A DNA stretch of 64,000 bases from positions 11,178,001 through 11,242,000 of the forward strand of contig JAZBRS010000037.1 in assembly GCA_037176725.1 (NCBI GenBank), in the 5' to 3' direction. Positions 1-64,000 of this stretch are shown here, in pieces. The notes under the pieces were generated by a model. That model did not search any database and had not been told where the DNA came from. It saw only the letters and a list, made by a program, of their open reading frames with translations. The translations under genes were made by a program, and so were the position numbers. The stretch is from Posidonia oceanica (Eukaryota; Streptophyta; Magnoliopsida; Alismatales; Posidoniaceae). How positions within the stretch are numbered: the first letter of the stretch is position 1; each line of letters starts with the position of its first letter.

Positions 1-1945
1 GCCGGCCATGGTGGGCAGATGTGCTAAGTGGCAGGTGTTATTGTCTCAGTACGACATCACCTTTGTCACACAGAAATCCATGAAGGGTCAGGCCATGGCA
101 GACCATCTTACTGACCTTCCTCTGCCTGAATACCAACCCCTCCAGACACAGTTCCCTGATGAAGACATTCTCTTTGCAATGGAGGACTCTGAGCAGAAAG
201 ATCCTGAGAAACAAGAGGAATGGCAGCTCTACTTTGATGGTGCAGTCAACAAAAAGGGCCGAGGCGTAGGCGCAGTACTGACCACGCCCCAGGGACAGAT
301 GATTCCCTTCGCGAGGAAGCTGACTTTCGCATGCACAAACAATGAAGCGGAGTATGAAGCATGCATTCTAGGGTTGAAAGTCGCCCTCGAACATAAGGCG
401 CAGAAGCTGCATGTGCACGGTGATGCCATGCTGGTAATTTCTCAAGTGAACGGCGACTGGAGGACAAAAGATCCCAAGCTTGTGCCGTATCACGAACACC
501 TGCTGAGGCTGATGGAAGAATTTGAGAGCATCTGCTTCACATACATGAACAGAGCAAAGAACGCGTATGCAGACGCACTAGCAACCCTGGCATCCTGGCT
601 CACCATCTCAGAAGATAGCGCAGTGGATGTATCAGTCACTCGCATCGAGCAGCCTGCATACTGCATGAGCATAGAAGAAGCGGATCCAGCAGAGGGGCAG
701 CCCTGGTATCGAGATATAAAATCCTTTCTGGAGTCTGGTAGCTTTCCTCCTGATACCACGGCAGCAGACAAGAGAACTCTGGCACGTCTGGCGTCAAAGT
801 ATGTGTTAGGGGCTGGGCAGCTGTACAGAAGGTCGTACAATCAGATGCTACTGCGCTGCCTGAACAAATCGGAGGCTGACACGCTGATGCTCCAAGTGCA
901 TGCGGGGACCTGTGGCCCGCACATGAACGGCGTCCTTCTGGCCAAGAAGATTATGCTTCAAGGATATTTCTGGCAGACCATGGAGGCCGACTGCTGCCGG
1001 TTCGTGCGTAGATGCCACAACTGTCAGATTCATGGTAACTTCATCAAGGCCCCTCCACGTCAGCTGCACAACATGTCTTCGCCATGGCCTTTCTCCACCT
1101 GGGGGATCGACGTCATTGGCGCCATCCACCCTGCTGCTTCAAATGGTCATCGCTACATTCTGGTAGCGATCGATTACTTTACCAAGTGGGTGGAAGCAGC
1201 CTCTTACAGAGCAGTCACCGCTGTGGCAACAGAAAAATTTATCAGAAACAATATCATTGCCTGATATGGGGTCCCGCACTCAGTCATCTCTGATAATGGT
1301 ACAAACTTCATTGCCAAAAGGATCGAGGAATACCTGCAGAATCTCAAGATCAAGCATCATCGATCCTCGCCCTATCGGCCACAGATGAACGGAGCTGTGG
1401 AGTCTGCAAACAAGAACATTGTCAAGATTCTGAAGAAAATGGCAGAAACCCACAAGGATTGGCACGACAAGCTCCCGTACGCGCTCTGGGCGTATAGGAC
1501 ATCAATCTGGACCTCTACAGGAGCCACCCCGTACTCTCTGGTGTACGGAATGGAAGCGGTGTTACCTGTTGAAGTAGAGATCCCCTCTCTGCGGATCCTA
1601 CGAGAAGCTGGGTTGGAAGAGGCAGAATGGATCGAAGACCGCTGCGTCCAACTGAATTTAATTGATGAGCGCAGACTGCAAGCTATGCACAACGCTCACT
1701 GCTATCAGAGGCGGATGGCCAGAGCATTCTTGAAGAAGGTCCAGCCCAGAAACTTTCAGCCAGGGGACCTTGTCTTGCGCGCCATTCATTTGCCTGACGG
1801 TCGAGGGAAATTCCGACCCAACTGGCGTGGCCCCTTTGTGGTCAAGCAGATCTTTTCGGGAGGCGCTGTAACTCTTGAGGATATGGACCGGGTCGAGCAG
1901 TCTGAACCCGTCAACCTCTGCTATCTGAAGAAGTACTATCAGTAG
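1..1945 (+). pseudogene. pol fragment: RNase H and integrase
   Basis: One continuous frame from position 8, broken only by TGA at 1262-1264. Residues 1-35 are the end of a first RNase H domain. Residues about 70-200 form a second, archaeal-type RNase H with YFDGA (D77), NNEAEYEA (E115), HGDA (D139) and ADALA (D189). Integrase follows: a zinc-binding H298/H305/C336/C339, then the core acidic residues D368 (GIDVIG), D429 (SDNGTNF) and E465 (NGAVES), a D,D-35-E spacing, and a C-terminal domain with GPFVVKQI near the end. The double RNase H is known from Tat elements. All catalytic residues seen are intact, so the TGA, within the integrase core, may be recent. CGA to TGA is the simplest origin. 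Confidence 0.92.
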
Positions 1946-3422
1946 CCGAAAGCGGCCCCGTTGCAGATGCCCTTCTCCCACTTGCATTCTCACCTCTTGC
2001 AACCTCTATTTCAAATCATCATCGTCATCCTTTCAACTCTTGCAACCTCTATTTCAAATCATCATCGTCATCCTTTCAACTCTTGCATCCTCTCTCTCCA
2101 AAATCATCATTGTCATCCTCCCAAGCATTGTATCTTTGGCTCGGTGATGAAAACCGGAAGTGCTTGCCTGCTCTGGAAAGAATCGTCCTACCTCACCTGG
2201 CACTACTCAGACGTCTTAGCTAGTGAGGGAGCCACCACCAACGAGGACAGGTGAACTGCCTAATTTCGCAAGGACATACACCTCTGAGGGAGAAAAAATG
2301 TTAGGATGTGAGTCTGGAAAAAGCGAGAGTAGACACCTAGGTTTGGGCACATCCAAGGAACAGAAGACGAAGACAGAAGCCGGCCCTAGAGATAGGGGTG
2401 TGCAGTCTAACCCTGCTCCTTCTACCCATCACACAACAGACCCAAAACCTAAGTCCATTACATTTCAAGCACCCTTCTTTTGCCACCAAAATGGGGATAA
2501 GCAAAAGCCTAAAAAAAAAAAGGGGAGAAAAGCAAAACAACAAGCAAAAAAAGAAAAGGGATAGAACAAAAACCAAAAAAAAAAGAAGAAAAAAAAAAGC
2601 AAGCAAAGCAAAAAACAAAAAAAAAGAGGCAAAATGTAGCCCGAAAAACACAGGCACCGCTATCCCCTATGCCTCACTAGAGATCCCCAGCATGTCAAGC
2701 CTAAAAGGGTCTACCACATCCCTTCAAGAGCGAACACTCACCCTTCTCCTGGCTAGGGGCAGAGAAAGACTGCATACCTATGAGGGAGAAATCAATCAAA
2801 AAAGAGAGCTGAAAGAATAGGTGTAGGTCCTGAGAGTCTGGCCAACAGCCTGTCCTCACCACACCACCACCTGCATAATGCCAACAACCCGTTCCGGAGA
2901 GCCACCAGCAAGCCAGGAGTCTAGGTAGGGCCCAGTGAGTCAGGGACCACTCCCTTCCCTTGCAGCAGGCACCAAAGCACTCCGTATGCTGAGGGCACCT
3001 AAGCATACTCATCCATCCAAGCATACTACTCACCTTCATAAGCATATCACTTGCATCCTACATACGAGCATCCTCTTTCATTCCTTTCCCCTTCCATCAA
3101 TCTCTCCGCTCTGCAACACGCTCAGGCCCTGAGGCAGTACTTCTCCCCAGCAGAGCGCATTGACGACACTCAAGCTGCGCCGGTCCAGATCTCCTGCCGG
3201 CCCTCGCCCCCGCATTCGCCAGACTACTGCCAATTCCCTTTGCTTATTTGTGCTTAATTGCTATGTTCTGTTATCAACTGCTGAATGCATATGGAACTAT
3301 TTTATCAGCCTCAGTTTCTGTTTATTGTCAAAGAATATACGCCTGCGAGATCTGACTGTTTATTGATAGCAGGTACTTTCAAGCTTCTACAGCTATCTGC
3401 CTGTCCCTCTGTAATCAGCGTA
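1946..3422 (+). other. post-pol spacer
   Basis: Non-coding stretch between pol and the extra ORF. It contains a 43-bp direct repeat (2000-2128) and an extremely A-rich tract (about 2508-2635). The A- and G-rich tract gives open frames on both strands, but they are compositional. The extra-ORF frame stays open upstream to 3285, so an earlier start is possible. No promoter or splice acceptor could be assigned with confidence. Confidence 0.6.
2000..2128 (+). repeat. 43-bp tandem repeat, 3 copies
   Basis: The block beginning CAACCTCTATTTCAAATCAT recurs at 2000, 2043 and 2086; the third copy is diverged. It lies just after the pol stop codon. Confidence 0.8.
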
Positions 3423-4601
3423 ATGGGCTTTCCTACTCTGCTAACTCCTGCACACTGCTCAGAAGCCCTGCGAGAATGGATCAGCAAGCTCACTCTACAA
3501 GACTGTGAACAGCTGCGCCTGTGGGGCATACCAACTAAGCTGCTGAAGGCTGCTGATGTGGAGGTCAGCCGCCACCTTCTGTGTGCCGCCGCAAGATTCT
3601 GGAAGCCGGCGCATCATGTCTTCCGTTTCAACAAGACTGAGCTGACACCTACACTGGAAGAGGTGCGTCAGATCTGCGGCTTTTCAAAGATCCTAGGGCC
3701 GCCTATTTTCATGAGGCACGACGGATACCTCCAGGTCCTGAGCCAGCTAACTGGGCTCCCCACTCAAACCTGTCAACAGAAACTAATCTGCACCAGTGGG
3801 CCTGAACCTATGCTTCGCCTCGCGCACTTCGATGATATCATAAACAAGCGCGCAGAACTCGGAGATGAGCTGTGGCTCCGAGGATTTGTTGTCCGCTTCC
3901 TAGGCGAACTGATCTTTACCCATGGCCGATTGACAGTGGCCATTGAGGTTGCAGAAATTGCATTAGCAGTGGTGACCCAGCACATAGACCTGGCACCAGT
4001 TGTCCTGGCAGAGACCTATCGCGGGCTGGACCGCATCTCTCATCGCTGCCGCCACTTCCACGGTTGCGGAGCACTCATACAAGTCTGGCTGACCGCGCAC
4101 TTAGAAACGAACCTCTTGCGCCCTCAAGTGCATGCCTTTGAAGCCTACTGCAGTAGCGCCCGTGCCAAGACAGAAAAGAGCGTCAAAGAAGAATACGAGA
4201 GGCTGTCAGCACTGACTGACGACACTATAACCTGGCGTATTGTCCCCTCTGCAGCAGAGCCATTCACTATCTTCTTCAGCGCGCGTGACATGCGGCTGAT
4301 CATCCTTCCAGGTTTCACAGCAGGCGTAGAGTACCATCCAATCAGGGTCATGCGCCAGTTCGGCTTCCAGCAGGGCGCCTTCATTGACAGTACAGCGCCC
4401 TACCTTCTACAGATGTACCCTCTCAGCACAACTGCCCCGACCAAGAAGCTTGCTAGTCTGATGCAGCATGGGGTCCAATCTACAGACATTGCAGCTGTGA
4501 GAGGTATACAATGCACCCCTGAGTATGAAGCTGAAGTCCGACAACTCTGGCCTATCACTGAAATTCCGCCAGGCGGCCCTTTGTTTCCCGACTCCCGGTA
4601 G
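3423..4601 (+). CDS. extra ORF with plant mobile domain
   Basis: An uninterrupted 392-residue ORF. The N-terminal half resembles the plant mobile domain (aminotransferase-like domain; related to the DUF7745 group), with pattern positions such as LRLWGIPTKLL, a following FWKPAHHVFRF and ELTPTLEEVRQICGF. A later AETYRGLDRISHR and HGCGALIQVW segment fits the same family. The domain is known from MAIN/MAIL proteins and from ORFs carried by gypsy and Mutator-like elements; its biochemical role is unclear. It lies downstream of pol on the same strand, in the position of an env-like ORF, but has no signal peptide or membrane segment. ATG 3423 was chosen because family similarity begins soon after it; ATG 3285 is in frame. 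It is the only intact long frame in the retroelements here. Confidence 0.72.
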   Translation: MGFPTLLTPAHCSEALREWISKLTLQDCEQLRLWGIPTKLLKAADVEVSRHLLCAAARFWKPAHHVFRFNKTELTPTLEEVRQICGFSKILGPPIFMRHDGYLQVLSQLTGLPTQTCQQKLICTSGPEPMLRLAHFDDIINKRAELGDELWLRGFVVRFLGELIFTHGRLTVAIEVAEIALAVVTQHIDLAPVVLAETYRGLDRISHRCRHFHGCGALIQVWLTAHLETNLLRPQVHAFEAYCSSARAKTEKSVKEEYERLSALTDDTITWRIVPSAAEPFTIFFSARDMRLIILPGFTAGVEYHPIRVMRQFGFQQGAFIDSTAPYLLQMYPLSTTAPTKKLASLMQHGVQSTDIAAVRGIQCTPEYEAEVRQLWPITEIPPGGPLFPDSR

Positions 4602-4924
4602 TCGAAGAAGGCCCGAGTTGACTAGGCCCTTGTGCAACCAACATGTGGTCTCCTTTCAGACTATGCTGTACATTTCTGGCCTGCCACAGGCATTGTACCT
4701 ACCAAGCTTTATCAATGAAAAACCGTTTCTGCTTTCTGCCTGCACATCAAGATTCTTTGCTGAATTGCATATCATTATCATCACCATCCTGGGCCCTCTA
4801 ACCAGACTTGCAGACATCACAAACACAGCAAAGTCCTCAGCACCCAATCTGGAGTCTGGAGCCTCTGCGGACCAGCGTCGTCAAGCTACGCCATCTGGCG
4901 TCCCCAGCTGGTCGCCCCCAGCTG
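4602..4924 (+). other. spacer before minisatellites
   Basis: About 320 bp after the extra ORF. I see no gene or clear repeat until the 83-bp array begins. Confidence 0.5.
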
Positions 4925-5815
4925 GATCATCATCCTCCTCAGCTGATCATCCCCAGCTGAGTCCCCAGCCCAAACTGCTCGGCGAAAGGTCCGTCAACCT
5001 GTCATCCTCCTCAGCTGATCATCCTCAGCTGAGTCCCTAACAGGCTGGCACCCCAAACTGCTCGGCGAAAGGTCCGTCAACCTGTCATCCTCCTCAGCTG
5101 ATCATCCTCAGCTGAGTCCCTAGCGGGCTGGCACCCCAAACTGCTCGGCGAAAGGTCCGTCAACCTGTCATCCTCCTCAGCTGATCATCCTCAGCTGAGT
5201 CCCTAGCAGGCTGGCACCCTAAACTGCTCGGCGAAAGGTCCGTCAACCTGTCATCCTCCTCAGCTGATCATCCTCAGCTGAGTCCCTAGCGGGCTGGCAC
5301 CCCAAACTGCTCGGCGAAAGGTCCGTCAACCTGTCATCCTCCTCAGCTGATCATCCTCAGTTGAGTCCCTAGCAGGCTGGCACCCCAAACTGCTCGGCGA
5401 AAGGTCCGTCAACCTGTCATCCTCCTCAGCTGATCATCCTCAGCTGAGTCCCTAGCGGGCTGGCACCCCAAACTGCTCGGCGAAAGGTCCGTCAACCTGT
5501 CATCCTCCTCAGCTGATCATCCTCAGCTGAGTCCCTAGCGGGCTGGCACCCCAAACTGCTCGGCGAAAGGTCCGTCAACTTGTCATCCTCCTCAACTGAT
5601 CATCCCCAGCTGAGTCCCCAGCGGGCTGGCACCCCAAACTGCTCGGCGAAAGGTCCGTCAACCTGTCATCCTCCTCAGCTGATCATCCTCAGCTGAGTCC
5701 CTAGCGGGCTGGCACCCCAAACTGCTCGGCGAAAGGTCCGTCAACCTGTCATCCTCCTCAGCTGATCATCCCTAGCTGAGTCCCCAGCGGGATGGTACCC
5801 CAAAACTACTCGTCT
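4925..5815 (+). repeat. 83-bp minisatellite, 10 copies
   Basis: The core CTCGGCGAAAGGTCCGTCAA recurs every 83 bp from about 4978 to 5725, ten times, with few substitutions. Each unit also holds CAGCTGATCATCC..CAGCTGAG and GGGCTGGCACCCC, both partly self-complementary. The last unit decays into AAACTACTCGTCTGAC. Related wording (CTGCTCGGCGATAAGTCCGTC) recurs in the element at 30190-32870, so this is an expanded family-specific block. Confidence 0.92.
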
Positions 5816-5875
5816 GACAAGCACGACAATCTTGTCATCACCCTCTGCTTTCGATGCCAAGGACGCGTTGGCCAG

Positions 5876-5906
5876 CCCCTGGTGTCATCCCGACACCAGG
5901 GGCATC
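5876..5906 (+). other. PPT-like hairpin, copy A
   Basis: CCCCTGGTGTC (5876-5886) and GACACCAGGGG (5892-5902) form a perfect 11-bp stem with loop ATCCC, followed by CATC. The right arm plus tail, AGGGGCATC, matches the element's own polypurine tract. Counterparts lie at 32156, 32444 and 36892. Confidence 0.75.
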
Positions 5907-5975
5907 TTTTGATCGCCCCTTGGTATCATTCTTCCCCACTTTCCCCTATGATATTCCTGGTGTCATAGGATGATT

Positions 5976-6175
5976 TCTTCTCATCATTACCTCATCCCCT
6001 CTTTGCCGGCCGATAAGTCCGATATCTTATCAATCAATCATTCTCATCATTACCTCATCCCCTCTTTGCCGGCCGATAAGTCCGATATCTTATCAATCAA
6101 TCATTCTCATCATTACCTCATCTCCTCTTTGCCGGCCGATAAGTCCGATATCTTATCAATCAATCAATTCTCATC
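5976..6175 (+). repeat. 63-bp tandem repeat, 3 copies
   Basis: TCATCATTACCTCATC recurs at 5981, 6044 and 6107. Each unit also contains GCCGGCCGATAAGTCCGATA followed by TCTTATC, giving a GATAAG/CTTATC hairpin. Confidence 0.88.
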
Positions 6176-6400
6176 ATGATCTCATCCCCCTCTTTAGCAG
6201 TAGTTCTCATCATGATCTCATCCCCCTCTTTAGCAGTAATTCTCATCATGATCTCATCCCCCTCTTTAGCAATAGTTCTCATCATGATCTCATCCCCCTC
6301 TTTAGCAATAGTTCTCATCATGATCTCATCCCCCTCTTTAGCAGTAATTCTCATCATGATCTCATCCCCCTCTTTAGCAATAGCTCTCATCATGATCTCG
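6174..6400 (+). repeat. 36-bp tandem repeat, 6 copies
   Basis: TCTCATCATGATCTCATCCC plus CCTCTTTAGCARTARY repeats every 36 bp. Because 36 is divisible by three, both strands show repetitive open frames; these are not genes. Confidence 0.9.
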
Positions 6401-7320
6401 TCCCCTCTAACAATCAATCACATGCTAGGCTGATATCCGAAACTATCAAACAATCAATCACATGCTAGGCTGATATCCGAAACTATCAAACAATCAAGCA
6501 CTCTCAGGCTGATAACCTAAACTATCATCTGGGCCGATCCATGGTTGGCCCACAGTTGTGTTATACGGCTGACATCCAGTAACTGTCCCTTGCAATTGCG
6601 GTTTCCAGTTGATAGGTTTGTAAACTATCCTCCAGTTGATAGGTCTGTAAACTATCCACCAGTTGATAGGACTGTAAACTATCGCTAGGCTGATATCCTA
6701 AACTATCACCAGCAATTGCATTATATGGCTGATATCCAGTAACTATCCCTCATCATTGCGCGTTTCCAGTTGATAGGTCTGTAAACTATCCGCCAGTTGA
6801 TAGGTCTGTAAACTATCCGCCAGTTGATAGGTCTGTAAACTATCCACCAGTTGATAGGACTGTAAACTATCACACGCAATCATGTTATACGGCTGACATC
6901 CAGTAACTGTCCCTCGCAATGCCGTTTCCAGTTGATAGGACTGTAAACTATCCTCCAGTTGATAGGTCTGTAAACTATCCGCCGGTTGATAGGACCGTAA
7001 ACTGTCGCTCCAGTTGATAGACTGTAAACTATCCGGCATTTGCGTTATACGGCTGATATCCAGTAACTATCACTCATGGTTTGTGGCTTCCAGTTGATAG
7101 GTCTGTAAACTATCCGCCAGTTGATAGGTCTGTAAACTATCCGCCAGTTGATAGGACTGTAAACTATCCCACACAACCATGTTATACGGCTGATATCCAG
7201 TAACTATCACTCACAACTGCTTCCGGTTGACAGGACCGTAAACTGTCATTCCAGGCTGATAACCTAAACTATCACTCCCGGTTGATAGGACCATAAACTA
7301 TCCGGACGATAAGCCCGTCA
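6401..7320 (+). repeat. 27-bp hairpin minisatellite
   Basis: Many units of the type CAGTTGATAGGTCTGTAAAC-TATCCGC, 27 bp each, alternate with longer units containing TACGGCTGATATCCAGTAAC-TATC. In each unit GATAG can pair with CTATC. Unit order is irregular, as if blocks were duplicated together. Confidence 0.85.
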
Positions 7321-7807
7321 CCTTATCACCTTTTTGGCGTGGCCTTGTCCCAGGAAGACAAAGTCATGCAAACCCCTTTTGCGATAGGAGAGTTGGCCTC
7401 TCTCCCCTCGCGCCTTTTTCTTCTTTCTTTTCTGCTGGCTTGTTCCCTGGGCGGGGACAAGCCGCACTCTGTTTTCCTCGCTTTGTCGCGTAAGTCTGGC
7501 CTCCCTGCCAGATCCTCGCGCCACATCGCGCCCTTTTTATCATCCCTCTTGCATCATCTTAGCACTTCCTCAGCTAGCACTGCATATCACTTTAGCATCA
7601 TCACCATCACTTGCACAGCATTAGCATCTATTCTAGCTGCACTAACTTTTATGCTAACTTCTTGCATTGCATTTGCATCGGCATGCATCGCACTGCACAG
7701 CATCCATCTGCACCTAGCATCTTGCATTGCGGCAACAAGCTACGATCTTTGGTGCATCCGCCGAATAAGTAGCTCACGCCCATAGCAAATTGCTGCTCCT
7801 GTCGGTC
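7321..7807 (+). other. conserved pre-PPT region
   Basis: Non-coding. From about 7725 (GGCAACAAGCTACG, GGTGCATCCGCCGAATAAGT) it matches the sequence before the two other plus-strand 3' LTRs (from about 33660 and 37430). I see nothing specific in 7321-7720 apart from scattered TTGCAT/TAGCAT words. Confidence 0.6.
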
Positions 7808-7821
7808 AGATGGGGTGTCTC

Positions 7822-7882
7822 GTCAACCCTGAGCAGCGGCCTCGCTCCGCTTGACCTCGCTCAGGGAGGGACATCTGTTGAC
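7822..7882 (+). promoter_or_regulatory. polypurine tract in a conserved hairpin (copy A)
   Basis: GTCAAC (7822-7827) can pair with GTTGAC (7877-7882, LTR bases 2-7), and CCTGAGC (7828-7834) with GCTCAGG (7859-7865). The loop is 24 nt and the purine tract plus first LTR base (7866-7876) form an 11-nt bulge. GATGGGGT before it can further pair with ACCCCATC in the LTR. The same geometry occurs at 33756-33816 and 37518-37578. Confidence 0.7.
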
Positions 7883-10800
7883 ACCCCATCTTGGCAGGCT
7901 TGGATCCTTGGGGCCTTCCTGGTGATTGCTGGACTCAAACCTAACCTAAAACCAAACCCTAATCCTCTTCTTTACCCTCCAAAATCAGCCCATCTTGACC
8001 TAAGCCTTTACCCCTCTTCCCAAGCTCAAAACCTAACCAAAATCCATAGGAAAACCCACCAACACCCACTTAGCAAGCCTACCCAAGAACCCAGAATTTT
8101 CCAAACCTAGACCATTCCCAAAAACCCTAGAAAACCTAGGTAAAACTCCCCTTTTTCAACACCTTAAAACCCATCCAAAACCTTCTTAGAATCAAACCAA
8201 AACTTCAGAACCAACACTAGAAACCCTAGACTACCCACTCACCAATTTTCACCCCATTCCAAGACCCTTAAGACCTTCTTTCATCCAAATTATCCTTTTC
8301 TCTCTCTGGGATTATCGTTTTCTCTCTCCTCTCTCTCTCCTGATTATCATCTCTCTTTTCATCACCCTCTTGCCCTTTTCCTGGCCTGGCTGTGGGCCCC
8401 CTTTGTACTTCTATCCCTCCTCTATCTTATTCCTATTTTTACTTTATTTTTAACACTTTCCCTAATTTTAAAAAATCATTTCTCTCCAACCTATCTCTTT
8501 TCCTTTTATTTCCCTCTTTTTCCCTTTTCCTTCTTCCTTCTCTTTTCCTTTGCCTTCTCTTGCAAAAATCCATAAAAACCCCTAAAAATCTGTAAAACCC
8601 CAAAATATAAAAGAAACAAATCAGAACCCTAAGAAAAACAATTAAAAAAACATTAAACAAGCAATTAAAAACCTAAACTTGACTAAATCAAACTAAAAGG
8701 AAGATCAAACATACAAACTAAAAATACAAAATAAGCAAAAGAAAATACTGAAAAATCAAGGAAAAAACTAAAATAAAATCAAAACCCACCAAAACTGAAA
8801 ACCCTATCAAAAGAATTAAAAAACAAACCCTAAAAAAAAGGTAAAACAATTAATACACTAAGATAAGTAATTAATGAAAGGAAAAGCCTAACTTAGCAAA
8901 CCTAAGAAAAAACAACCTGAGAATTTAATTAAAAAGGAAATAAAAACACACTTAAAAAAACTTAAAAACACCCCATCAAACCAGAGAAATCTAACTAAAA
9001 ACTCCAAGAAAAGTCAACAAATAAAAATCAAAAGCATAATTTAAATGACTTAAGAAAGAAAAAACCCTAAGAAGACTAAGACTTAAAAACCCAAAAACAA
9101 CCCTGATTAATACAAAAATAAATCCTAAAAAATTCTAATCAACATCCTAAGTGTCCAACAAGGGAAACACAATTTTTTAAAACAATTCAAAAAAGGTTTA
9201 ACAAACATTTAATCAAGTGAAAACTAATTAAAAGCAAAACCAAAACCCTAAAACCCTAATCAAGCCCAAAACCCATTTAAACCACACTAATTAACCAAAA
9301 GAAGTCATTAAAAAATCTGATTAAGATCCTAATTCACAGCACAAGCATCCTAATATTTTTACTTATTTTTAATTTATTTTTTCCTATTTTATTTCTCTTC
9401 TTTTCCCTTTCTTTCTTTCTTCCTTCTCTTTTTTCTTTCTTCCTTTTCCTTACTGGGCCTGTCAGCCCATTTCTCTTTTTTCTTCATTTTTTCCTTCTTT
9501 TTCTCGGCCCGCAGCACAGTCCGGCCCGCCTTCCTCCACCCTTCTTCTTCCTCCTTCAGCTTCTCAGATTTTCTCTCCCGCGGCGAGCAACAGAGTTCCC
9601 TCCCCCATTTAAATTTCAAGCTCTCCAATCCTTTCATCTACAGCGGCTCGCCGCTCTCTCCTGTCTCAGCACCGATTCCGGGAGGCTTTAATTGCCTGTC
9701 GTCACGCCGGCTGCTTGTCTCCCTCAACAGCAGTGGATCGCGCCGGTGGAATTCGAATTCCAGAGCGCGCGAGCAAGCCAGAGAGCAGCTGATAAAGCCT
9801 CAGCATTCGACCCCCTTCATTGCCCCTTTTGCCATCCGAGAGAGAGAGAGAGAGAAATCTAGAGAATTCCCACCGAAAGCCTCTTCTTCTCCCTCTGATT
9901 TCCACAGCAGAATTCTCTCTTCTTTTTCCTCAGAAACCAAGCCCCATCCAAGCATCAATTCTCTTTCATTTCATCCCCTAAATTCACCCAGAAACCCAGT
10001 ACCTCTCCTCCACCATTTCCCGGCCTTCCCATCCCTCAAAACACCCCGGAATTCACCTGAATCCACCGCTGAAACCAACTGCAACCCAACACCTCCTCTC
10101 CTGAAAATTGCCTTCACCACAGTCCACCGCACCTTCCCAAACCTTCCCCAGATAATCGCCTGAACTCCACCTTCCCGAAACACCTAGCCTTCAGCCTTCT
10201 CCTCCACCACAGACCACAAACTCCACAACAAACACCTGCACCTCCCCAGACTTGCCAGAACCCTGTTTTCTGGAAAATTTGCACTTTAGACCCCAGTTTT
10301 TTCCAAAATTGCACTCTGATTTCTTTTTGTTTTCAAAACTTCTTCCAAAGCATACCCTCTTTTCAAACTAGCTTTCTGAGCCCAGTCTTTTGCAAAGTGA
10401 CCCTCTGCCTTCTCCTGTTTTCAAAACCTTCCTCTGTGGACCCCATCTTTTGTGAAAATTTGCATTTTAGCCCCTCTTCTTTTTCAAAAATGCTTTTGAA
10501 CTCCTGTCTTTTCCAAGTTTGTTCCCCTTGCTTCTCCTTGCTTATGCATGCATTCTGCATTCATTTAGTCTTGCATTTTAGCATCCTTTTGCACACACTA
10601 AGGACTTTTAGCTCCCCTTCACTTGGGAGGACCCTTTGCACACCCCTAGGACCTCCTGAACACCTAGATCTGTTCTTCTCCCCTGTTCTGGCCTCCCTGC
10701 CTTGGAGCTGCGATATCTTCCGATCCGGCCGTTGGATCTTCTCAAGCAAGCTGCCCAGGCGACCGCAGCGAAGCGCTCTTCAGCATGGATCAAGCAGATC

Positions 10801-12057
10801 TCAGATCAGGCTCCCGGATTTCCAGGTATGTCCCCTTAAACCCCTGCATTGCATTCATTTGCATGCCATTTGCATAATTTTCCTCGTTTTCGATTTCTGT
10901 CTCTTTGAGCATATAGAATAGGGCCTCCTCTTCTTGTCTATCAAACTCAGATCTCCATTTCGCGTTTCTCTATGTGTTTTGTGTTGAGTTTTCCCTGGAT
11001 TTACCACTTAATGTGACTTTCTTCCCCCTTTTCCACGATCCGATCGCATCGCGAGCTTTGGGTAGCATGCGAGACGCACCGTGGAACGGTTTAGTGGGAA
11101 ATGGTCGCAAAAGAGGTGGTAATCCCTCCGTTTGCTCACTCTCCCCTTTGTAGGTCTTCACACCTACTCTGTGTGGCCCTGAACAGTGCCTGTTCTCACA
11201 CATGCGCTGTTCTGCTTCTCCTTTTTCTGCTTCTCATCTTTTCTTTGCATTTGCATTCGCACTGCTTTTCCGAGGTTTTATCTCGCAGCTTTTGGCACCG
11301 TTTTGCGTGCCCGTTCTCGTTTTGGCACCGTTTTGCGTGCCTACCTTGTCTTTTTGCACCGTTTTGCGCGTTTTCTTGTTTTTCGCCTCGTTTTGCGTGT
11401 TTTACTCCGTTTTCTCTTGCATGTCGATTGCATTGCATGGTTTTACCGTTGTTTTGCTTTTTCGCCTGCATTTACATATAGGGCTGTGATGCTTACTGCC
11501 TGGAGTTCTCACGAGCTAGGTTTCGCCTGATTCGGAACACAGACAGCGTAGCTGAGCATTTAGAAAGCACGTTTACTTTCCTTGCTTTGCCTCTTCCCAC
11601 TTAGAGCACACCTTGAGCATTCATTTAGGCATTTATAGGCACATAGGCATCCAATCCTGCATTTCCCTGCGTATGCGAGCGTAAGCCTAGAAAGACCGAT
11701 TTTCGGGCGTGTCGGGGGTGCCTAACACCTTCCCCGCACGTAACGGGAGTCCTTGCCCTGTCTTTTGGCCCGCAATGACCGTACTGCCCTTATCCTAGGC
11801 TAGAGTCATCTCATTTGCATGTATTTGCATTTGTTTCTTTTGCATTGCTTTGCTTTGCATTTCTTGCTTGGTTTTGCGTGTTAATTCACGCATTTCCCCC
11901 GATTTTCCTTGTCTCCCGTTAATAGACATGGTGGCGACTCTGATTTGTCTTATCTTTCTCTTTTCTCCTCGATTTCAAGTGTTTTCGAGTCGAGCCCCTT
12001 CCTCGGATCCAATCGCCGCTAAGGATAGCGAGCCTGATTCCGATCGGGATCGCTACA
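7876..12057 (+). repeat. 3' LTR A (4182 bp)
   Basis: Starts TGTTGACACCCC after the polypurine tract and ends GATCGCTACA. Order inside: CCCTAA-rich start, A-rich block (8600-9330), CT-rich block (9370-9600), T-rich and GCATTT words, a CGTTTTGCGTGCC repeat (about 11300-11410), the conserved box GGTGCCTAACACCTTCCCC (about 11717), and TGGCGACTC at 11932. It aligns by eye with the 5867 bp solo LTR at 21193 but lacks about 1.5 kb found there at about 23600-25060. A CAG|GTATGTCC splice-donor-like site is at 10826. Confidence 0.88.
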
Positions 12058-12361
12058 GCATGCTAATTAAGGGTGTGTTGTATGTAACTCCCACGGATCT
12101 AAAGATTCCTTTAGGTTGTTACAACCAGTGGTTGGACCTTCCCTGGGTGTGACGGTCTCTGCTTGGGAAACCTTAGATAATATTTTGGCAACTCTGCTTT
12201 GTGCTCTAAGTTGTTGGGTATAGTCCACACTTATCAGTTGTTTTTATTTATTTTATTCTATAATCTAACTTAGCATTAGATACCAAATAAAGAAAAAATA
12301 AAGGAAAACAGAGTACGGAAAGGAAAATGTCTTATTTACATATTTTAATTAACCACTGCCC
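12058..12361. other. flank between two elements
   Basis: About 300 bp with no recognised gene. It probably belongs to the minus-strand element F downstream of gag. If A inserted here, its target duplication would be GCATG (12058-12062); the other side is outside the window. Confidence 0.4.
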
Positions 12362-15022
12362 TCAGTCGGGTTCAGTGGAACTTTGCACCTCCCTTCCCAG
12401 ATGAGGGGGCTTACCTAAGGGGTGACTGCAGAAGTCTGCCCCTGGCGTGTAGCAGTCAGGTGCTTGTGGCGCATGTTCTTGTCTTTCTTTTGGTTTGCGC
12501 CCAGTCCTTGCTTTCAGAGGGTCAGAGTCGGACTCATTCTGACCCATTCCAGGCGGTGTGCCCCTGGTGGCTTTGTTTGGGAGTGAGGCTATTAGATGTC
12601 CTCCTCCTCTTGAAGTGTGGCTGCTGATATGCTCTGTAGTAACCTCTCCCTCATGAACACAGTGCTCATGACTGCCCCTAGTGTGTCCTCTTGTAGAATC
12701 GGGCAGTTTGGGAGGAGGATCAGTTCTTGCTTGTGCTGCTTGGAGAGCTTGGTAGAGTGAACTGAGTGCAGCTTCTGCTTTATACCAGTCTGAATCCGCA
12801 TATTCATCATACACAGGTGACAGGTCTTCTTCTATTAAGTCCTGGATCATCCGAGAGTCCACTGCCTTTTCATTGCACCAGTCTGGGTCAGTGTACTCAT
12901 CATAGATGGGTGAGCAGCCTTCCTTTGTTAAGTCCTAGAGTACATGGGAATCAAGGTCCCCTTTGCTGGATGGGCTCTGCTCTGGATCTGTCGGTATGCA
13001 CTGGATGGACGCGAACTCAGCCCGAGCAGCTGATAAGATGATCTCTGCATCTGCATGATCTACTCGGTAGTTGAACAAGGGCTCTTGATGTATCTGCATC
13101 ACTTGTTGGTCCCCTTGTTGAGCCGCCTTTAGTCTGGCTTTGAGCTCAGACCACATGATCTCACCCTTGTTGTTAAGATTGTGTATCTTGTCTTTGACAG
13201 TGAAGCATTCTTCAAGGGTGTGCCCATTGTTCTGATGATAAGGGCAGTGCTTGGCCATACTAGCGTTTGGATAGCTTGGACTGGGCTCGGGGAGCTGCAG
13301 ATCTCCACTCTCAACCAGCATCCTGAATGTATCAAGGATTGATTTAGGAAGCGGAGAATAGTTTTGCCTCTAAGGGCCTTTGTAGTTTTGTGGAGGAGGA
13401 ACGCTGTGATAGTTCCTCTGCCCTTGTTGTTGCCCCTGGTGTGCATTGCCCGTCCATCCTCGCTAGGCATGTACCGGGTAATCAGGAAGCTGTTGTTGTT
13501 GGTGCTACGCTGGCTGCACTAACTGTCCCTGGTACTGCGCAGGTTGGCTTAGATACTGCTCCGGTTGATTTCTGGCCAAAAAAGATTGGGGGTTCCCCTG
13601 CCCCTTCTGCTTTTGTTGAATTGAAATCTGGGCCATGTCTCCAGTGATCCCTTCGAGCGTATAGCCAGCACCCTTCTTTTTGCCCCTTCCCTCGAGCTCT
13701 AAGAATGGTAGGTCCTCTTTGTGACGGAGGATCCTTGCAGCGCGTTCGTGTAGCTGAGGGTATGTTTGGAGGTCACTCATCAGTAGCCCTGTTCTGAGTG
13801 CTCCTATAGCGTTTCGGGCGATGATCTCGACTGCTTGGCTTTCAGGAATATGACATTTAGATCTTGCAGCCATGTCCCTCCATCTACTTGCAAAAGTAGC
13901 AAACTCCTCATCAGGTTTCATCTTTTCAGCGAGGAGGTCACTCATTGTAGGCTCGTGCTGGATGCGATGGACATATTGGCGCAGAAATTTCTCCTGGACC
14001 ATCTTGAAGTCACTGAGATCATATGCTGTGAGCGTGTTGAACCATCCCAGTGCTTCTCCTTCCAAGCTTTTGAAGAAGAGATAGATTATAAGCCCATTGT
14101 CGTATTGATAGGGCAGAGCATCCATGGCAAATGTGGCTAGATGGCCCCTTGGATCCTCTGTTCCATTGTATTTCCTCATTTTTGGCATTTTGAACTCAGG
14201 TGGAAGAACAAAATGAGGAAATTTCGTCGTGTCGAACCCTATCGATGCTTTGGATGTAACTCCCGCCTCTGTTAGTGCTTTGGCGATCATCCTTTTGAAA
14301 TCAGTCCCTGGTGCGGCATATTGTCCCTGGTTTAGGTGCCCATGTGTTTGGTGGAAGGGTGGTGATAGAGGGTTGTAAGGTGGAAAGAAGGGTTGGGTTT
14401 GATGTGGAGTGTGGTATGAATGTGTGTTAGCGGGAGGTTGTGGTGAGTGTGTTATTCCAAGATGCTGGGGTTGGTATGATGTCCCAGGATATTGTGGTTG
14501 TTGGTAGGTTGTGTATGATGGCATGGTTTGCTGCATGGAAGGATAGGTTTGTGTTGTGTGGTATGGTCTGAATGAATTTTGAGTAGGGAAGTATGGAGTG
14601 GGGTTTAATGGCATGGTGCATGTGTAGGCGTGAGTGGCCGTGGTTAATAGGTTTTGGTGGTAGTTTGGGAAAGAAGTTTGGTGGACAGATGAGGTTTGTA
14701 GGCTCCTAAATGAGGGATGGTGGTGCCGTGCCAGGGGTTGCTAGATCTCAATAGCCGCTTCCTTAGACAGATAGGAAACGGTCGATGTAGGTGGCACTAC
14801 TTGGGAGGTTACCTCGGGAATTGTATGCTCAAATGGGTTACTCCGAGGTCGGGAGTGGCTTATTTCTCTTTCTTCTTCAATTGATCGGCCCATCGCTTGC
14901 AAGAAATTAGGGGTCTCTGGCTCCTCTGTTTGTGAAGTTGAAGCTCTGAATAAGAACCCATGTCGGCCTTGACTTTGTTGCACCATGGAGGTAGAGGTAG
15001 ACGATGTGCCACCGAAATCCAT
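12362..15022 (-). pseudogene. gag of Tat-type Ty3/gypsy element F
   Basis: A single reading frame of about 887 codons from ATG 15022 to TGA 12362, interrupted by five stops, all TAG: 14741, 13505, 13463, 13370 and 12935 (lowest coordinates). The middle holds the retrotransposon gag domain (FPHFVLPPEFKMPKMRKYNG, then GHLATFAMDALPYQYD, and a FASRWRDMAARSKC segment). Near 13220 is a zinc-knuckle-like CPYHQNNGHTLEEC. The C-terminal part has a duplicated acidic motif (SPIYDEYTDPDW and SPVYDEYADSDW). No protease or reverse transcriptase follows. It stays in frame apart from the stops, so it decayed mainly by substitution. Confidence 0.88.
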
Positions 15023-16350
15023 TACAAGGTTTGCTTTTTTTTTTTCTCTCTCTTTTTTTTTTCTTTGCTTTTCTTTTCTCTTTTTTTTTGCTTTTGCTTT
15101 TCTCTCCTTTTTTTTCAAACTATTACAGAGGATTAAGAAGGAGATTACAGACTGGATTAATACTACTTAATACAGACTTGATTAAATGGAAGTGAAAATA
15201 TCAGTAAGTAGCTGCTGCTCTGATGTTTCTGCAACCTATTAATGGAGATAAACAAATCCCTGCAAACAAGGCACACTGAACGGAGCGTTTCCCTGTAGTC
15301 GCCTGTGTGACAGGTGGCCAAACAAGTCGTCGGTTTATCAGGCGGCTGAGAGAGGCACCTTCTGAACAGGCAGCTATGCCTCTTGTTCAGTCAGCAAACC
15401 GGGTCTATCTTGGATAGACCACACAACAGTCAGGAAAGAAAAGGATACAAGTTGCAGGCAGATCGCTGTTTTTACTGTTTAGGTGGTTAGTTAGTTAATT
15501 AATTAGTTAAACCTGTGTGTTTATACTGAATGGGATTTGTTGGCTTATAGGTACTCCTCCTTGACCTTCCTTAGGGTCCACCAAGAGGGGCCTAAGTGGG
15601 GGGCTTGTCTCTCTAAAGAGGGACCCTCCACCTAGGATTCTGTCCTTAGGCTCGGCACTTAACAAACCATAAAGCGATAAAACACAGAGTACTAAGGTGT
15701 AAAGTATCTACCAAGTCCCACTATTGGCTCAGAGAGAGAGAGAAGCCAATAACGATACTTGGGACACCTTGAGATCTTGATCTAACTATTGCAGCTAAAA
15801 CTGAGTATGGGAGAGCGACTTGCACTGGCCCGGGTTCGCTCAGATTAACTGTTCTAGCTAGAGGAAGACTTCCTCAAGGGACTTCCACTTTAATACCAAA
15901 CAATTAGTTTCCACCTTAAGGATGGACACAAGCAAAGCTAGAAATCATTAAAAAACTAGAAGACAGTGGACATGGAAATTTTGTTTTTAATTTTTAGTGT
16001 TACTGTAGATCTAAAAACACAACACAAAGTACAGGAAAAAACTAAGAAGTCTGCAGTAAAAAACCAGACTGATGGAGGCGCCTGTATAAGCGATGTCTAT
16101 ATCAGTCGCCCACTGGAGAAGCAGCTCATACAGACACTACTAGGACCGACGGCTCGCAACATAGTATCCTAACTTCAGTAAAATAACCCCAGCTGCTGGA
16201 GCTTAGGATTTTACTGACGTCAGAAACAGACGGAGGATAAAAACAGAAAAGGTTCGGGATATCGTGAAAATCTAAGCGCACGATTATCCGAACCTAAAAA
16301 CTACTCCTAAGTCTATGAGGATAATGGAAAGAAGGGGAGGAATCAACTCA
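15023..16350 (-). other. 5' leader of element F, hairpin-rich
   Basis: Non-coding; a pyrimidine run at 15033-15115 lies next to the gag start. Several short perfect hairpins are visible: CTGAACA-GGCA..TGCC-TCT-TGTTCAG (15362-15390), GGTCTATC-TTG-GATAGACC (15402-15420), and nested GTCCCA/TGGGAC around TATTGGCT/AGCCAATA (15715-15765). A GTCGCC-N9 half-module is near 15298 and related words near 16075-16125. I could not identify the primer-binding site; candidates lie near 16345-16400. Confidence 0.5.
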
Positions 16351-17152
16351 TGTAGCACGGGGGTTGGCTAAAGCCGGGTCCCACCATGATCGCCACTTCT
16401 GTGGATGTGGATTTTTGGGGTGCTTGAGTTTAAGATGCCGGCGCTTCCACGACGTCGACAGCTTTGTTGTGATTGCCACTCGCCTTTGGGTAGACAAGGC
16501 ACCTGAGGGGAGATTGTGAAGATGTGGGTCCTCGGACCACTAGATTGACGACTGGATGTCATCTAGCGGCATCCTCGTGCTACGCAAGCGTTTTCCTTTC
16601 CTTCAAAACAAATAAAAAGAGAAGATCTAGATTAGTTGGTGTGTAGTAAATGATAATGAAAAAGAATAGAGAATACTAGAAACAAATAAATCTAATACTG
16701 ACCGGGGGTTGTTCCCCGCATGCATATGCTATAGGTCCTATTTTAAGGAATGCAATATGAGATGTAATAAGAAAGATTGGAAGAAGATACTCCCTTCACC
16801 CTCGTGCTGTTTGCAGTGGAGTAGAAGTGGAGGCACGGTCGAAGCTCCGGCTAAGTTCGAGATCTCTGGGATCATAGTTGGGATGTAGTGATCTCTGGGA
16901 TCTTAGATTTCTCTTTGGATAGAGGGTGGAGACTAGGGTTTCTGGTTTGGAAACTCTAGCTGTTTGAAGGTGGAAGCTCAGAAACCTAAAACCTAAAGAG
17001 AATTCTCTTTGACCTGACTAAGGGGGCTCTCTTTCTCTCCAAAGTGCCGACCGGGGGTTCAAACACTGACCCACGGGGTCTATTTATAAACTCCAAGGGG
17101 TGTAGGGACGGTTGGAGTTCAGAAAATTCTAGAAAAGTGGCAATTAGTTTGA

Positions 17153-17411
17153 GTCACCGGTTGGACAGGCGCCTAAACCTAGCAACTGCTTGGTCAAAGT
17201 GTGGGAAGACCCGGGAACGAGGCCACGATAGTTAGTCGCCGATTTAGGTGGCGCCTAACAGTTGGGGTGATCGTGTGAAATAACCGTGGAAAAAAGGTTC
17301 GAAGAAGACCACGATTGTTAGTCACCTCATGTAATGGCGCCTAATGGTCAAGAATCATGGGGGAGACCGAGGCAGTTCCACAACCGTCTAGTCGCCTGGT
17401 GTGGTGGCGCC
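17153..17411 (+). repeat. dispersed GTCRCC-N9-GGCGCC hairpin modules
   Basis: Four 21-nt modules at 17153, 17235, 17321 and 17391: six-base arm, nine variable bases, six-base arm. Left arms are GTCACC or GTCGCC and all right arms are GGCGCC. CTAA follows each right arm. Confidence 0.8.
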
Positions 17412-17478
17412 TAAAGGTTGAGGGGTTAGTGGGAATTGACCATGGAAAAGCAACTGCCAGAGCGGTTATGACTTGTTA

Positions 17479-17638
17479 GTCGCTTCTTTGGATGACGTCT
17501 AACATAGTCACCTAATAATGGGGCGCCTATACGGGTCACCTCCCCAATTGGCTACAAATAGCTCGCCTTTTGGATGGACGTCCGTCTTATTCGCCTCTTT
17601 AAATGGCGCCTATGGTGGTCGCCTCCTCAATTGGCAAC
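17479..17638 (+). repeat. 28-nt periodic array of six 21-nt hairpin modules
   Basis: Modules begin at 17479, 17507, 17535, 17562, 17590 and 17618, so 21-nt modules are separated by 7 nt (once 6). Each is a GTCGCC-like arm, nine variable bases, then an arm such as GGCGCC, GACGTC or GGCAAC. Loops and spacers differ while spacing is kept. The same module occurs in the LTRs at 19808, 34012, 35400, 41586, 43114 and 43390. Confidence 0.85.
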
Positions 17639-17934
17639 TAATAAGCTCAGGTCATTTCCAGTCCTATTTTCCAAGTTTTGGCTAGAGAAACAAGATAGAA
17701 GGCCGGGAAACTACAGATAGTCTATGAAATCAAGAAGGCATCTCTATTAACTCAAATCTGCCACGAATCTGAGTAGAAATAAAGGATATTCAGGGTACTC
17801 GGACTTGTCACAAGTCTGAGTGAGTTGGCTCTGCCACAGCTAACAACCTGAGTCAAGGTAGGATCAAGTGATGCTTGAAGAAATTAAGGAAGATCTAGAA
17901 AATGTGTTGTTAAGCCTTAGACAAGTGATCTTTG

Positions 17935-19592
17935 GTGCCTCAGAAGTCCCTGTCCTCTATGAACTCTGGGAAATGCGAAAATGGGATATCTACAATGAAC
18001 ACCCGACTCCGGAGAAGGGGAGGTAACCACACTAGCAAGGTACCCCACACAACCCCGAGCCAAAGACTTGTAAGCCTTCACAGCAGAAATCACAAGCTTA
18101 GGCTCACCTTGGCGCACACCTTGCACAAAGAAGGAACCAGCCTCAGCAGCACCAAAGAAAATCCTCCTACGAGCACAGTCGATCAAAGCAGAATATTGGC
18201 TCAGCCAGTCCATGCCCAAGATAACATCATACTCATTCATACCCATGAAATGAGAGTGGCATCAAACTCTCGGCCATTCAGCTCCAGATCGACAGAAGGC
18301 AGATATCTCCACGCCAAACTATGCTCACCCAGCGGCGTTACCACCTCCAAGTGGAAAGCTAACCTGGCTGGTACATCATCTAGCTCCACCGCAAAAGACT
18401 CAGAGACAAAAGAGAAAGTGCTCCCTGAGTCAAACAGAACTTTGGCCGTTCGGCCCGCCACAAGATAAGAACCTAAGGCCAAAGCACAACCAACAGCATC
18501 CCCATTAAACAACACGGTTCATATTACAGGGGGAAAGAAACAACTACAACAACAACACAACAACAACCGCAATGGGTCACACCACCCAAAGGAAACTACG
18601 GGGACTTACCCTCCACAACATTACTAGAGGGCCCACAGTCGGGAGCTGAAATAGTAAACACACGCCCTCGAGTCGGCTACTGTGGCACATTCCCCACTCG
18701 CTTGGGAGGATCCAGGCACATCCTCTACACATGTCCCGATCTCCCACAGTTGTAGCACACTACTCCGCTCCGATTCGTCACCTGTTGTGCTCAAGGGCAG
18801 TGCGCGGCAAAGTGACCCACCTGGCCACACTGGAAACACTGGGCGCTTCCCTGTCCACTCGAAGCAGCCTGACTCGGACCGATGCTACCAACTCCTACAA
18901 AGCTGTGTCGGGCGCTGGAGGCAGGGCCAACACCACCACCACCCCGAGCAAAACTACGCCGGGCACCAGAACCATTGCCAGATCTGTCCTTCTTTCTCTT
19001 CCCTAGGCTACTCATGCCACTGGAACTCGGTGGACTAGAGACAGAAAACCGGGAAGTGAAGGGCAACTTGACCACTCACATACTGGTTATACTCCTCTTC
19101 AAAGCGGGAAGCCATCTAGACAACCTTAGCTACCGTCACACAGCGGCAGCCCATCACCTTCACCCTCAAGCTAGGTTGAAGGCCTTCCAGAAATCTCTCC
19201 GCCCGCCTTTCCTCAGAATCAAAGGCCTGGGCGAACCTCTCCAACCAGGCAAAAGAGGTTTCATACTCAGCCACAGACATCCTGCCCTGTTGCAGACTCC
19301 GGAACTCTCGGTCGAATCAGCTCCTCACATGGCTCGGAAAGTACTTCTCATGGAATGCAGCCTCGAAGTCCTTCCACTTGATGTTGACCGTTATAGAATC
19401 TGGGAACTTCAGCCGCCTGGTGGCTCTCCACCACTCATCGGCATCGCCGTCAAGTTGAAAGGCAGCCAACCGCACCCAGTGCTCCTCTGGGCACGCCAAA
19501 CTATCCAACAACTTCTCAATCCTTCGTAGCCATGCCTCGCTCTCCTCAGGAGTACCAATACCCTTGAATGTCGGCGGGTGGAGCTTACTCAA
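17935..19592 (-). pseudogene. gag-protease fragment of chromovirus-like Ty3/gypsy element
   Basis: Reads leftward from 19592. First is a gag domain (HPPTFKGIGTPEESEAWL, DADEWWRATRR, WKDFEAAFHEKYFPSHVR), then, after TGA, a second gag part (QQGRMSVAEYETSFAWLERF) near 19250. A CCHC knuckle CFQCGQVGHFAAHC lies near 18805 in another frame, and an aspartic protease with FDSGSTFSF near 18420. The conserved GMNEYDVILGMDWLSQYSA near 18200 is frameshifted relative to the protease core at about 18240. Similarity stops near 17935, before reverse transcriptase. The right end abuts a truncated LTR at 19594. The gag type fits chromoviruses rather than Tat elements. It is clearly dead. Confidence 0.87.
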
Positions 19593-19593
19593 T

Positions 19594-20535
19594 TAGCGGC
19601 AACTAGCCTGGCATTCTGAGCAGTCTCCGTGCCGACTTTGCGCCGATGTATCTCCCTGTCCGGGCATCCATTTTACTTTCCGTTTGCATGGATTTGATCT
19701 CTGTTATGCCCTCCGTGTTGCCATGCATTTGGTTTCTTATTTTGATTAGATTAGCTAGCTTTTCTGAGGCCATGAAGTTGCCTGTCTGGGAAAATGCACA
19801 AGGTCCAGTCACCACTCTCGCCGGTGACATGTGCTGTCGCCATTCTAGCTGGCGACGTGCCTCGTCGCCCTGAGCACCGGCGACTGCTCCTGGCATCCAG
19901 ACAGTAGCCTTAATCCTCTGCTTGTTGCTTTGGTTTTCATCCATTTAGCATATTTGACCCTATTTTCCTAATTCCTTCATCATTGCATCATGGCATCTTA
20001 GCCCTAATCATCCATGTTTAGCATGTTTTCCACTAAGCATAGCATGTTTTCAAATGGCATTTAGGCAAGCAAAGCACACATTAGGCATACATAGCATTAT
20101 CGCCTATGGGCGTACAGTTAAAGGCAAGCATTTATTGAAATTCCCGCATATGCAAGCGATTAGCCTTAAAAGACCGATTCCTCAGGCATGTCGAGGGTGC
20201 CTAACACCTTCCCCACATGTAACAGGAGTCCTTACCCTTTCTTTGGCCCACAATGACCATTATGCCCTTATCGTAGGCACGAGTCATTTTCTTTTGCATA
20301 GCATCGCATCCACTTGCATGTTTTTAATGCATCTCCCTGATTTTCCTCGTCTCCCGACTTAATAGACTAGGTGGCGACTCCGATTTTGCTTTATCTTTTA
20401 TTTCTCTTGTCGTTTTCGATGTTTTCGAGTCAAGTTTCCTTCCTCGGATCCACCCGCTCATAGCGACCTCTCGTCGGTCGGTGCACACGAGCTTTGGCAG
20501 TGTGCATGGACGTGCCGACACCCAGGATCGCTACA
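19594..20535 (+). repeat. 5'-truncated LTR of element E
   Basis: Matches the 3' LTR from 35186 onward (TAGCGGCRACTAGCCTGGC) and ends GGATCGCTACA. It contains three hairpin modules (19808-19884), the conserved box GGTGCCTAACACCTTCCCC (about 20194), and TGGCGACTCC at 20372. The left border is an abrupt join to the minus-strand gypsy fragment, as expected of a deletion. Confidence 0.85.
19808..19884 (+). repeat. three 21-nt hairpin modules, 28-nt period
   Basis: GTCACC-N9-GGTGAC (19808), GTCGCC-N9-GGCGAC (19836) and GTCGCC-N9-GGCGAC (19864). The first has both arms changed together relative to the others. The copy in the 3' LTR (35400-35476) shows the same layout with some arms mismatched. Confidence 0.88.
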
Positions 20536-20536
20536 A

Positions 20537-20554
20537 TGGCGACTCCACTGGAGA
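20537..20554 (+). promoter_or_regulatory. primer-binding site (tRNA-Arg type)
   Basis: TGGCGACTCCACTGGAGA begins two bases after the LTR end. It is complementary, apart from a few differences, to the 3' end of plant tRNA-Arg(ACG) as I recall it (..CAGCGGAGTCG plus CCA). Tat/Ogre elements are known to use tRNA-Arg. Confidence 0.72.
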
Positions 20555-21192
20555 TTCTAGACTTCGACTTTCGTTTTGGCTTTTCACTTGCATGGTTTTT
20601 CACTTGTGCTTGCCTTGCCTGCCTGCCTGCTTGCATGTTTGCCTGCTTTATTGCTTACATTGCCTTTACTTGCTTTATTTATGCATTATACATGCCTAAA
20701 TACATGCTTGACGCATTATACATGCCTTTTGAGTGGTAAGTGCTTTGTTTTACACAGTTGCTATGCCACTACACTGGCACATGCCATATATACATGTCTT
20801 TTGATATGATAAGTGTTTTCTTTCCACTATCATGTCCACAACACAATGCACATGCCATGCACATGCCTTTTATCTTGTTGTGTGATTGTTTGCATGCCAT
20901 AGCTTCCTGTTTCTTTCCCCTTCATGCTTTTGCCATGTTTAGCATATTAGAAACCTGTTTGCTCCCCGTCGGCTTAATTTAAAAGCAGCAATAAAGCCAA
21001 ACTTTAAATTTTAAGCACAACTAGAGCCAAAACTTGCAATTTTCCCCTTGCCTAAATAAAACGCAAGTAAAACACTTAACAACATATTTGCATGATTGAT
21101 CACTTTAGAAAGCATGCATCTTCTCATCCCTGAGTCCACCCACTTAGTCTGAGAAGGACAGTCCTGGTCTCTCGTTCGATTGCTTTGGCATA
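20555..21192 (+). other. leader of element E, first part
   Basis: T-rich, with repeated TTGCATGCC and TGCTT words. It is interrupted at 21192 by the solo LTR and resumes at 27065. I see no coding in the leader. Confidence 0.6.
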
Positions 21193-24100
21193 TGTTGACA
21201 CCCCATCTTGGCAGGCCTGGACCCTTGGAGCCCTCCTGGTAATTGCTGGATCAAACCCCAACCAAACCCTAACCCTAATCCTCCTCTCCACCCTCCAAAA
21301 TCAGCCCATTCTGACCTAAACCTTTACCCCCCTTCCCAACCTCAAAACCCAGCCAAAATCCATAGGGAAACCCACCACCATCCACTCAACAAGCCTACCC
21401 AAAAATCTAGGAATTTCCAAACCCAACCCATCCTTGAAAACCCTAGAAAACCTAGATGAAACTAACCTTTTTCTACACCTTGAAACCCCTCCAAAACCCC
21501 CTTAGAATCAAACCAAAACTTCAGACCCAAGACTTCAAACCCTAGACTACCCACTCACCAATTCTTACCCCATTCCAAGACCATTAAGACCCTCTTTCAC
21601 CCAAATTATCCTTTTCTCTCTCCGGGATTATCATTTTCTCTCTCCTCTCTCTCTCCTGATTATCATCTCTCTTTTCATCCCTCTCTTATCCTTTTTCTGG
21701 TCTGGCTGTGGGCCCCCTCTGTGCTTCTATCCTTCCTCTATCTTATCCCTATTTTTACTTTATTTTTAACACTTTTTCTGAATTTTTAAAAATCATTTTC
21801 TTCCAACCTATCTCTTTTCCTCTTATCTCCCTCTTTTTTCCATTTCTTTCCTCCTTCTCTTTTACTTTTCTCCCTCTTGCAAAAATCCACAAAAACCCAT
21901 AAAAATCTGCAAAACCTTAAAACATAAAGCAAACAAATCAGTACCCTAAGAAAAACAATCAAAAATGTTAAACAAGCAATTAACAGCTTAAACTTAACTA
22001 AATCAAGTTAAAAGAAAAACCGAACATGCAAACTAAAAAATGCAAAACAAATCAAAAGAAAACACTGAAAAATCAAGGAAAAAGCTAAAATAAAATCAAA
22101 ACCCACCAAAGGTAAAAACCCACCAGAAGAATTAAAAAACAAACCCAAAAAGAAGAATTAAAAAAAATCAAACACTAAAACAAGTAATTAAAAAAGGCAA
22201 AAGACTTAACTTAATAAACATAAGAAAAACAAGTTAAAAACTTAATTAAAAAAAGAAAAGAAAAACACATCTGAAAGACTTAAAAAACACCCTATCAAAT
22301 CAGAAAAATCCAACTAAAAACTTCAAGAAAAAATCAATAAATAAAAATCCAAAACATAACTTAAAAGACTTAAGAAGGAAAAACCCTAAGAAGACTACAA
22401 CTTAAAAATCTTAAAACATCCTGATTAATGGGAAATTAAATCCTAAAAAAAAAAAATCCTAATTAACATCCTAAGTGTCCAACAAGAGAAATACAATTTT
22501 TAAAACAATTTAAAAGGGTTTAACCAACATTTAATCAAGTGAAAATCAATTAAAAACAAAACCAAAGCCCTAAAACCCTAATCAAGCCCAAAACACATTA
22601 ATCAACTCAAAATAACCATTAAAAATCTTAATTAAAATCCTAATCTACAGCACAACTCTTCTGATATTTTTATTGATTTTTAGTTTATTTTTACCTATTT
22701 TATTTCCCCATTCTACCCTCTCTTTCTCCCTTCCTTCTTTCTTTCTTTCTTTCTTTCCTTACTGGGCTCAATCCGGCCCGTTTCTTCTTTTTTCTTTTTT
22801 TTTCTTTCTTTTTTTTCTCTGCCCGCGGCAGTCCGGCCCGCTTCCCTCTCCTCCTTCTTCTTCCTCTCCTCCTCTGTGTTTTTTTTTTCCTTTCCACAGT
22901 TCCCTTCCCGCGAGCTGCTGCCTACAGCATTCCCTCCTTCGTTCAAATTCAAGCCTCCATCCTTTCATCTACAGAACTCGCCGCCTCTCTTCTATCTCAG
23001 CACCGATTCCGAGAGGCATCAAGTGCCTGTCATCTCGCCGGCTGCTGGTCCCTTCAGCTGCAGTGACGCCGGTGGAATTCAAACCACTGGCTCGCGCCCA
23101 GCAGCCTCCTCCTCCTCATTTTTAAGCTTCCCGTCCTTCCTTCAATCAAGGAGGGATCGACCTTCAGCAAGAGAGCAAACCCAGAGAGTGTGAGCGATCT
23201 CAGGGAGCGATTCAGAGAGCCATTTCCACTTCCTTTCTTCCACCTGCAACTCCTTCCTCTTCTTCTCTGTCTCCTCCACTTCCAGAGTGAAGAGAGAGCA
23301 GAAGAGAGTGTTTGAGAGCCACCCTTGCATCCCGGAGAGAAGCCTCCACTTCAGACCGATCTCCACACCCAATTCTCCTCTTTTCTTCTCTGAAAAATTC
23401 AGCAAACGCCCTTCTTCCATTCCCAACTAACCAACACCCTTCCTAGCCTTCATCCTTCTCCTAATTCCTCCCCCAAACTCACCCAGCACACAGCCACTTC
23501 CCCTCATCTTCCTACAGCCTTTCCACCACCCGAAACGCCTTGAACACCAGACCTGAAACCCAACTCCTTCCCTCCGGCAATTCCCTTCACCACAGCCCAC
23601 AGCTTCCTCCCAAACTTCGCCCAGCTACTCACCAGACACCCACCTTTCCAGAGCCTCCGACAGCAAACTAAACCATCCACCACAGACCTCAAATTCCACT
23701 TCAAACACCTAACCTCGTTTCTGTCAGAAATCGACCCAGACCTCAAATTCCCCTCCACTCGCACCAGAAACCCTCTCCAAGCATCCAAACTCCATCGCCA
23801 GCATCCCAGCAACCCATCGGAGCACTCCATCTAGCCTGAGGAGCAGTAGACACCCTCCCCGGTCTCCGGCTGTCATTGCTGGACCCAAAAACGCCGGATT
23901 CCTCTCCGAGCTTCGAAGCTCGCGTCCAATCGCCCAGGAAGCACCAGAAGCACCCCCTGAGTAGATCCCAATCTCCGTGAGCGCCCGAGGACCACTGCTG
24001 CGACCGGACGGCCTCCACCGGCCACCTCCGACACTGCTGAGGTCGGGGGGACGCACCAGGCGCCACCGCAGGTACTTCTCGCCCTCCCCCGCTCTCTCTC

Positions 24101-27059
24101 TTCCCTCTGCTGCTATTCTGCCCATCAGAAGCCAGTTCCCAATCTTCCAGCGCCGTCCTCGACTCGCCGGACAGAGTGTCTTCTCCGGCGCCGGCCTCCT
24201 GTCCTCCCGATGCTCCGGACGACGGAACGATGCCCCGACGGACTCCGGAGCTCCGCACAGACATCAGCTCCAACCTCCGCCGAACCGCGCTTCCACAAGC
24301 TCCCTGTGCAGGCGGTGCTGAGCTCCGGTGGCATCTTGCTACAGTGCCAGCCGCCGCCGGCAGAACACTGTTTATTTATTTTTCTAGTTATATAGTTTCG
24401 GTGTTAATATTGCATATCTGTCTTAAGTTTTTTTAGTTTTGCGTTTCAGTCCTTGTTTCATTTAATATGCTTAGTTTTTAATTAAAAACCTTGCTAAATT
24501 GCTTAATGTGTTCATGCTTTCTTGTATTTGCCTTCTGGTCCTGTCACTGTGCCTTTTAGTTATAAAAAGTTTAAGTTTAGCCCCTCTGCTTTCATTTATT
24601 GCACATAGGTCCTGCATGAAATCAGATCATTTAAGTGCATCATTTTTACCATATAATATTGCAGTCTGAGTCCCGGTAATTTACCGTTTTTGCATGTAGA
24701 TCCGTTGCACTGTAGCAACTTAGGTTTTAATTTTAATTTTTGGTTGATGCATTGCACTTTTGCCCTTCTGGTTTTGCATTTTTGCAGTTAGGTCCATTTT
24801 AAATGGACAGTAACTGTGTTACATATAATTTAGCTTATTAAATTGCATTTTCAACCCTGCATTTTTTAAAAATTACACTATGGTCCTGTCCTTTATTTTT
24901 CAGTGCATGTTTTCCATACTAAATTGCATTTTCAGCCCCTGCATGATTTCAAAATTACACATAGGTCCCTGCACCTTTTAAAAAATCATGTGAAAAGACC
25001 ATTTTGCCCCTAGGTTGCATTTTAGCTCCAATGCTTACCAGATCTCATACAGACCCTCCACTAGTATTCCCAGACTCCCTGGAACCTTGTTTTCTGGAAA
25101 ATTTGCATTTTAGACCCTAGTTTTCTTAAAATTACTTTCTGATCCATTTCTGCTTTTAAAACTTCTTCCAAAGCATACCCTCTTTTTGAAACAGCCTTCT
25201 GAGCCTAGTTTTCTACAAAACGAAGCCCTGCTTTCTCCTGTTTTCAAAAACCCTTTCCCTTGGACCCCTGTTTTTTGAGAAATTTGCATTTTTAGCCCCT
25301 TTCTTTTTCAAAATGCTTTCTGAAATCCTAGTCTTTCCCAGTTTCTTTTCTTTGCTGCTTCTTGCTTTCGCATGCATCCTGCACTCATCTAGTCTTGCAT
25401 TTCAGCATCCTTTTGCACACACTAAGCATTTTTAGCTCCCTTTCACTTGGGAGGACCTTTTGCACATCCCTAGGATCTCCTGAACACCTAGATCTGTTCT
25501 TCTCCCCTGTTCTGGCCCTTCTGCCTTTGAAGTCGCGATATCTTTCAATCCGGCCGTTGGATCTTCTCAAATAAGCTGCTCAGGCGACCGCAGCGAAGCG
25601 CTCTTCAGCATGGACCAGACAGATTTCAGATCAGGCTCCCGGATCTCCAGGTATGTCCTCCTGAACCCCTGCATTGCATTCATTTGCATGCCATTTGCAC
25701 AGTTTTCCTTGTTTTCGCTTTCTGTCTCTTTGAGCATGTAGAATAGGACTTCCCCTTTCTGCTTGTATCTCCCAATCTCCGTTTCGCGTATTCCTGTGTG
25801 TTTTGCGTTGTGTTCTCCCTGGATTTGCCACTTTATGTGACTTTCTTCCCCCTTTTCCACGATCCGATCGCATCGCGAGCTTTGGGCAGCATGCGAGACA
25901 CACCGTGGAACGGTTTAGTGGGAAACAGTCGCAAAGAGGTGGTAATCCCTCCGTTTGCACGCTCTCCCCTCCGTAGGTCTTCACACCTACTCTGAGTGGT
26001 CCTAAACGACGTCTGTTCTTACACACACGTTGTTTGACTCCCCTTTGGCCCCTCCTAATCTTTTCCTGCATTCTTGCATTCGCGTGGTTTTTCCGAGGTT
26101 TTTGCTTCGCTGTTTTGGCACTGTCCCGCGTGCCCGCCCTTGTTTTGGCACCGTTTTGCATGCCCGTCTGTTTTCTTGTCTCGTTTTGCGCACTGCCTTG
26201 CTTTCTCGCTCGTTTTGCGTGCCGGTTTTATTCTTTCGCTCCGTTTTGCGTGCCATTCTGTTTTCTCGTCCCGTTTTGCGTGCCTTCCTGCTCTCTTGTC
26301 TTGTTTTGTGCGCTGCCTTGCTTTCTCACTTGTTTTGTGCACCGTTTTCGTTCTTTTGCATCGTTTTGCGTGCGTTGCTCATCTCTCGTCTCGTTTTGCG
26401 TGTTTTGTGCCGTTTTCCCTTGCATGACGATCGCATTGCATGGTTTTCTCGCTGTTTTGTTTTCTCGCTTGCATTTGCATATAGGGCTGTGATGCTTACT
26501 GCCTGGAGTTCTCACGAGCCAGGTTTCGCCTTGTTCGGAACACAGACAGCGCAGCTGAGCACTTAGAAAGCACGTTTATTTCCTTGCTTTGTTTCTTCCC
26601 ACTTAGAGCACACCTTGAGCATTCATTCAGGCATTTATAGGCACATAGGCATTCAATCCTGCATTTTTCTGCGTATGCGAGCGTAAGCCTAGAAAGACCG
26701 ATTTTCGGGCGTGTCGGGGGTGCCTAATACCTTCCCCACACGTAACAGGAGTCCTTACCCTGTCTTTTGGCCCGCAATGGCCGTACTGCCCTTATCCTAG
26801 GCTAGAGTCATCTCATTTGCATTTGTTTGCATTTGTTTTCCTTTGCATTGCTTTGCTTTGCATTTCTTGCTCGGTTTTGCGTGTTAATCCACGCATTACC
26901 TCGATTTTCCTCGTCTTCCGTTAATAGACGTGGTGGCGACTCTGATTTGTCTTATCTTTCCTTTTTCTCCTCGATTTCAAGTGTTTTCGAGTTGAGCCTC
27001 TTCCTCGGATCTCAATCGCCGCTATATTAGCGAGCCTGGTTCCGATCGGGATCGCTACA
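21193..27059 (+). repeat. solo LTR B (5867 bp) with 5-bp duplication
   Basis: Runs from TGTTGACACCCC to GATCGCTACA and is flanked by GCATA at 21188-21192 and 27060-27064. With no primer-binding site or polypurine tract next to it, it is a solo LTR left by recombination. Inside, in order: CCCTAA-rich start, A-rich block (21900-22660), CT/GC-rich block (22690-24360), T-rich block with GCATTTT..CCCTGC words (24370-25350), splice-donor-like CAG|GTATGTCC at 25651, a CGTTTTGCGTGCC repeat of about 30 bp (26110-26440), the conserved box near 26719, and TGGCGACTC at 26934. Confidence 0.93.
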
Positions 27060-27064
27060 GCATA

Positions 27065-27530
27065 GTGCGAGCTGGTCGATCTGTCTCCCCTTGTCTGGGG
27101 TCGTGTCGGTGCTAGTAGAGGGTACAACCTTTGCTTTGGCAAGGGCCAGGGCCACTAACGCACCACCTGTTATACCTGAGCTCTGGCCAGGGTTGAGACA
27201 GGGACCTACATTTTCTAACCTGGAGTCAATAAACCCATACCCATGAGTGAGTCCGAGTAGGCTGCCTACTCAGGACATGCATGGTGAGAGAGCGCATAAT
27301 AGGGCATTCATTTGCATGTGTGCCATTCATGCCACCCTTAATAACTTATTTTGCATCCGTCCTCTGACACTTTTTGTTGTTTTATAGGTAGGTGTGAGCT
27401 CCTTAGCCAGGACCTTGAGCGTCCCTCCTTTCTGTCTTTGAGCCATCTGTTGCCTCCGACAATAGCTCGTCTTAGGTCTCGTGTCTCTGCCTCCAGCCGC
27501 AGACCCTTTCGCACTCGCTCGCTGTCCGTT
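27065..27530 (+). other. leader of element E, second part
   Basis: Continuation of the leader after the inserted solo LTR, up to the likely gag start at 27531. No coding is recognised. Confidence 0.5.
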
Positions 27531-29790
27531 ATGACCCAGCATACCGGCGAGCCCTCTTCCTCTTTAGCGTCAGAGGAGATACTGATTTCGGTCTCTCCTT
27601 CTCTTGCTTTGACGTCCCCTGTCTCCTCACCACTTCTGGTGTAGGAAACTTCTCAGCCCCTCTATCTGGAATAAGGGTCAACCCCAGTCGACCTGGAGCT
27701 CGTCACCAAATCAACCGCGGTGACCACCACTCAGGCTCCAGAAGCGTCGCCTTCTACTCCATCCCAGGGCCTTCCCATCTTGAGAATTTAGCCTTCTGCG
27801 ACTGCCTCTTGCATAGGGTCTCTCCCTTTTGCTTCCTCTGTTTCCGTGCCCCCTTTGGCGGACACCCTTTTACATCCCGGCCCATCGATCGATGAGTCCC
27901 CTACCTCGCAAGCACAACGTCTATTGGCTAAGGCCGAGAGGCTGCGAGGTATGGCTCTTGCACTCGACCCAACTATGACCCACTCTTCCTGTCTGACCCC
28001 TGAGGTTCCGGTGCAGCCCGCTATAGCTCTGCAGGCTCACCACACTGCACTTTCGCTCTTGTCTTTGCCCCAGCTCCTCACAGCTTCAGTAATATCTGCC
28101 TCCTGTGTCTGCACAACACTATCCACTACATGCTACTCCATCACCTGGTGGCCAGTCCTATGGATTGGCGCTAGCACAGCACCCTCAGAGCCCGTTGCCT
28201 GGCACTGTGCCGGTGCAACAGCTACTGCTCCCCGACACTGCTCCTTACACTGCATAGCATGTTATCTATCCATCCCCTTTGCTTCAGGTTCAGACCCCCG
28301 CATACATCTCACAACACTACCCACAATCGCACGGGTATGCTGGCCCTCACAGCTCGACACCAGGTGGCATGATGGTGGATCCGGAGGAACGCTTTCGCGT
28401 GACCCATACAACATACACTGCCCTTGCCTCTACTGCACAACCATTGCTAGCAGCAATTTCAGATCCCGTCCTCGCCAAGTTGGGAAATCTAGAAAGTGCA
28501 CTTCGTCAAGTGCAAGGCACGGACCGCCAGTCCTACCAATTCCAGGACCTCTGTCTCTTTCCAGAGACGACACTCCCAGCGAAATTCCATATCCCGGAAT
28601 TTGAAAAATACAATGGTAGAGGCTGCCCCATCTCGCATCTGAGGGCATACTGCGGAGACCTTGCTCAGCTTCGAGTTGATGACAGGCTCCTGATTCGTTT
28701 GTTCCGGAAGAGTCTGACCGGCCCCACGCTCAAGTGGTTCACTTCCTATGACATGGCCGCAATCCAGACTTGGAACGGCCTTTCCTAGGCTTTCCTTGGG
28801 CAGTATTCTTTCAACCTTGACTTGATCCCCAAGCGAGAGGATCTTGTCGCCATTCGGCAGAGGCCGCACGAGCTATTCGGGGAGTATGTCGGTCACTGGA
28901 ATTCCGTAGCCACCCAAGTCAAAGATAGACCCTCTATTGAGAAATCTATCAACATAATCGTCAAGGGGGCGCAGCCAGCGACTGGGGCTCTGCTTGCCGT
29001 TCAACCAGTCACTAGTCTTGCATTGCTGATTAGAGCTAGCGCTTGCGTGGAAAGCTCACTGTGAAGTAGGAATTTCCTCGCACTTACTGCATTGGCTAGG
29101 CAGATCAATAACAACTTCAACAACAATCACCACGGTGGCACCCGCAACAGAGACTCCGCTCCCAACTACTCCGAACAGCATGCTGTCGCATACGTCAAAA
29201 CTCCCGCAGAGCCTGCCTATGCAGTGAGTCAGCCAGACTCTTCTCAGCTAGATTACACACATAGTCTCGCACACACTGCCAACATCGAGCCAGTGCATCA
29301 CATCGCACAGGCTCGACAAGGATTCCAACCAGGACGAAGATGACCTCGTCGGGCTGAGTGTGATTACACCCCTCTGGCCGAACCACTGAGTGTCATCTTT
29401 CCCCAAGTTGAGTCACTTCTGAGACTCCCGGCTATCCGTCTGTCACTGAACCCCCCTCCGCAGTGGCATAACACGGATCAGTTCTGCAGCTTCCATCGGG
29501 CCACCGGGCACTTGAGGGATGACTGCCTCACTTTACGGGATGCCGTTCAACACCTGATCAATCAAAAGATCATCAGCGTTGATCCGCAGGAGGCCACACA
29601 TGCACATACACCTACACCAGCACTTGCACAGCTTAGTGTAGCCGACCCTCCCTCTTCCGAGCCTGCAGGCTTCGAAGATGTCGGAACCTCGGGGGTCTTC
29701 TCCCTCACTCCTGTCCTCACTGAGTTCAACTCCGCCCTGGTGGATCCTTTTGATCCCATCAGCACAATATTCTTCACCCACTTTTCCTAA
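27531..29790 (+). pseudogene. gag of element E
   Basis: Starts at ATG 27531 in one frame, with stops at 27642, 27672 and 27789, then shifts by one base near 28080. The rest is one frame to TAA 29788 with stops at 28090, 28255, 28786, 29062 and 29341. The gag core lies at about 28560-29060 (LPAKFHIPEFEKYNGRG, LLIRLFRKSLTGPTLKWF, LVAIRQRPHELFGEYVGHW). A zinc-knuckle-like CSFHRATGHLRDDC followed by LRDAVQHLINQKII is at about 29485-29570, the same arrangement as in the gag of element F. No protease follows. The upstream part is proline- and glutamine-rich. It is clearly non-functional. Confidence 0.87.
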
Positions 29791-30190
29791 CTCGTCCGAG
29801 GGACGCTCGGAGATGCAGCAGCAGTGTCAACAGCAGGCCCGACTGCAGCACCATCTAGGTCAGCATCTCCTCCAACCCTACCAGCTCCAGTGCTCTCCAC
29901 ACTACCATCCACAGCTCCAGTGCTCCCCACACTGCCCTCAGTAGCTCCAGTAGCCCCAATGCTCCCCTCACTGCCGACCATAGGCCCTGCCAACAGCGCC
30001 AGTAGCGCCAGAGCAGATCTAGCACCTCCCTCCCGAGGTTGCTGACAGGTAAGTCCCTCTTACCTCTCCTTTGATTTCTGCATCCTCTTTTCTTTATTTC
30101 CGTTTTGTTTTGCGTTTTCTCGCCTAACGGAAAAACATAAAAATCATAAAAATCACCAGAAACCCAAAAAAAAATGCATTCCTCTACTTC
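29791..30190 (+). other. post-gag spacer of element E
   Basis: A short CCAGTGCTCC/CACACTGCC-type repeat (29880-29990) is followed by pyrimidine-rich sequence. No gene. Confidence 0.5.
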
Positions 30191-30395
30191 ATCTGCACCG
30201 GGCTGGCAGCCCTAACTGCTCGGCGATAAGTCCGTCAACTTGTCATTTGGGCTGGCAGCCCTAACGGCTCGGTTGACGCTCGTCAAAATGTCCATCCGGG
30301 CTGATAGCCCTAACTATCCGATGATGGGTCCGTCAACTCATCACCGGGCTGGCAGCCCAAACTACTCGGCGATAGGTCCGTCAACTTATCATCTT
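30191..30395 (+). repeat. hairpin repeat block 1 of element E
   Basis: About four units of the kind GGGCTGGCAGCCC (self-complementary) plus TAACTGCTCGGC plus GATAAGTCCGTCAAC-TTGTC. Arms vary between units (GATGGGT with ACTCATC, GATAGGT with ACTTATC), always leaving Watson-Crick or G-U pairs. Confidence 0.82.
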
Positions 30396-31830
30396 GCACA
30401 TATCTACCATTTCCTGCACATATCTATCACTTCTTGCATGCATATCCCCTCCTGCATGCACATATCGTTTCCTGCATTTTGGAAAACACAAAAAAAAAAC
30501 CAAAAAAATCAAGAAAATCAGAAACAACAAAAACATCCTTTCCCTTTCCGCTGGTTTTGATTTTATGTTTTTCTAAAAAAGCAAAAACTATAAAAATCAC
30601 AAAACCTACAAAGCCCAAAAACATGTGTAAAATCTACAAAACACATAAAAATTTGCATAATCCAAAAACCCAGCCTTAGACAACAAGCAGCGCCGAGATG
30701 ATGTCAAGCATCGACCATCTCAGGCAGAACTCACTCAAGCAGCGCCCTCTCTTTGCATGTGGCCACAGTGTGAAACTTAGAGCAGATCAAAGCATCTCGC
30801 TGAGTTCGAAACTCCCAGAAGCGAGATCCACCCTATCAAGAGAGTCCACCAGACATGGAGAGGACCAAAGCAGAGTAGAGCATAGCCAGAGACTGCTTGT
30901 ACACATTGCAGAGGCTGAGGGCGTATGCCGACCAGTCGAACTCTTAATGCCTCATCAGGGACCGCTACCCCAAGAGAGCGAAGACATGCATATCCAAAAG
31001 AATAGAGATCATGTGAGAAAAAAATATGATAACAAGATATGCATGCTGGGAATAAAAGAAAATGAAAACAGAAGTTGAAGAAAGAAGGCGCCCATGAGAG
31101 GAGTGACTCGGACAAGCATCGAAGCCCCCTCAACTCTCAACTCCAAGCACCACACTGTCAACTGCACGGGAAACATTATCAGGAGGACCTGGCCCCACCC
31201 TCCGAGCGCAGCAGCACGCTCCAATCCCTTGTGCAGACAACAACCCTACATCCCTGGCAGGCTAAATGCAACTCCAGTCACTCGTGGGGGGAAAAGAAAA
31301 ATCAATCTGTGAGCATCAAAAGCGGTAGTCGGTCCCTGAGGAGTTAAGACAGAGGCTATGAAGCTACATCCAACGCTTTTGCTACCCACATGTAGCCAAA
31401 GGCTATACTTTGCAAAGCTAAGGCCTCATCCTGAACTAAGAGTGAGAATGAGAGCCACCAACCACAACTCAACATGGCATTGCTCGAGAATCGAGATCTC
31501 CTGAGTCAGGAAGTGCAAAAGCATCCTCTCGCCAAACAGCTGCTTTGATTCCTAAGCCACCAAAAACACACATGGATAATAACCCATCTTCCCCTTCTTC
31601 TGTTTTCGAAAATCGGAGTTAAGGACGAGCACTTTTTGCCCGACCTCGCTTAAGGCTCCGCACTTTTCAAATTTTTCCGCCCACTGCATTGGGTAGGTCC
31701 TTGATGACCGGCATGTCCCTTGTTTCCCACCCTGTGGCATTGCATCACATGCCCATGCTGAGACCATTGCACACCCACCACGATGGGTTCCCGTTTTCTC
31801 CTTGCATCATCCTGTATTTTCCCTGTATCC
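30396..31830 (+). other. unassigned internal region of element E
   Basis: Contains four CATATCTA/CATATC words (30410-30470), an A-rich tract (30480-30670), and about 1.1 kb of ordinary composition (30690-31800) without a protein I recognise. This is where pol would be expected; I see no trace of it. Confidence 0.5.
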
Positions 31831-32155
31831 CGGGCTAGCAACCCTAACTGCTCGGCGATAGGTCCGTTAACTTATCATCTTGTATTCATCCTCTGCATTG
31901 GACTGGCAGCCCTAACTGCTCAACTGACACCCGTCAAAACGTCATCCCGCATCTTCGCGTTGCATCGGGCTGGCAGCCCTAACTACTCGGCGATAAGTCC
32001 GTCAACTTATCACCCCAGGCTGGCAGCCCTAACTACTTGGCGATAAGTCCGTCAACTTATCATCTGGGATGATAGCCCCAACTATCCAGCGATAGGTCCG
32101 TCAACTTATCATCATCCATCCTTTCTTATTTCGATGCCAGGGGTGCTTCGACTGT

Positions 32156-32183
32156 CCTCTGGTATCATTCCTGATACCAGGGG
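32156..32183 (+). other. PPT-like hairpin, copy E1
   Basis: CCTCTGGTATCA pairs with TGATACCAGGGG (11 of 12) across loop TTCC; CATC follows. Confidence 0.7.
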
Positions 32184-32443
32184 CATCTTTTTTGCTGCCC
32201 TCTGGTATCACCCCTCATCTCACTGGGCTGGTAGTCCTAACTGCTCGGCGATAGGTTCGTCAACTTATCACCCTGCATTCTCCTTTGCATTATCCCATTG
32301 CATTCCCCACCGGCATTGCACATCGCACGGTGAGCCTCTACATCCATTTCATTGCATCGGGCTGGTACCCCTAACTACTCGACTGGCAAACTTGTTAGTT
32401 TTGTCTCCACTTTGCATTTCGATGCCAAGCACGCTTCGACTAT

Positions 32444-32472
32444 CCTCTGGTATCGTTCACCGATACCAGGGG
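32444..32472 (+). other. PPT-like hairpin, copy E2
   Basis: CCTCTGGTATCG pairs with CGATACCAGGGG (11 of 12) across loop TTCAC; CATC follows. The A/T pair at the loop end of copy E1 is G/C here. Confidence 0.72.
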
Positions 32473-32972
32473 CATCTTTATTTGGCTGTCCTCTAGTATC
32501 ACATTTCCATCTGCATCCGGGCTGACATCCCTAACTGTTATAGGAGCGTCTACGGACCTCTGCCACACCTTCGAGTATGGTATTCCCTCTGCATTCGTGG
32601 TTACAAGTCATCCCACTTGTGATCACCTTTCTTGCCTAACAGACTCGCTGGCCTGTCACCATCCACCAGGCTGATAGCCCTAACTATTCGGTGATGAGTC
32701 CGTTAACTCCTTACAGGGCTAATAGCCCTAACTATCTGGCGATGAGTCCGTCAACTCCTCATCGGATTGATAGCCCTAACTATCCGGTGATGAGTCCATC
32801 AACTCCTCACAGGGCCGATAACCCCTAACTATCCGGTGATAGGTCCGTTAACTTATCACCCTTCGTCGTAGTGTAATAGCATTCTATTGCATATCATGGC
32901 ATTTCATTGCATGTCATCATGTAGCTTTCTTGTATCCCCCGTAAAGTCTGTCCCAATTTGCATCTCATCATT

Positions 32973-33400
32973 ACATGGACATCGCGTGCTTAGGATCCAA
33001 ACCCCTGTTTCGTGTATTGCCTAAGGTGGCATCCTCAGCACCCGTAACTCTACGCAGATTGCCGGCTTTGGATGATACCCACAGTAGTACGCAGCCCAGG
33101 ATCGTTTTCTCGGTTTCGCGTGCCAGGTGTCACACTGTATATACACAGCATTCCACTGCATAACACCGCATCACATTGCATTCTCATTGCGCTGCTACTC
33201 CCTGTAGTCATTACAACAACTTCCGCATTCCATTTTTCCGGACATTGCGTGCTTAGAAAATCGAACCCCTGGTTCGCGCATTGCTTAAAGTGGTATCTTC
33301 AGCATTTCCCGGCTTCCTTACAGCTAGCCAGCTTGAGATAACATCCGCGGTAGTGCACGGCCCAGGATCGCTTCCTTAGCATTACGTGCCCGCCACCGTA
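32973..33400 (+). repeat. diverged tandem duplication, about 263 bp
   Basis: GACATCGCGTGCTTAG..CCAAACCCCTGTTTCG (from 32978) recurs in altered form from 33241 (GACATTGCGTGCTTAG..TCGAACCCCTGGTTCG). Both copies end in a CCCAGGATCG segment (33098 and 33362). Confidence 0.75.
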
Positions 33401-33755
33401 TGCACAACCACAGCATCTTATTCTCAACACTTGCATCGCCTTCGCCTCAAGAAAATCCCAGTGAATGGCACCCCCACGTTAGAGCTGTACACCACTCAGT
33501 GCACTTTCATCGCCTGACTTTCCCAAAGTACTGCCCGACGACCTCTGCATTGCATTTTTCTGCCACTATCACGTGCATGCATCGCCCGCTTTCCCCCAGT
33601 GGAGTACAGCACAACGAGCATTAGCGTAAGCATCCAAGTGTCGACATTAGCATCTGCATTGTGGCAACGAGTCATGATTTTTGGTGCATCCGCCGAATAA
33701 GTGACTATCGCCTACAGCAACATTGGCGTCCTACCGGCATCAAGAGGGGTGTCTT
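33401..33755 (+). other. pre-PPT region of element E
   Basis: No gene. From about 33660 it matches the conserved pre-PPT sequence of the other two 3' LTR junctions. Confidence 0.55.
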
Positions 33756-33816
33756 GTCTACCCTGAGCAGCGGCCTCGGTCCCCTTGACCTCGCTCAGGG
33801 AGGGGCATTTGTAGAC
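33756..33816 (+). promoter_or_regulatory. polypurine tract in a conserved hairpin (copy E)
   Basis: GTCTAC (33756-33761) pairs with GTAGAC (33811-33816), and CCTGAGC (33762-33768) with GCTCAGG (33793-33799). The 24-nt loop and 11-nt bulge are identical in length to the junction at 7822. The GTCTAC/GTAGAC arm replaces GTCAAC/GTTGAC by one compensated base pair. Confidence 0.75.
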
Positions 33817-34011
33817 ACCCCAATTTGACTGCCATTTGGCAGATTTCACTCAGGGATCGAGCTCAAAAGCCTAAAACCCCACTTTTCACCAAAACCCCAT
33901 CCAAACCCTAAAACTTGACCAAAACCCCAACATTTCTCCCCCAACACAGACCTAGGCCCATTAGAAACCCACTAGGCCCATTTAGAAACCCAATTGAGAC
34001 AGGAGGGTCCA

Positions 34012-34092
34012 GTCACCAATCACACAGGCGACTAGACCGTGTTGTCGCCACTCGCAAAGGCGACTCAGTCTGTCGCCACTCGCAGCAACAAC
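34012..34092 (+). repeat. 21-nt hairpin modules in LTR D, 5' cluster
   Basis: GTCACC-N9-GGCGAC (34012), GTCGCC-N9-GGCGAC (34044) and GTCGCC-N9 with a decayed right arm (34072). A further decayed copy starts at 34100. Confidence 0.8.
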
Positions 34093-35399
34093 TGGTCTTG
34101 TCGCCTACAAATGCGACAACTCACCTGTTCAAGCTTTCTCCCGTGCAGACTGCCACCTCCCACGACCTGCTACCACGTCGTTCGCCCATTGTCGTGCACG
34201 CCATGCCTGTCAGATCCCACGCCTGCCACCCACTCACGTGCACGCCATGCCCTGCCACCATCCTCCTTGGGCAGAGCGCCGAGCAAAACCACAACCCAAC
34301 TCTCAGACTCTCGCCATGGGGGGAGAGCTCACTTCCTCACACATTTCGGCCGGCCATTTCCCTTGCTTCCAGAGCGACCCAGAGCCAAAAAACACCTTCT
34401 GAGCGATCCCCGAGCATCCCCGGACGCCGACATAAACTCCAACAAGCCTCTCGAGCCTCCGAGCATCCTTCACACCGTCATCTTCCCCAACTTTGGCGAG
34501 TCACCCGGATGCTGGCAGCGGCCTCTTCTCACCCGTCCGGTGCTGCATTCTCCTTCCTCGCACACCAGGAAGCACCTCCGGACATCCCCGAGCACATTCC
34601 AACACCGCCGAGCAACCGCCGCTTCCTCCAACGATGCTGCGACCTCCGCGCCTTCCAATTCCCGCGAGCCACGTCGAGAGTCACGTCCGTGCTCCCGCAC
34701 AGGTACGAAACTACTCCCTTCCCCTCCTAGGACTTCCCTCTAGCTCTCTTGGCCTCCTCCGAGCGCCTTAGTGGCGTCTCGCGGCCTGTCGGCCTCCCCA
34801 AGGCCGGCCAACGCGATCGTCGCTAGCGAGAAGAGGAGCGAGGTGGTTAGAGTGATCCGCTAACCCATTTTAAATTCTGAATGCATGTCTGTGTTCGTGG
34901 GAATGTCGTGAAGCTTCCCTGATCGTCATCGGTCTCTTTCACGCCGCCGTTGGTGCGGACTTTGGCGTCAAAGTCCAACCTTTGGACTGTCACCGGTCGG
35001 AGTTTGGGCCACCGTATCTCGCGCCCAGGCGGTCGTTTTGCTTAATATCTATATGCATGTGTTCGTGGATGTATGGTGTTTAATTTCCAACATTTAGTTT
35101 CCTGTCTTGCATGGCCATCGGCAGGAGATTTGGCTCCAAAGTTCGCCGTGCGAACTGCCTATGCTGCCAGCTACGACACCGCTTGTAGCGGCGACTAGCC
35201 TGGCATTCTGGGCAGTCTCCATGCCGACTTTGCGCCGGTGTTTCTCCCTGTTCGGGCATCCATTTTACTTTCCGTTTGCATGGATTTGATCTCTGTTATG
35301 CCCTCCATGTTGCCATGCATTTGGTTTCTTATTTTGATTAGATTAGCTAGCCTTTCTGAGGCCATTAAGTTGCCTGTCTGGGAACATGCACAAGGTCCA

Positions 35400-35476
35400 A
35401 TCGCCACTCTCACCGGTGACATGTGCTATCGCCATTCTAGCTGGTGACGTGCCTCATCGCCCTGAGCACCGGCGAC
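35400..35476 (+). repeat. 21-nt hairpin modules in LTR D, 3' cluster
   Basis: Three modules at 35400, 35428 and 35456 with 7-nt spacers, left arms ATCGCC and right arms GGTGAC, GGTGAC and GGCGAC. They correspond one to one with 19808-19884. One more module is at 35175-35195. Confidence 0.83.
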
Positions 35477-36131
35477 TGCTCTTGGCATCCAGACAGTAGC
35501 CTTAATCCTCTGCTTGTTGCTTTGGTTTTCATCCATTTAGCATATTTGACCCTGTTTTAATTTCCTAATTCCTTCATCATTGCATCATGGCATCTCAACC
35601 CTAATCATCCATGTTTAGCATGTTTTCCACTAAGCATAGCATGTTTTCAAATAGCATTTAGGCAAGCAAAGCATACATTAGGCATGCATAGCATTATCGC
35701 CTATGGACGTACAGTTAAAGGCAAGCATTTGCCGAAATTCCCGCATATGCGAGCGATTAGCCTTGAAAGACCGATTCCTCGGGCGTGTCAAGGGTGCCTA
35801 ACACCCTCCCCGCACGTAACAGGAGTCCTTACCCTTTCCTTGGCCCGCAATGACCATTATGCCCTTATCCTAGGCACGAGTCATTTTATTTTGCATAGCA
35901 TCGCATCCACTTGCATGTTTTCTATGCATCTCCCCGGTTTCCTCATCTCCCGACTTAATAGACTTGGTGGCGACTCCAATTTTGCTTTATCTTTTATTTC
36001 TCTTGTCGTTTTCGGTGTTTACGAGTCGAATTTCCTTCCTCGGATCCACCCACTCATAGCGACCTCTCATCGGTCAGTGCATGCGAGCTTTGGCAACGTG
36101 CATGGACATGCCGACACTCAGGATCGCTACA

Positions 36132-36560
36132 CTTATCACCTTCTTTTTCCCTTTGCGGTCGATGAGTCTGAAACTCTTCCTTCCGGTCGATAAGTCTGAA
36201 ACTTATCACTTTTTCTTTTCCTTTGCGGTCAATGAGTCTGAAACTCATGCTTCCGATCGATAAGTCCAAAACTTATCACCTTCTTTTTTCCTTTGCGGTC
36301 GATGAGTCCGAAACTCATCCTTTCGGTCGATAAGTTCGAAACTTATCACTTTTTTCCTCCCTTTGCGATCGATGGGTCCAAAACTCATCCTTTCTGGTCG
36401 ATAAGTCCGAAACTTATCACTTTTCTTTTGCTTTCCCAGTCGATAAGTCCGAAACTTATCACTCTTTTCTTCCCCTTGCGGTCGATAGGTCCGAAACCTA
36501 TCATTTATCACATTGTGCCCCTTCCGATCGATAAGTCCGAAACTTGCCAATTATCATCCT
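36132..36560 (+). repeat. GATAAGT hairpin array with compensated arms
   Basis: About a dozen 19-nt palindromic units spaced by T/C-rich sequence and GCGGTC or CGGTC: GATAAGTCTGAAACTTATC (36189), GATGAGTCCGAAACTCATC (36301), GATAAGTTCGAAACTTATC (36329) and GATAGGTCCGAAACCTATC (36484). Three different perfect 7-bp arm pairs occur, and others keep pairing through G-U. Open frames here are by-products. Confidence 0.88.
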
Positions 36561-37517
36561 CTACGCGACTTCGCTCCAGGCGGACGGAGTCCCGCTTGCT
36601 TTGCCTCCTTAGCAGGAAAAGATGTCCTTTTCATGCTTGCTTTCTTGCTCAGCAGAAAAGGATGCCCTTTTTCTTGCTTGCTTCCTCGGCAGAAGAGATG
36701 CCCCCCTCTTCTTTCGTGCATTCTCAGAAAATTTTGCCCCTTTTATTTCACGCGACTCTAGCCATTTGCTTGCTTCCTCGGACGAGGACAAGCTATCTTT
36801 CTTCTCTTTCAGGCTAGCAGCCTTAACTGCACGGTTGATACCCGTCACATTGTCTAAACTTCCTCTCGATGCTAGGAACACTTTTAGCTGACCCTTGGTA
36901 TCATCACCCTGATACCAGGGGCATTGTTTCCGCTGCCCTCTGTATCTCTATCTTTTTCGGGTTGGTAACCCCTATTACCTGGGCGACATCCGTCATAATG
37001 TCAGGCGTCCTTCTCGGGCTGATAACCCAAACTATTAGGTGATGAGCCCATCAACTCCTCAGGCCGATAACCCAAACTATCCAGTGATGAGTCTGCCAAC
37101 TCATAAACCTTTGCATTAGCATCGCATGCTAGATAGTTGCACCAGTATCACATGCTAGACAATAACACCACCATCGCATGCATACTAGCATCGCATTATT
37201 TTCCCCATCCTCAGCAGGGTTGCATCTTGCATGGTGCCAACATACATTACACCGGCACCGCTTGGAGTCATACACAGCTCAGCGTGTAGCATCAACACAG
37301 CACTGCATTATTCACAACATCCGCACACGTAGGTATCGCCCGTGTCTCCCCTAGTGGGGTTCAGCACAGCTAGCATTAGCACATACATTGCATCAGCATT
37401 TGCATCTACTTTTGCTTTCGCATTACGGCAACGAGTCACGACTTTCAGTGCATCCGCCGAATATGTGACTCACGCCAATAGCATTTGTGCTCCTGCCGGT
37501 GTCAGGAGGGGTGTCTT
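36561..37517 (+). other. pre-PPT region of element H
   Basis: Non-coding; contains the PPT-like hairpin at 36892-36921, degraded GGCTGATAACCC/CTATC units (36960-37100), GCATCGCATGCTAG words (37110-37190) and the conserved pre-PPT block from about 37430. Confidence 0.55.
36892..36921 (+). other. PPT-like hairpin, copy H
   Basis: CCCTTGGTATCA pairs with TGATACCAGGGG (11 of 12) across loop TCACCC; GCATT continues the polypurine-tract likeness. Confidence 0.68.
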
Positions 37518-37578
37518 GTCTACCCTGAGCCACGGTCTCGCTACACTTGACCTCGCTCAGGGAGGGGCATCTGTAGAC
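37518..37578 (+). promoter_or_regulatory. polypurine tract in a conserved hairpin (copy H)
   Basis: GTCTAC (37518-37523) pairs with GTAGAC (37573-37578), and CCTGAGC (37524-37530) with GCTCAGG (37555-37561). The loop is 24 nt and the bulge 11 nt, as in the other two junctions, although the loop sequence has diverged. Confidence 0.75.
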
Positions 37579-37828
37579 ACCCCATTTTGACAGACTTTTA
37601 GTTGGAGGATCTCTGGAGGCTTGCTCAGATTGTGGCATAGCGAATCCTATTCCAAACCCTACCCAGATCCAACCCAAAACCTTGACCTAGACCTTATATC
37701 ACTTAAACCTCCTTTACACTTAAACCTCACTCAAACACCACCAAAACCAACCCAAAACTTTCAAATCACCCAAAACCTAACACCACAACCCTCACAAAAC
37801 CCAAAACCCATTGGTGGTTCAAGGACAA

Positions 37829-40800
37829 TGTTGACACCCTATTTCGACAAGCTGAATTAGTGGTGACACCCTAAACCAAAAACCCTAAACCAAAAACCTA
37901 AACCCTAAACCCTAATCCAGAAAACCACATCAAAACCTAATTAAAAAACCTGGAAAAACTTAATCAAAAACTTAGCAAAACCTAATTAAAAAACCTGGAA
38001 AAACTTAATCAAAAAAAAAACCAAGAAAAACCTAATTAAAAAACTTAAGTAGCAAACCTAGAAAACAATCAAAACAAAACTTAGAAAAATCAAAACAAAA
38101 ATCCTAGAAAATACTTAACTAAAAAACCAAGCAAAACCATTCTTCAACAACAATTAAAAACCTCAAAATCCTAATCAAAAGAAAACTTAACAAACAATTA
38201 AAACAAACTCAAAAAAAAAAAACAATTAAAAGAAAAACTTAATAAAAACAATTAAAAGACTTAACTTTAAAAAAAAACTTCAAAACCCTAATTCAAAACC
38301 TAAAAAACCATTCTTTAAAAATTTAAAACCCTAATCCAAACTTAAAAAAATAATCAAAAGAAAAACCTAAGAAAAATAAGTTAAAAACAATTAAGAAACA
38401 AAATCTTAAAAATCAATCAAAACAAAACTCAAAAAACCACAAGTCTTCTTCCTTCTCCTTCTCCTTCTTTCTTCTCTAATTACCCTTTTTTCTTTCTTCT
38501 CTTTCCTCTTTATCCTCTCTCTCTTTCCTCCTTTCTTTCCTTCTTTCTTTCTTTCTTTCCTTTCTTTTCCTTCCTATTCCAACAGGCTGGCCCACAAACT
38601 CTCCTTCCTCATCTTCTTTTCTACCTTTTTTCTTCTCTTCTTCCTCTTTTCTACTCAAAATCTCCCCCCATAATTCAAACACCTCCTTCAACCTCCTCCT
38701 TACCTCCTCTCCTTAAAAACACAAACCTCCTCCACCTCCTCTCTCCGACTCACACCCTCCACCAAAAACACAGACCTCAGCCCTCCTCTTCCTCACCATC
38801 GGACCACAGCCAACCCTCTGAAGGAAAACACCCTTAGCACAGCCACTTCTCCTCCTCTTTTTTCTCCAATTCCTCCATAACCAGACGACCACCATAACCC
38901 ATACTCCATCAGATCTCTCCAACACAGCCAATCCTCTAAAGAAAAAACCTCCTCTGCACAGACCAACTCCTTCACCTCTTCTTCACCAACAGCAGCACCA
39001 CAAAGCAACCCAGACCTTCTTCTTCACCTCCAGACCACAGCTTCCTCCATCACAGACCTCCACCAAAGCCCAGACCTCCACCACACCCTCAGCACTCCCT
39101 CACCACCTCCAGAAGCCACCGGTGAGAGCCACAGAAAGAGGGAGGAGAGAGAATTATTCTCCCGAGCACCCACTCCAGCCACCTACATGTGGAGAGGAGG
39201 CAAGGGCCGGCCGCCACTTCCTAGGCCTTCTCCACACCTCCGTCGACTTCCCCGGACCACGCCTGAAGCCGCCCCGCGCCTCCAGCAACGCCTCCGCCCG
39301 CCACAAGTCCGCTGCACCATCACAGTTGGCTCCCGGGGTCATCCGGCCACTTCGACGTGCGACATAGGTAAACAACCCTTCCCCCGTCCTCGCCTCGCTC
39401 CCCTCTAGCTCCCCATGCCGTTTCTTGTGCGTTTCGAGCTCTGTGCCGCCGCCAGTAGCTCGCCAAAGTCTCCTTCTTCTCCGGCGCCAGTCGCCGGTGC
39501 AACAAGCGCAGCGCCGCGCCGCCACCGGACACCGCTCGCACCTCCGCCGGACCTCGTCGGACCGCCCGCACCTCCGCCCGAGCCACGCCGCCGCAGAGTC
39601 TCCCCCGGCGAGCTTCTGTAGCTTTTCGTTTTTTAATTCCATTAGTTTAGGTTTAAGTTATTTTTTCTTAACTTAGTTATTTTACCATTGCATTGCGTTT
39701 GTTGCTTTTAGTTTTATTTATTTACTTTTAGGTCCTGCTGTAGTTTAAAATCTCTTGATATTATTTACTTGCAGCCCAGCTATTTATTTTTATTGCATCT
39801 TAGTCCCTTTGTAGTTCAAAGCATTTTATTATCTTTTAGTTTTAGCCTAGTAATTTATTTTTATTGCATCTTAGTCCTCCTGTAGTTCAAAATACTTTAC
39901 TGTTTCTTAGTTTTTAGTCCAGTAATTTATTTATTTTACATCTAGGTCCTTCAGTTGATTAATGTCATTTAAATGCATGTTTTTATCTTATTGCATTACT
40001 CTTAACTCCTGCTATTTATTTTATTTACAAATCAGTCCTCTGTTCAGTTGTTAAAATTATTTAATCTCATATTTTGCCATATTACATTGCACTTTTATCC
40101 TGCATTATTTTATTATTACTTTCCAGTCCTCTGCATGTTAGAAAAATCATTTAATTTCATACTTTACCATATTACATTGCATTTTGGTCCCTACATTTAT
40201 TTAATTTGCATTTCAGTCCACTACATGCATTCACAGTATTTATTTAAATTGCATTTTTTCCATATTGTATTGCATTCTAGACCCTGCATTTTATTGCATT
40301 TGCATTCAGGTCCCTAGGTTTGCATATTCATTGCATTTAGACCCCTGGTTTTTCAAAATCATTGCATATAGGTCCCTAAGTTTGCATTTCGTTACATTCA
40401 GGTCCCTAGGTTTGCATAATCCTTGCATATAGGTCCCTAAGTTTGCAAATCATTGCATATAGGTCCCTAGGTTTGCATTTATTTGCATCCAGGTCCCTAT
40501 CTTTTCAAAATCATTGCATATAGGCCCCTGACTTTGCATTTAGTTGCATCCAGGTCCCTATCTTTTCAAAATCATTGCATATAGGTCCCTAAGTTTGCAT
40601 TTAGTTGCATCCAGGTCCCTAGGTTTGCATTTTAATTGCATTTAGGTCCTTTTCTCACATTTTTGCATGCATTTGCACTGTTTTGCATACATTTGCATCG
40701 TTTTGCGTGCCCACACCCTATTTTGCTTGTGTTTGCATGGTTTTGCGTGCCTGCTCCTGTTTTCCCTCGTTTCTTGCACCGTTTTGCATGCCTGCTTCGT

Positions 40801-41526
40801 TTTTCGCATCGTTTTGCGTGTTTGCCTCAGTTTCCCTTTGCATGTCACCTGCATTGCCTGCTTTTACCGCTATTTTGTTTTATCGCCTGCATCTACATTT
40901 AGGGCAGTGATGCTTACTGCCTGGAGTTCTCACAGACTAGGGTTCGCCTAGTTCGGAACACAGATAGCGTTGCTGAGCGCTTAGATTGCACGTTTAATTC
41001 CTTACACGCATTTCATCACTTAGAGCACACATTTGAGCATCCAATTAGGCATTCATGGCACTTGGGCATTCAAAGCATGCATTTCCCTGCGTATGTGAGC
41101 GTAAGCCTAGAAAGACCGATTCTCGGGCGTGTCGGGGGTGCCTAACACCTTCCCCGCACGTAATAGGAGTCCTTGCCCTTTCTCATGGCCCGCAATGACC
41201 ATATTGCCCTTATCCTAGGCACGAGTCACATCATTTGCATCCCATTGCATCTCATTTCATTTGCATTGCATCACATTGCATCTTTTGCTTGGTTTTGCGT
41301 GTTTATTCACGTATTTCCCCGGTTTTCCTTATCTCCTGACTTAATAGACACAATGGCGACTCTGATTTGTCTTATCTTCTTCTTTTCTTTCCTTTTTCCC
41401 TTTTTTAAGTGTTTTCGAGTCAAGTCTTCCTTCTCGGATACACCCGCTAATAGTGAACCTAATTCCGATCGGTGCACGCGAGCTTTGGCAACGTACATGG
41501 ACGATCTGAACACCGGGATTACTACA
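37829..41526 (+). repeat. solo LTR I (3698 bp)
   Basis: Starts TGTTGACACCC and ends GGGATTACTACA. Flanks are GACAA (37824-37828) and AACAA (41527-41531), a 4/5 match that fits a target duplication with one transition. Order inside: telomere-like CCCTAAA words (37868-37915), A-rich (37900-38440), CT-rich (38440-39120), GC-rich (39121-39620), T-rich, 30-bp repeats (40300-40660), the conserved box near 41134, and TGGCGACTC at 41354. Its first bases resemble those of LTR C at 51723 (minus). Confidence 0.85.
40300..40660 (+). repeat. about 30-bp GCATATAGGTCCCTA repeats
   Basis: About eleven units of TTGCATNYAGGTCCCTRNNTTT. Diverged forms extend upstream to about 39720, and in solo LTRs B (24590-25350) and C (47590-48440, reverse). 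Each unit has a CAG|GTC- or TAG|GTC-like junction. Confidence 0.82.
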
Positions 41527-41585
41527 AACAAGGAAGTGGGCCTGGATTTCACTATACAGGCCTAGTCCACTGGGTTACAAGCTCT

Positions 41586-41663
41586 GTCGCCACTTTCAGC
41601 GGCGACTAAACTCTGTCGCCACTCTAAGCGGCAACTTGGTTTGGCGCCACTAGGAGCGGCGAC
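41586..41663 (+). repeat. 21-nt hairpin modules in LTR G, first cluster
   Basis: GTCGCC-N9-GGCGAC (41586), GTCGCC-N9-GGCAAC (41615) and GGCGCC-N9-GGCGAC (41643); spacers are 8 and 7 nt. Loops begin ACT and end AGC, extending partial pairing inward. Confidence 0.87.
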
Positions 41664-43113
41664 TTTCTGCAACTCAGGCCACTGCTTGAATTTTCCCACG
41701 TGACCACCGCCGGTCACCGCCTCCGCCTCTTTGGCCTGCCACCCGTCCACTCCCACTTACTACCTCCACCCGCTAGCCAACGAAGCCCAGTTACTTCCCT
41801 GGCACCACGTCCTCTCCTCACCGGCCACTTGCCACTCACAAACCTCTCTCCACCACCTTCGCCGGCTGCTTGCACCTCTGCACACCGATGACTTCATTGT
41901 CCTCTCCTGCCATCCTCACTTACTTCCCTACCATCTCGCCTGCAAAGCCAGCACTTTTCCCGCTCTCTCCACCCTCACTGCACCCACGGTCCTTTTGTGC
42001 AGAGGCCACCCAAAACAAAACCGGCGATCCTTGGCCGAACCCAACACTTTTTTCTCCACCTTTCTCAACTTTCTCTTCCACCACAGACATCCATAGTGAA
42101 ATTGAGAGATCCCAGAGCATTCCCAACTCCTCCTTGTGTGATTCTGAGTGATCCCGAGCGTTTCCAAGCCATCCCAAGCCTCGTCGTTGCCACACGACCC
42201 AATTCTGGTCACCCATCCCGGCGAGCTACAGAGGTAGCATCCCTCATCCATTTGCATGTTTGAGAGTCCAGGAACCTTCTCGGACCTCCTCCCTTCGCGC
42301 TTGGATAATCCAACTGCACCCTTGTGCTCTTGGCCGACCCAACGGCCGATGACGCGTGGCAACGCCGGCGAGAGGCCGGCGAAGGCAAGAAAGAGGCACC
42401 AGCCTCTTCCCTTAGCCAGCGAGCATCCCCTCGCATCCTCCTCGACACCACGAAGCTCCCCAGCCAGCTCCTCGAGCCACCGACCGCGCATGTGGTCGAA
42501 ACTCGGCGAGCTCCGGCGGCGCAAAGTGGAGGAGGTGGGTGGAGCTCCTCGAGCCACCATTTTCCACACCGAGGGTGTGGTTGGATTCGTGGGAATGCCG
42601 TCGTGCTTCTCTGATCCTCTCTGGCATTGTAGGCATCGCCTAGAGGGCGTATTCTGACGTTGAAGTCCAATCAATGGACTGCTAGGTTAGCCGCCCGTGA
42701 GAGCGGCGACTGACCTGCAACATCGGCTACCTTCGGCCGGACTTTGGGCCGGCCTTGTTCTTTATATGGTTGTGATCGTGGTTGTTTGCTCTTTATGTTC
42801 ATGTGTTTAGATATTCATTTTGCATGGCCATGGGTTTGAGGTTTGGCCACAAAGTCTGCAATTTGGACTACCCGAGTTGCAGGTATGTCGCCTGTCTCAC
42901 CGATGACTCACCTGCAACTCTTGGCAGTCCTCCGGTCATATTTTGAGCCACTGTATCTCACGACCTAGATCTCCATTTTTCAAAGTGTTTGTTTGCTTTT
43001 ACTCCTGAATATGCCATCTTTGATTCTGTATGCTTAGTTTCATGTTTTGCATCGCTTAGATAGCTTGTTTTTGGCAATGAAAGCTGCTGCTTGGGAGTAT
43101 TGTGCATGGCTGT

Positions 43114-43190
43114 GTCGCCTGAGAGAATGGCGACTTGCTCCAGCGCCACTCACAGTGGCGACTTGGTTAGTTGCTGCTCTCAGTGGCGAC
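43114..43190 (+). repeat. 21-nt hairpin modules in LTR G, second cluster
   Basis: GTCGCC-N9-GGCGAC (43114), AGCGCC-N9-GGCGAC (43142) and GTTGCT-N9-GGCGAC (43170), exactly 28 nt apart. Single modules at 42690 and 42887 have the same 6-9-6 layout. Confidence 0.87.
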
Positions 43191-43389
43191 CAATGTTGCA
43201 GTCCAGGCAGTGGACAGAACCACTAGCTTGCCGCCTTCTCACCTTATTTGTTCGACTTGTTTTATTACTGGTTCTAATCTTAGATATGCTATATCTGGTT
43301 CCCATGTTTTAGTTTTCTATTTTGTATGGTTTTTTTTAGCCTTTTTATGGCAATGATTGTCACTGTTTGGAAGTAGGGTATGTGCCTCT

Positions 43390-43438
43390 ATCGCCTGTGT
43401 TAACGGCGACAGGCACTATCGCCGCTCAGGCCGGCGAC
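43390..43438 (+). repeat. 21-nt hairpin modules in LTR G, third cluster
   Basis: ATCGCC-N9-GGCGAC at 43390 and again at 43418, separated by 7 nt. Confidence 0.85.
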
Positions 43439-44062
43439 CCATGCAATGATCCAGGCAGTAGAAAGAGCCACCCCTGCTGTCGCCTTTTGTCTATTTTATT
43501 CGACTACTTTGGTTTTAGTTTCATTTTCCTTGCTTGTTTATCGCCTCTCTACGATGTTTTAACTTTAATCGCTTTTAAACAAGGTTTGCTAAGCTTTACA
43601 TGGTTTATAATTGCATATTGCATACCGCCTTAGGACGAACATAAATCGGTATTTATTTGCCAACATTTGCCATACAATAGCAGATCAGTCTAGAAAGACC
43701 GATTCCTCAGGCGTGTCGGGGGTGCCTAACACCTTCCCCGCGCGTAATAGGAGTCCTTACCTTTTCTCCGGACTGCATTGACTTTGTGTCATAAACATTC
43801 GGATCGGATTGGCATACTCTTAAATGCATAAGTTTTCTTTGCACGTTTCCTATACAGTTTTCCTAGTCTTTCCGTTTTAATAGATTAGGTGGCAACTCCT
43901 TATCTTTTCTTTTGTTTTCCTTTTGCGTTCGTCTCTGCTTTTCCGGTGTTTTTCGAGTGGAATGTCCCTCCTTGGATCCATCGCTATCAGTGGCCTCTCA
44001 TCGGTCGGTGCACGCGAGCTCTGGCAGCGTGCATGGACGTGCCGATTTGATGGGTTACTACA

Positions 44063-44701
44063 CTCATCTTTGTTCTTCAACATGTAGATCCATACTTTCC
44101 TTGAGAAATCATCTATAAAGTTCAACATGTAACGGGCACCTCCATGAGATGAAACACGTGACGGCCCAACAAATCTGAGTGAACATATTCCAACTTGGCT
44201 TTTGTTTTATGGATTTCTGTCTTGAAGCTTACTCTTTTCATCCCAAGTACACAATGCTCACATAAATCAAGCTTACCTGTGCACTAGACACTGAAGAGTC
44301 CCCTTTTGCTCAACATTGTCATCCCTTTCTCGCTCATATGTCCTAACCTCAAATGCCACAGTCTTGTTGTATCCTTTTCTGGATTAGGTGATGATGATAT
44401 CACTGAAGCACTGGAACTAGTGGTTGTTCTTCCTTTCAAGATATAAAGGCTTCCAACACAGTTAGCCTTCATAACCACCAAAGCTCCTTTGGAAACTGTC
44501 AATACTCCTCCTTTAACAGAGTATTTCAACCCGTTTACTTCAAGAATGCCCAAAGAGATAAGATTCTTCGCCAAATCTGGAACATGACGAACGTTGGATA
44601 ATGTTCTCACTACGCCATCATGCATCTTGACTTTAACTGTACCTCTCCCAACAGTCTTGCACGGTGTATCATTCCACATGAGCACGTCTCCACCTTCAAT
44701 T
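44063..44701 (-). pseudogene. copia J: pre-integrase domain and integrase start
   Basis: Reads from the K insertion site: GGDVLMWND, then KMHDGVVRTLSNVRHVPDLAKNLISLG, and the gag-pre-integrase signature LWHLRLGHMSEKGMTMLSKRGL (about 44345-44280). A stop or shift follows, then the integrase core start FIDDFSRKVWIYMLKNKDE at 44122-44066, where it is cut by LTR G. The family's integrase binds and inserts element DNA; only its first catalytic segment remains. Confidence 0.88.
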
Positions 44702-45387
44702 GATTCTGTAACCATGTAGCCGAACGGCTGGAGCCGAATGGTGGGTCACGGCAAAAGATGTAAGAAAACAAGCGAAAAACAGTGGGATAGAAAACAAAAT
44801 GTGGAGTTGCCACCTAGTCTATTTGTAAAATCGAAAAGACAAGGAAAATCGGAAAACAATGCAAAATAAGGAAAAAATGCAATGAATATGACACAAGGTC
44901 ATTGCAGGCCAGAGAATGGGCAAGGACTCCTGTTACACATGGGGAAGGTGTTAGGCACCCCCATGTGCCCAAGAGAGTCGATCTTTCTAGGCCATTCCGC
45001 TCAATTGTTGCTAATGTAGGCAATAATGCCATTTGATGTACACCTGAAGGCGATGGATGCCATGCCATGCAAAATATGATGTGTGCTTTAACATTTGCCT
45101 AATGTCATGATGCATATTGAAATCAAGAAGACAAAATAAAACGATGCGATCTAAATGCTCAGCAGTGCTGTCAGTGTTCTGAACTAGGCACTCACACATA
45201 GTAATTGCGTCGGAACAATCTGTTAAGGATGTCCACTGGATCATCGTGCCTCAGTTCAAGTGAACTCCAGACAGTAAGCATCATCACCCTAAGGGATGCA
45301 AGCGAGAAACCAAAACGTCGAGAAAACCATGCAATGCAAGCAGCGACATGCAGATGAAATCAAATCAGAGTTTAGTCTACTGAAAGT

Positions 45388-45443
45388 GTTAGACGCAAGG
45401 ATCCATGCATCTTACATAGGACGCATGAGATCCTGCGTCTAAC
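45388..45443 (-). repeat. paired GTAAGACGC hairpin modules, pair 1
   Basis: GTTAGACGCA-N8-TGCATCTTAC (45388-45415), directly followed by ATAGGACGCA-N8-TGCGTCTAAC (45416-45443). The outermost arms GTGTTAGACGCA and TGCGTCTAACAC also pair perfectly over 12 bp. Confidence 0.85.
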
Positions 45444-45613
45444 ACATAAAACATTGATTTTAATGAATATGAATGTATATTTTGTTAAACATTGATTTTA
45501 ATGCCATGTAGTAACTGTAGATAGGTAAATCAAGCTAGGTAATCAAAATAGGAACAAACTAGCCCAAAATCAAGACATACAAGCCTCAAATCAGAGTTCA
45601 GTTTACTGGAAGT

Positions 45614-45670
45614 GTTAGACGCTAGAATCACCAGCGTCTTATGTAAGACGCTACAGATTTAATGTCTTAT
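45614..45670 (-). repeat. paired GTAAGACGC hairpin modules, pair 2
   Basis: GTTAGACGCT-N9-AGCGTCTTAT (45614), then GTAAGACGCT-N8-AATGTCTTAT (45643). Confidence 0.83.
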
Positions 45671-45850
45671 ACCTAAAAACAGTTTTTTTAGGTTTAATCT
45701 CAGAAAACAAAGCATACTTTTATCAAATGTTTTATGAAGCAAAACATATTGGGAATAGATTAAAATCTCTGTGTGCATCATGAGTCAAACATTAGAAAAC
45801 ATTTAAAACATTCCTGTGGGAGAAAATATGCAGAAAACCTAACAGGTGTG

Positions 45851-48800
45851 TGTAGTAATCCCAATCGGAATCAGGCTTACTATTAGCGGCGATTGATCCG
45901 AGGAAGAGGCTCAACTCGAAAACACTTAAAATCGAGGAGAAAAAGGAAGATAAGACAAATCAGAGTCGCCACCATGTCTATTAACAGGAGACAAGGAAAA
46001 TCGGGGGAAATGCGTGAATTAACATGCAAAACCAAGCAAGAAATGCAAAGCAAAGCAATGCAAGGGAAAACAAATGCAAATACATGCAAATGAGATGACT
46101 CTAGCCTAGGATAGGGGCAATATGGTCATTGCAGGCCAAAAGACTGGGCATGGACTCCTGTTACGCGCGGGGAAGGTGTTAGGCACCCCCGACACGCCCG
46201 AGAATCGGTCTTTCTAGGCTTACGCTCGCATACGCAGGGAAATGCAGGTCTGAATGCCTATGTGCCTAAATGAATGCTCAAGGTGTGCTCTAAGTGGAAG
46301 GATGCAAAGCAAGGAAGTAAACGTGCTGTCTAAGTGCTCAGCTACGCTGTCTGTGTTCCGAACCAGGCGAAACCCAGCTCGTGAGAACTCCAAGCAGTAA
46401 GCATCACGGCCCTATATGCAAATGCAAGCGAAAAAGCAAAGCGACGGTAAAATCATGCAGATGCAAGCGACGTGCAAGAGAAAACGGCGTAAAACACACG
46501 AAACAAAGCAAGAAACGAGAGCAGCACGCAAAACGGTGCAAAAAGACAAGACGGGCACGCAAAACGGTGCCAAAAACAAAGCGGACACGCGAAACGGTGC
46601 CAAAAGCGAAGCGGGCACGCAAAACAGCGCAAAAGAGAAAGCAGGCACGCAAAACGGTGCCAAAACGAGAGCGGGCACACAAAACTGTGCCAAAACAAGG
46701 CGAGCGCGCAAAACGGCGTGAAAGACAAAGCAGGCACGCAAAACGGTGCCAAAACGAGAGCGGGCACGCAAAATGGTGCCAAAAGCAGCGAGATAAAACC
46801 TCGGAAAAGCCGTGCGAATGCTAATGCAGAGAAAGAGATTGGAAGAAGCAAAAGGAGAAGTAGAACAACGCATGTGTGAGAAGCAGGCGCTGTCCGGGGC
46901 CACACAGAGTAGGTGTGAAGACCTACAAAGGGGAAAGTAAGCAAACGGAGGGATTACCACTTCTTTGTGACCGTTTCCCACTAAACCGTTCCACGATGTA
47001 TCTCGCACGCTGCCCAAAGCTCGCGGCGCGATCGGATCGTGGAAAAGGGGGAAGAAGGTCGCATTAAGTGGCGAATCCAAGGAAAACACAACACAAAACC
47101 CTTGGGGAAACGCGAAACGAGGATCGGAGTTGATAGACAAGAAGAGGAGGCCCTATTCTACATGCTCAAAGAGACAAAAAGCGAAAACAAGGCAAAGAAT
47201 GCAAATGGCATGCGAAATGAATGCAATGCAGGGGTTCAGGAGGACATACCTGGAAATCCTGGGGCCTGATCTGAAATCCGCTTGGTCTATGCTGAAGAGC
47301 GCTTTGCCGCGGTCGTCTGGGCAGCTTATTTGAGAAGATCCAACGGCCGGATTGGAAGATATCGCAGCTTCAAGGCAGGAGGGCCAGAACAGGGGAGAAG
47401 AACAGATCTAAGTGTTCAGGAGACCCTAGGGGTGTGCAAAAAGGTCCTCCCAGGTGAATGAGAGCTAAGGGGGCTTTAGTGTGTGCAAAAGATGCTAAGT
47501 GCAAAGCTACATGGATGCGAATGCACGCGGAAAGCAAGAAAAGACAAGGAGAAGAAATTTGAAAAAGACAGAGAGTCAAATGCATTTTTTGAAAAGGAAA
47601 AGGGGGCTAAATGCAAATTTTCAAAAAGGATGGGGCCTACAGGGGAGTTTTGAAAACAGGAGAGGGCAGAGGATTATTTTGCAAAAGACTGGGTTCAGAA
47701 AGCTATTTTGAAAAGAGGTTATGCATTAGAATAAGTTTTGAAAACAAAAGGAGATCAGAATGCAATTTTGGAAAAAAACTGGGGTCTAAAGTGCAAATTT
47801 TCCAGAAAACAGGGTTCTGAGGAGTCTGGGAATGCAAGTGGAGGGTCTACATGCAGTTTTGTAAGCATAGGAGCTAAGATGCAACTTTAGGGGCAAAACA
47901 GTCTTTTCACATGATTTTAAAGAGATGCAAGGGTGTACATGTCATTTTTAAACCATGCAGGGTCAAAAATGCAATTTAGTATGCAAAACATGCTCTGAAA
48001 ACCAAAAGACAGGACTGATGTGCAATTTTTGAAAAAAACAGGGGCCAAAATGCAATGCAATAAGTAAAAATGCATGCAGGATAGTTACTGTCCATTTAAA
48101 ATGGACCTAAATGCAAAAATAAAAAACAGGGGGGCAAAATATGCAATGCAGTATGCAAAAATCAAAAATAAAACCTAAGTTACCACAGTGCGTGGACCTA
48201 AGTGCAAAATCAGTAAAGCATGGGGACACAGAATGCAATATGATATGGCAAAATGCATGCAATTAAATGATCTGATTTAAAACAGGACCTAAGTGCAAAA
48301 ATTGAAAACAGAGGGATTAAAACATAAAAAATTACAACTACACAGCACAGTAACAGGACCAAAATGTAAATACAGAAAAGCAGAAATAAAAGCAGCAATT
48401 TAGCATGATATTAAATTAAAAACTAAGCAACTTAAATAAACTAAGGACCAGAACGCAAAAATATAAAAACTTAAGGCGGAAATGTAATGTTTGCACAGAA
48501 ACTATATTACAAGAAAAATAAGCCAACAGTAATTGGCCGGCGGTGGCTGGCACTGTAGCAGGAGGCCACCGGAGCTCACCACCACCGGCACAGGAGGGCC
48601 GTGGAGATGCTGATCGGCGGAGGGCGCTACCAGCGTTCGCGTGGAGCTCTGGGGACTGTCGGAGCAACGTTCCACTGACTGGAACGTCCGGAAGAACGGA
48701 GGCCGGCGCCGGAGAAGAAGGCCTGTCCGGCGAGTTGCAGGCGGAGCTGGAGGGCTGGAAAACTACTTCTGGTTGGCGGAAAAGCATCAGAGGAGGGAGA

Positions 48801-51723
48801 GGGAGCGGGGGAGGCAAGGACTTACCTGCGTTCGCGTCCGGAGTGTGCTCCCGACCTCGACAGAGTCTAAGCTGGCCGGCGGTCTTCGTCTGGTCGCAGC
48901 GGAGACCTCCAGCGGCTCGCGGTGGTTGGAACTTCTTCAGGACGTTCTTCCGGAGCTCCTCGAACGATCAGACCGAGCTTCTGCAGCTCGAGCGGAAGGT
49001 TGGAATTTTTGGGTTGACAGTTGACAGCCGGAGGTGGGGGGCCTTGTCCGCTGCTCTTCCGGCGAAGCGGAGGCCTCCAGGGGGTTGCTGGGAGGCTGGC
49101 GAAGCTAACTGGATGCTTGGAAGGGCTTTCTGGAGAGCGTGGAAGGGTTTTGGAGTTTGGGTGGATTTCTAGGCAGAGGTGAAGCTAGGTGTTTGTAGCA
49201 CCGTTCTGGGTCTGTGGTGAACGGTTAGGTTTGATGTTTGGTGCTTCTGGAAGGTGGTGGTTTGGTGAATACTTGGGTGAATTTTGGGAGAAGGCTGTAT
49301 GCTGAGGTGATGGGAATTGTGAAGTGAGGTGGTTGGGTTGCAGTTGGAGCTTCAGGGTGTTTCTGGGAGGTTTTAGGTGGTGGAATGGTCGGTAAATGTT
49401 GGAGGAAGAAGGTCAGGTGTTGGGTGAGATTGGGGGGACAGTTGGGAGAAGAATGGAGGCTGGGAAAGGGTCTGCTTCACTAGAAAAGGAAGAGGAGGCT
49501 TTGCTGGAGGTTTCTGAATGGGAATGGGTGGTGGCTGCTGAAGGCTTTGGAGGAGGATTCCGGGAAGGATTCAGGGTCTTTTTTGGTTCTGGAAGAAGGG
49601 TGAGAGAGCTGGGAACTTGGTCTTTGCAGGTGTGTAAGCCGAACCCCCTTTGGATCCAAAATCTCAGCCTTTTTGTTCCTCCAAAGTCTGCTGGTTTCCA
49701 ATGGTCAATGGGAGAGGGCATGGGTCTCTGTCCTTGGTTTCAGGCCACAAGGCAAGGTGGTGATGGAGGTCGTGGGTAGTGGGGAGTGCTGGGAAGTCAA
49801 GGTAGCTGTCAGGGAGGTTTGAAAAAAAAGGAGGGAGGCTGCTGTCATTTCTGTTTTGAGAGGAGAAGAAGAATGGAAGAAGAAGAAGAAGAAGAAGAGA
49901 AGGAGGGAAAGAGGAAGGAGAAATTGGCCGTGGACTGGGCCTGGAATACAGTAGAAGAAAAGAAATTAAGAAAGAAGGAAAGTAGGAGGGGTAGAAAAGA
50001 AAGGGAAGAAAGAAGAAAAAGAAAGAAAGAGGAGAAAGAAGGAAGAAAATAAAAATAAAAATAAAATAAAAATAGAAAAGGATGGGAAGAGTTTTTAGAA
50101 TGGTTGTGTTTAGGTTAGGATTTTAATTAGGTTTTTTAATGATTGTTTTGGGTTAATTAGTGTGTTTTGGGCTTGATTAGGGTTTTAGAGTTTTCTTTTG
50201 TCTTTAATTCATTTTCCATTTGATTAAGTGTTTGTTAAGTCTTTTCAAATTGTTTTTTAAATTGTATTTTTCTTGTTAAGCACTTAGGATGTTAATTAGG
50301 ATTTTTAAGATTTATTTTTATATTAATTAGAATGGGTTTTGGGCTTTTTAGTTCTAGCCTTTTAGGTTTTTCTTTCTTAAGTCTTTTGAATTAGGTTTTG
50401 ATTTTTTATTTGTTAATTTTTCTTGATGTTTTTTTAATTGGGTTTCTCTTGTTTGATTAAGTTTTGTTAAATCTTTTTAATGTGTTTCTTATTTTCTTTT
50501 TAATTAAGTCCTTAGGTTGTTTTTTCCTTAGGTTTGTTAGGTTGGGCTTTTTCTTTCATTAGTTGTTTATCTTAGGGTTCTTAATTGTTCTGCTTCTTTT
50601 TAGAGTTTGTTTTTTAATTATTTTGATAGGGTTTTTACTTTTGGTGGGTTTTGATTTTGTTTTAGTTTTTTCCTTGATTTTACAGTATTTTCTTTTAGTT
50701 TGTTTTGCATTTTTTAGCTTGCATGTTTGATTTCCTATTTTAGCTTGAATTAGTGAGGTTTAAGTTTTTAATTGCTTGTTTAATGTTTTTTAATTATTTT
50801 TCTTAGAGATCTGATTTGTTTCCCTCATGTTTTAGAGTTTTACAGATTTTTAGGGGTTTTTATGGATTTTAGCAAAAGAAAGAAAAGGAAAGGAGAAGGA
50901 AGAAGAAAAGAGAAAAAGGGAGAAATAAAAGGGAAAGAGATGAGTTGGAGGAAAACGATTTTTTAAAATTCAGGGAAAATGTTAAAAATAAAGTAAAAAT
51001 AGGAATAAGGTAGAGAAAGGGTAGAAGCACAAAGGGGGCCCACAGCCAAGCAAGAAAAAGAGCAAGAGGGTGATGAAAAGAGAGATGATAATCAGGAGAG
51101 AGAGAGGAGAGAGAAAATGATAATCCAAGATAGAGAAAAGGATAATTTGGGTAAATGGAAGGCTTAGGAGTCTTGGAATGGGATGAAAATTGGGGAGTGG
51201 GTAGGCTAGGGCTTGGAGTGCTGCGTCTGAAGTTTTGGTTTGATTTCAAGAAGGTTTTGGAAGGGTTTTAAGGTGTAGAAAAAGGGGAGTTTTACCTAGG
51301 TTTTCTAGGGTTTTTGGGAATGGGTTAGGCTTGAAAGTTTCTAAGTGTTTAGGTGGGTTTGTTAAGTGGCTGTTGGTGGATTTTCCTACAGATTTTGGTC
51401 AGGTTTGAGCTTGGGAAGAGGGGTAAAGGCTTAGGTCAAGTTTGACTTGTTTTGAAGGGTAAAGAGGAGGGTTAGGGTTTGGTTTGGACCTAGGTTTGGA
51501 TGGTTTTAGGGCAAGGTCTTGGATGGTTTCAGGGTAAGGTTTTGAGAGGGTTTTGGGGTGATTTTCTGGGTTAGAAAATGAGTGTGGTTCTAGGTTTGGT
51601 TTTGAGGTTTGAGGTGGGGTTTTGATTTGAAAGGAAGGGTGAGGGGGAAAGGTGTAATTTTGGTTTTTTCCTAGCCGCCCGAGAGACCTGCCGATTCAGC
51701 CTTGTCGAAATGGGGTGTCAACA
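45851..51723 (-). repeat. solo LTR C (5873 bp) with 5-bp duplication
   Basis: Minus strand: starts TGTTGACACCCC (51723), ends GGGATTACTACA (45851), flanked by GTGTG at 45846-45850 and 51724-51728. Its length nearly equals solo LTR B and the internal order is the same in reverse: 30-bp GGCACGCAAAACGGTGCC repeats (46470-46790 on plus), splice-donor-like site (GT of CAG|GTATGTCC opposite 47248-47249), AGGTCC words (47590-48440), GC-rich (48540-49170), A/G-rich (49850-50060) and T-rich (50080-50870). The conserved box is at 46160-46190 and GAGTCGCCA at 45963. Confidence 0.93.
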
Positions 51724-51727
51724 GTGT

Positions 51728-51783
51728 GTAAGATGCTAGCTTTGGTGCGTCTTACGTAAGACGCACCAAACGCAGCTTCTTAC
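51728..51783. repeat. 56-bp near-palindrome with perfect 30-bp core
   Basis: 51741-51770 is a perfect palindrome whose half is TTTGGTGCGTCTTAC. It is also module pair 3 of LTR K: GTAAGATGCT-N8-TGCGTCTTAC followed by GTAAGACGCA-N8-AGCTTCTTAC. Solo LTR C inserted at its left edge. Confidence 0.92.
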
Positions 51784-52631
51784 GCACTGACAGAGACTCT
51801 TGATTGATTATCTATTCAAATCGATTCGAATTAAAACTAAAACCATCACTTAAGCAAGAACATTCATCCACGAACATAACCATGCAGTTATTATGAAAAA
51901 AGGACATGAGAATCACTCCACCCACCTCCACTTGCCTTTCACCGAAATCCAATGGATTCTCCGGCCATTGAAAGGGCCGGGAAGCCACAGTGCACATCCA
52001 TGAAGCTCAGTGAAGGCTTGGGAAGCTTGAGGGACTATGGCATGACATAAACAAAGTGATGATGGGGTTTCCGGCCATGCTCAGTGGCCGACGGCCTCAC
52101 ATGGCCGATGAACCCATCATCGAAAAGAGAAAACAACGGCAAAACATAGGTATAACACGAGCAAACTCAAAGGATATGCATCGAAACAGGCATCCACAAC
52201 ATAAAATTTTAGATTCTAAGCAAGGTGGGAAGAGCGCCTACCTGTGGTGACGGTTGGTGTTGTCTCTCGACGCCGACGGTTCTCTCCCAGACGTTGCAGC
52301 GGCTCAGACGGCAACAGGTAGCTGGGAGGGTCTGGTGATGTGTGGGAGGTCGAGCGGTTGTTCAAGGTGGCTGGAGATGTGAGAATTCAAGTGGTGTTTA
52401 ACTGGTGGAGCTCTGGAAGCCAAAACCAGAATCTGTGTTGCTGACCCCTCACATGGAAGAAGAAGAAAGGCTTATATGGGATGCATGGCCTGGAAACGTA
52501 AGAAGTGGAAACGAGAGGTCTCAGGACTTGGTTGGAATTGGGTTTTGGATAAAGGGCACAAGGGTCTTTGCACTCTAGAATCGATTGGAAGCTCGAATCA
52601 AAGCTCTATCCACAGCTACTGATTCAGGTTC

Positions 52632-52766
52632 GTAAGACGCTAGAATCTCTAGCATCCTACGTAAGAAGCAGAAGATTCAGCGTCTTACGCTGCAATCAGG
52701 CTGGCGGTGTAAGACGTTGTGATCTACAACGTCTTACGTAATACACTGGAAGACTTAGCGTCCTAC
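52632..52766 (-). repeat. paired GTAAGACGC hairpin modules, pairs 4 and 5
   Basis: GTAAGACGCT-N9-AGCATCCTAC plus GTAAGAAGCA-N8-AGCGTCTTAC (52632-52688), then GTAAGACGTT-N9-AACGTCTTAC plus GTAATACACT-N9-AGCGTCCTAC (52709-52766). GTAAGACGTT/AACGTCTTAC is a perfect 10-bp stem differing from the consensus pair by a compensated change. Confidence 0.88.
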
Positions 52767-52971
52767 GATCCAGAGTGGGCTGTGGGTGGTTTTTGGGTTT
52801 TTTGGTTGGGTTAAGGCTTGGGTTTGGATAAGACTTGGGTTTAGGCTTGGTTTGGGATTGGTGGGGGCTTAGGTTTGGGTTTAATGAATAGGTGGGACCG
52901 CCATGACCGAGCACGTTCCTTAGGAGAAAATCACCGACGACTGACTACAAAATCGGGATGTCTACAGATTC

Positions 52972-53893
52972 ATAAGTAAAAAACCAATCTTTGTTAGGAC
53001 ACATGTGATTAGTACAACCAGAGTCAAGTATCCATTCATCTTTGTATTTGCTTTCTTTCATGGTTAGAAGAACAAAACTGTCTGAATCTTCATCAACAAT
53101 ATTGGCTTGGGCTGCATCGGGCTTGCCTTGATTCTTGCTCTCAGTTTTGCTCTTTTCTTTGTTCTGAAGCTTGTAACATTCCCTCCATAACACGACCCTT
53201 CTTCTTGTAATAGTTACAAAACTTGAATTTTCCCTTTGATTTAGATCTAGACCTATTCTTGTTGCTACTTGAGCCCTTCTCCATGGATCTTCCCCTTGTG
53301 AGTAAGGCTTCACTCTTCGCATCTCCTTCTTGGGTTAATTATTTATCCATCAATTCTTTCGAGAACAGGGATTTCTTTACATCTTCAAGAGAGATAGAAT
53401 CTTTTTCATAGATAAGAGTTTCCTGGAAATTCCTGAAAGATGGTGGCAAAGAGCATAACAATAACAAGGCTTGGTCCTCATCTTCAATCTTAACATCATC
53501 ATTCTCTAAATCCATAATAATAGAGATAAATTCATCCAAGTGTTGTTTAATAGGCGTACCTTCACCCATCCGAAGCAGAAATAGCTTTTGCTTCAAGTAT
53601 AGACGGCTTGCAAGAGACTTCATCATATACAAGGATTCGAGTTTCCGCTAGGCACTTGCTACGCTTTCCTCATGAACGATCTCGCGCAACACCTCATTAG
53701 ACACGGACAACTGAATCAAGGTTAATGCCTTTTTATCAAGTTCCTCCCACTGTTCCTCTAACATGGTGCTGGACTTCATCTCCTTCCCAAGGATGGCCTT
53801 CTTCAACCCATTCTAGATCAAATAGCCTCGCATCTTTACTTGCCACAGACTAAAGTTCACATCCCGATCAAACTTCTCAATCTCGAACTTCAT
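52972..53893 (-). pseudogene. copia J: gag and protease start
   Basis: ATG at 53893 begins MKFEIEKFDRDVNFSLW, typical of copia gag. In-frame TAG at 53813 and another near 53650 interrupt it. The gag domain continues (SLASRLYLKQKLFLLRM, GTPIKQHLDEF, LLLLCSLPPSFRNF) to TAA at 53339. The zinc-knuckle region near 53200 is degraded and frameshifted. The protease active site then appears as WILDSGCTNHMCPNKDWFF, ending at the K insertion. The family cleaves its own polyprotein with this aspartic protease. Stops and shifts show it is dead. Confidence 0.88.
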
Positions 53894-53940
53894 TGTTGAT
53901 ATCTTCACACACAAACAAATGAACAATCGAAAGCAACCAA

Positions 53941-53952
53941 GCTCTAATACCA
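53941..53952 (-). promoter_or_regulatory. primer-binding site of copia J (initiator tRNA-Met)
   Basis: Minus strand TGGTATTAGAGC, two bases after the LTR, differs by one base from the usual copia site TGGTATCAGAGC. Confidence 0.88.
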
Positions 53953-54244
53953 CTTGTTGAGAAGACAAATTTGCACCCGAATTGAAAATATGGATTGTAA
54001 TACGGAATATTGTTTGAAAAACGTGTGGAGAATATGTAGAATCACACAAACCAACAACAAAACTCGTGGGAGAAGGAAATAGGGCAAAATAAAGAAGAGG
54101 GAAAAAGGAAACACACCAAAAAAGAACACAGAGATTTACGTGGTTCGGTCGAAACCTACGTGCATAGGCAAAGAGGAGATCAAATCTACTAGATTTTAGG
54201 AGTACAATGATGAAGGAGGTGCTTAGGAGAGTTGTAGCCGCCAC

Positions 54245-55148
54245 TAGGGGTGTACATGGGTCTGGGTTGACCCAAAAATCGAACCAACCCGACCCATGTG
54301 GGTTGGGTTGGGTCGGATTTTTTTTATCATGGGTTGGGTATGGGTCAGAAAATCCCAAATCCGAACTTTTTGGGTTGAGTATGGGTTCCAGGCATGGGTT
54401 ACCCGATCCGACTCAAACCCGAAGGTATATATATATAATATTAATTATTTATATTTATAAATACATATTATATATATAATTTTTTATTTATAAACATCTT
54501 CAACCTGTATTAATTTGATTGTAATGCCCGACAGTATTAATCTTCAACCTGTATATACCTGACAGTGGAATTCCTTGTTAATACCATCTTTATGGGTATA
54601 ATCTTCAACCTGTAACAATTTGATTGTACAGTCTGCTTGCTGGTAGCATTAAACACAACTTCTTTTTTCACTTTTCATGCTTGGCACTTATATATATTTC
54701 ACAGGCAATACTAGTGGAGCTACTTTTGTTTGTTAAGTAACTATACTTTTATTAGCTATTTTTGGATCAATAAACTATGAATTATCCTCCAATTTTTGCA
54801 GTCTTCTGGTCCTCTAGTTAAGTAAGCACCATTCTCTTATAGTCTTAGAGAAAATTGTTGTTAGATGACTAAGCAACACTAATGTATCACATGTCAGTTT
54901 TTCTGACTTTTGATAATGGATGAGCTTGTTATCATTTTTTTTGTAATTAATAATGGATGAGTCTATGTCTTTTTTTGTGTAAAATTCAGGTACTATAAAA
55001 CCCAAGAACCGACCCGACCCAACGTTTGTGGGTCGGGTTGGGTTGGGTCTGGACTAGGTATGGGTCTAAAATTATCCAACCCGAACAATATGAGTTGGGT
55101 CATGGGTTTGCCCTTAACCTGACCCAACCTGACCCATGTACACCCCTA
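54245..55148. mobile_element. hAT-type non-autonomous element 1 (904 bp)
   Basis: Perfect 18-bp terminal inverted repeats TAGGGGTGTACATGGGTC and an 8-bp duplication GCCGCCAC (54237-54244 and 55149-55156) identify a hAT-type DNA transposon. Subterminal GGGTTGGGT and CCCAACCCGA words flank an AT-rich centre. No transposase is seen. Confidence 0.92.
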
Positions 55149-55233
55149 GCCGCCACCCTCTAGGTTTACAAGCCAAAAAATCAAGTTACAAAATCCTAAA
55201 ACACGGGTTATATATTTATAGCTTGCCGCAACA

Positions 55234-55450
55234 GACGTCCGTAGCGGACGTCCATTGAATCTTTGGATTCAAATTTGAAAAGCTGCAGATGAAGCAAACG
55301 TCTATTTTTCCACTGTGATAATGGCATACTTCAACGGACATTCGTTTTTCTCCTTGTCTTCAGTAGTGCTCCAGCAGACGTCTGGAGCGGATACTCGTTT
55401 TTCTCTTCGTTGTTGCAGCGGGCTAGTGGACGTCTAGAGCGGACGTCCAC
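55234..55450 (-). repeat. GACGTCC hairpins in copia J LTR
   Basis: GACGTCC-GTAGC-GGACGTC (55234-55252) has a perfect 7-bp stem, and GTGGACGTC-N7-GACGTCCAC (55426-55450) a perfect 9-bp stem. Decayed related words (CAAACGTCTA, CGGACATTCG, CAGACGTCTGG) lie between. Confidence 0.82.
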
Positions 55451-55527
55451 GAAAGCTCTGATCTTATAACGACTCGATGGACGTCTGCCAAGCTGTTTTC
55501 AGCCCAATTAAGGCACAAAACTCAACA

Positions 55528-56382
55528 CATGCACTAATCATAAATTAAAATTGATACTTCTTTAAATGTAAATAATGTCCTAAACATCTAACTTTTGGTT
55601 TCCCAATAAGAAATTAATCTCTTCTAAGTATATTCTATGATATATCTATTATATATACTAAAATGGTCAAAATATTTATAATTTTCTTAATGCCTGTCAA
55701 TATTATTGTTACTTTTGTTTTCAAATTTAACGGATCTTTTTTTTTTGAAATTCTATGAAACTCATACTAGATTAATTACTATTGTATAAATCCACAAGTA
55801 ATTTTAATTGATATTGAAGCTTTATTTACTCTTCTTCCATTAGATTCCCATTTATAATTATAATTCGATAGATGGAACTAGAGAAGATTGGCTGCCATTA
55901 ACAATTTCATAGACTAATATTCTTTTAAGTGAATACTAACATAATTCTTCATTGATTTTAAATTGTATTTGTTTTTATTTAAAAATATTTTGATTTACTT
56001 ATTTAAACTACATAATTATGAATTAGTAACTGCCCTTTTTTTCGCTTCTTCTATCTTCCTTATGTTTTTGGTTCATGGCATTTCCAATTCTATCATTTAT
56101 TTTTTCCCTCAACATTCTCAAGATGAGTTCTTTTTCCTTAAACATATGGACAAATGATGAGAGAAAAGTTGAGCAACATATGATGTTTGAAAAAATATAA
56201 ATAATTATCTTAATCTTTTGAATACATTATTATACATTGTTTAAATAAAAATAATTAATTTTCAAGATCAAATTTTAAAATATAAAGTAAAATTTGTTTT
56301 TCTTGTATCTCTTGCAGTGACATGTTACTAGTTTTAATAAAATTATCTACTATGAGTGTGTGAGAGAGAGAGAAAGACTATG
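55528..56382. other. AT-rich intergenic DNA
   Basis: No gene or repeat recognised between copia J and the second hAT-type element. Confidence 0.6.
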
Positions 56383-56390
56383 ATTATCAT

Positions 56391-56898
56391 TAGGGGTGTA
56401 AATAGATCGGATACGGTACAGATATGGGTGTTACTATATGTATCCATTTTTTAAGTATGGATACGGATACGGATACAGATATCATCCGGATATAAAAAAT
56501 GCATATCTATATCCTTAAAAAAACAGATACTGTACAGATATTTGACGGATGGACACAAATAAAAAAAACGGATATAGTAGAATATCAAAAAAAAAAAATC
56601 TAAAACTTCAAATATATGTAAGTGAATATATTTTACATAACTAATCATATGAAAATCAGTAAATTATGGCTATTATCATTAAAAATTTATATATTACAAT
56701 CAAATCAAAGAATATATATATATAATACAGATATAATACGGATAACGGATACGAAATGAGTATTATAGAAGATTTAGAAAATAATATCCATATCTGTATC
56801 TATATCTACTTGAAACAGATATAGATAATCTATATACTTTAAAAACCAAAAATAAATATAGATACGGGACGAATATTGCATATTCGTTTGTGCCCCTA
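56391..56898. mobile_element. hAT-type non-autonomous element 2 (508 bp)
   Basis: Ends TAGGGGTGTAAAT and TAGGGGCACAAAC (as inverted repeats) with an exact 8-bp duplication ATTATCAT (56383-56390 and 56899-56906). Subterminal GGATACGGATAC words. It lies about 400 bp upstream of the acyl-CoA oxidase start codon. Confidence 0.9.
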
Positions 56899-56906
56899 AT
56901 TATCAT

Positions 56907-57298
56907 CCATTGCCTTCCCTTTGGTTGATTTTCCTTCTTTCTCTATTTAAATTAACCAAAACCAACGTAGCAACAAACTTATCGTGCTGAGACCCAAATC
57001 CTTAATTCCGTCAATTCGTGCTGTCGTCTTTATCGACACATCGCCCAAACAATCCCACATCCACGCCCATATCCAGCCAACAAAGCCCCATCAGTTCATC
57101 GCTATCCCAAAAAAAAAGACCCCACCCTTTTCGAAACCGCGCCCGCCTAACCCAATCTCCCCCCGCCACGTCCCCTCACCCCACCCCATTAGTAGCCTAC
57201 TTAACCACGAAAACCAACCGCCTTTCCCTCTTCTTCTCCCCTCCCCAATCCATATTTGATTATTTCCCCAATTCCCGAATCGATTCCAGTTCCACCCC
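56907..57298 (+). promoter_or_regulatory. 5' flank of the acyl-CoA oxidase gene
   Basis: Presumed promoter and 5' UTR, C-rich near the gene. A possible TATA-like TATTTAAAT lies near 56943, but the transcription start cannot be fixed. Confidence 0.45.
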
Positions 57299-57738
57299 AT
57301 GGAGACCAACGGGAACAAGGACGAATCTCGCGCCGCACGGCGGATGAGGATCCTTGCCCTCCACGTCGCTGCGGGCGATCCGACCACGGCGAGCCGCCCC
57401 GGAGGCGAGATCCTGGTACCGGAGCCGTGCGGCGCGAGGGCGAGGAGGGTGTTGGTGGCGACGTCGGAGCTGTCGGCGTACATGAGAGGGAAGCACAGGG
57501 ACGTGCAGGAGAGGATCTTCGAGTTCTTCGAGTCGAGGCCCGATCTGCGGACGCCGGTGTCCATCTCGATGGAGGACCACCGAGAGCTGTGCATGCGGCA
57601 GCTGGTCGCCATCGTCAGGGACTGCGGGGTCAGGCCGTTCCGGCACGTGCTAGAGGATCCGGAGATGTACTTTGCCATCACTGAGGCCGCCGGGGCCATC
57701 GATATGTCGCTCGGGATTAAGCTTGGGGTTCAGTATAG
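57299..57738 (+). CDS. ACX2: peroxisomal acyl-CoA oxidase, exon 1 (ACX2-like)
   Basis: The enzyme oxidises long-chain acyl-CoA to trans-2-enoyl-CoA with FAD and oxygen, releasing hydrogen peroxide, the first step of peroxisomal beta-oxidation. Exon 1 encodes about 146 residues. LSAYMRGKHRDVQERIF, FFESRPDLRTP, DDHRELCM-type EDHRELCMRQLVAIVRDCGV and DMSLGIKLGVQY match the start of plant ACX2 as I recall it. Residues 15-23, RMRILALHV, resemble a PTS2 peroxisomal signal, though V replaces the usual final L. The exon ends at AG before GTTTGT (57739), giving a phase-2 intron at the point where the family continues with SLWGG. ATG 57299 is the first in frame. No stop or shift. Exon 2 is not in the window because intron 1 carries a copia element. 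Confidence 0.88.
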
Positions 57739-58610
57739 GTTTGTTTTTGTTGTGGTTGGTTCCTCCTTCTTCTTCTTGTTATTGTTATTCGATCACTTAA
57801 GGTTTTAGATTCGTTTTCTTCGAATCAGTTCTAAGAATTGGTGTGGTTTTTGTTTGGAATTCTGGGTCATTGTTTTTTTCCTCCGGATGATTCATTCTTG
57901 CCAATTGTGGTGTCCCATCTTTGTGTCGCTTTTGTTTTGTTTTTTTTTTCCCATTTTTCGTGATGATTGCTTTTGAAATATCCATATCGTCATGTTTATG
58001 GGTTTGAATTTGTGTAGCATCAGTGATATAGAGATTTTCTCCCTTTGTTCTAGTTTGGTGTGTTCTGCCTATGTTTGATTTACTACACGAGTGTGAATTT
58101 GTAATGGTATTTACTAGATGGGTTAATATCTGGATGGTTTGAAGTTACTCACCCGGAAAAATTGAGCTATATGCTTCTACAAAATTTGTTACTACAACGT
58201 ATTGAATAAGATTCTTCTGTTGCCATGTTAAAGTATTTATTAGCTGCTTTTCAGGCCTATGGGGCTGTAACAAAACATAAATTTAAAAAATAAATCACAT
58301 GGCACCATTGTAGCTAATAGCAAAATATATAAGGTTCCCATTTAACTGAAAAAATTTCAGTGAGATTCATATATCTAATATAGTTGATATTATATATCTT
58401 CTGCATCGTTAGTTTTAAAAAACTCACATAAAGTTCCCATTCAAAAAGTACGAGCTATATTTTCTACTTGGTTGTCGTCCTTATGCATGGGTGCGTAGCA
58501 TTTTATTTTTCATAAGTATAAAAAAAACATTAGGTTTTAGGTTATGTTCTCAGAAGGCTGCAAGAAATTAATGATCTTGGAGTGTGCTGTTTACAAGATG
58601 AGCATGCAGA
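57739..58610 (+). other. intron 1 of the acyl-CoA oxidase gene, first part
   Basis: T-rich, non-coding, following the donor GTTTGT. No second exon is visible before the copia insertion at 58611. Confidence 0.7.
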
Positions 58611-58739
58611 TGATAGATGTGATGGGAAAAGAATAAGATGATTGCATTACAAGGATAGGAGTTACATATATAGAGGAATACCCAACAAACAGATATCCAA
58701 TAACCCAACTAGACTAATTAATGTCTAATAAGTCTAACA
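58611..58739 (-). repeat. 3' LTR of copia L (about 129 bp)
   Basis: Starts TGTTAGACTTATTAG (58739, minus) directly after the polypurine tract. The far end near 58611 (..ATCTATCA) is an estimate. Very short LTRs are usual in Ale/Retrofit-type copia elements. Confidence 0.6.
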
Positions 58740-58752
58740 CTCCCCCTCAAAC
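58740..58752 (-). promoter_or_regulatory. polypurine tract of copia L
   Basis: Minus strand GTTTGAGGGGGAG immediately before TGTTAGAC, a standard plant copia plus-strand primer. Confidence 0.85.
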
Positions 58753-59034
58753 TGAAGTATATATATCAATCATGCTCAGTTTGTTACAAAGAGATCTAAA
58801 AATACTAACACCTAGTTCCTTTGTGAAAATATCAGCAAGCTGCTTTGAAGACTGAGTGTAGGGAGTAGAGATAACTCCTCTCATCACCATATCACGCACA
58901 TAGTGATAGTCGACCTCAATATGTTTTGTACGTTCATAGAAGATCGGATTGTTGGTAATGAAAATAACTGTTTAGTTGTCACAATGCATAGTCATGGGAA
59001 CATCTATAGACAAATCAAGCTTTATCAGTAGTGA

Positions 59035-60067
59035 TCAGAGCCACATCATCTCACACGCTATCTGTGCTATAGAGCGATACTCGGTCTCAACACTGGATCT
59101 GGATACAACATTCTGTTTTTTGCTTTGCCAAGTAACAAGGTTGCCTCCAACATACGTGCAGTAACCTGATGTAGACTTTCTATCTCCTCTGTCACCAGCA
59201 TAACCAGAGTCTGAATAAGCTTCAATCTGCAAGTGCCATTCTTCCTGTAAATAAGGCCTTTTCCTGGAGCACTTTTGATATAGGCCAGAACTCGCAATGC
59301 CCTTTGCCAATGGACCATCCTAGGCTCATGCTTAAACTGACTGAGAAGTCCAACTGCATAAGAAATGTGAGGACGAGTGACAGTCAAGTAAATCAACTTC
59401 CTAATCATACGTCTATACTGACCAACATCCTCAAAAAACTAAGACGTACTATCCTAGAAAGCCGGACTTTGATCTATAGGAGTGTTCTCAAGTTTACACC
59501 CCATAAGTTCAGTCTCTCGAAGTAGATCTAGTGCATACTTCCTCTGAGACAATGTCATCTTGTCTTTGGCATAGGTAAACTCAGTGTTTAGAAAATACTT
59601 GAGCTTTTCCATATCCTTGGTAAGAAATTGAGTCTTTAGATACTCTTTGGACTGATTGATCCCTGTAGAATCACTATCATCAACATATACTGTTAGAAGC
59701 ACACATCCTTTGATGGTCTTTCTGAAAAACACTGAATGATCCATTGCACATCTTTGGAAACCACTGTCAGTAACAACTCTGCTGAACTTCTCAAACCATG
59801 CTCGTGGGCTTTAATTGAGACCATAAATTGCTTTATTAAGTAAGCACACCTGATAACAACATAGCTTGGTGGTTGCTCCATAAGAACCTGATCAGAAAGG
59901 TCACCATATAAGAAAGCATTCTTAATATCAAGCTGAGAAAGATCCCATAACTGATTTGTGGCAATAGATAGAAGAACTCGTAGAGAATTTAGGCGAGCAA
60001 CAGGTAAGAAAGTCTCTACATGGTCAACGCCATATGTCTGAGTATAGCCACGAGCAATCAAACAAGC
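59035..60067 (-). pseudogene. copia L: reverse transcriptase C-part and RNase H
   Basis: From 60067 leftward: GYTQTYGVDHVETFLPVARLN, LDIKNAFLYGDL, then, after a shift, the catalytic YVDDSDSTG near 59680 and KYFLNTEFTYAKDKMTLSQR. A further break precedes the RNase H part, with SDSGYAGDRGDRKSTSGYC near 59200 and SRSSVETEYRSIA near 59080. The enzyme would copy element RNA. YVDD is intact, but at least three breaks prevent a full product. Confidence 0.88.
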
Positions 60068-60075
60068 CTTGTACC

Positions 60076-61263
60076 TAGGAGTGCAAATGGATCGGATACG
60101 GTATGGATATGAGTATTACCATATCCGTATCCGTTTTCAAAATGCAGATACGGATACGGATACGGATATCATACGGATAGGAAAATTACATATCCATATC
60201 CTCAAAAAACGGATACAGATACGGAACGGATAAAAGGGAATTGGATATGGATAAAGTCGGATATAAAAACGGATATGACGATATACACATTACATAATCA
60301 AACCATTAATAAGATTTTCATATATTTATATATTTTAAGTTATTTAGTATATATAAAATAAAAATAATATATATCAAAAATAAAAATAAATAAGACATAA
60401 TGATAGATTAGACTTACCTTTTCAAAAAAGAGATGAAATTATCAATCCAAATCTTAATATTCCACCATTATTGATGTATAATTAATTAATGATTAATAAA
60501 AAACTGTCACATTTTGTAACATTTTTGTTAATTAAAATTAGTAAAATCCTATAATTGACAAAGTAAAATATTTGTAAACTAGATAAATAATTTAAAAAAA
60601 TCAAAATGTAATCCATGGATCTTAATCTACATCATCTGGATTATATACACATTAAAATCTACATCATTTAGAAACTCCTAATATACATATCTATTCATGT
60701 ATAAATTCAACGATTTTAAAGTAAGAATCACTAGATCACTAAGTTATAAGTTTCAAAACTAAAATGTAATCCATGGATCTTAATATACATCATCTAGATT
60801 AGGTACACACCAAAATTCATATCATTTAGAAGTCCATAGCATATAGATCTATTCATATACAAATTCAATGGTTCTTTATGAGTTATAATAAGCTATAACA
60901 AGTACATGTTAAATTTAGTACTTAGGAATTTCAAAATTACTTGATTTTTTATATACAATTATTTTAAATAGTTTAGATCATATCTAGCAGTTTAGATTTT
61001 TCATCTAATGATTAGATGTTGAGATATAAAAAGTTGTCTATATATATATACGGATATCCGTAAATTATCCGTATCCGTATCCGTATCGATATCCGTATCC
61101 GTTGAAAATTCAAAAGACATATCCGTATCCGTATTCGCTCAAATTCAAAAAACCATATCCGTATCCGTATCTACTCCTAGGCGGATACGGATATTCGTAT
61201 TCGCTCATAAACGGATACGGATACGGATATTTTACGAATATACCGTATCCGTTTGCACCCCTA
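60076..61263. mobile_element. hAT-type non-autonomous element 3 (1188 bp)
   Basis: Ends TAGGAGTGCAAATGGAT and TAGGGGTGCAAACGGAT (as inverted repeats), duplication CTTGTACC/TTTGTACC (60068-60075 and 61264-61271; 7 of 8). Both ends carry arrays of GGATACGGATAC and the middle is AT-rich without coding. It interrupts the reverse transcriptase of copia L exactly at the duplication. The same family as the 508 bp element at 56391. Confidence 0.9.
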
Positions 61264-61271
61264 TTTGTACC

Positions 61272-61722
61272 TATCCACAGACCCATCTAGCTTGTGCTTG
61301 ATAGTGAACATCCATCTACAAGTGACAATGTTGGTATCTGTAGGATGAGTAACCAAGTCTCAAGTACCACGAGACACCAATACTTCCATTTCATCATCCA
61401 TAGCAGCCTTCCAATGAGGAAGGAGAAGTGTTTTCTGGCAATTCCTGGGAATAGACTCTGTGGAAATAGATAGGGCAAAACTACGGAAAGAAAGTGAAAG
61501 GTGATCATAGAACACAAAATGGGAAATATGATGAGCAGTGGTAGAATGCTTATCTTTTCGTATAACAATAGGCACATGAAGGTTTAAGGTAGGTGGATCC
61601 ACAGATGTCTCGGAGGAAGGCCGAGCCTGAGGTGGTCTTTGGCGACGACGATAAGCCTGCAAAAGATGAGGCACATTTTGTTCCAAAACAGGAGAACTAT
61701 CATCATCTGTGGTTGAATTCAT
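61272..61722 (-). pseudogene. copia L: reverse transcriptase N-part
   Basis: AMDDEMEVLVSRGT near 61365 is followed in another frame by the conserved RWMFTIKHKLDGSVDRYK up to the hAT-type insertion. Upstream is the variable region between integrase and reverse transcriptase, with a long serine- and proline-rich stretch. The join with the part at 60067 is smooth once the insertion and one duplication copy are disregarded. Confidence 0.82.
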
Positions 61723-61779
61723 AATAGTTGGAGGTAAAGGAACACTATCTAAAGGTAAAGGAACACTATCAACAGAATC

Positions 61780-62990
61780 AAAGTAGGGTGTGGACTCGAA
61801 GAAGGTGACATCTACAAAAACAATATAACGACGACTTGATGGATGAAAACATCGATATCCTCTTTGTGTCCTCGAGCACCCAACAAAAATGCATTTAATG
61901 GACCGAGGGAATAACTTATCAAGTTCCGGAGATAGATCCTGAACAAAGGCAACACACCAAAAGCTCTAGGAGGCAATGAAAACAACTCTTTCTCAGGTTG
62001 CAAGCGTCGGAGAGGCACTTCACTACCAAGAGGAGCAGTCGGCATCCTGTTTATAAGATAAGTAGTAAGAACAACATCAGACTATATGTACTTTGGAACA
62101 TGCATTTGTAGCATAAGAGTGCGCGTAACATCCAGAATATGTCGATGTTTATACTCAGCTACACCATTCTGTTGAGATGTATTAGGACAAGTGGTTTGAT
62201 GAAGAACACCAAGAGTAGCACAGTATTTTTGAAGCTCAGTTTGAACAAATTCAAGTACATTATCAGTGTGAAAGATTTTTAGAGTAACAACAAATTGATT
62301 TATTATTTCTGCAAAAAATTGTTTGACTACATCAAGGACCCGAGCACGATCTCGAAGAAGATAAACTCAAGATGCTCGTGAAAAATTATCAACGAAAACA
62401 ATGTAATACTTATGACTTGACACAAATGACACTTTAGCAGGACCAAGACATCATAATAAATCAATTCACACAGACTCTGACTAGTAGTAAGACTAAGATA
62501 CCTATAGATAGTACGTTGATGCTTACCTAATTGACATGACTTACAAACAAAATGACTGACAGAAATCCAAGGTAAAGCCTGCTGAAGCTTACGATAAAAC
62601 GGGTGACTAAACCAAAGGTGTCACAATAATGATGACTCCTATGTAAAAGTAATAGATGCTAATCCTCAAGGTATCTCATCACGAACCAGTAGGTACACCT
62701 TCACGCTCATGGTCCAAACCGATCCTCTTCCCCGTCTATAAATCCTGAAAAGTACAATGAAAAGGGAAAAATGTCACAAAACAATATAATTGCTTTGTAA
62801 TGGCACTAATGGATGAAAGGTTCACTAAAAAATCAATGACATAAAGGACCTTATCAAGAGTAATATGAGAAGAGGCTTTAACAACACATTCCCCAGACAC
62901 TAGACAAGTACAACCATCAGCAATGAAAACGGAACGAATATCAGATAGTTGTGAAAGACGGGTAAAAAGGTCATGGGTACCTGACATGTG
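61780..62990 (-). pseudogene. copia L: protease end and integrase
   Basis: A protease-like DSSTSSHMSGTH lies near 62990-62950, with S where the family has G in DSG. The pre-integrase region holds CQLGKHQRT near 62530. Integrase core motifs FVDNFSRAS (about 62400), FHTDN (about 62270) and QQNGVAEYKHRH (about 62170) are visible but interrupted by stops. The downstream NRMPTAPLGSEVPL and LGARGHKEDIDVF segments near 62040-61850 are shifted. Confidence 0.82.
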
Positions 62991-63959
62991 GGAGGAAGTA
63001 CTAGAGTCTATAATCTAGGAACTGTCCCTAAAAGCACGTAAGGCACTAGTACTTATGGTAGAAGCGTGTGATGCTGTAGCAAAGGGTTGGTTGACTTGCA
63101 ACTGTATAAACCGGTCATAGTCCTCCTGAGAGATGGATATTGTCTAAGTAGGCTAATCCGTAGGGGATGTAGTAGAGATCTCAGTAGTGGCATGAGCAGA
63201 TCTATCAGATCGGTGACCATACTTGCCACAATGCAGACACGAATGTCATTCTCCCCCTGTAGACCGACCCCCTCAACCATAGCCACGACCACGAAAGGAA
63301 GCCACCATCGCAAACTGATCTGGAATAACAACTAGGGTAGCAATGGAGATCCTCAAGACTCTGGAAAAAATGGACTGTAAAGAGGGAACAACCTCAGCAC
63401 CAAGAATCTGTTCCTATAGCTGTGAGCCCAACTTTGGGTTGAAACCTGACATAAAGGCAGCAACAACGAGTTCTTCTTCATATTTCTTCATCTTGGAGAT
63501 ATCAGCCACAAAAGGTTGATAAATCTCCAATTCATCCAGAAGGACACGCAGTGACGTGAAGTAGTCCTATACTGAACGGTCTCCCTGTCGTAGAGAAAAC
63601 AGCTGCTCATAGATCTCATATATCCGAAATATGTTCTTTACATGGCCATATGCTCTTCAAGGTATCCTGGATCTTTTTTATGGGCGTGAGCATCATGATG
63701 CCTTTAGAAATGTTCTCCTCCACACTGCTGACAATCCAAGATATGACAATACAATCATCAACAAACCAACTTTATAAGCAGCATCCTTGACATCAGGAGG
63801 ATCATGTGTCAAATGACGAACCTTCCAATGGACACCAAGGAACGTCTCAAATGCTTGAGACCAAAATAAATAATTTTGTCCATTGAGCCGAACAAAGGTA
63901 CTACTCAAATTCTTCACAAGTTCATCTCTAAACATGGAAGAAGAGACGATAATAACCAA
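62991..63959 (-). pseudogene. copia L: gag
   Basis: Begins near 63935 with MFRDELVKNLSSTFVRLNGQ and NYLFWSQAFETFLGVHWKV, a typical plant copia gag start. The middle part is broken. A knuckle-like CLHCGKYGHRSDRS near 63215 has lost its last cysteine. The primer-binding site and 5' LTR lie beyond the window. Confidence 0.8.
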
Positions 63960-64000
63960 GAAACAGCAACAATAGTGATCTGATTGGATAGAAACAATAC

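Follow-up and report, generated by a model that had tools for sequence, protein, structure and literature searches.

The 21-nt dyad GTCGCC-N9-GGCGAC (class A module), which forms arrays with a 28-nt step in LTRs, is probably a DNA site bound by a protein dimer, and arrays of such sites in U3 would activate the promoter of the element that carries them. This reading is drawn from sequence. Each module would act as a double-stranded site for a putative dimer, with one subunit per GTCGCC half and nine free base pairs between the halves, and the 28-nt arrays in U3 would form an upstream activating element for the retrotransposon promoter. The putative reader may be a host protein or one borne by the element. 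We infer protein binding, dimerisation and raised transcription at the arrays, whose most likely role is promoter activation, anti-silencing being the main alternative. A transcription-factor platform was among the guesses of an earlier sequence-only reading of this DNA and is the one that fits best, because of the position in U3, the near-fixed distance to the TATA box, the two independent half-sites and the single exact gap.

In the window (the whole stretch of 64,000 nt that was analysed), six modules were found, as had been claimed, at 17479, 17507, 17535, 17562, 17590 and 17618, with steps of 28, 28, 27, 28 and 28 nt and, in order of start, 3, 2, 2, 3, 2 and 1 mismatches to GTCGCC-N9-GGCGAC. 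Across the 64 kb, class A modules with at most two mismatches numbered 31, of which one, at 39468, looks stray; 200 local first-order Markov surrogates gave a mean of 1.05 and a maximum of 5. The spacing also held up against surrogates, a check named in the sequence-only reading: pairs exactly 28 nt apart occurred 11 times in the window and 0 times in the surrogates. Across five related LTRs, identity was 79% in the arms, 40% in the loops and 64% in the other columns, the columns having been classed from one sequence alone. The loops are less alike than their surroundings, which speaks against one recent tandem duplication. Module number varies between related LTRs; the pair L022-L004 was left out of this comparison and of that of arms and loops.

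The array that contains these six modules extends over 17153-17638 by module scan and lies, as had been noted, in an LTR, though on the minus strand, an orientation that had to be corrected. In the element's sense direction, the order is the LTR start TGTAGATATCCC (17983-17994, starting at 17994), the U3 array (17638-17153), TATAAA (17088-17083), 85 nt from the start of the last module, and, downstream of the LTR on the same strand, an ORF with a Retrotrans_gag domain (PF03732; 14614-13505). Two more class A modules, 28 nt apart, are present on the minus strand at 15298-15346, about 2.65 kb into the LTR. The other LTRs concerned are on the plus strand. One, truncated at its 5' end, contains three class A modules with 28-nt steps (19808-19884). 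Another, preceded by a polypurine tract and starting with TGTAGACACCCC, spans 33810-36131 (3' limit approximate), with a first array at 34012-34120 (module offsets 202, 234, 262 and 290) and a second cluster at 35175-35476 (35175; 35400, 35428, 35456). The modules at 41586-43438 also lie in an LTR as described, corrected here to a single split LTR at 37572-44062 (3' limit approximate), interrupted by the insertion of another LTR about 3.7 kb long (37829 to about 41526). The first array of the split LTR (41586-41663) has an offset of about 316 when the insert is not counted, compared with 306 in the uninterrupted relative L002, and its inner clusters (42690-43438) start at 42690, 42887, 43114/43142/43170 and 43390/43418. 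These LTRs had been described as three unrelated-looking ones; they form two groups instead, since 19594-20535 is 93% identical to 35186-36131, the 3' part of the LTR starting at 33810, and 35685-36114 matches 43612-44045 at 70%. Two further observations concern the split LTR. Its inner clusters recur at 197, 227 and 276 nt, a second level of spacing that is also seen with class B (see below), and the LTR inserted into it is flanked by GACAA and AACAA, likely a 5-nt target duplication with one base different.

Exact copies of GTCGCC-N9-GGCGAC numbered 37,261 in the 2.96-Gb genome, against 29 for the backwards control. When the gap between the same arms was allowed to vary from 3 to 15, 38,558 places were found, and 37,261 of these (96.6%) had the gap of 9; the twelve other gaps share the remaining 1,297, which is below the 3,667 of the backwards control of the gap-3-15 pattern. 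The pattern GGCGAC-N(2-14)-GTCGCC matched 18,789 places (control, 3,347). Among the first 50 matches listed, the spacer was 7 nt in 35, which amounts to the 28-nt step between modules, and 11 nt in 6; among the 44 distinct strings in those 50, it was 7 nt in 30. The distance between neighbours for 109 class A modules in the sequence sampled peaked at 28 nt (23 cases), with 32 nt and 102 nt next (4 each). Nineteen stretches of 10 kb, chosen by position alone, contained 30 class A modules (at most two mismatches), compared with 1-7 in five shuffles.

The LTR starts in the window and the loci read TGTAGAYAYCCC or close to it, several of them right behind a polypurine tract (...GGGAGGGGCATC). Out of 23 LTR starts with a module within 4.5 kb, we judged 11 to be class-A-array LTRs, the other 12 being class B LTRs, the split LTR, redundant overlapping sequences or starts with far-off matches. 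Nine of the 11 had their first class A module (at most two mismatches) at a distance of 200-360 nt from the LTR start, the exceptions being L023 (491) and L003 (783). In the first LTR group (the TGTAGATATCCC type), the start of the last module and TATAWA were separated by 84, 84, 85, 85, 86, 86, 86, 96 and 98 nt, and the cluster lay upstream of the TATA box in 9/9 arrays (L001, L003, L004, L006, L012, L022, L023 twice and the window). These arrays are related copies and thus not nine independent cases; L004 and L022 also have another, nearer TATAWA, 25 nt after the start of the last module. No TATAWA was present in the LTR sequence examined for the second group (five LTR starts), and the link to the promoter therefore comes from one group of related LTRs. 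Clusters of modules also sit 1-3 kb into the LTR, where they may be downstream of the transcription start. In several LTRs that start with TGTTGACACCCC, the slot at 200-360 nt from the start was free of dyads. The ORFs over the slot (33915-34730 and others) were rejected as genes and taken as chance, because substitutions in five LTR pairs showed no three-base rhythm. For monocot LTRs, the available part of PMC4029996 describes stretches rich in CpG immediately before the TATA box.

The pol domains of L006 are arranged as G-patch, RT, RNase H, RVT_3 and integrase, which is the Ty3/gypsy order. In this locus, pol is followed by an array-carrying LTR start at 3613 and by a second LTR start at 283; the latter has a polypurine tract before it and shares 95% identity with the LTR at 3613 across 285 nt. 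It is likely that this pol belongs to the array-bearing LTR family. RVT_3, a second RNase H of the archaeal type, lies between RNase H and integrase in this one element, which we take to indicate the Tat lineage. As judged from the sequence of one element, L006, the class A carriers with a readable pol are one family, Ty3/gypsy and Tat-like; this assignment concerns the pol of the first LTR group. Among the matches listed, 120 RT relatives were 51-59% identical, and the named ones came from many flowering plants; one identifier was presumably that of Ginkgo. An ORF with a plant mobile domain (PF10536, DUF7745) is present on the plus strand of the window at 3285-4601, downstream of an RVT_3/integrase ORF. 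We rejected it as an accessory gene, since the LTR type that follows it (start 7876) lacks dyads at the slot position.

A second dyad, GGACGC-N11-GCGTCC (class B), occurs in 140,221 exact copies in the genome (control, 10) and shares with class A the core geometry GWCGC-N11-GCGWC. The position-chosen 10-kb stretches contained 63 class B modules against 1-6 in the shuffles. Its step is 29 nt, found in 29 of the 32 spacings up to 130 nt once overlapping loci were dropped, and its offsets were 219-286 in six LTR starts (L012, L017 three times, L029 and L032). The offsets of class A were 201-292 in four LTR starts (L001, L024, L025 and the one at 33810 in the window) and about 306-316 in L002 and the split LTR. 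When nucleotides 13-190 of five second-group class A LTRs were compared with those of five class B LTRs (60 single-base shuffles per pair), z ranged from 1.4 to 14.2 and exceeded 3 in 21 of the 25 pairs, values that shared base composition may have raised. The first class A group resembled neither the second-group class A LTRs nor the class B LTRs (z at most 3.6). Weakly similar LTRs can therefore carry either A or B and LTRs of no detectable similarity share A, so that within the reach of these tests the type of dyad does not track LTR ancestry. For the same reason, we are inclined to posit one family of trans-acting factors, common to these LTRs, in which the preference for half-sites would have changed.

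Class B was found in L017, L012, L010, L008, L001 and L029-L032, in groups of two or three copies spaced by 29 nt; within the LTRs of L012 and L017, such groups return every 200-260 nt or so. The window has a sole exact class B core (GACGC-N11-GCGTC), at 45618-45638. Another dyad, GCCGC-N10-GCGGC (class C), occurs with 28-nt steps in the slot of L010 (8524-8629) and perhaps of L027 (near 5680-5800). Its standing as a third dyad is weak, the loops in L010 being near identical.

The sequence-only reading had also proposed a structured RNA. The modules would in that case be hairpins in the element's transcript, serving in packaging or as a source of small RNA, a use reported for the palindromes of maize Sireviruses in the accessible part of PMC10760457. 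The 6-nt arms are indeed complementary, and the 160-nt array folded as RNA is stabler than shuffles (z -3.8), yet it adopts one long-range fold and not six hairpins. The class A loops did not pair beyond shuffles (sum over three pairs, P = 0.61, 92 distinct loops); their left and right halves have preferences in common (T at position 9) but do not pair. Nor did the loops of an asymmetric form, GGCGCC-N9-GGCGAC, pair beyond shuffles (P = 0.075, 73 loops). For the outermost loop pair of class B, pairing was 0.51 against 0.35 in shuffles (76 loops), a value inflated by related copies, and the class C array has longer stems; both would fit a hairpin. Compensated arm changes were not in excess, either in class A (8 against 11.3 expected, 171 modules, P 0.90) or in class B (8 against 5.6 expected, 115 modules, P 0.18); these counts excluded modules of the other class and allowed a total of up to 3 mismatches. 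An initial excess (A: 119, expected 70; B: 129, expected 66) arose because modules of the two classes were counted in each other's list, and it vanished once the classes were separated. L029, L030 and L032, which overlap L001 or L031, were dropped from these tests and from the core-symmetry and class C counts. There was no G.U bias: pair-keeping and pair-breaking CpG transitions on the sense strand numbered 27 and 23 in class A and 9 and 11 in class B, counted on modules with up to 3 mismatches, some of them due to chance, and with L029 and L032 kept for class B LTR starts. The asymmetric form, in which pair 2-20 is broken (G opposite A), occurs at 37,994 places in the genome (controls, 15 and 6) and is as common as the paired one. 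Similarly, the core GxCGC-N11-GCGyC in the sequence sampled was asymmetric (G/T) in 13 cases and symmetric (G/G) in none. Rfam gave 0 matches in the window at gathering scores. An RNA stem, too, would lead A and B to differ symmetrically, and this counts against the dimer reading. Hairpins appear quite unlikely overall, and the balance of these sequence tests favours double-stranded DNA sites for a protein dimer, because the arms are conserved and the loops free, pairing is not in excess and the half-mismatched version is equally common. As a separate observation, the loop of the asymmetric module favours A at 7, 12 and 13, an oriented preference such as would be expected if its halves were read differently.

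The arrays could instead be an element-specific address for an anti-silencing protein that removes methylation, and would then not activate directly; this is how VANC proteins and their tandem motifs act in the VANDAL elements of Arabidopsis, which are DNA transposons. The half-sites are CpG-rich and the arrays are located in non-coding parts. Weakly similar LTRs carry different motifs, as do VANDAL21 and VANDAL6 in what is available of PMC5735166 and PMC10398659, and accessory ORFs of Retand are predicted to bind DNA (PMC11963269, in part). Yet L006 has no ORF of at least 130 aa after integrase, and class A occurs in LTRs of no detectable similarity, so that the address would not be element-specific. 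We consider this explanation unlikely, if less so than RNA hairpins. A functionless by-product of tandem duplication or of another mutational process would account for the variable number of modules in related LTRs and for the near identical class C loops of L010. It would hardly account for arms that were retained while loops diverged, for a gap of 9 maintained genome-wide or for one dyad being shared by LTRs between which no similarity was detected, and we regard it as very improbable. A palindromic signal for integration or recombination, the latter being the third guess of the sequence-only reading, seems slightly less probable still. Frequent insertion at palindromes has been reported for LTR elements of plants (PMC6911290, in the part available), whereas the modules here are near-fixed within the LTR relative to its start and to the TATA box, and the one nested insertion examined (37829) falls outside any module.

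The sequence-only reading had stated that this is not a known element motif, which holds in part. Palindromic repeats upstream of the TATA box are in fact known from LTRs of Sireviruses, which belong to Ty1/copia (PMC2829016, in part). For the variant described here, the GTCGCC-N9-GGCGAC dyad, we found no report in the open-licence literature. The available text of PMC2829016 describes these repeated motifs (RMs) as having a CGG-CCG core in 12 of 13 published elements. Like the dyads, RMs are palindromic, contain CpG, are present in several copies per LTR and are near-identical in distant elements. RMs also lie upstream of the TATA box, as did the arrays of the first LTR group; the second group had no TATAWA in the LTR sequence examined. 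Going by the same partial source, RMs differ in having a CGG-CCG core with mostly a short gap or none, as opposed to GTCGCC/GGCGAC with a free 9-nt gap, and in residing in copia elements, as opposed to a Ty3/gypsy carrier family (L006); the 28-nt step, the tens of thousands of copies in one genome and the sister dyad in the slot also set the present dyads apart. What is new compared with the Sirevirus kind is the Ty3/gypsy carrier, the free fixed gap, the strict step, the sharing across dissimilar LTRs and the sister dyad. As far as PMC5735166 is available, the target motifs of VANC in VANDAL elements resemble the dyads in being short non-coding repeats that differ between related elements; here, likewise, the slot of weakly similar LTRs contains class A in some and class B in others. 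VANC motifs are non-palindromic and 8-9 nt long, and their TE-encoded binder has been shown, whereas here the binder is putative. Retand, in the available part of PMC11963269, is likewise Ty3/gypsy, with long non-coding parts containing repeats; its arrays are located between pol and the 3' LTR and not in U3, and no spaced dyad is reported in that part.

A bolder version of the dimer-site reading, which we put forward only tentatively and as doubtful, is that the U3 slot 200-360 nt into the LTR is a plug-in address code. Exchangeable dyads of one geometry (GNCGC-N10/11-GCGNC, 28-29-nt step) would each have their own dimeric reader, element-borne or host, and the readers would form a diversifying family of DNA-binding proteins. 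If this were true, a switch of address code would change which elements are activated or desilenced together, and LTR retrotransposons would have a counterpart of the VANC system on a scale exceeding 200,000 sites. One exact spaced dyad found tens of thousands of times, its loops free and its step fixed, would amount to a natural saturation experiment for a single DNA-binding specificity. A testable binder is predicted from the array. As weakly similar LTRs carry either dyad A or dyad B at this position, one could test directly how transposon control sites and their reader co-evolve.

Other repeats were also seen. Tandem arrays are present at 36131-36544 of the window, with similar units at 5978-7302 and 30198-32853, and inside their units is a different palindrome, whose two arms show matching changes (GATAAGTCCGAAACTTATC next to GATGAGTCCGAAACTCATC). 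Repeated units resembling GGCACGCAAAACGGTGCC, for the most part close to 30 nt, form arrays at 46523-46787, 26151-26402, 11289-11403 and 40692-40814 of the window, in LTRs whose slot contains neither class A nor class B. Finally, L007 (1-10000) is satellite throughout, with a period of about 71 nt.
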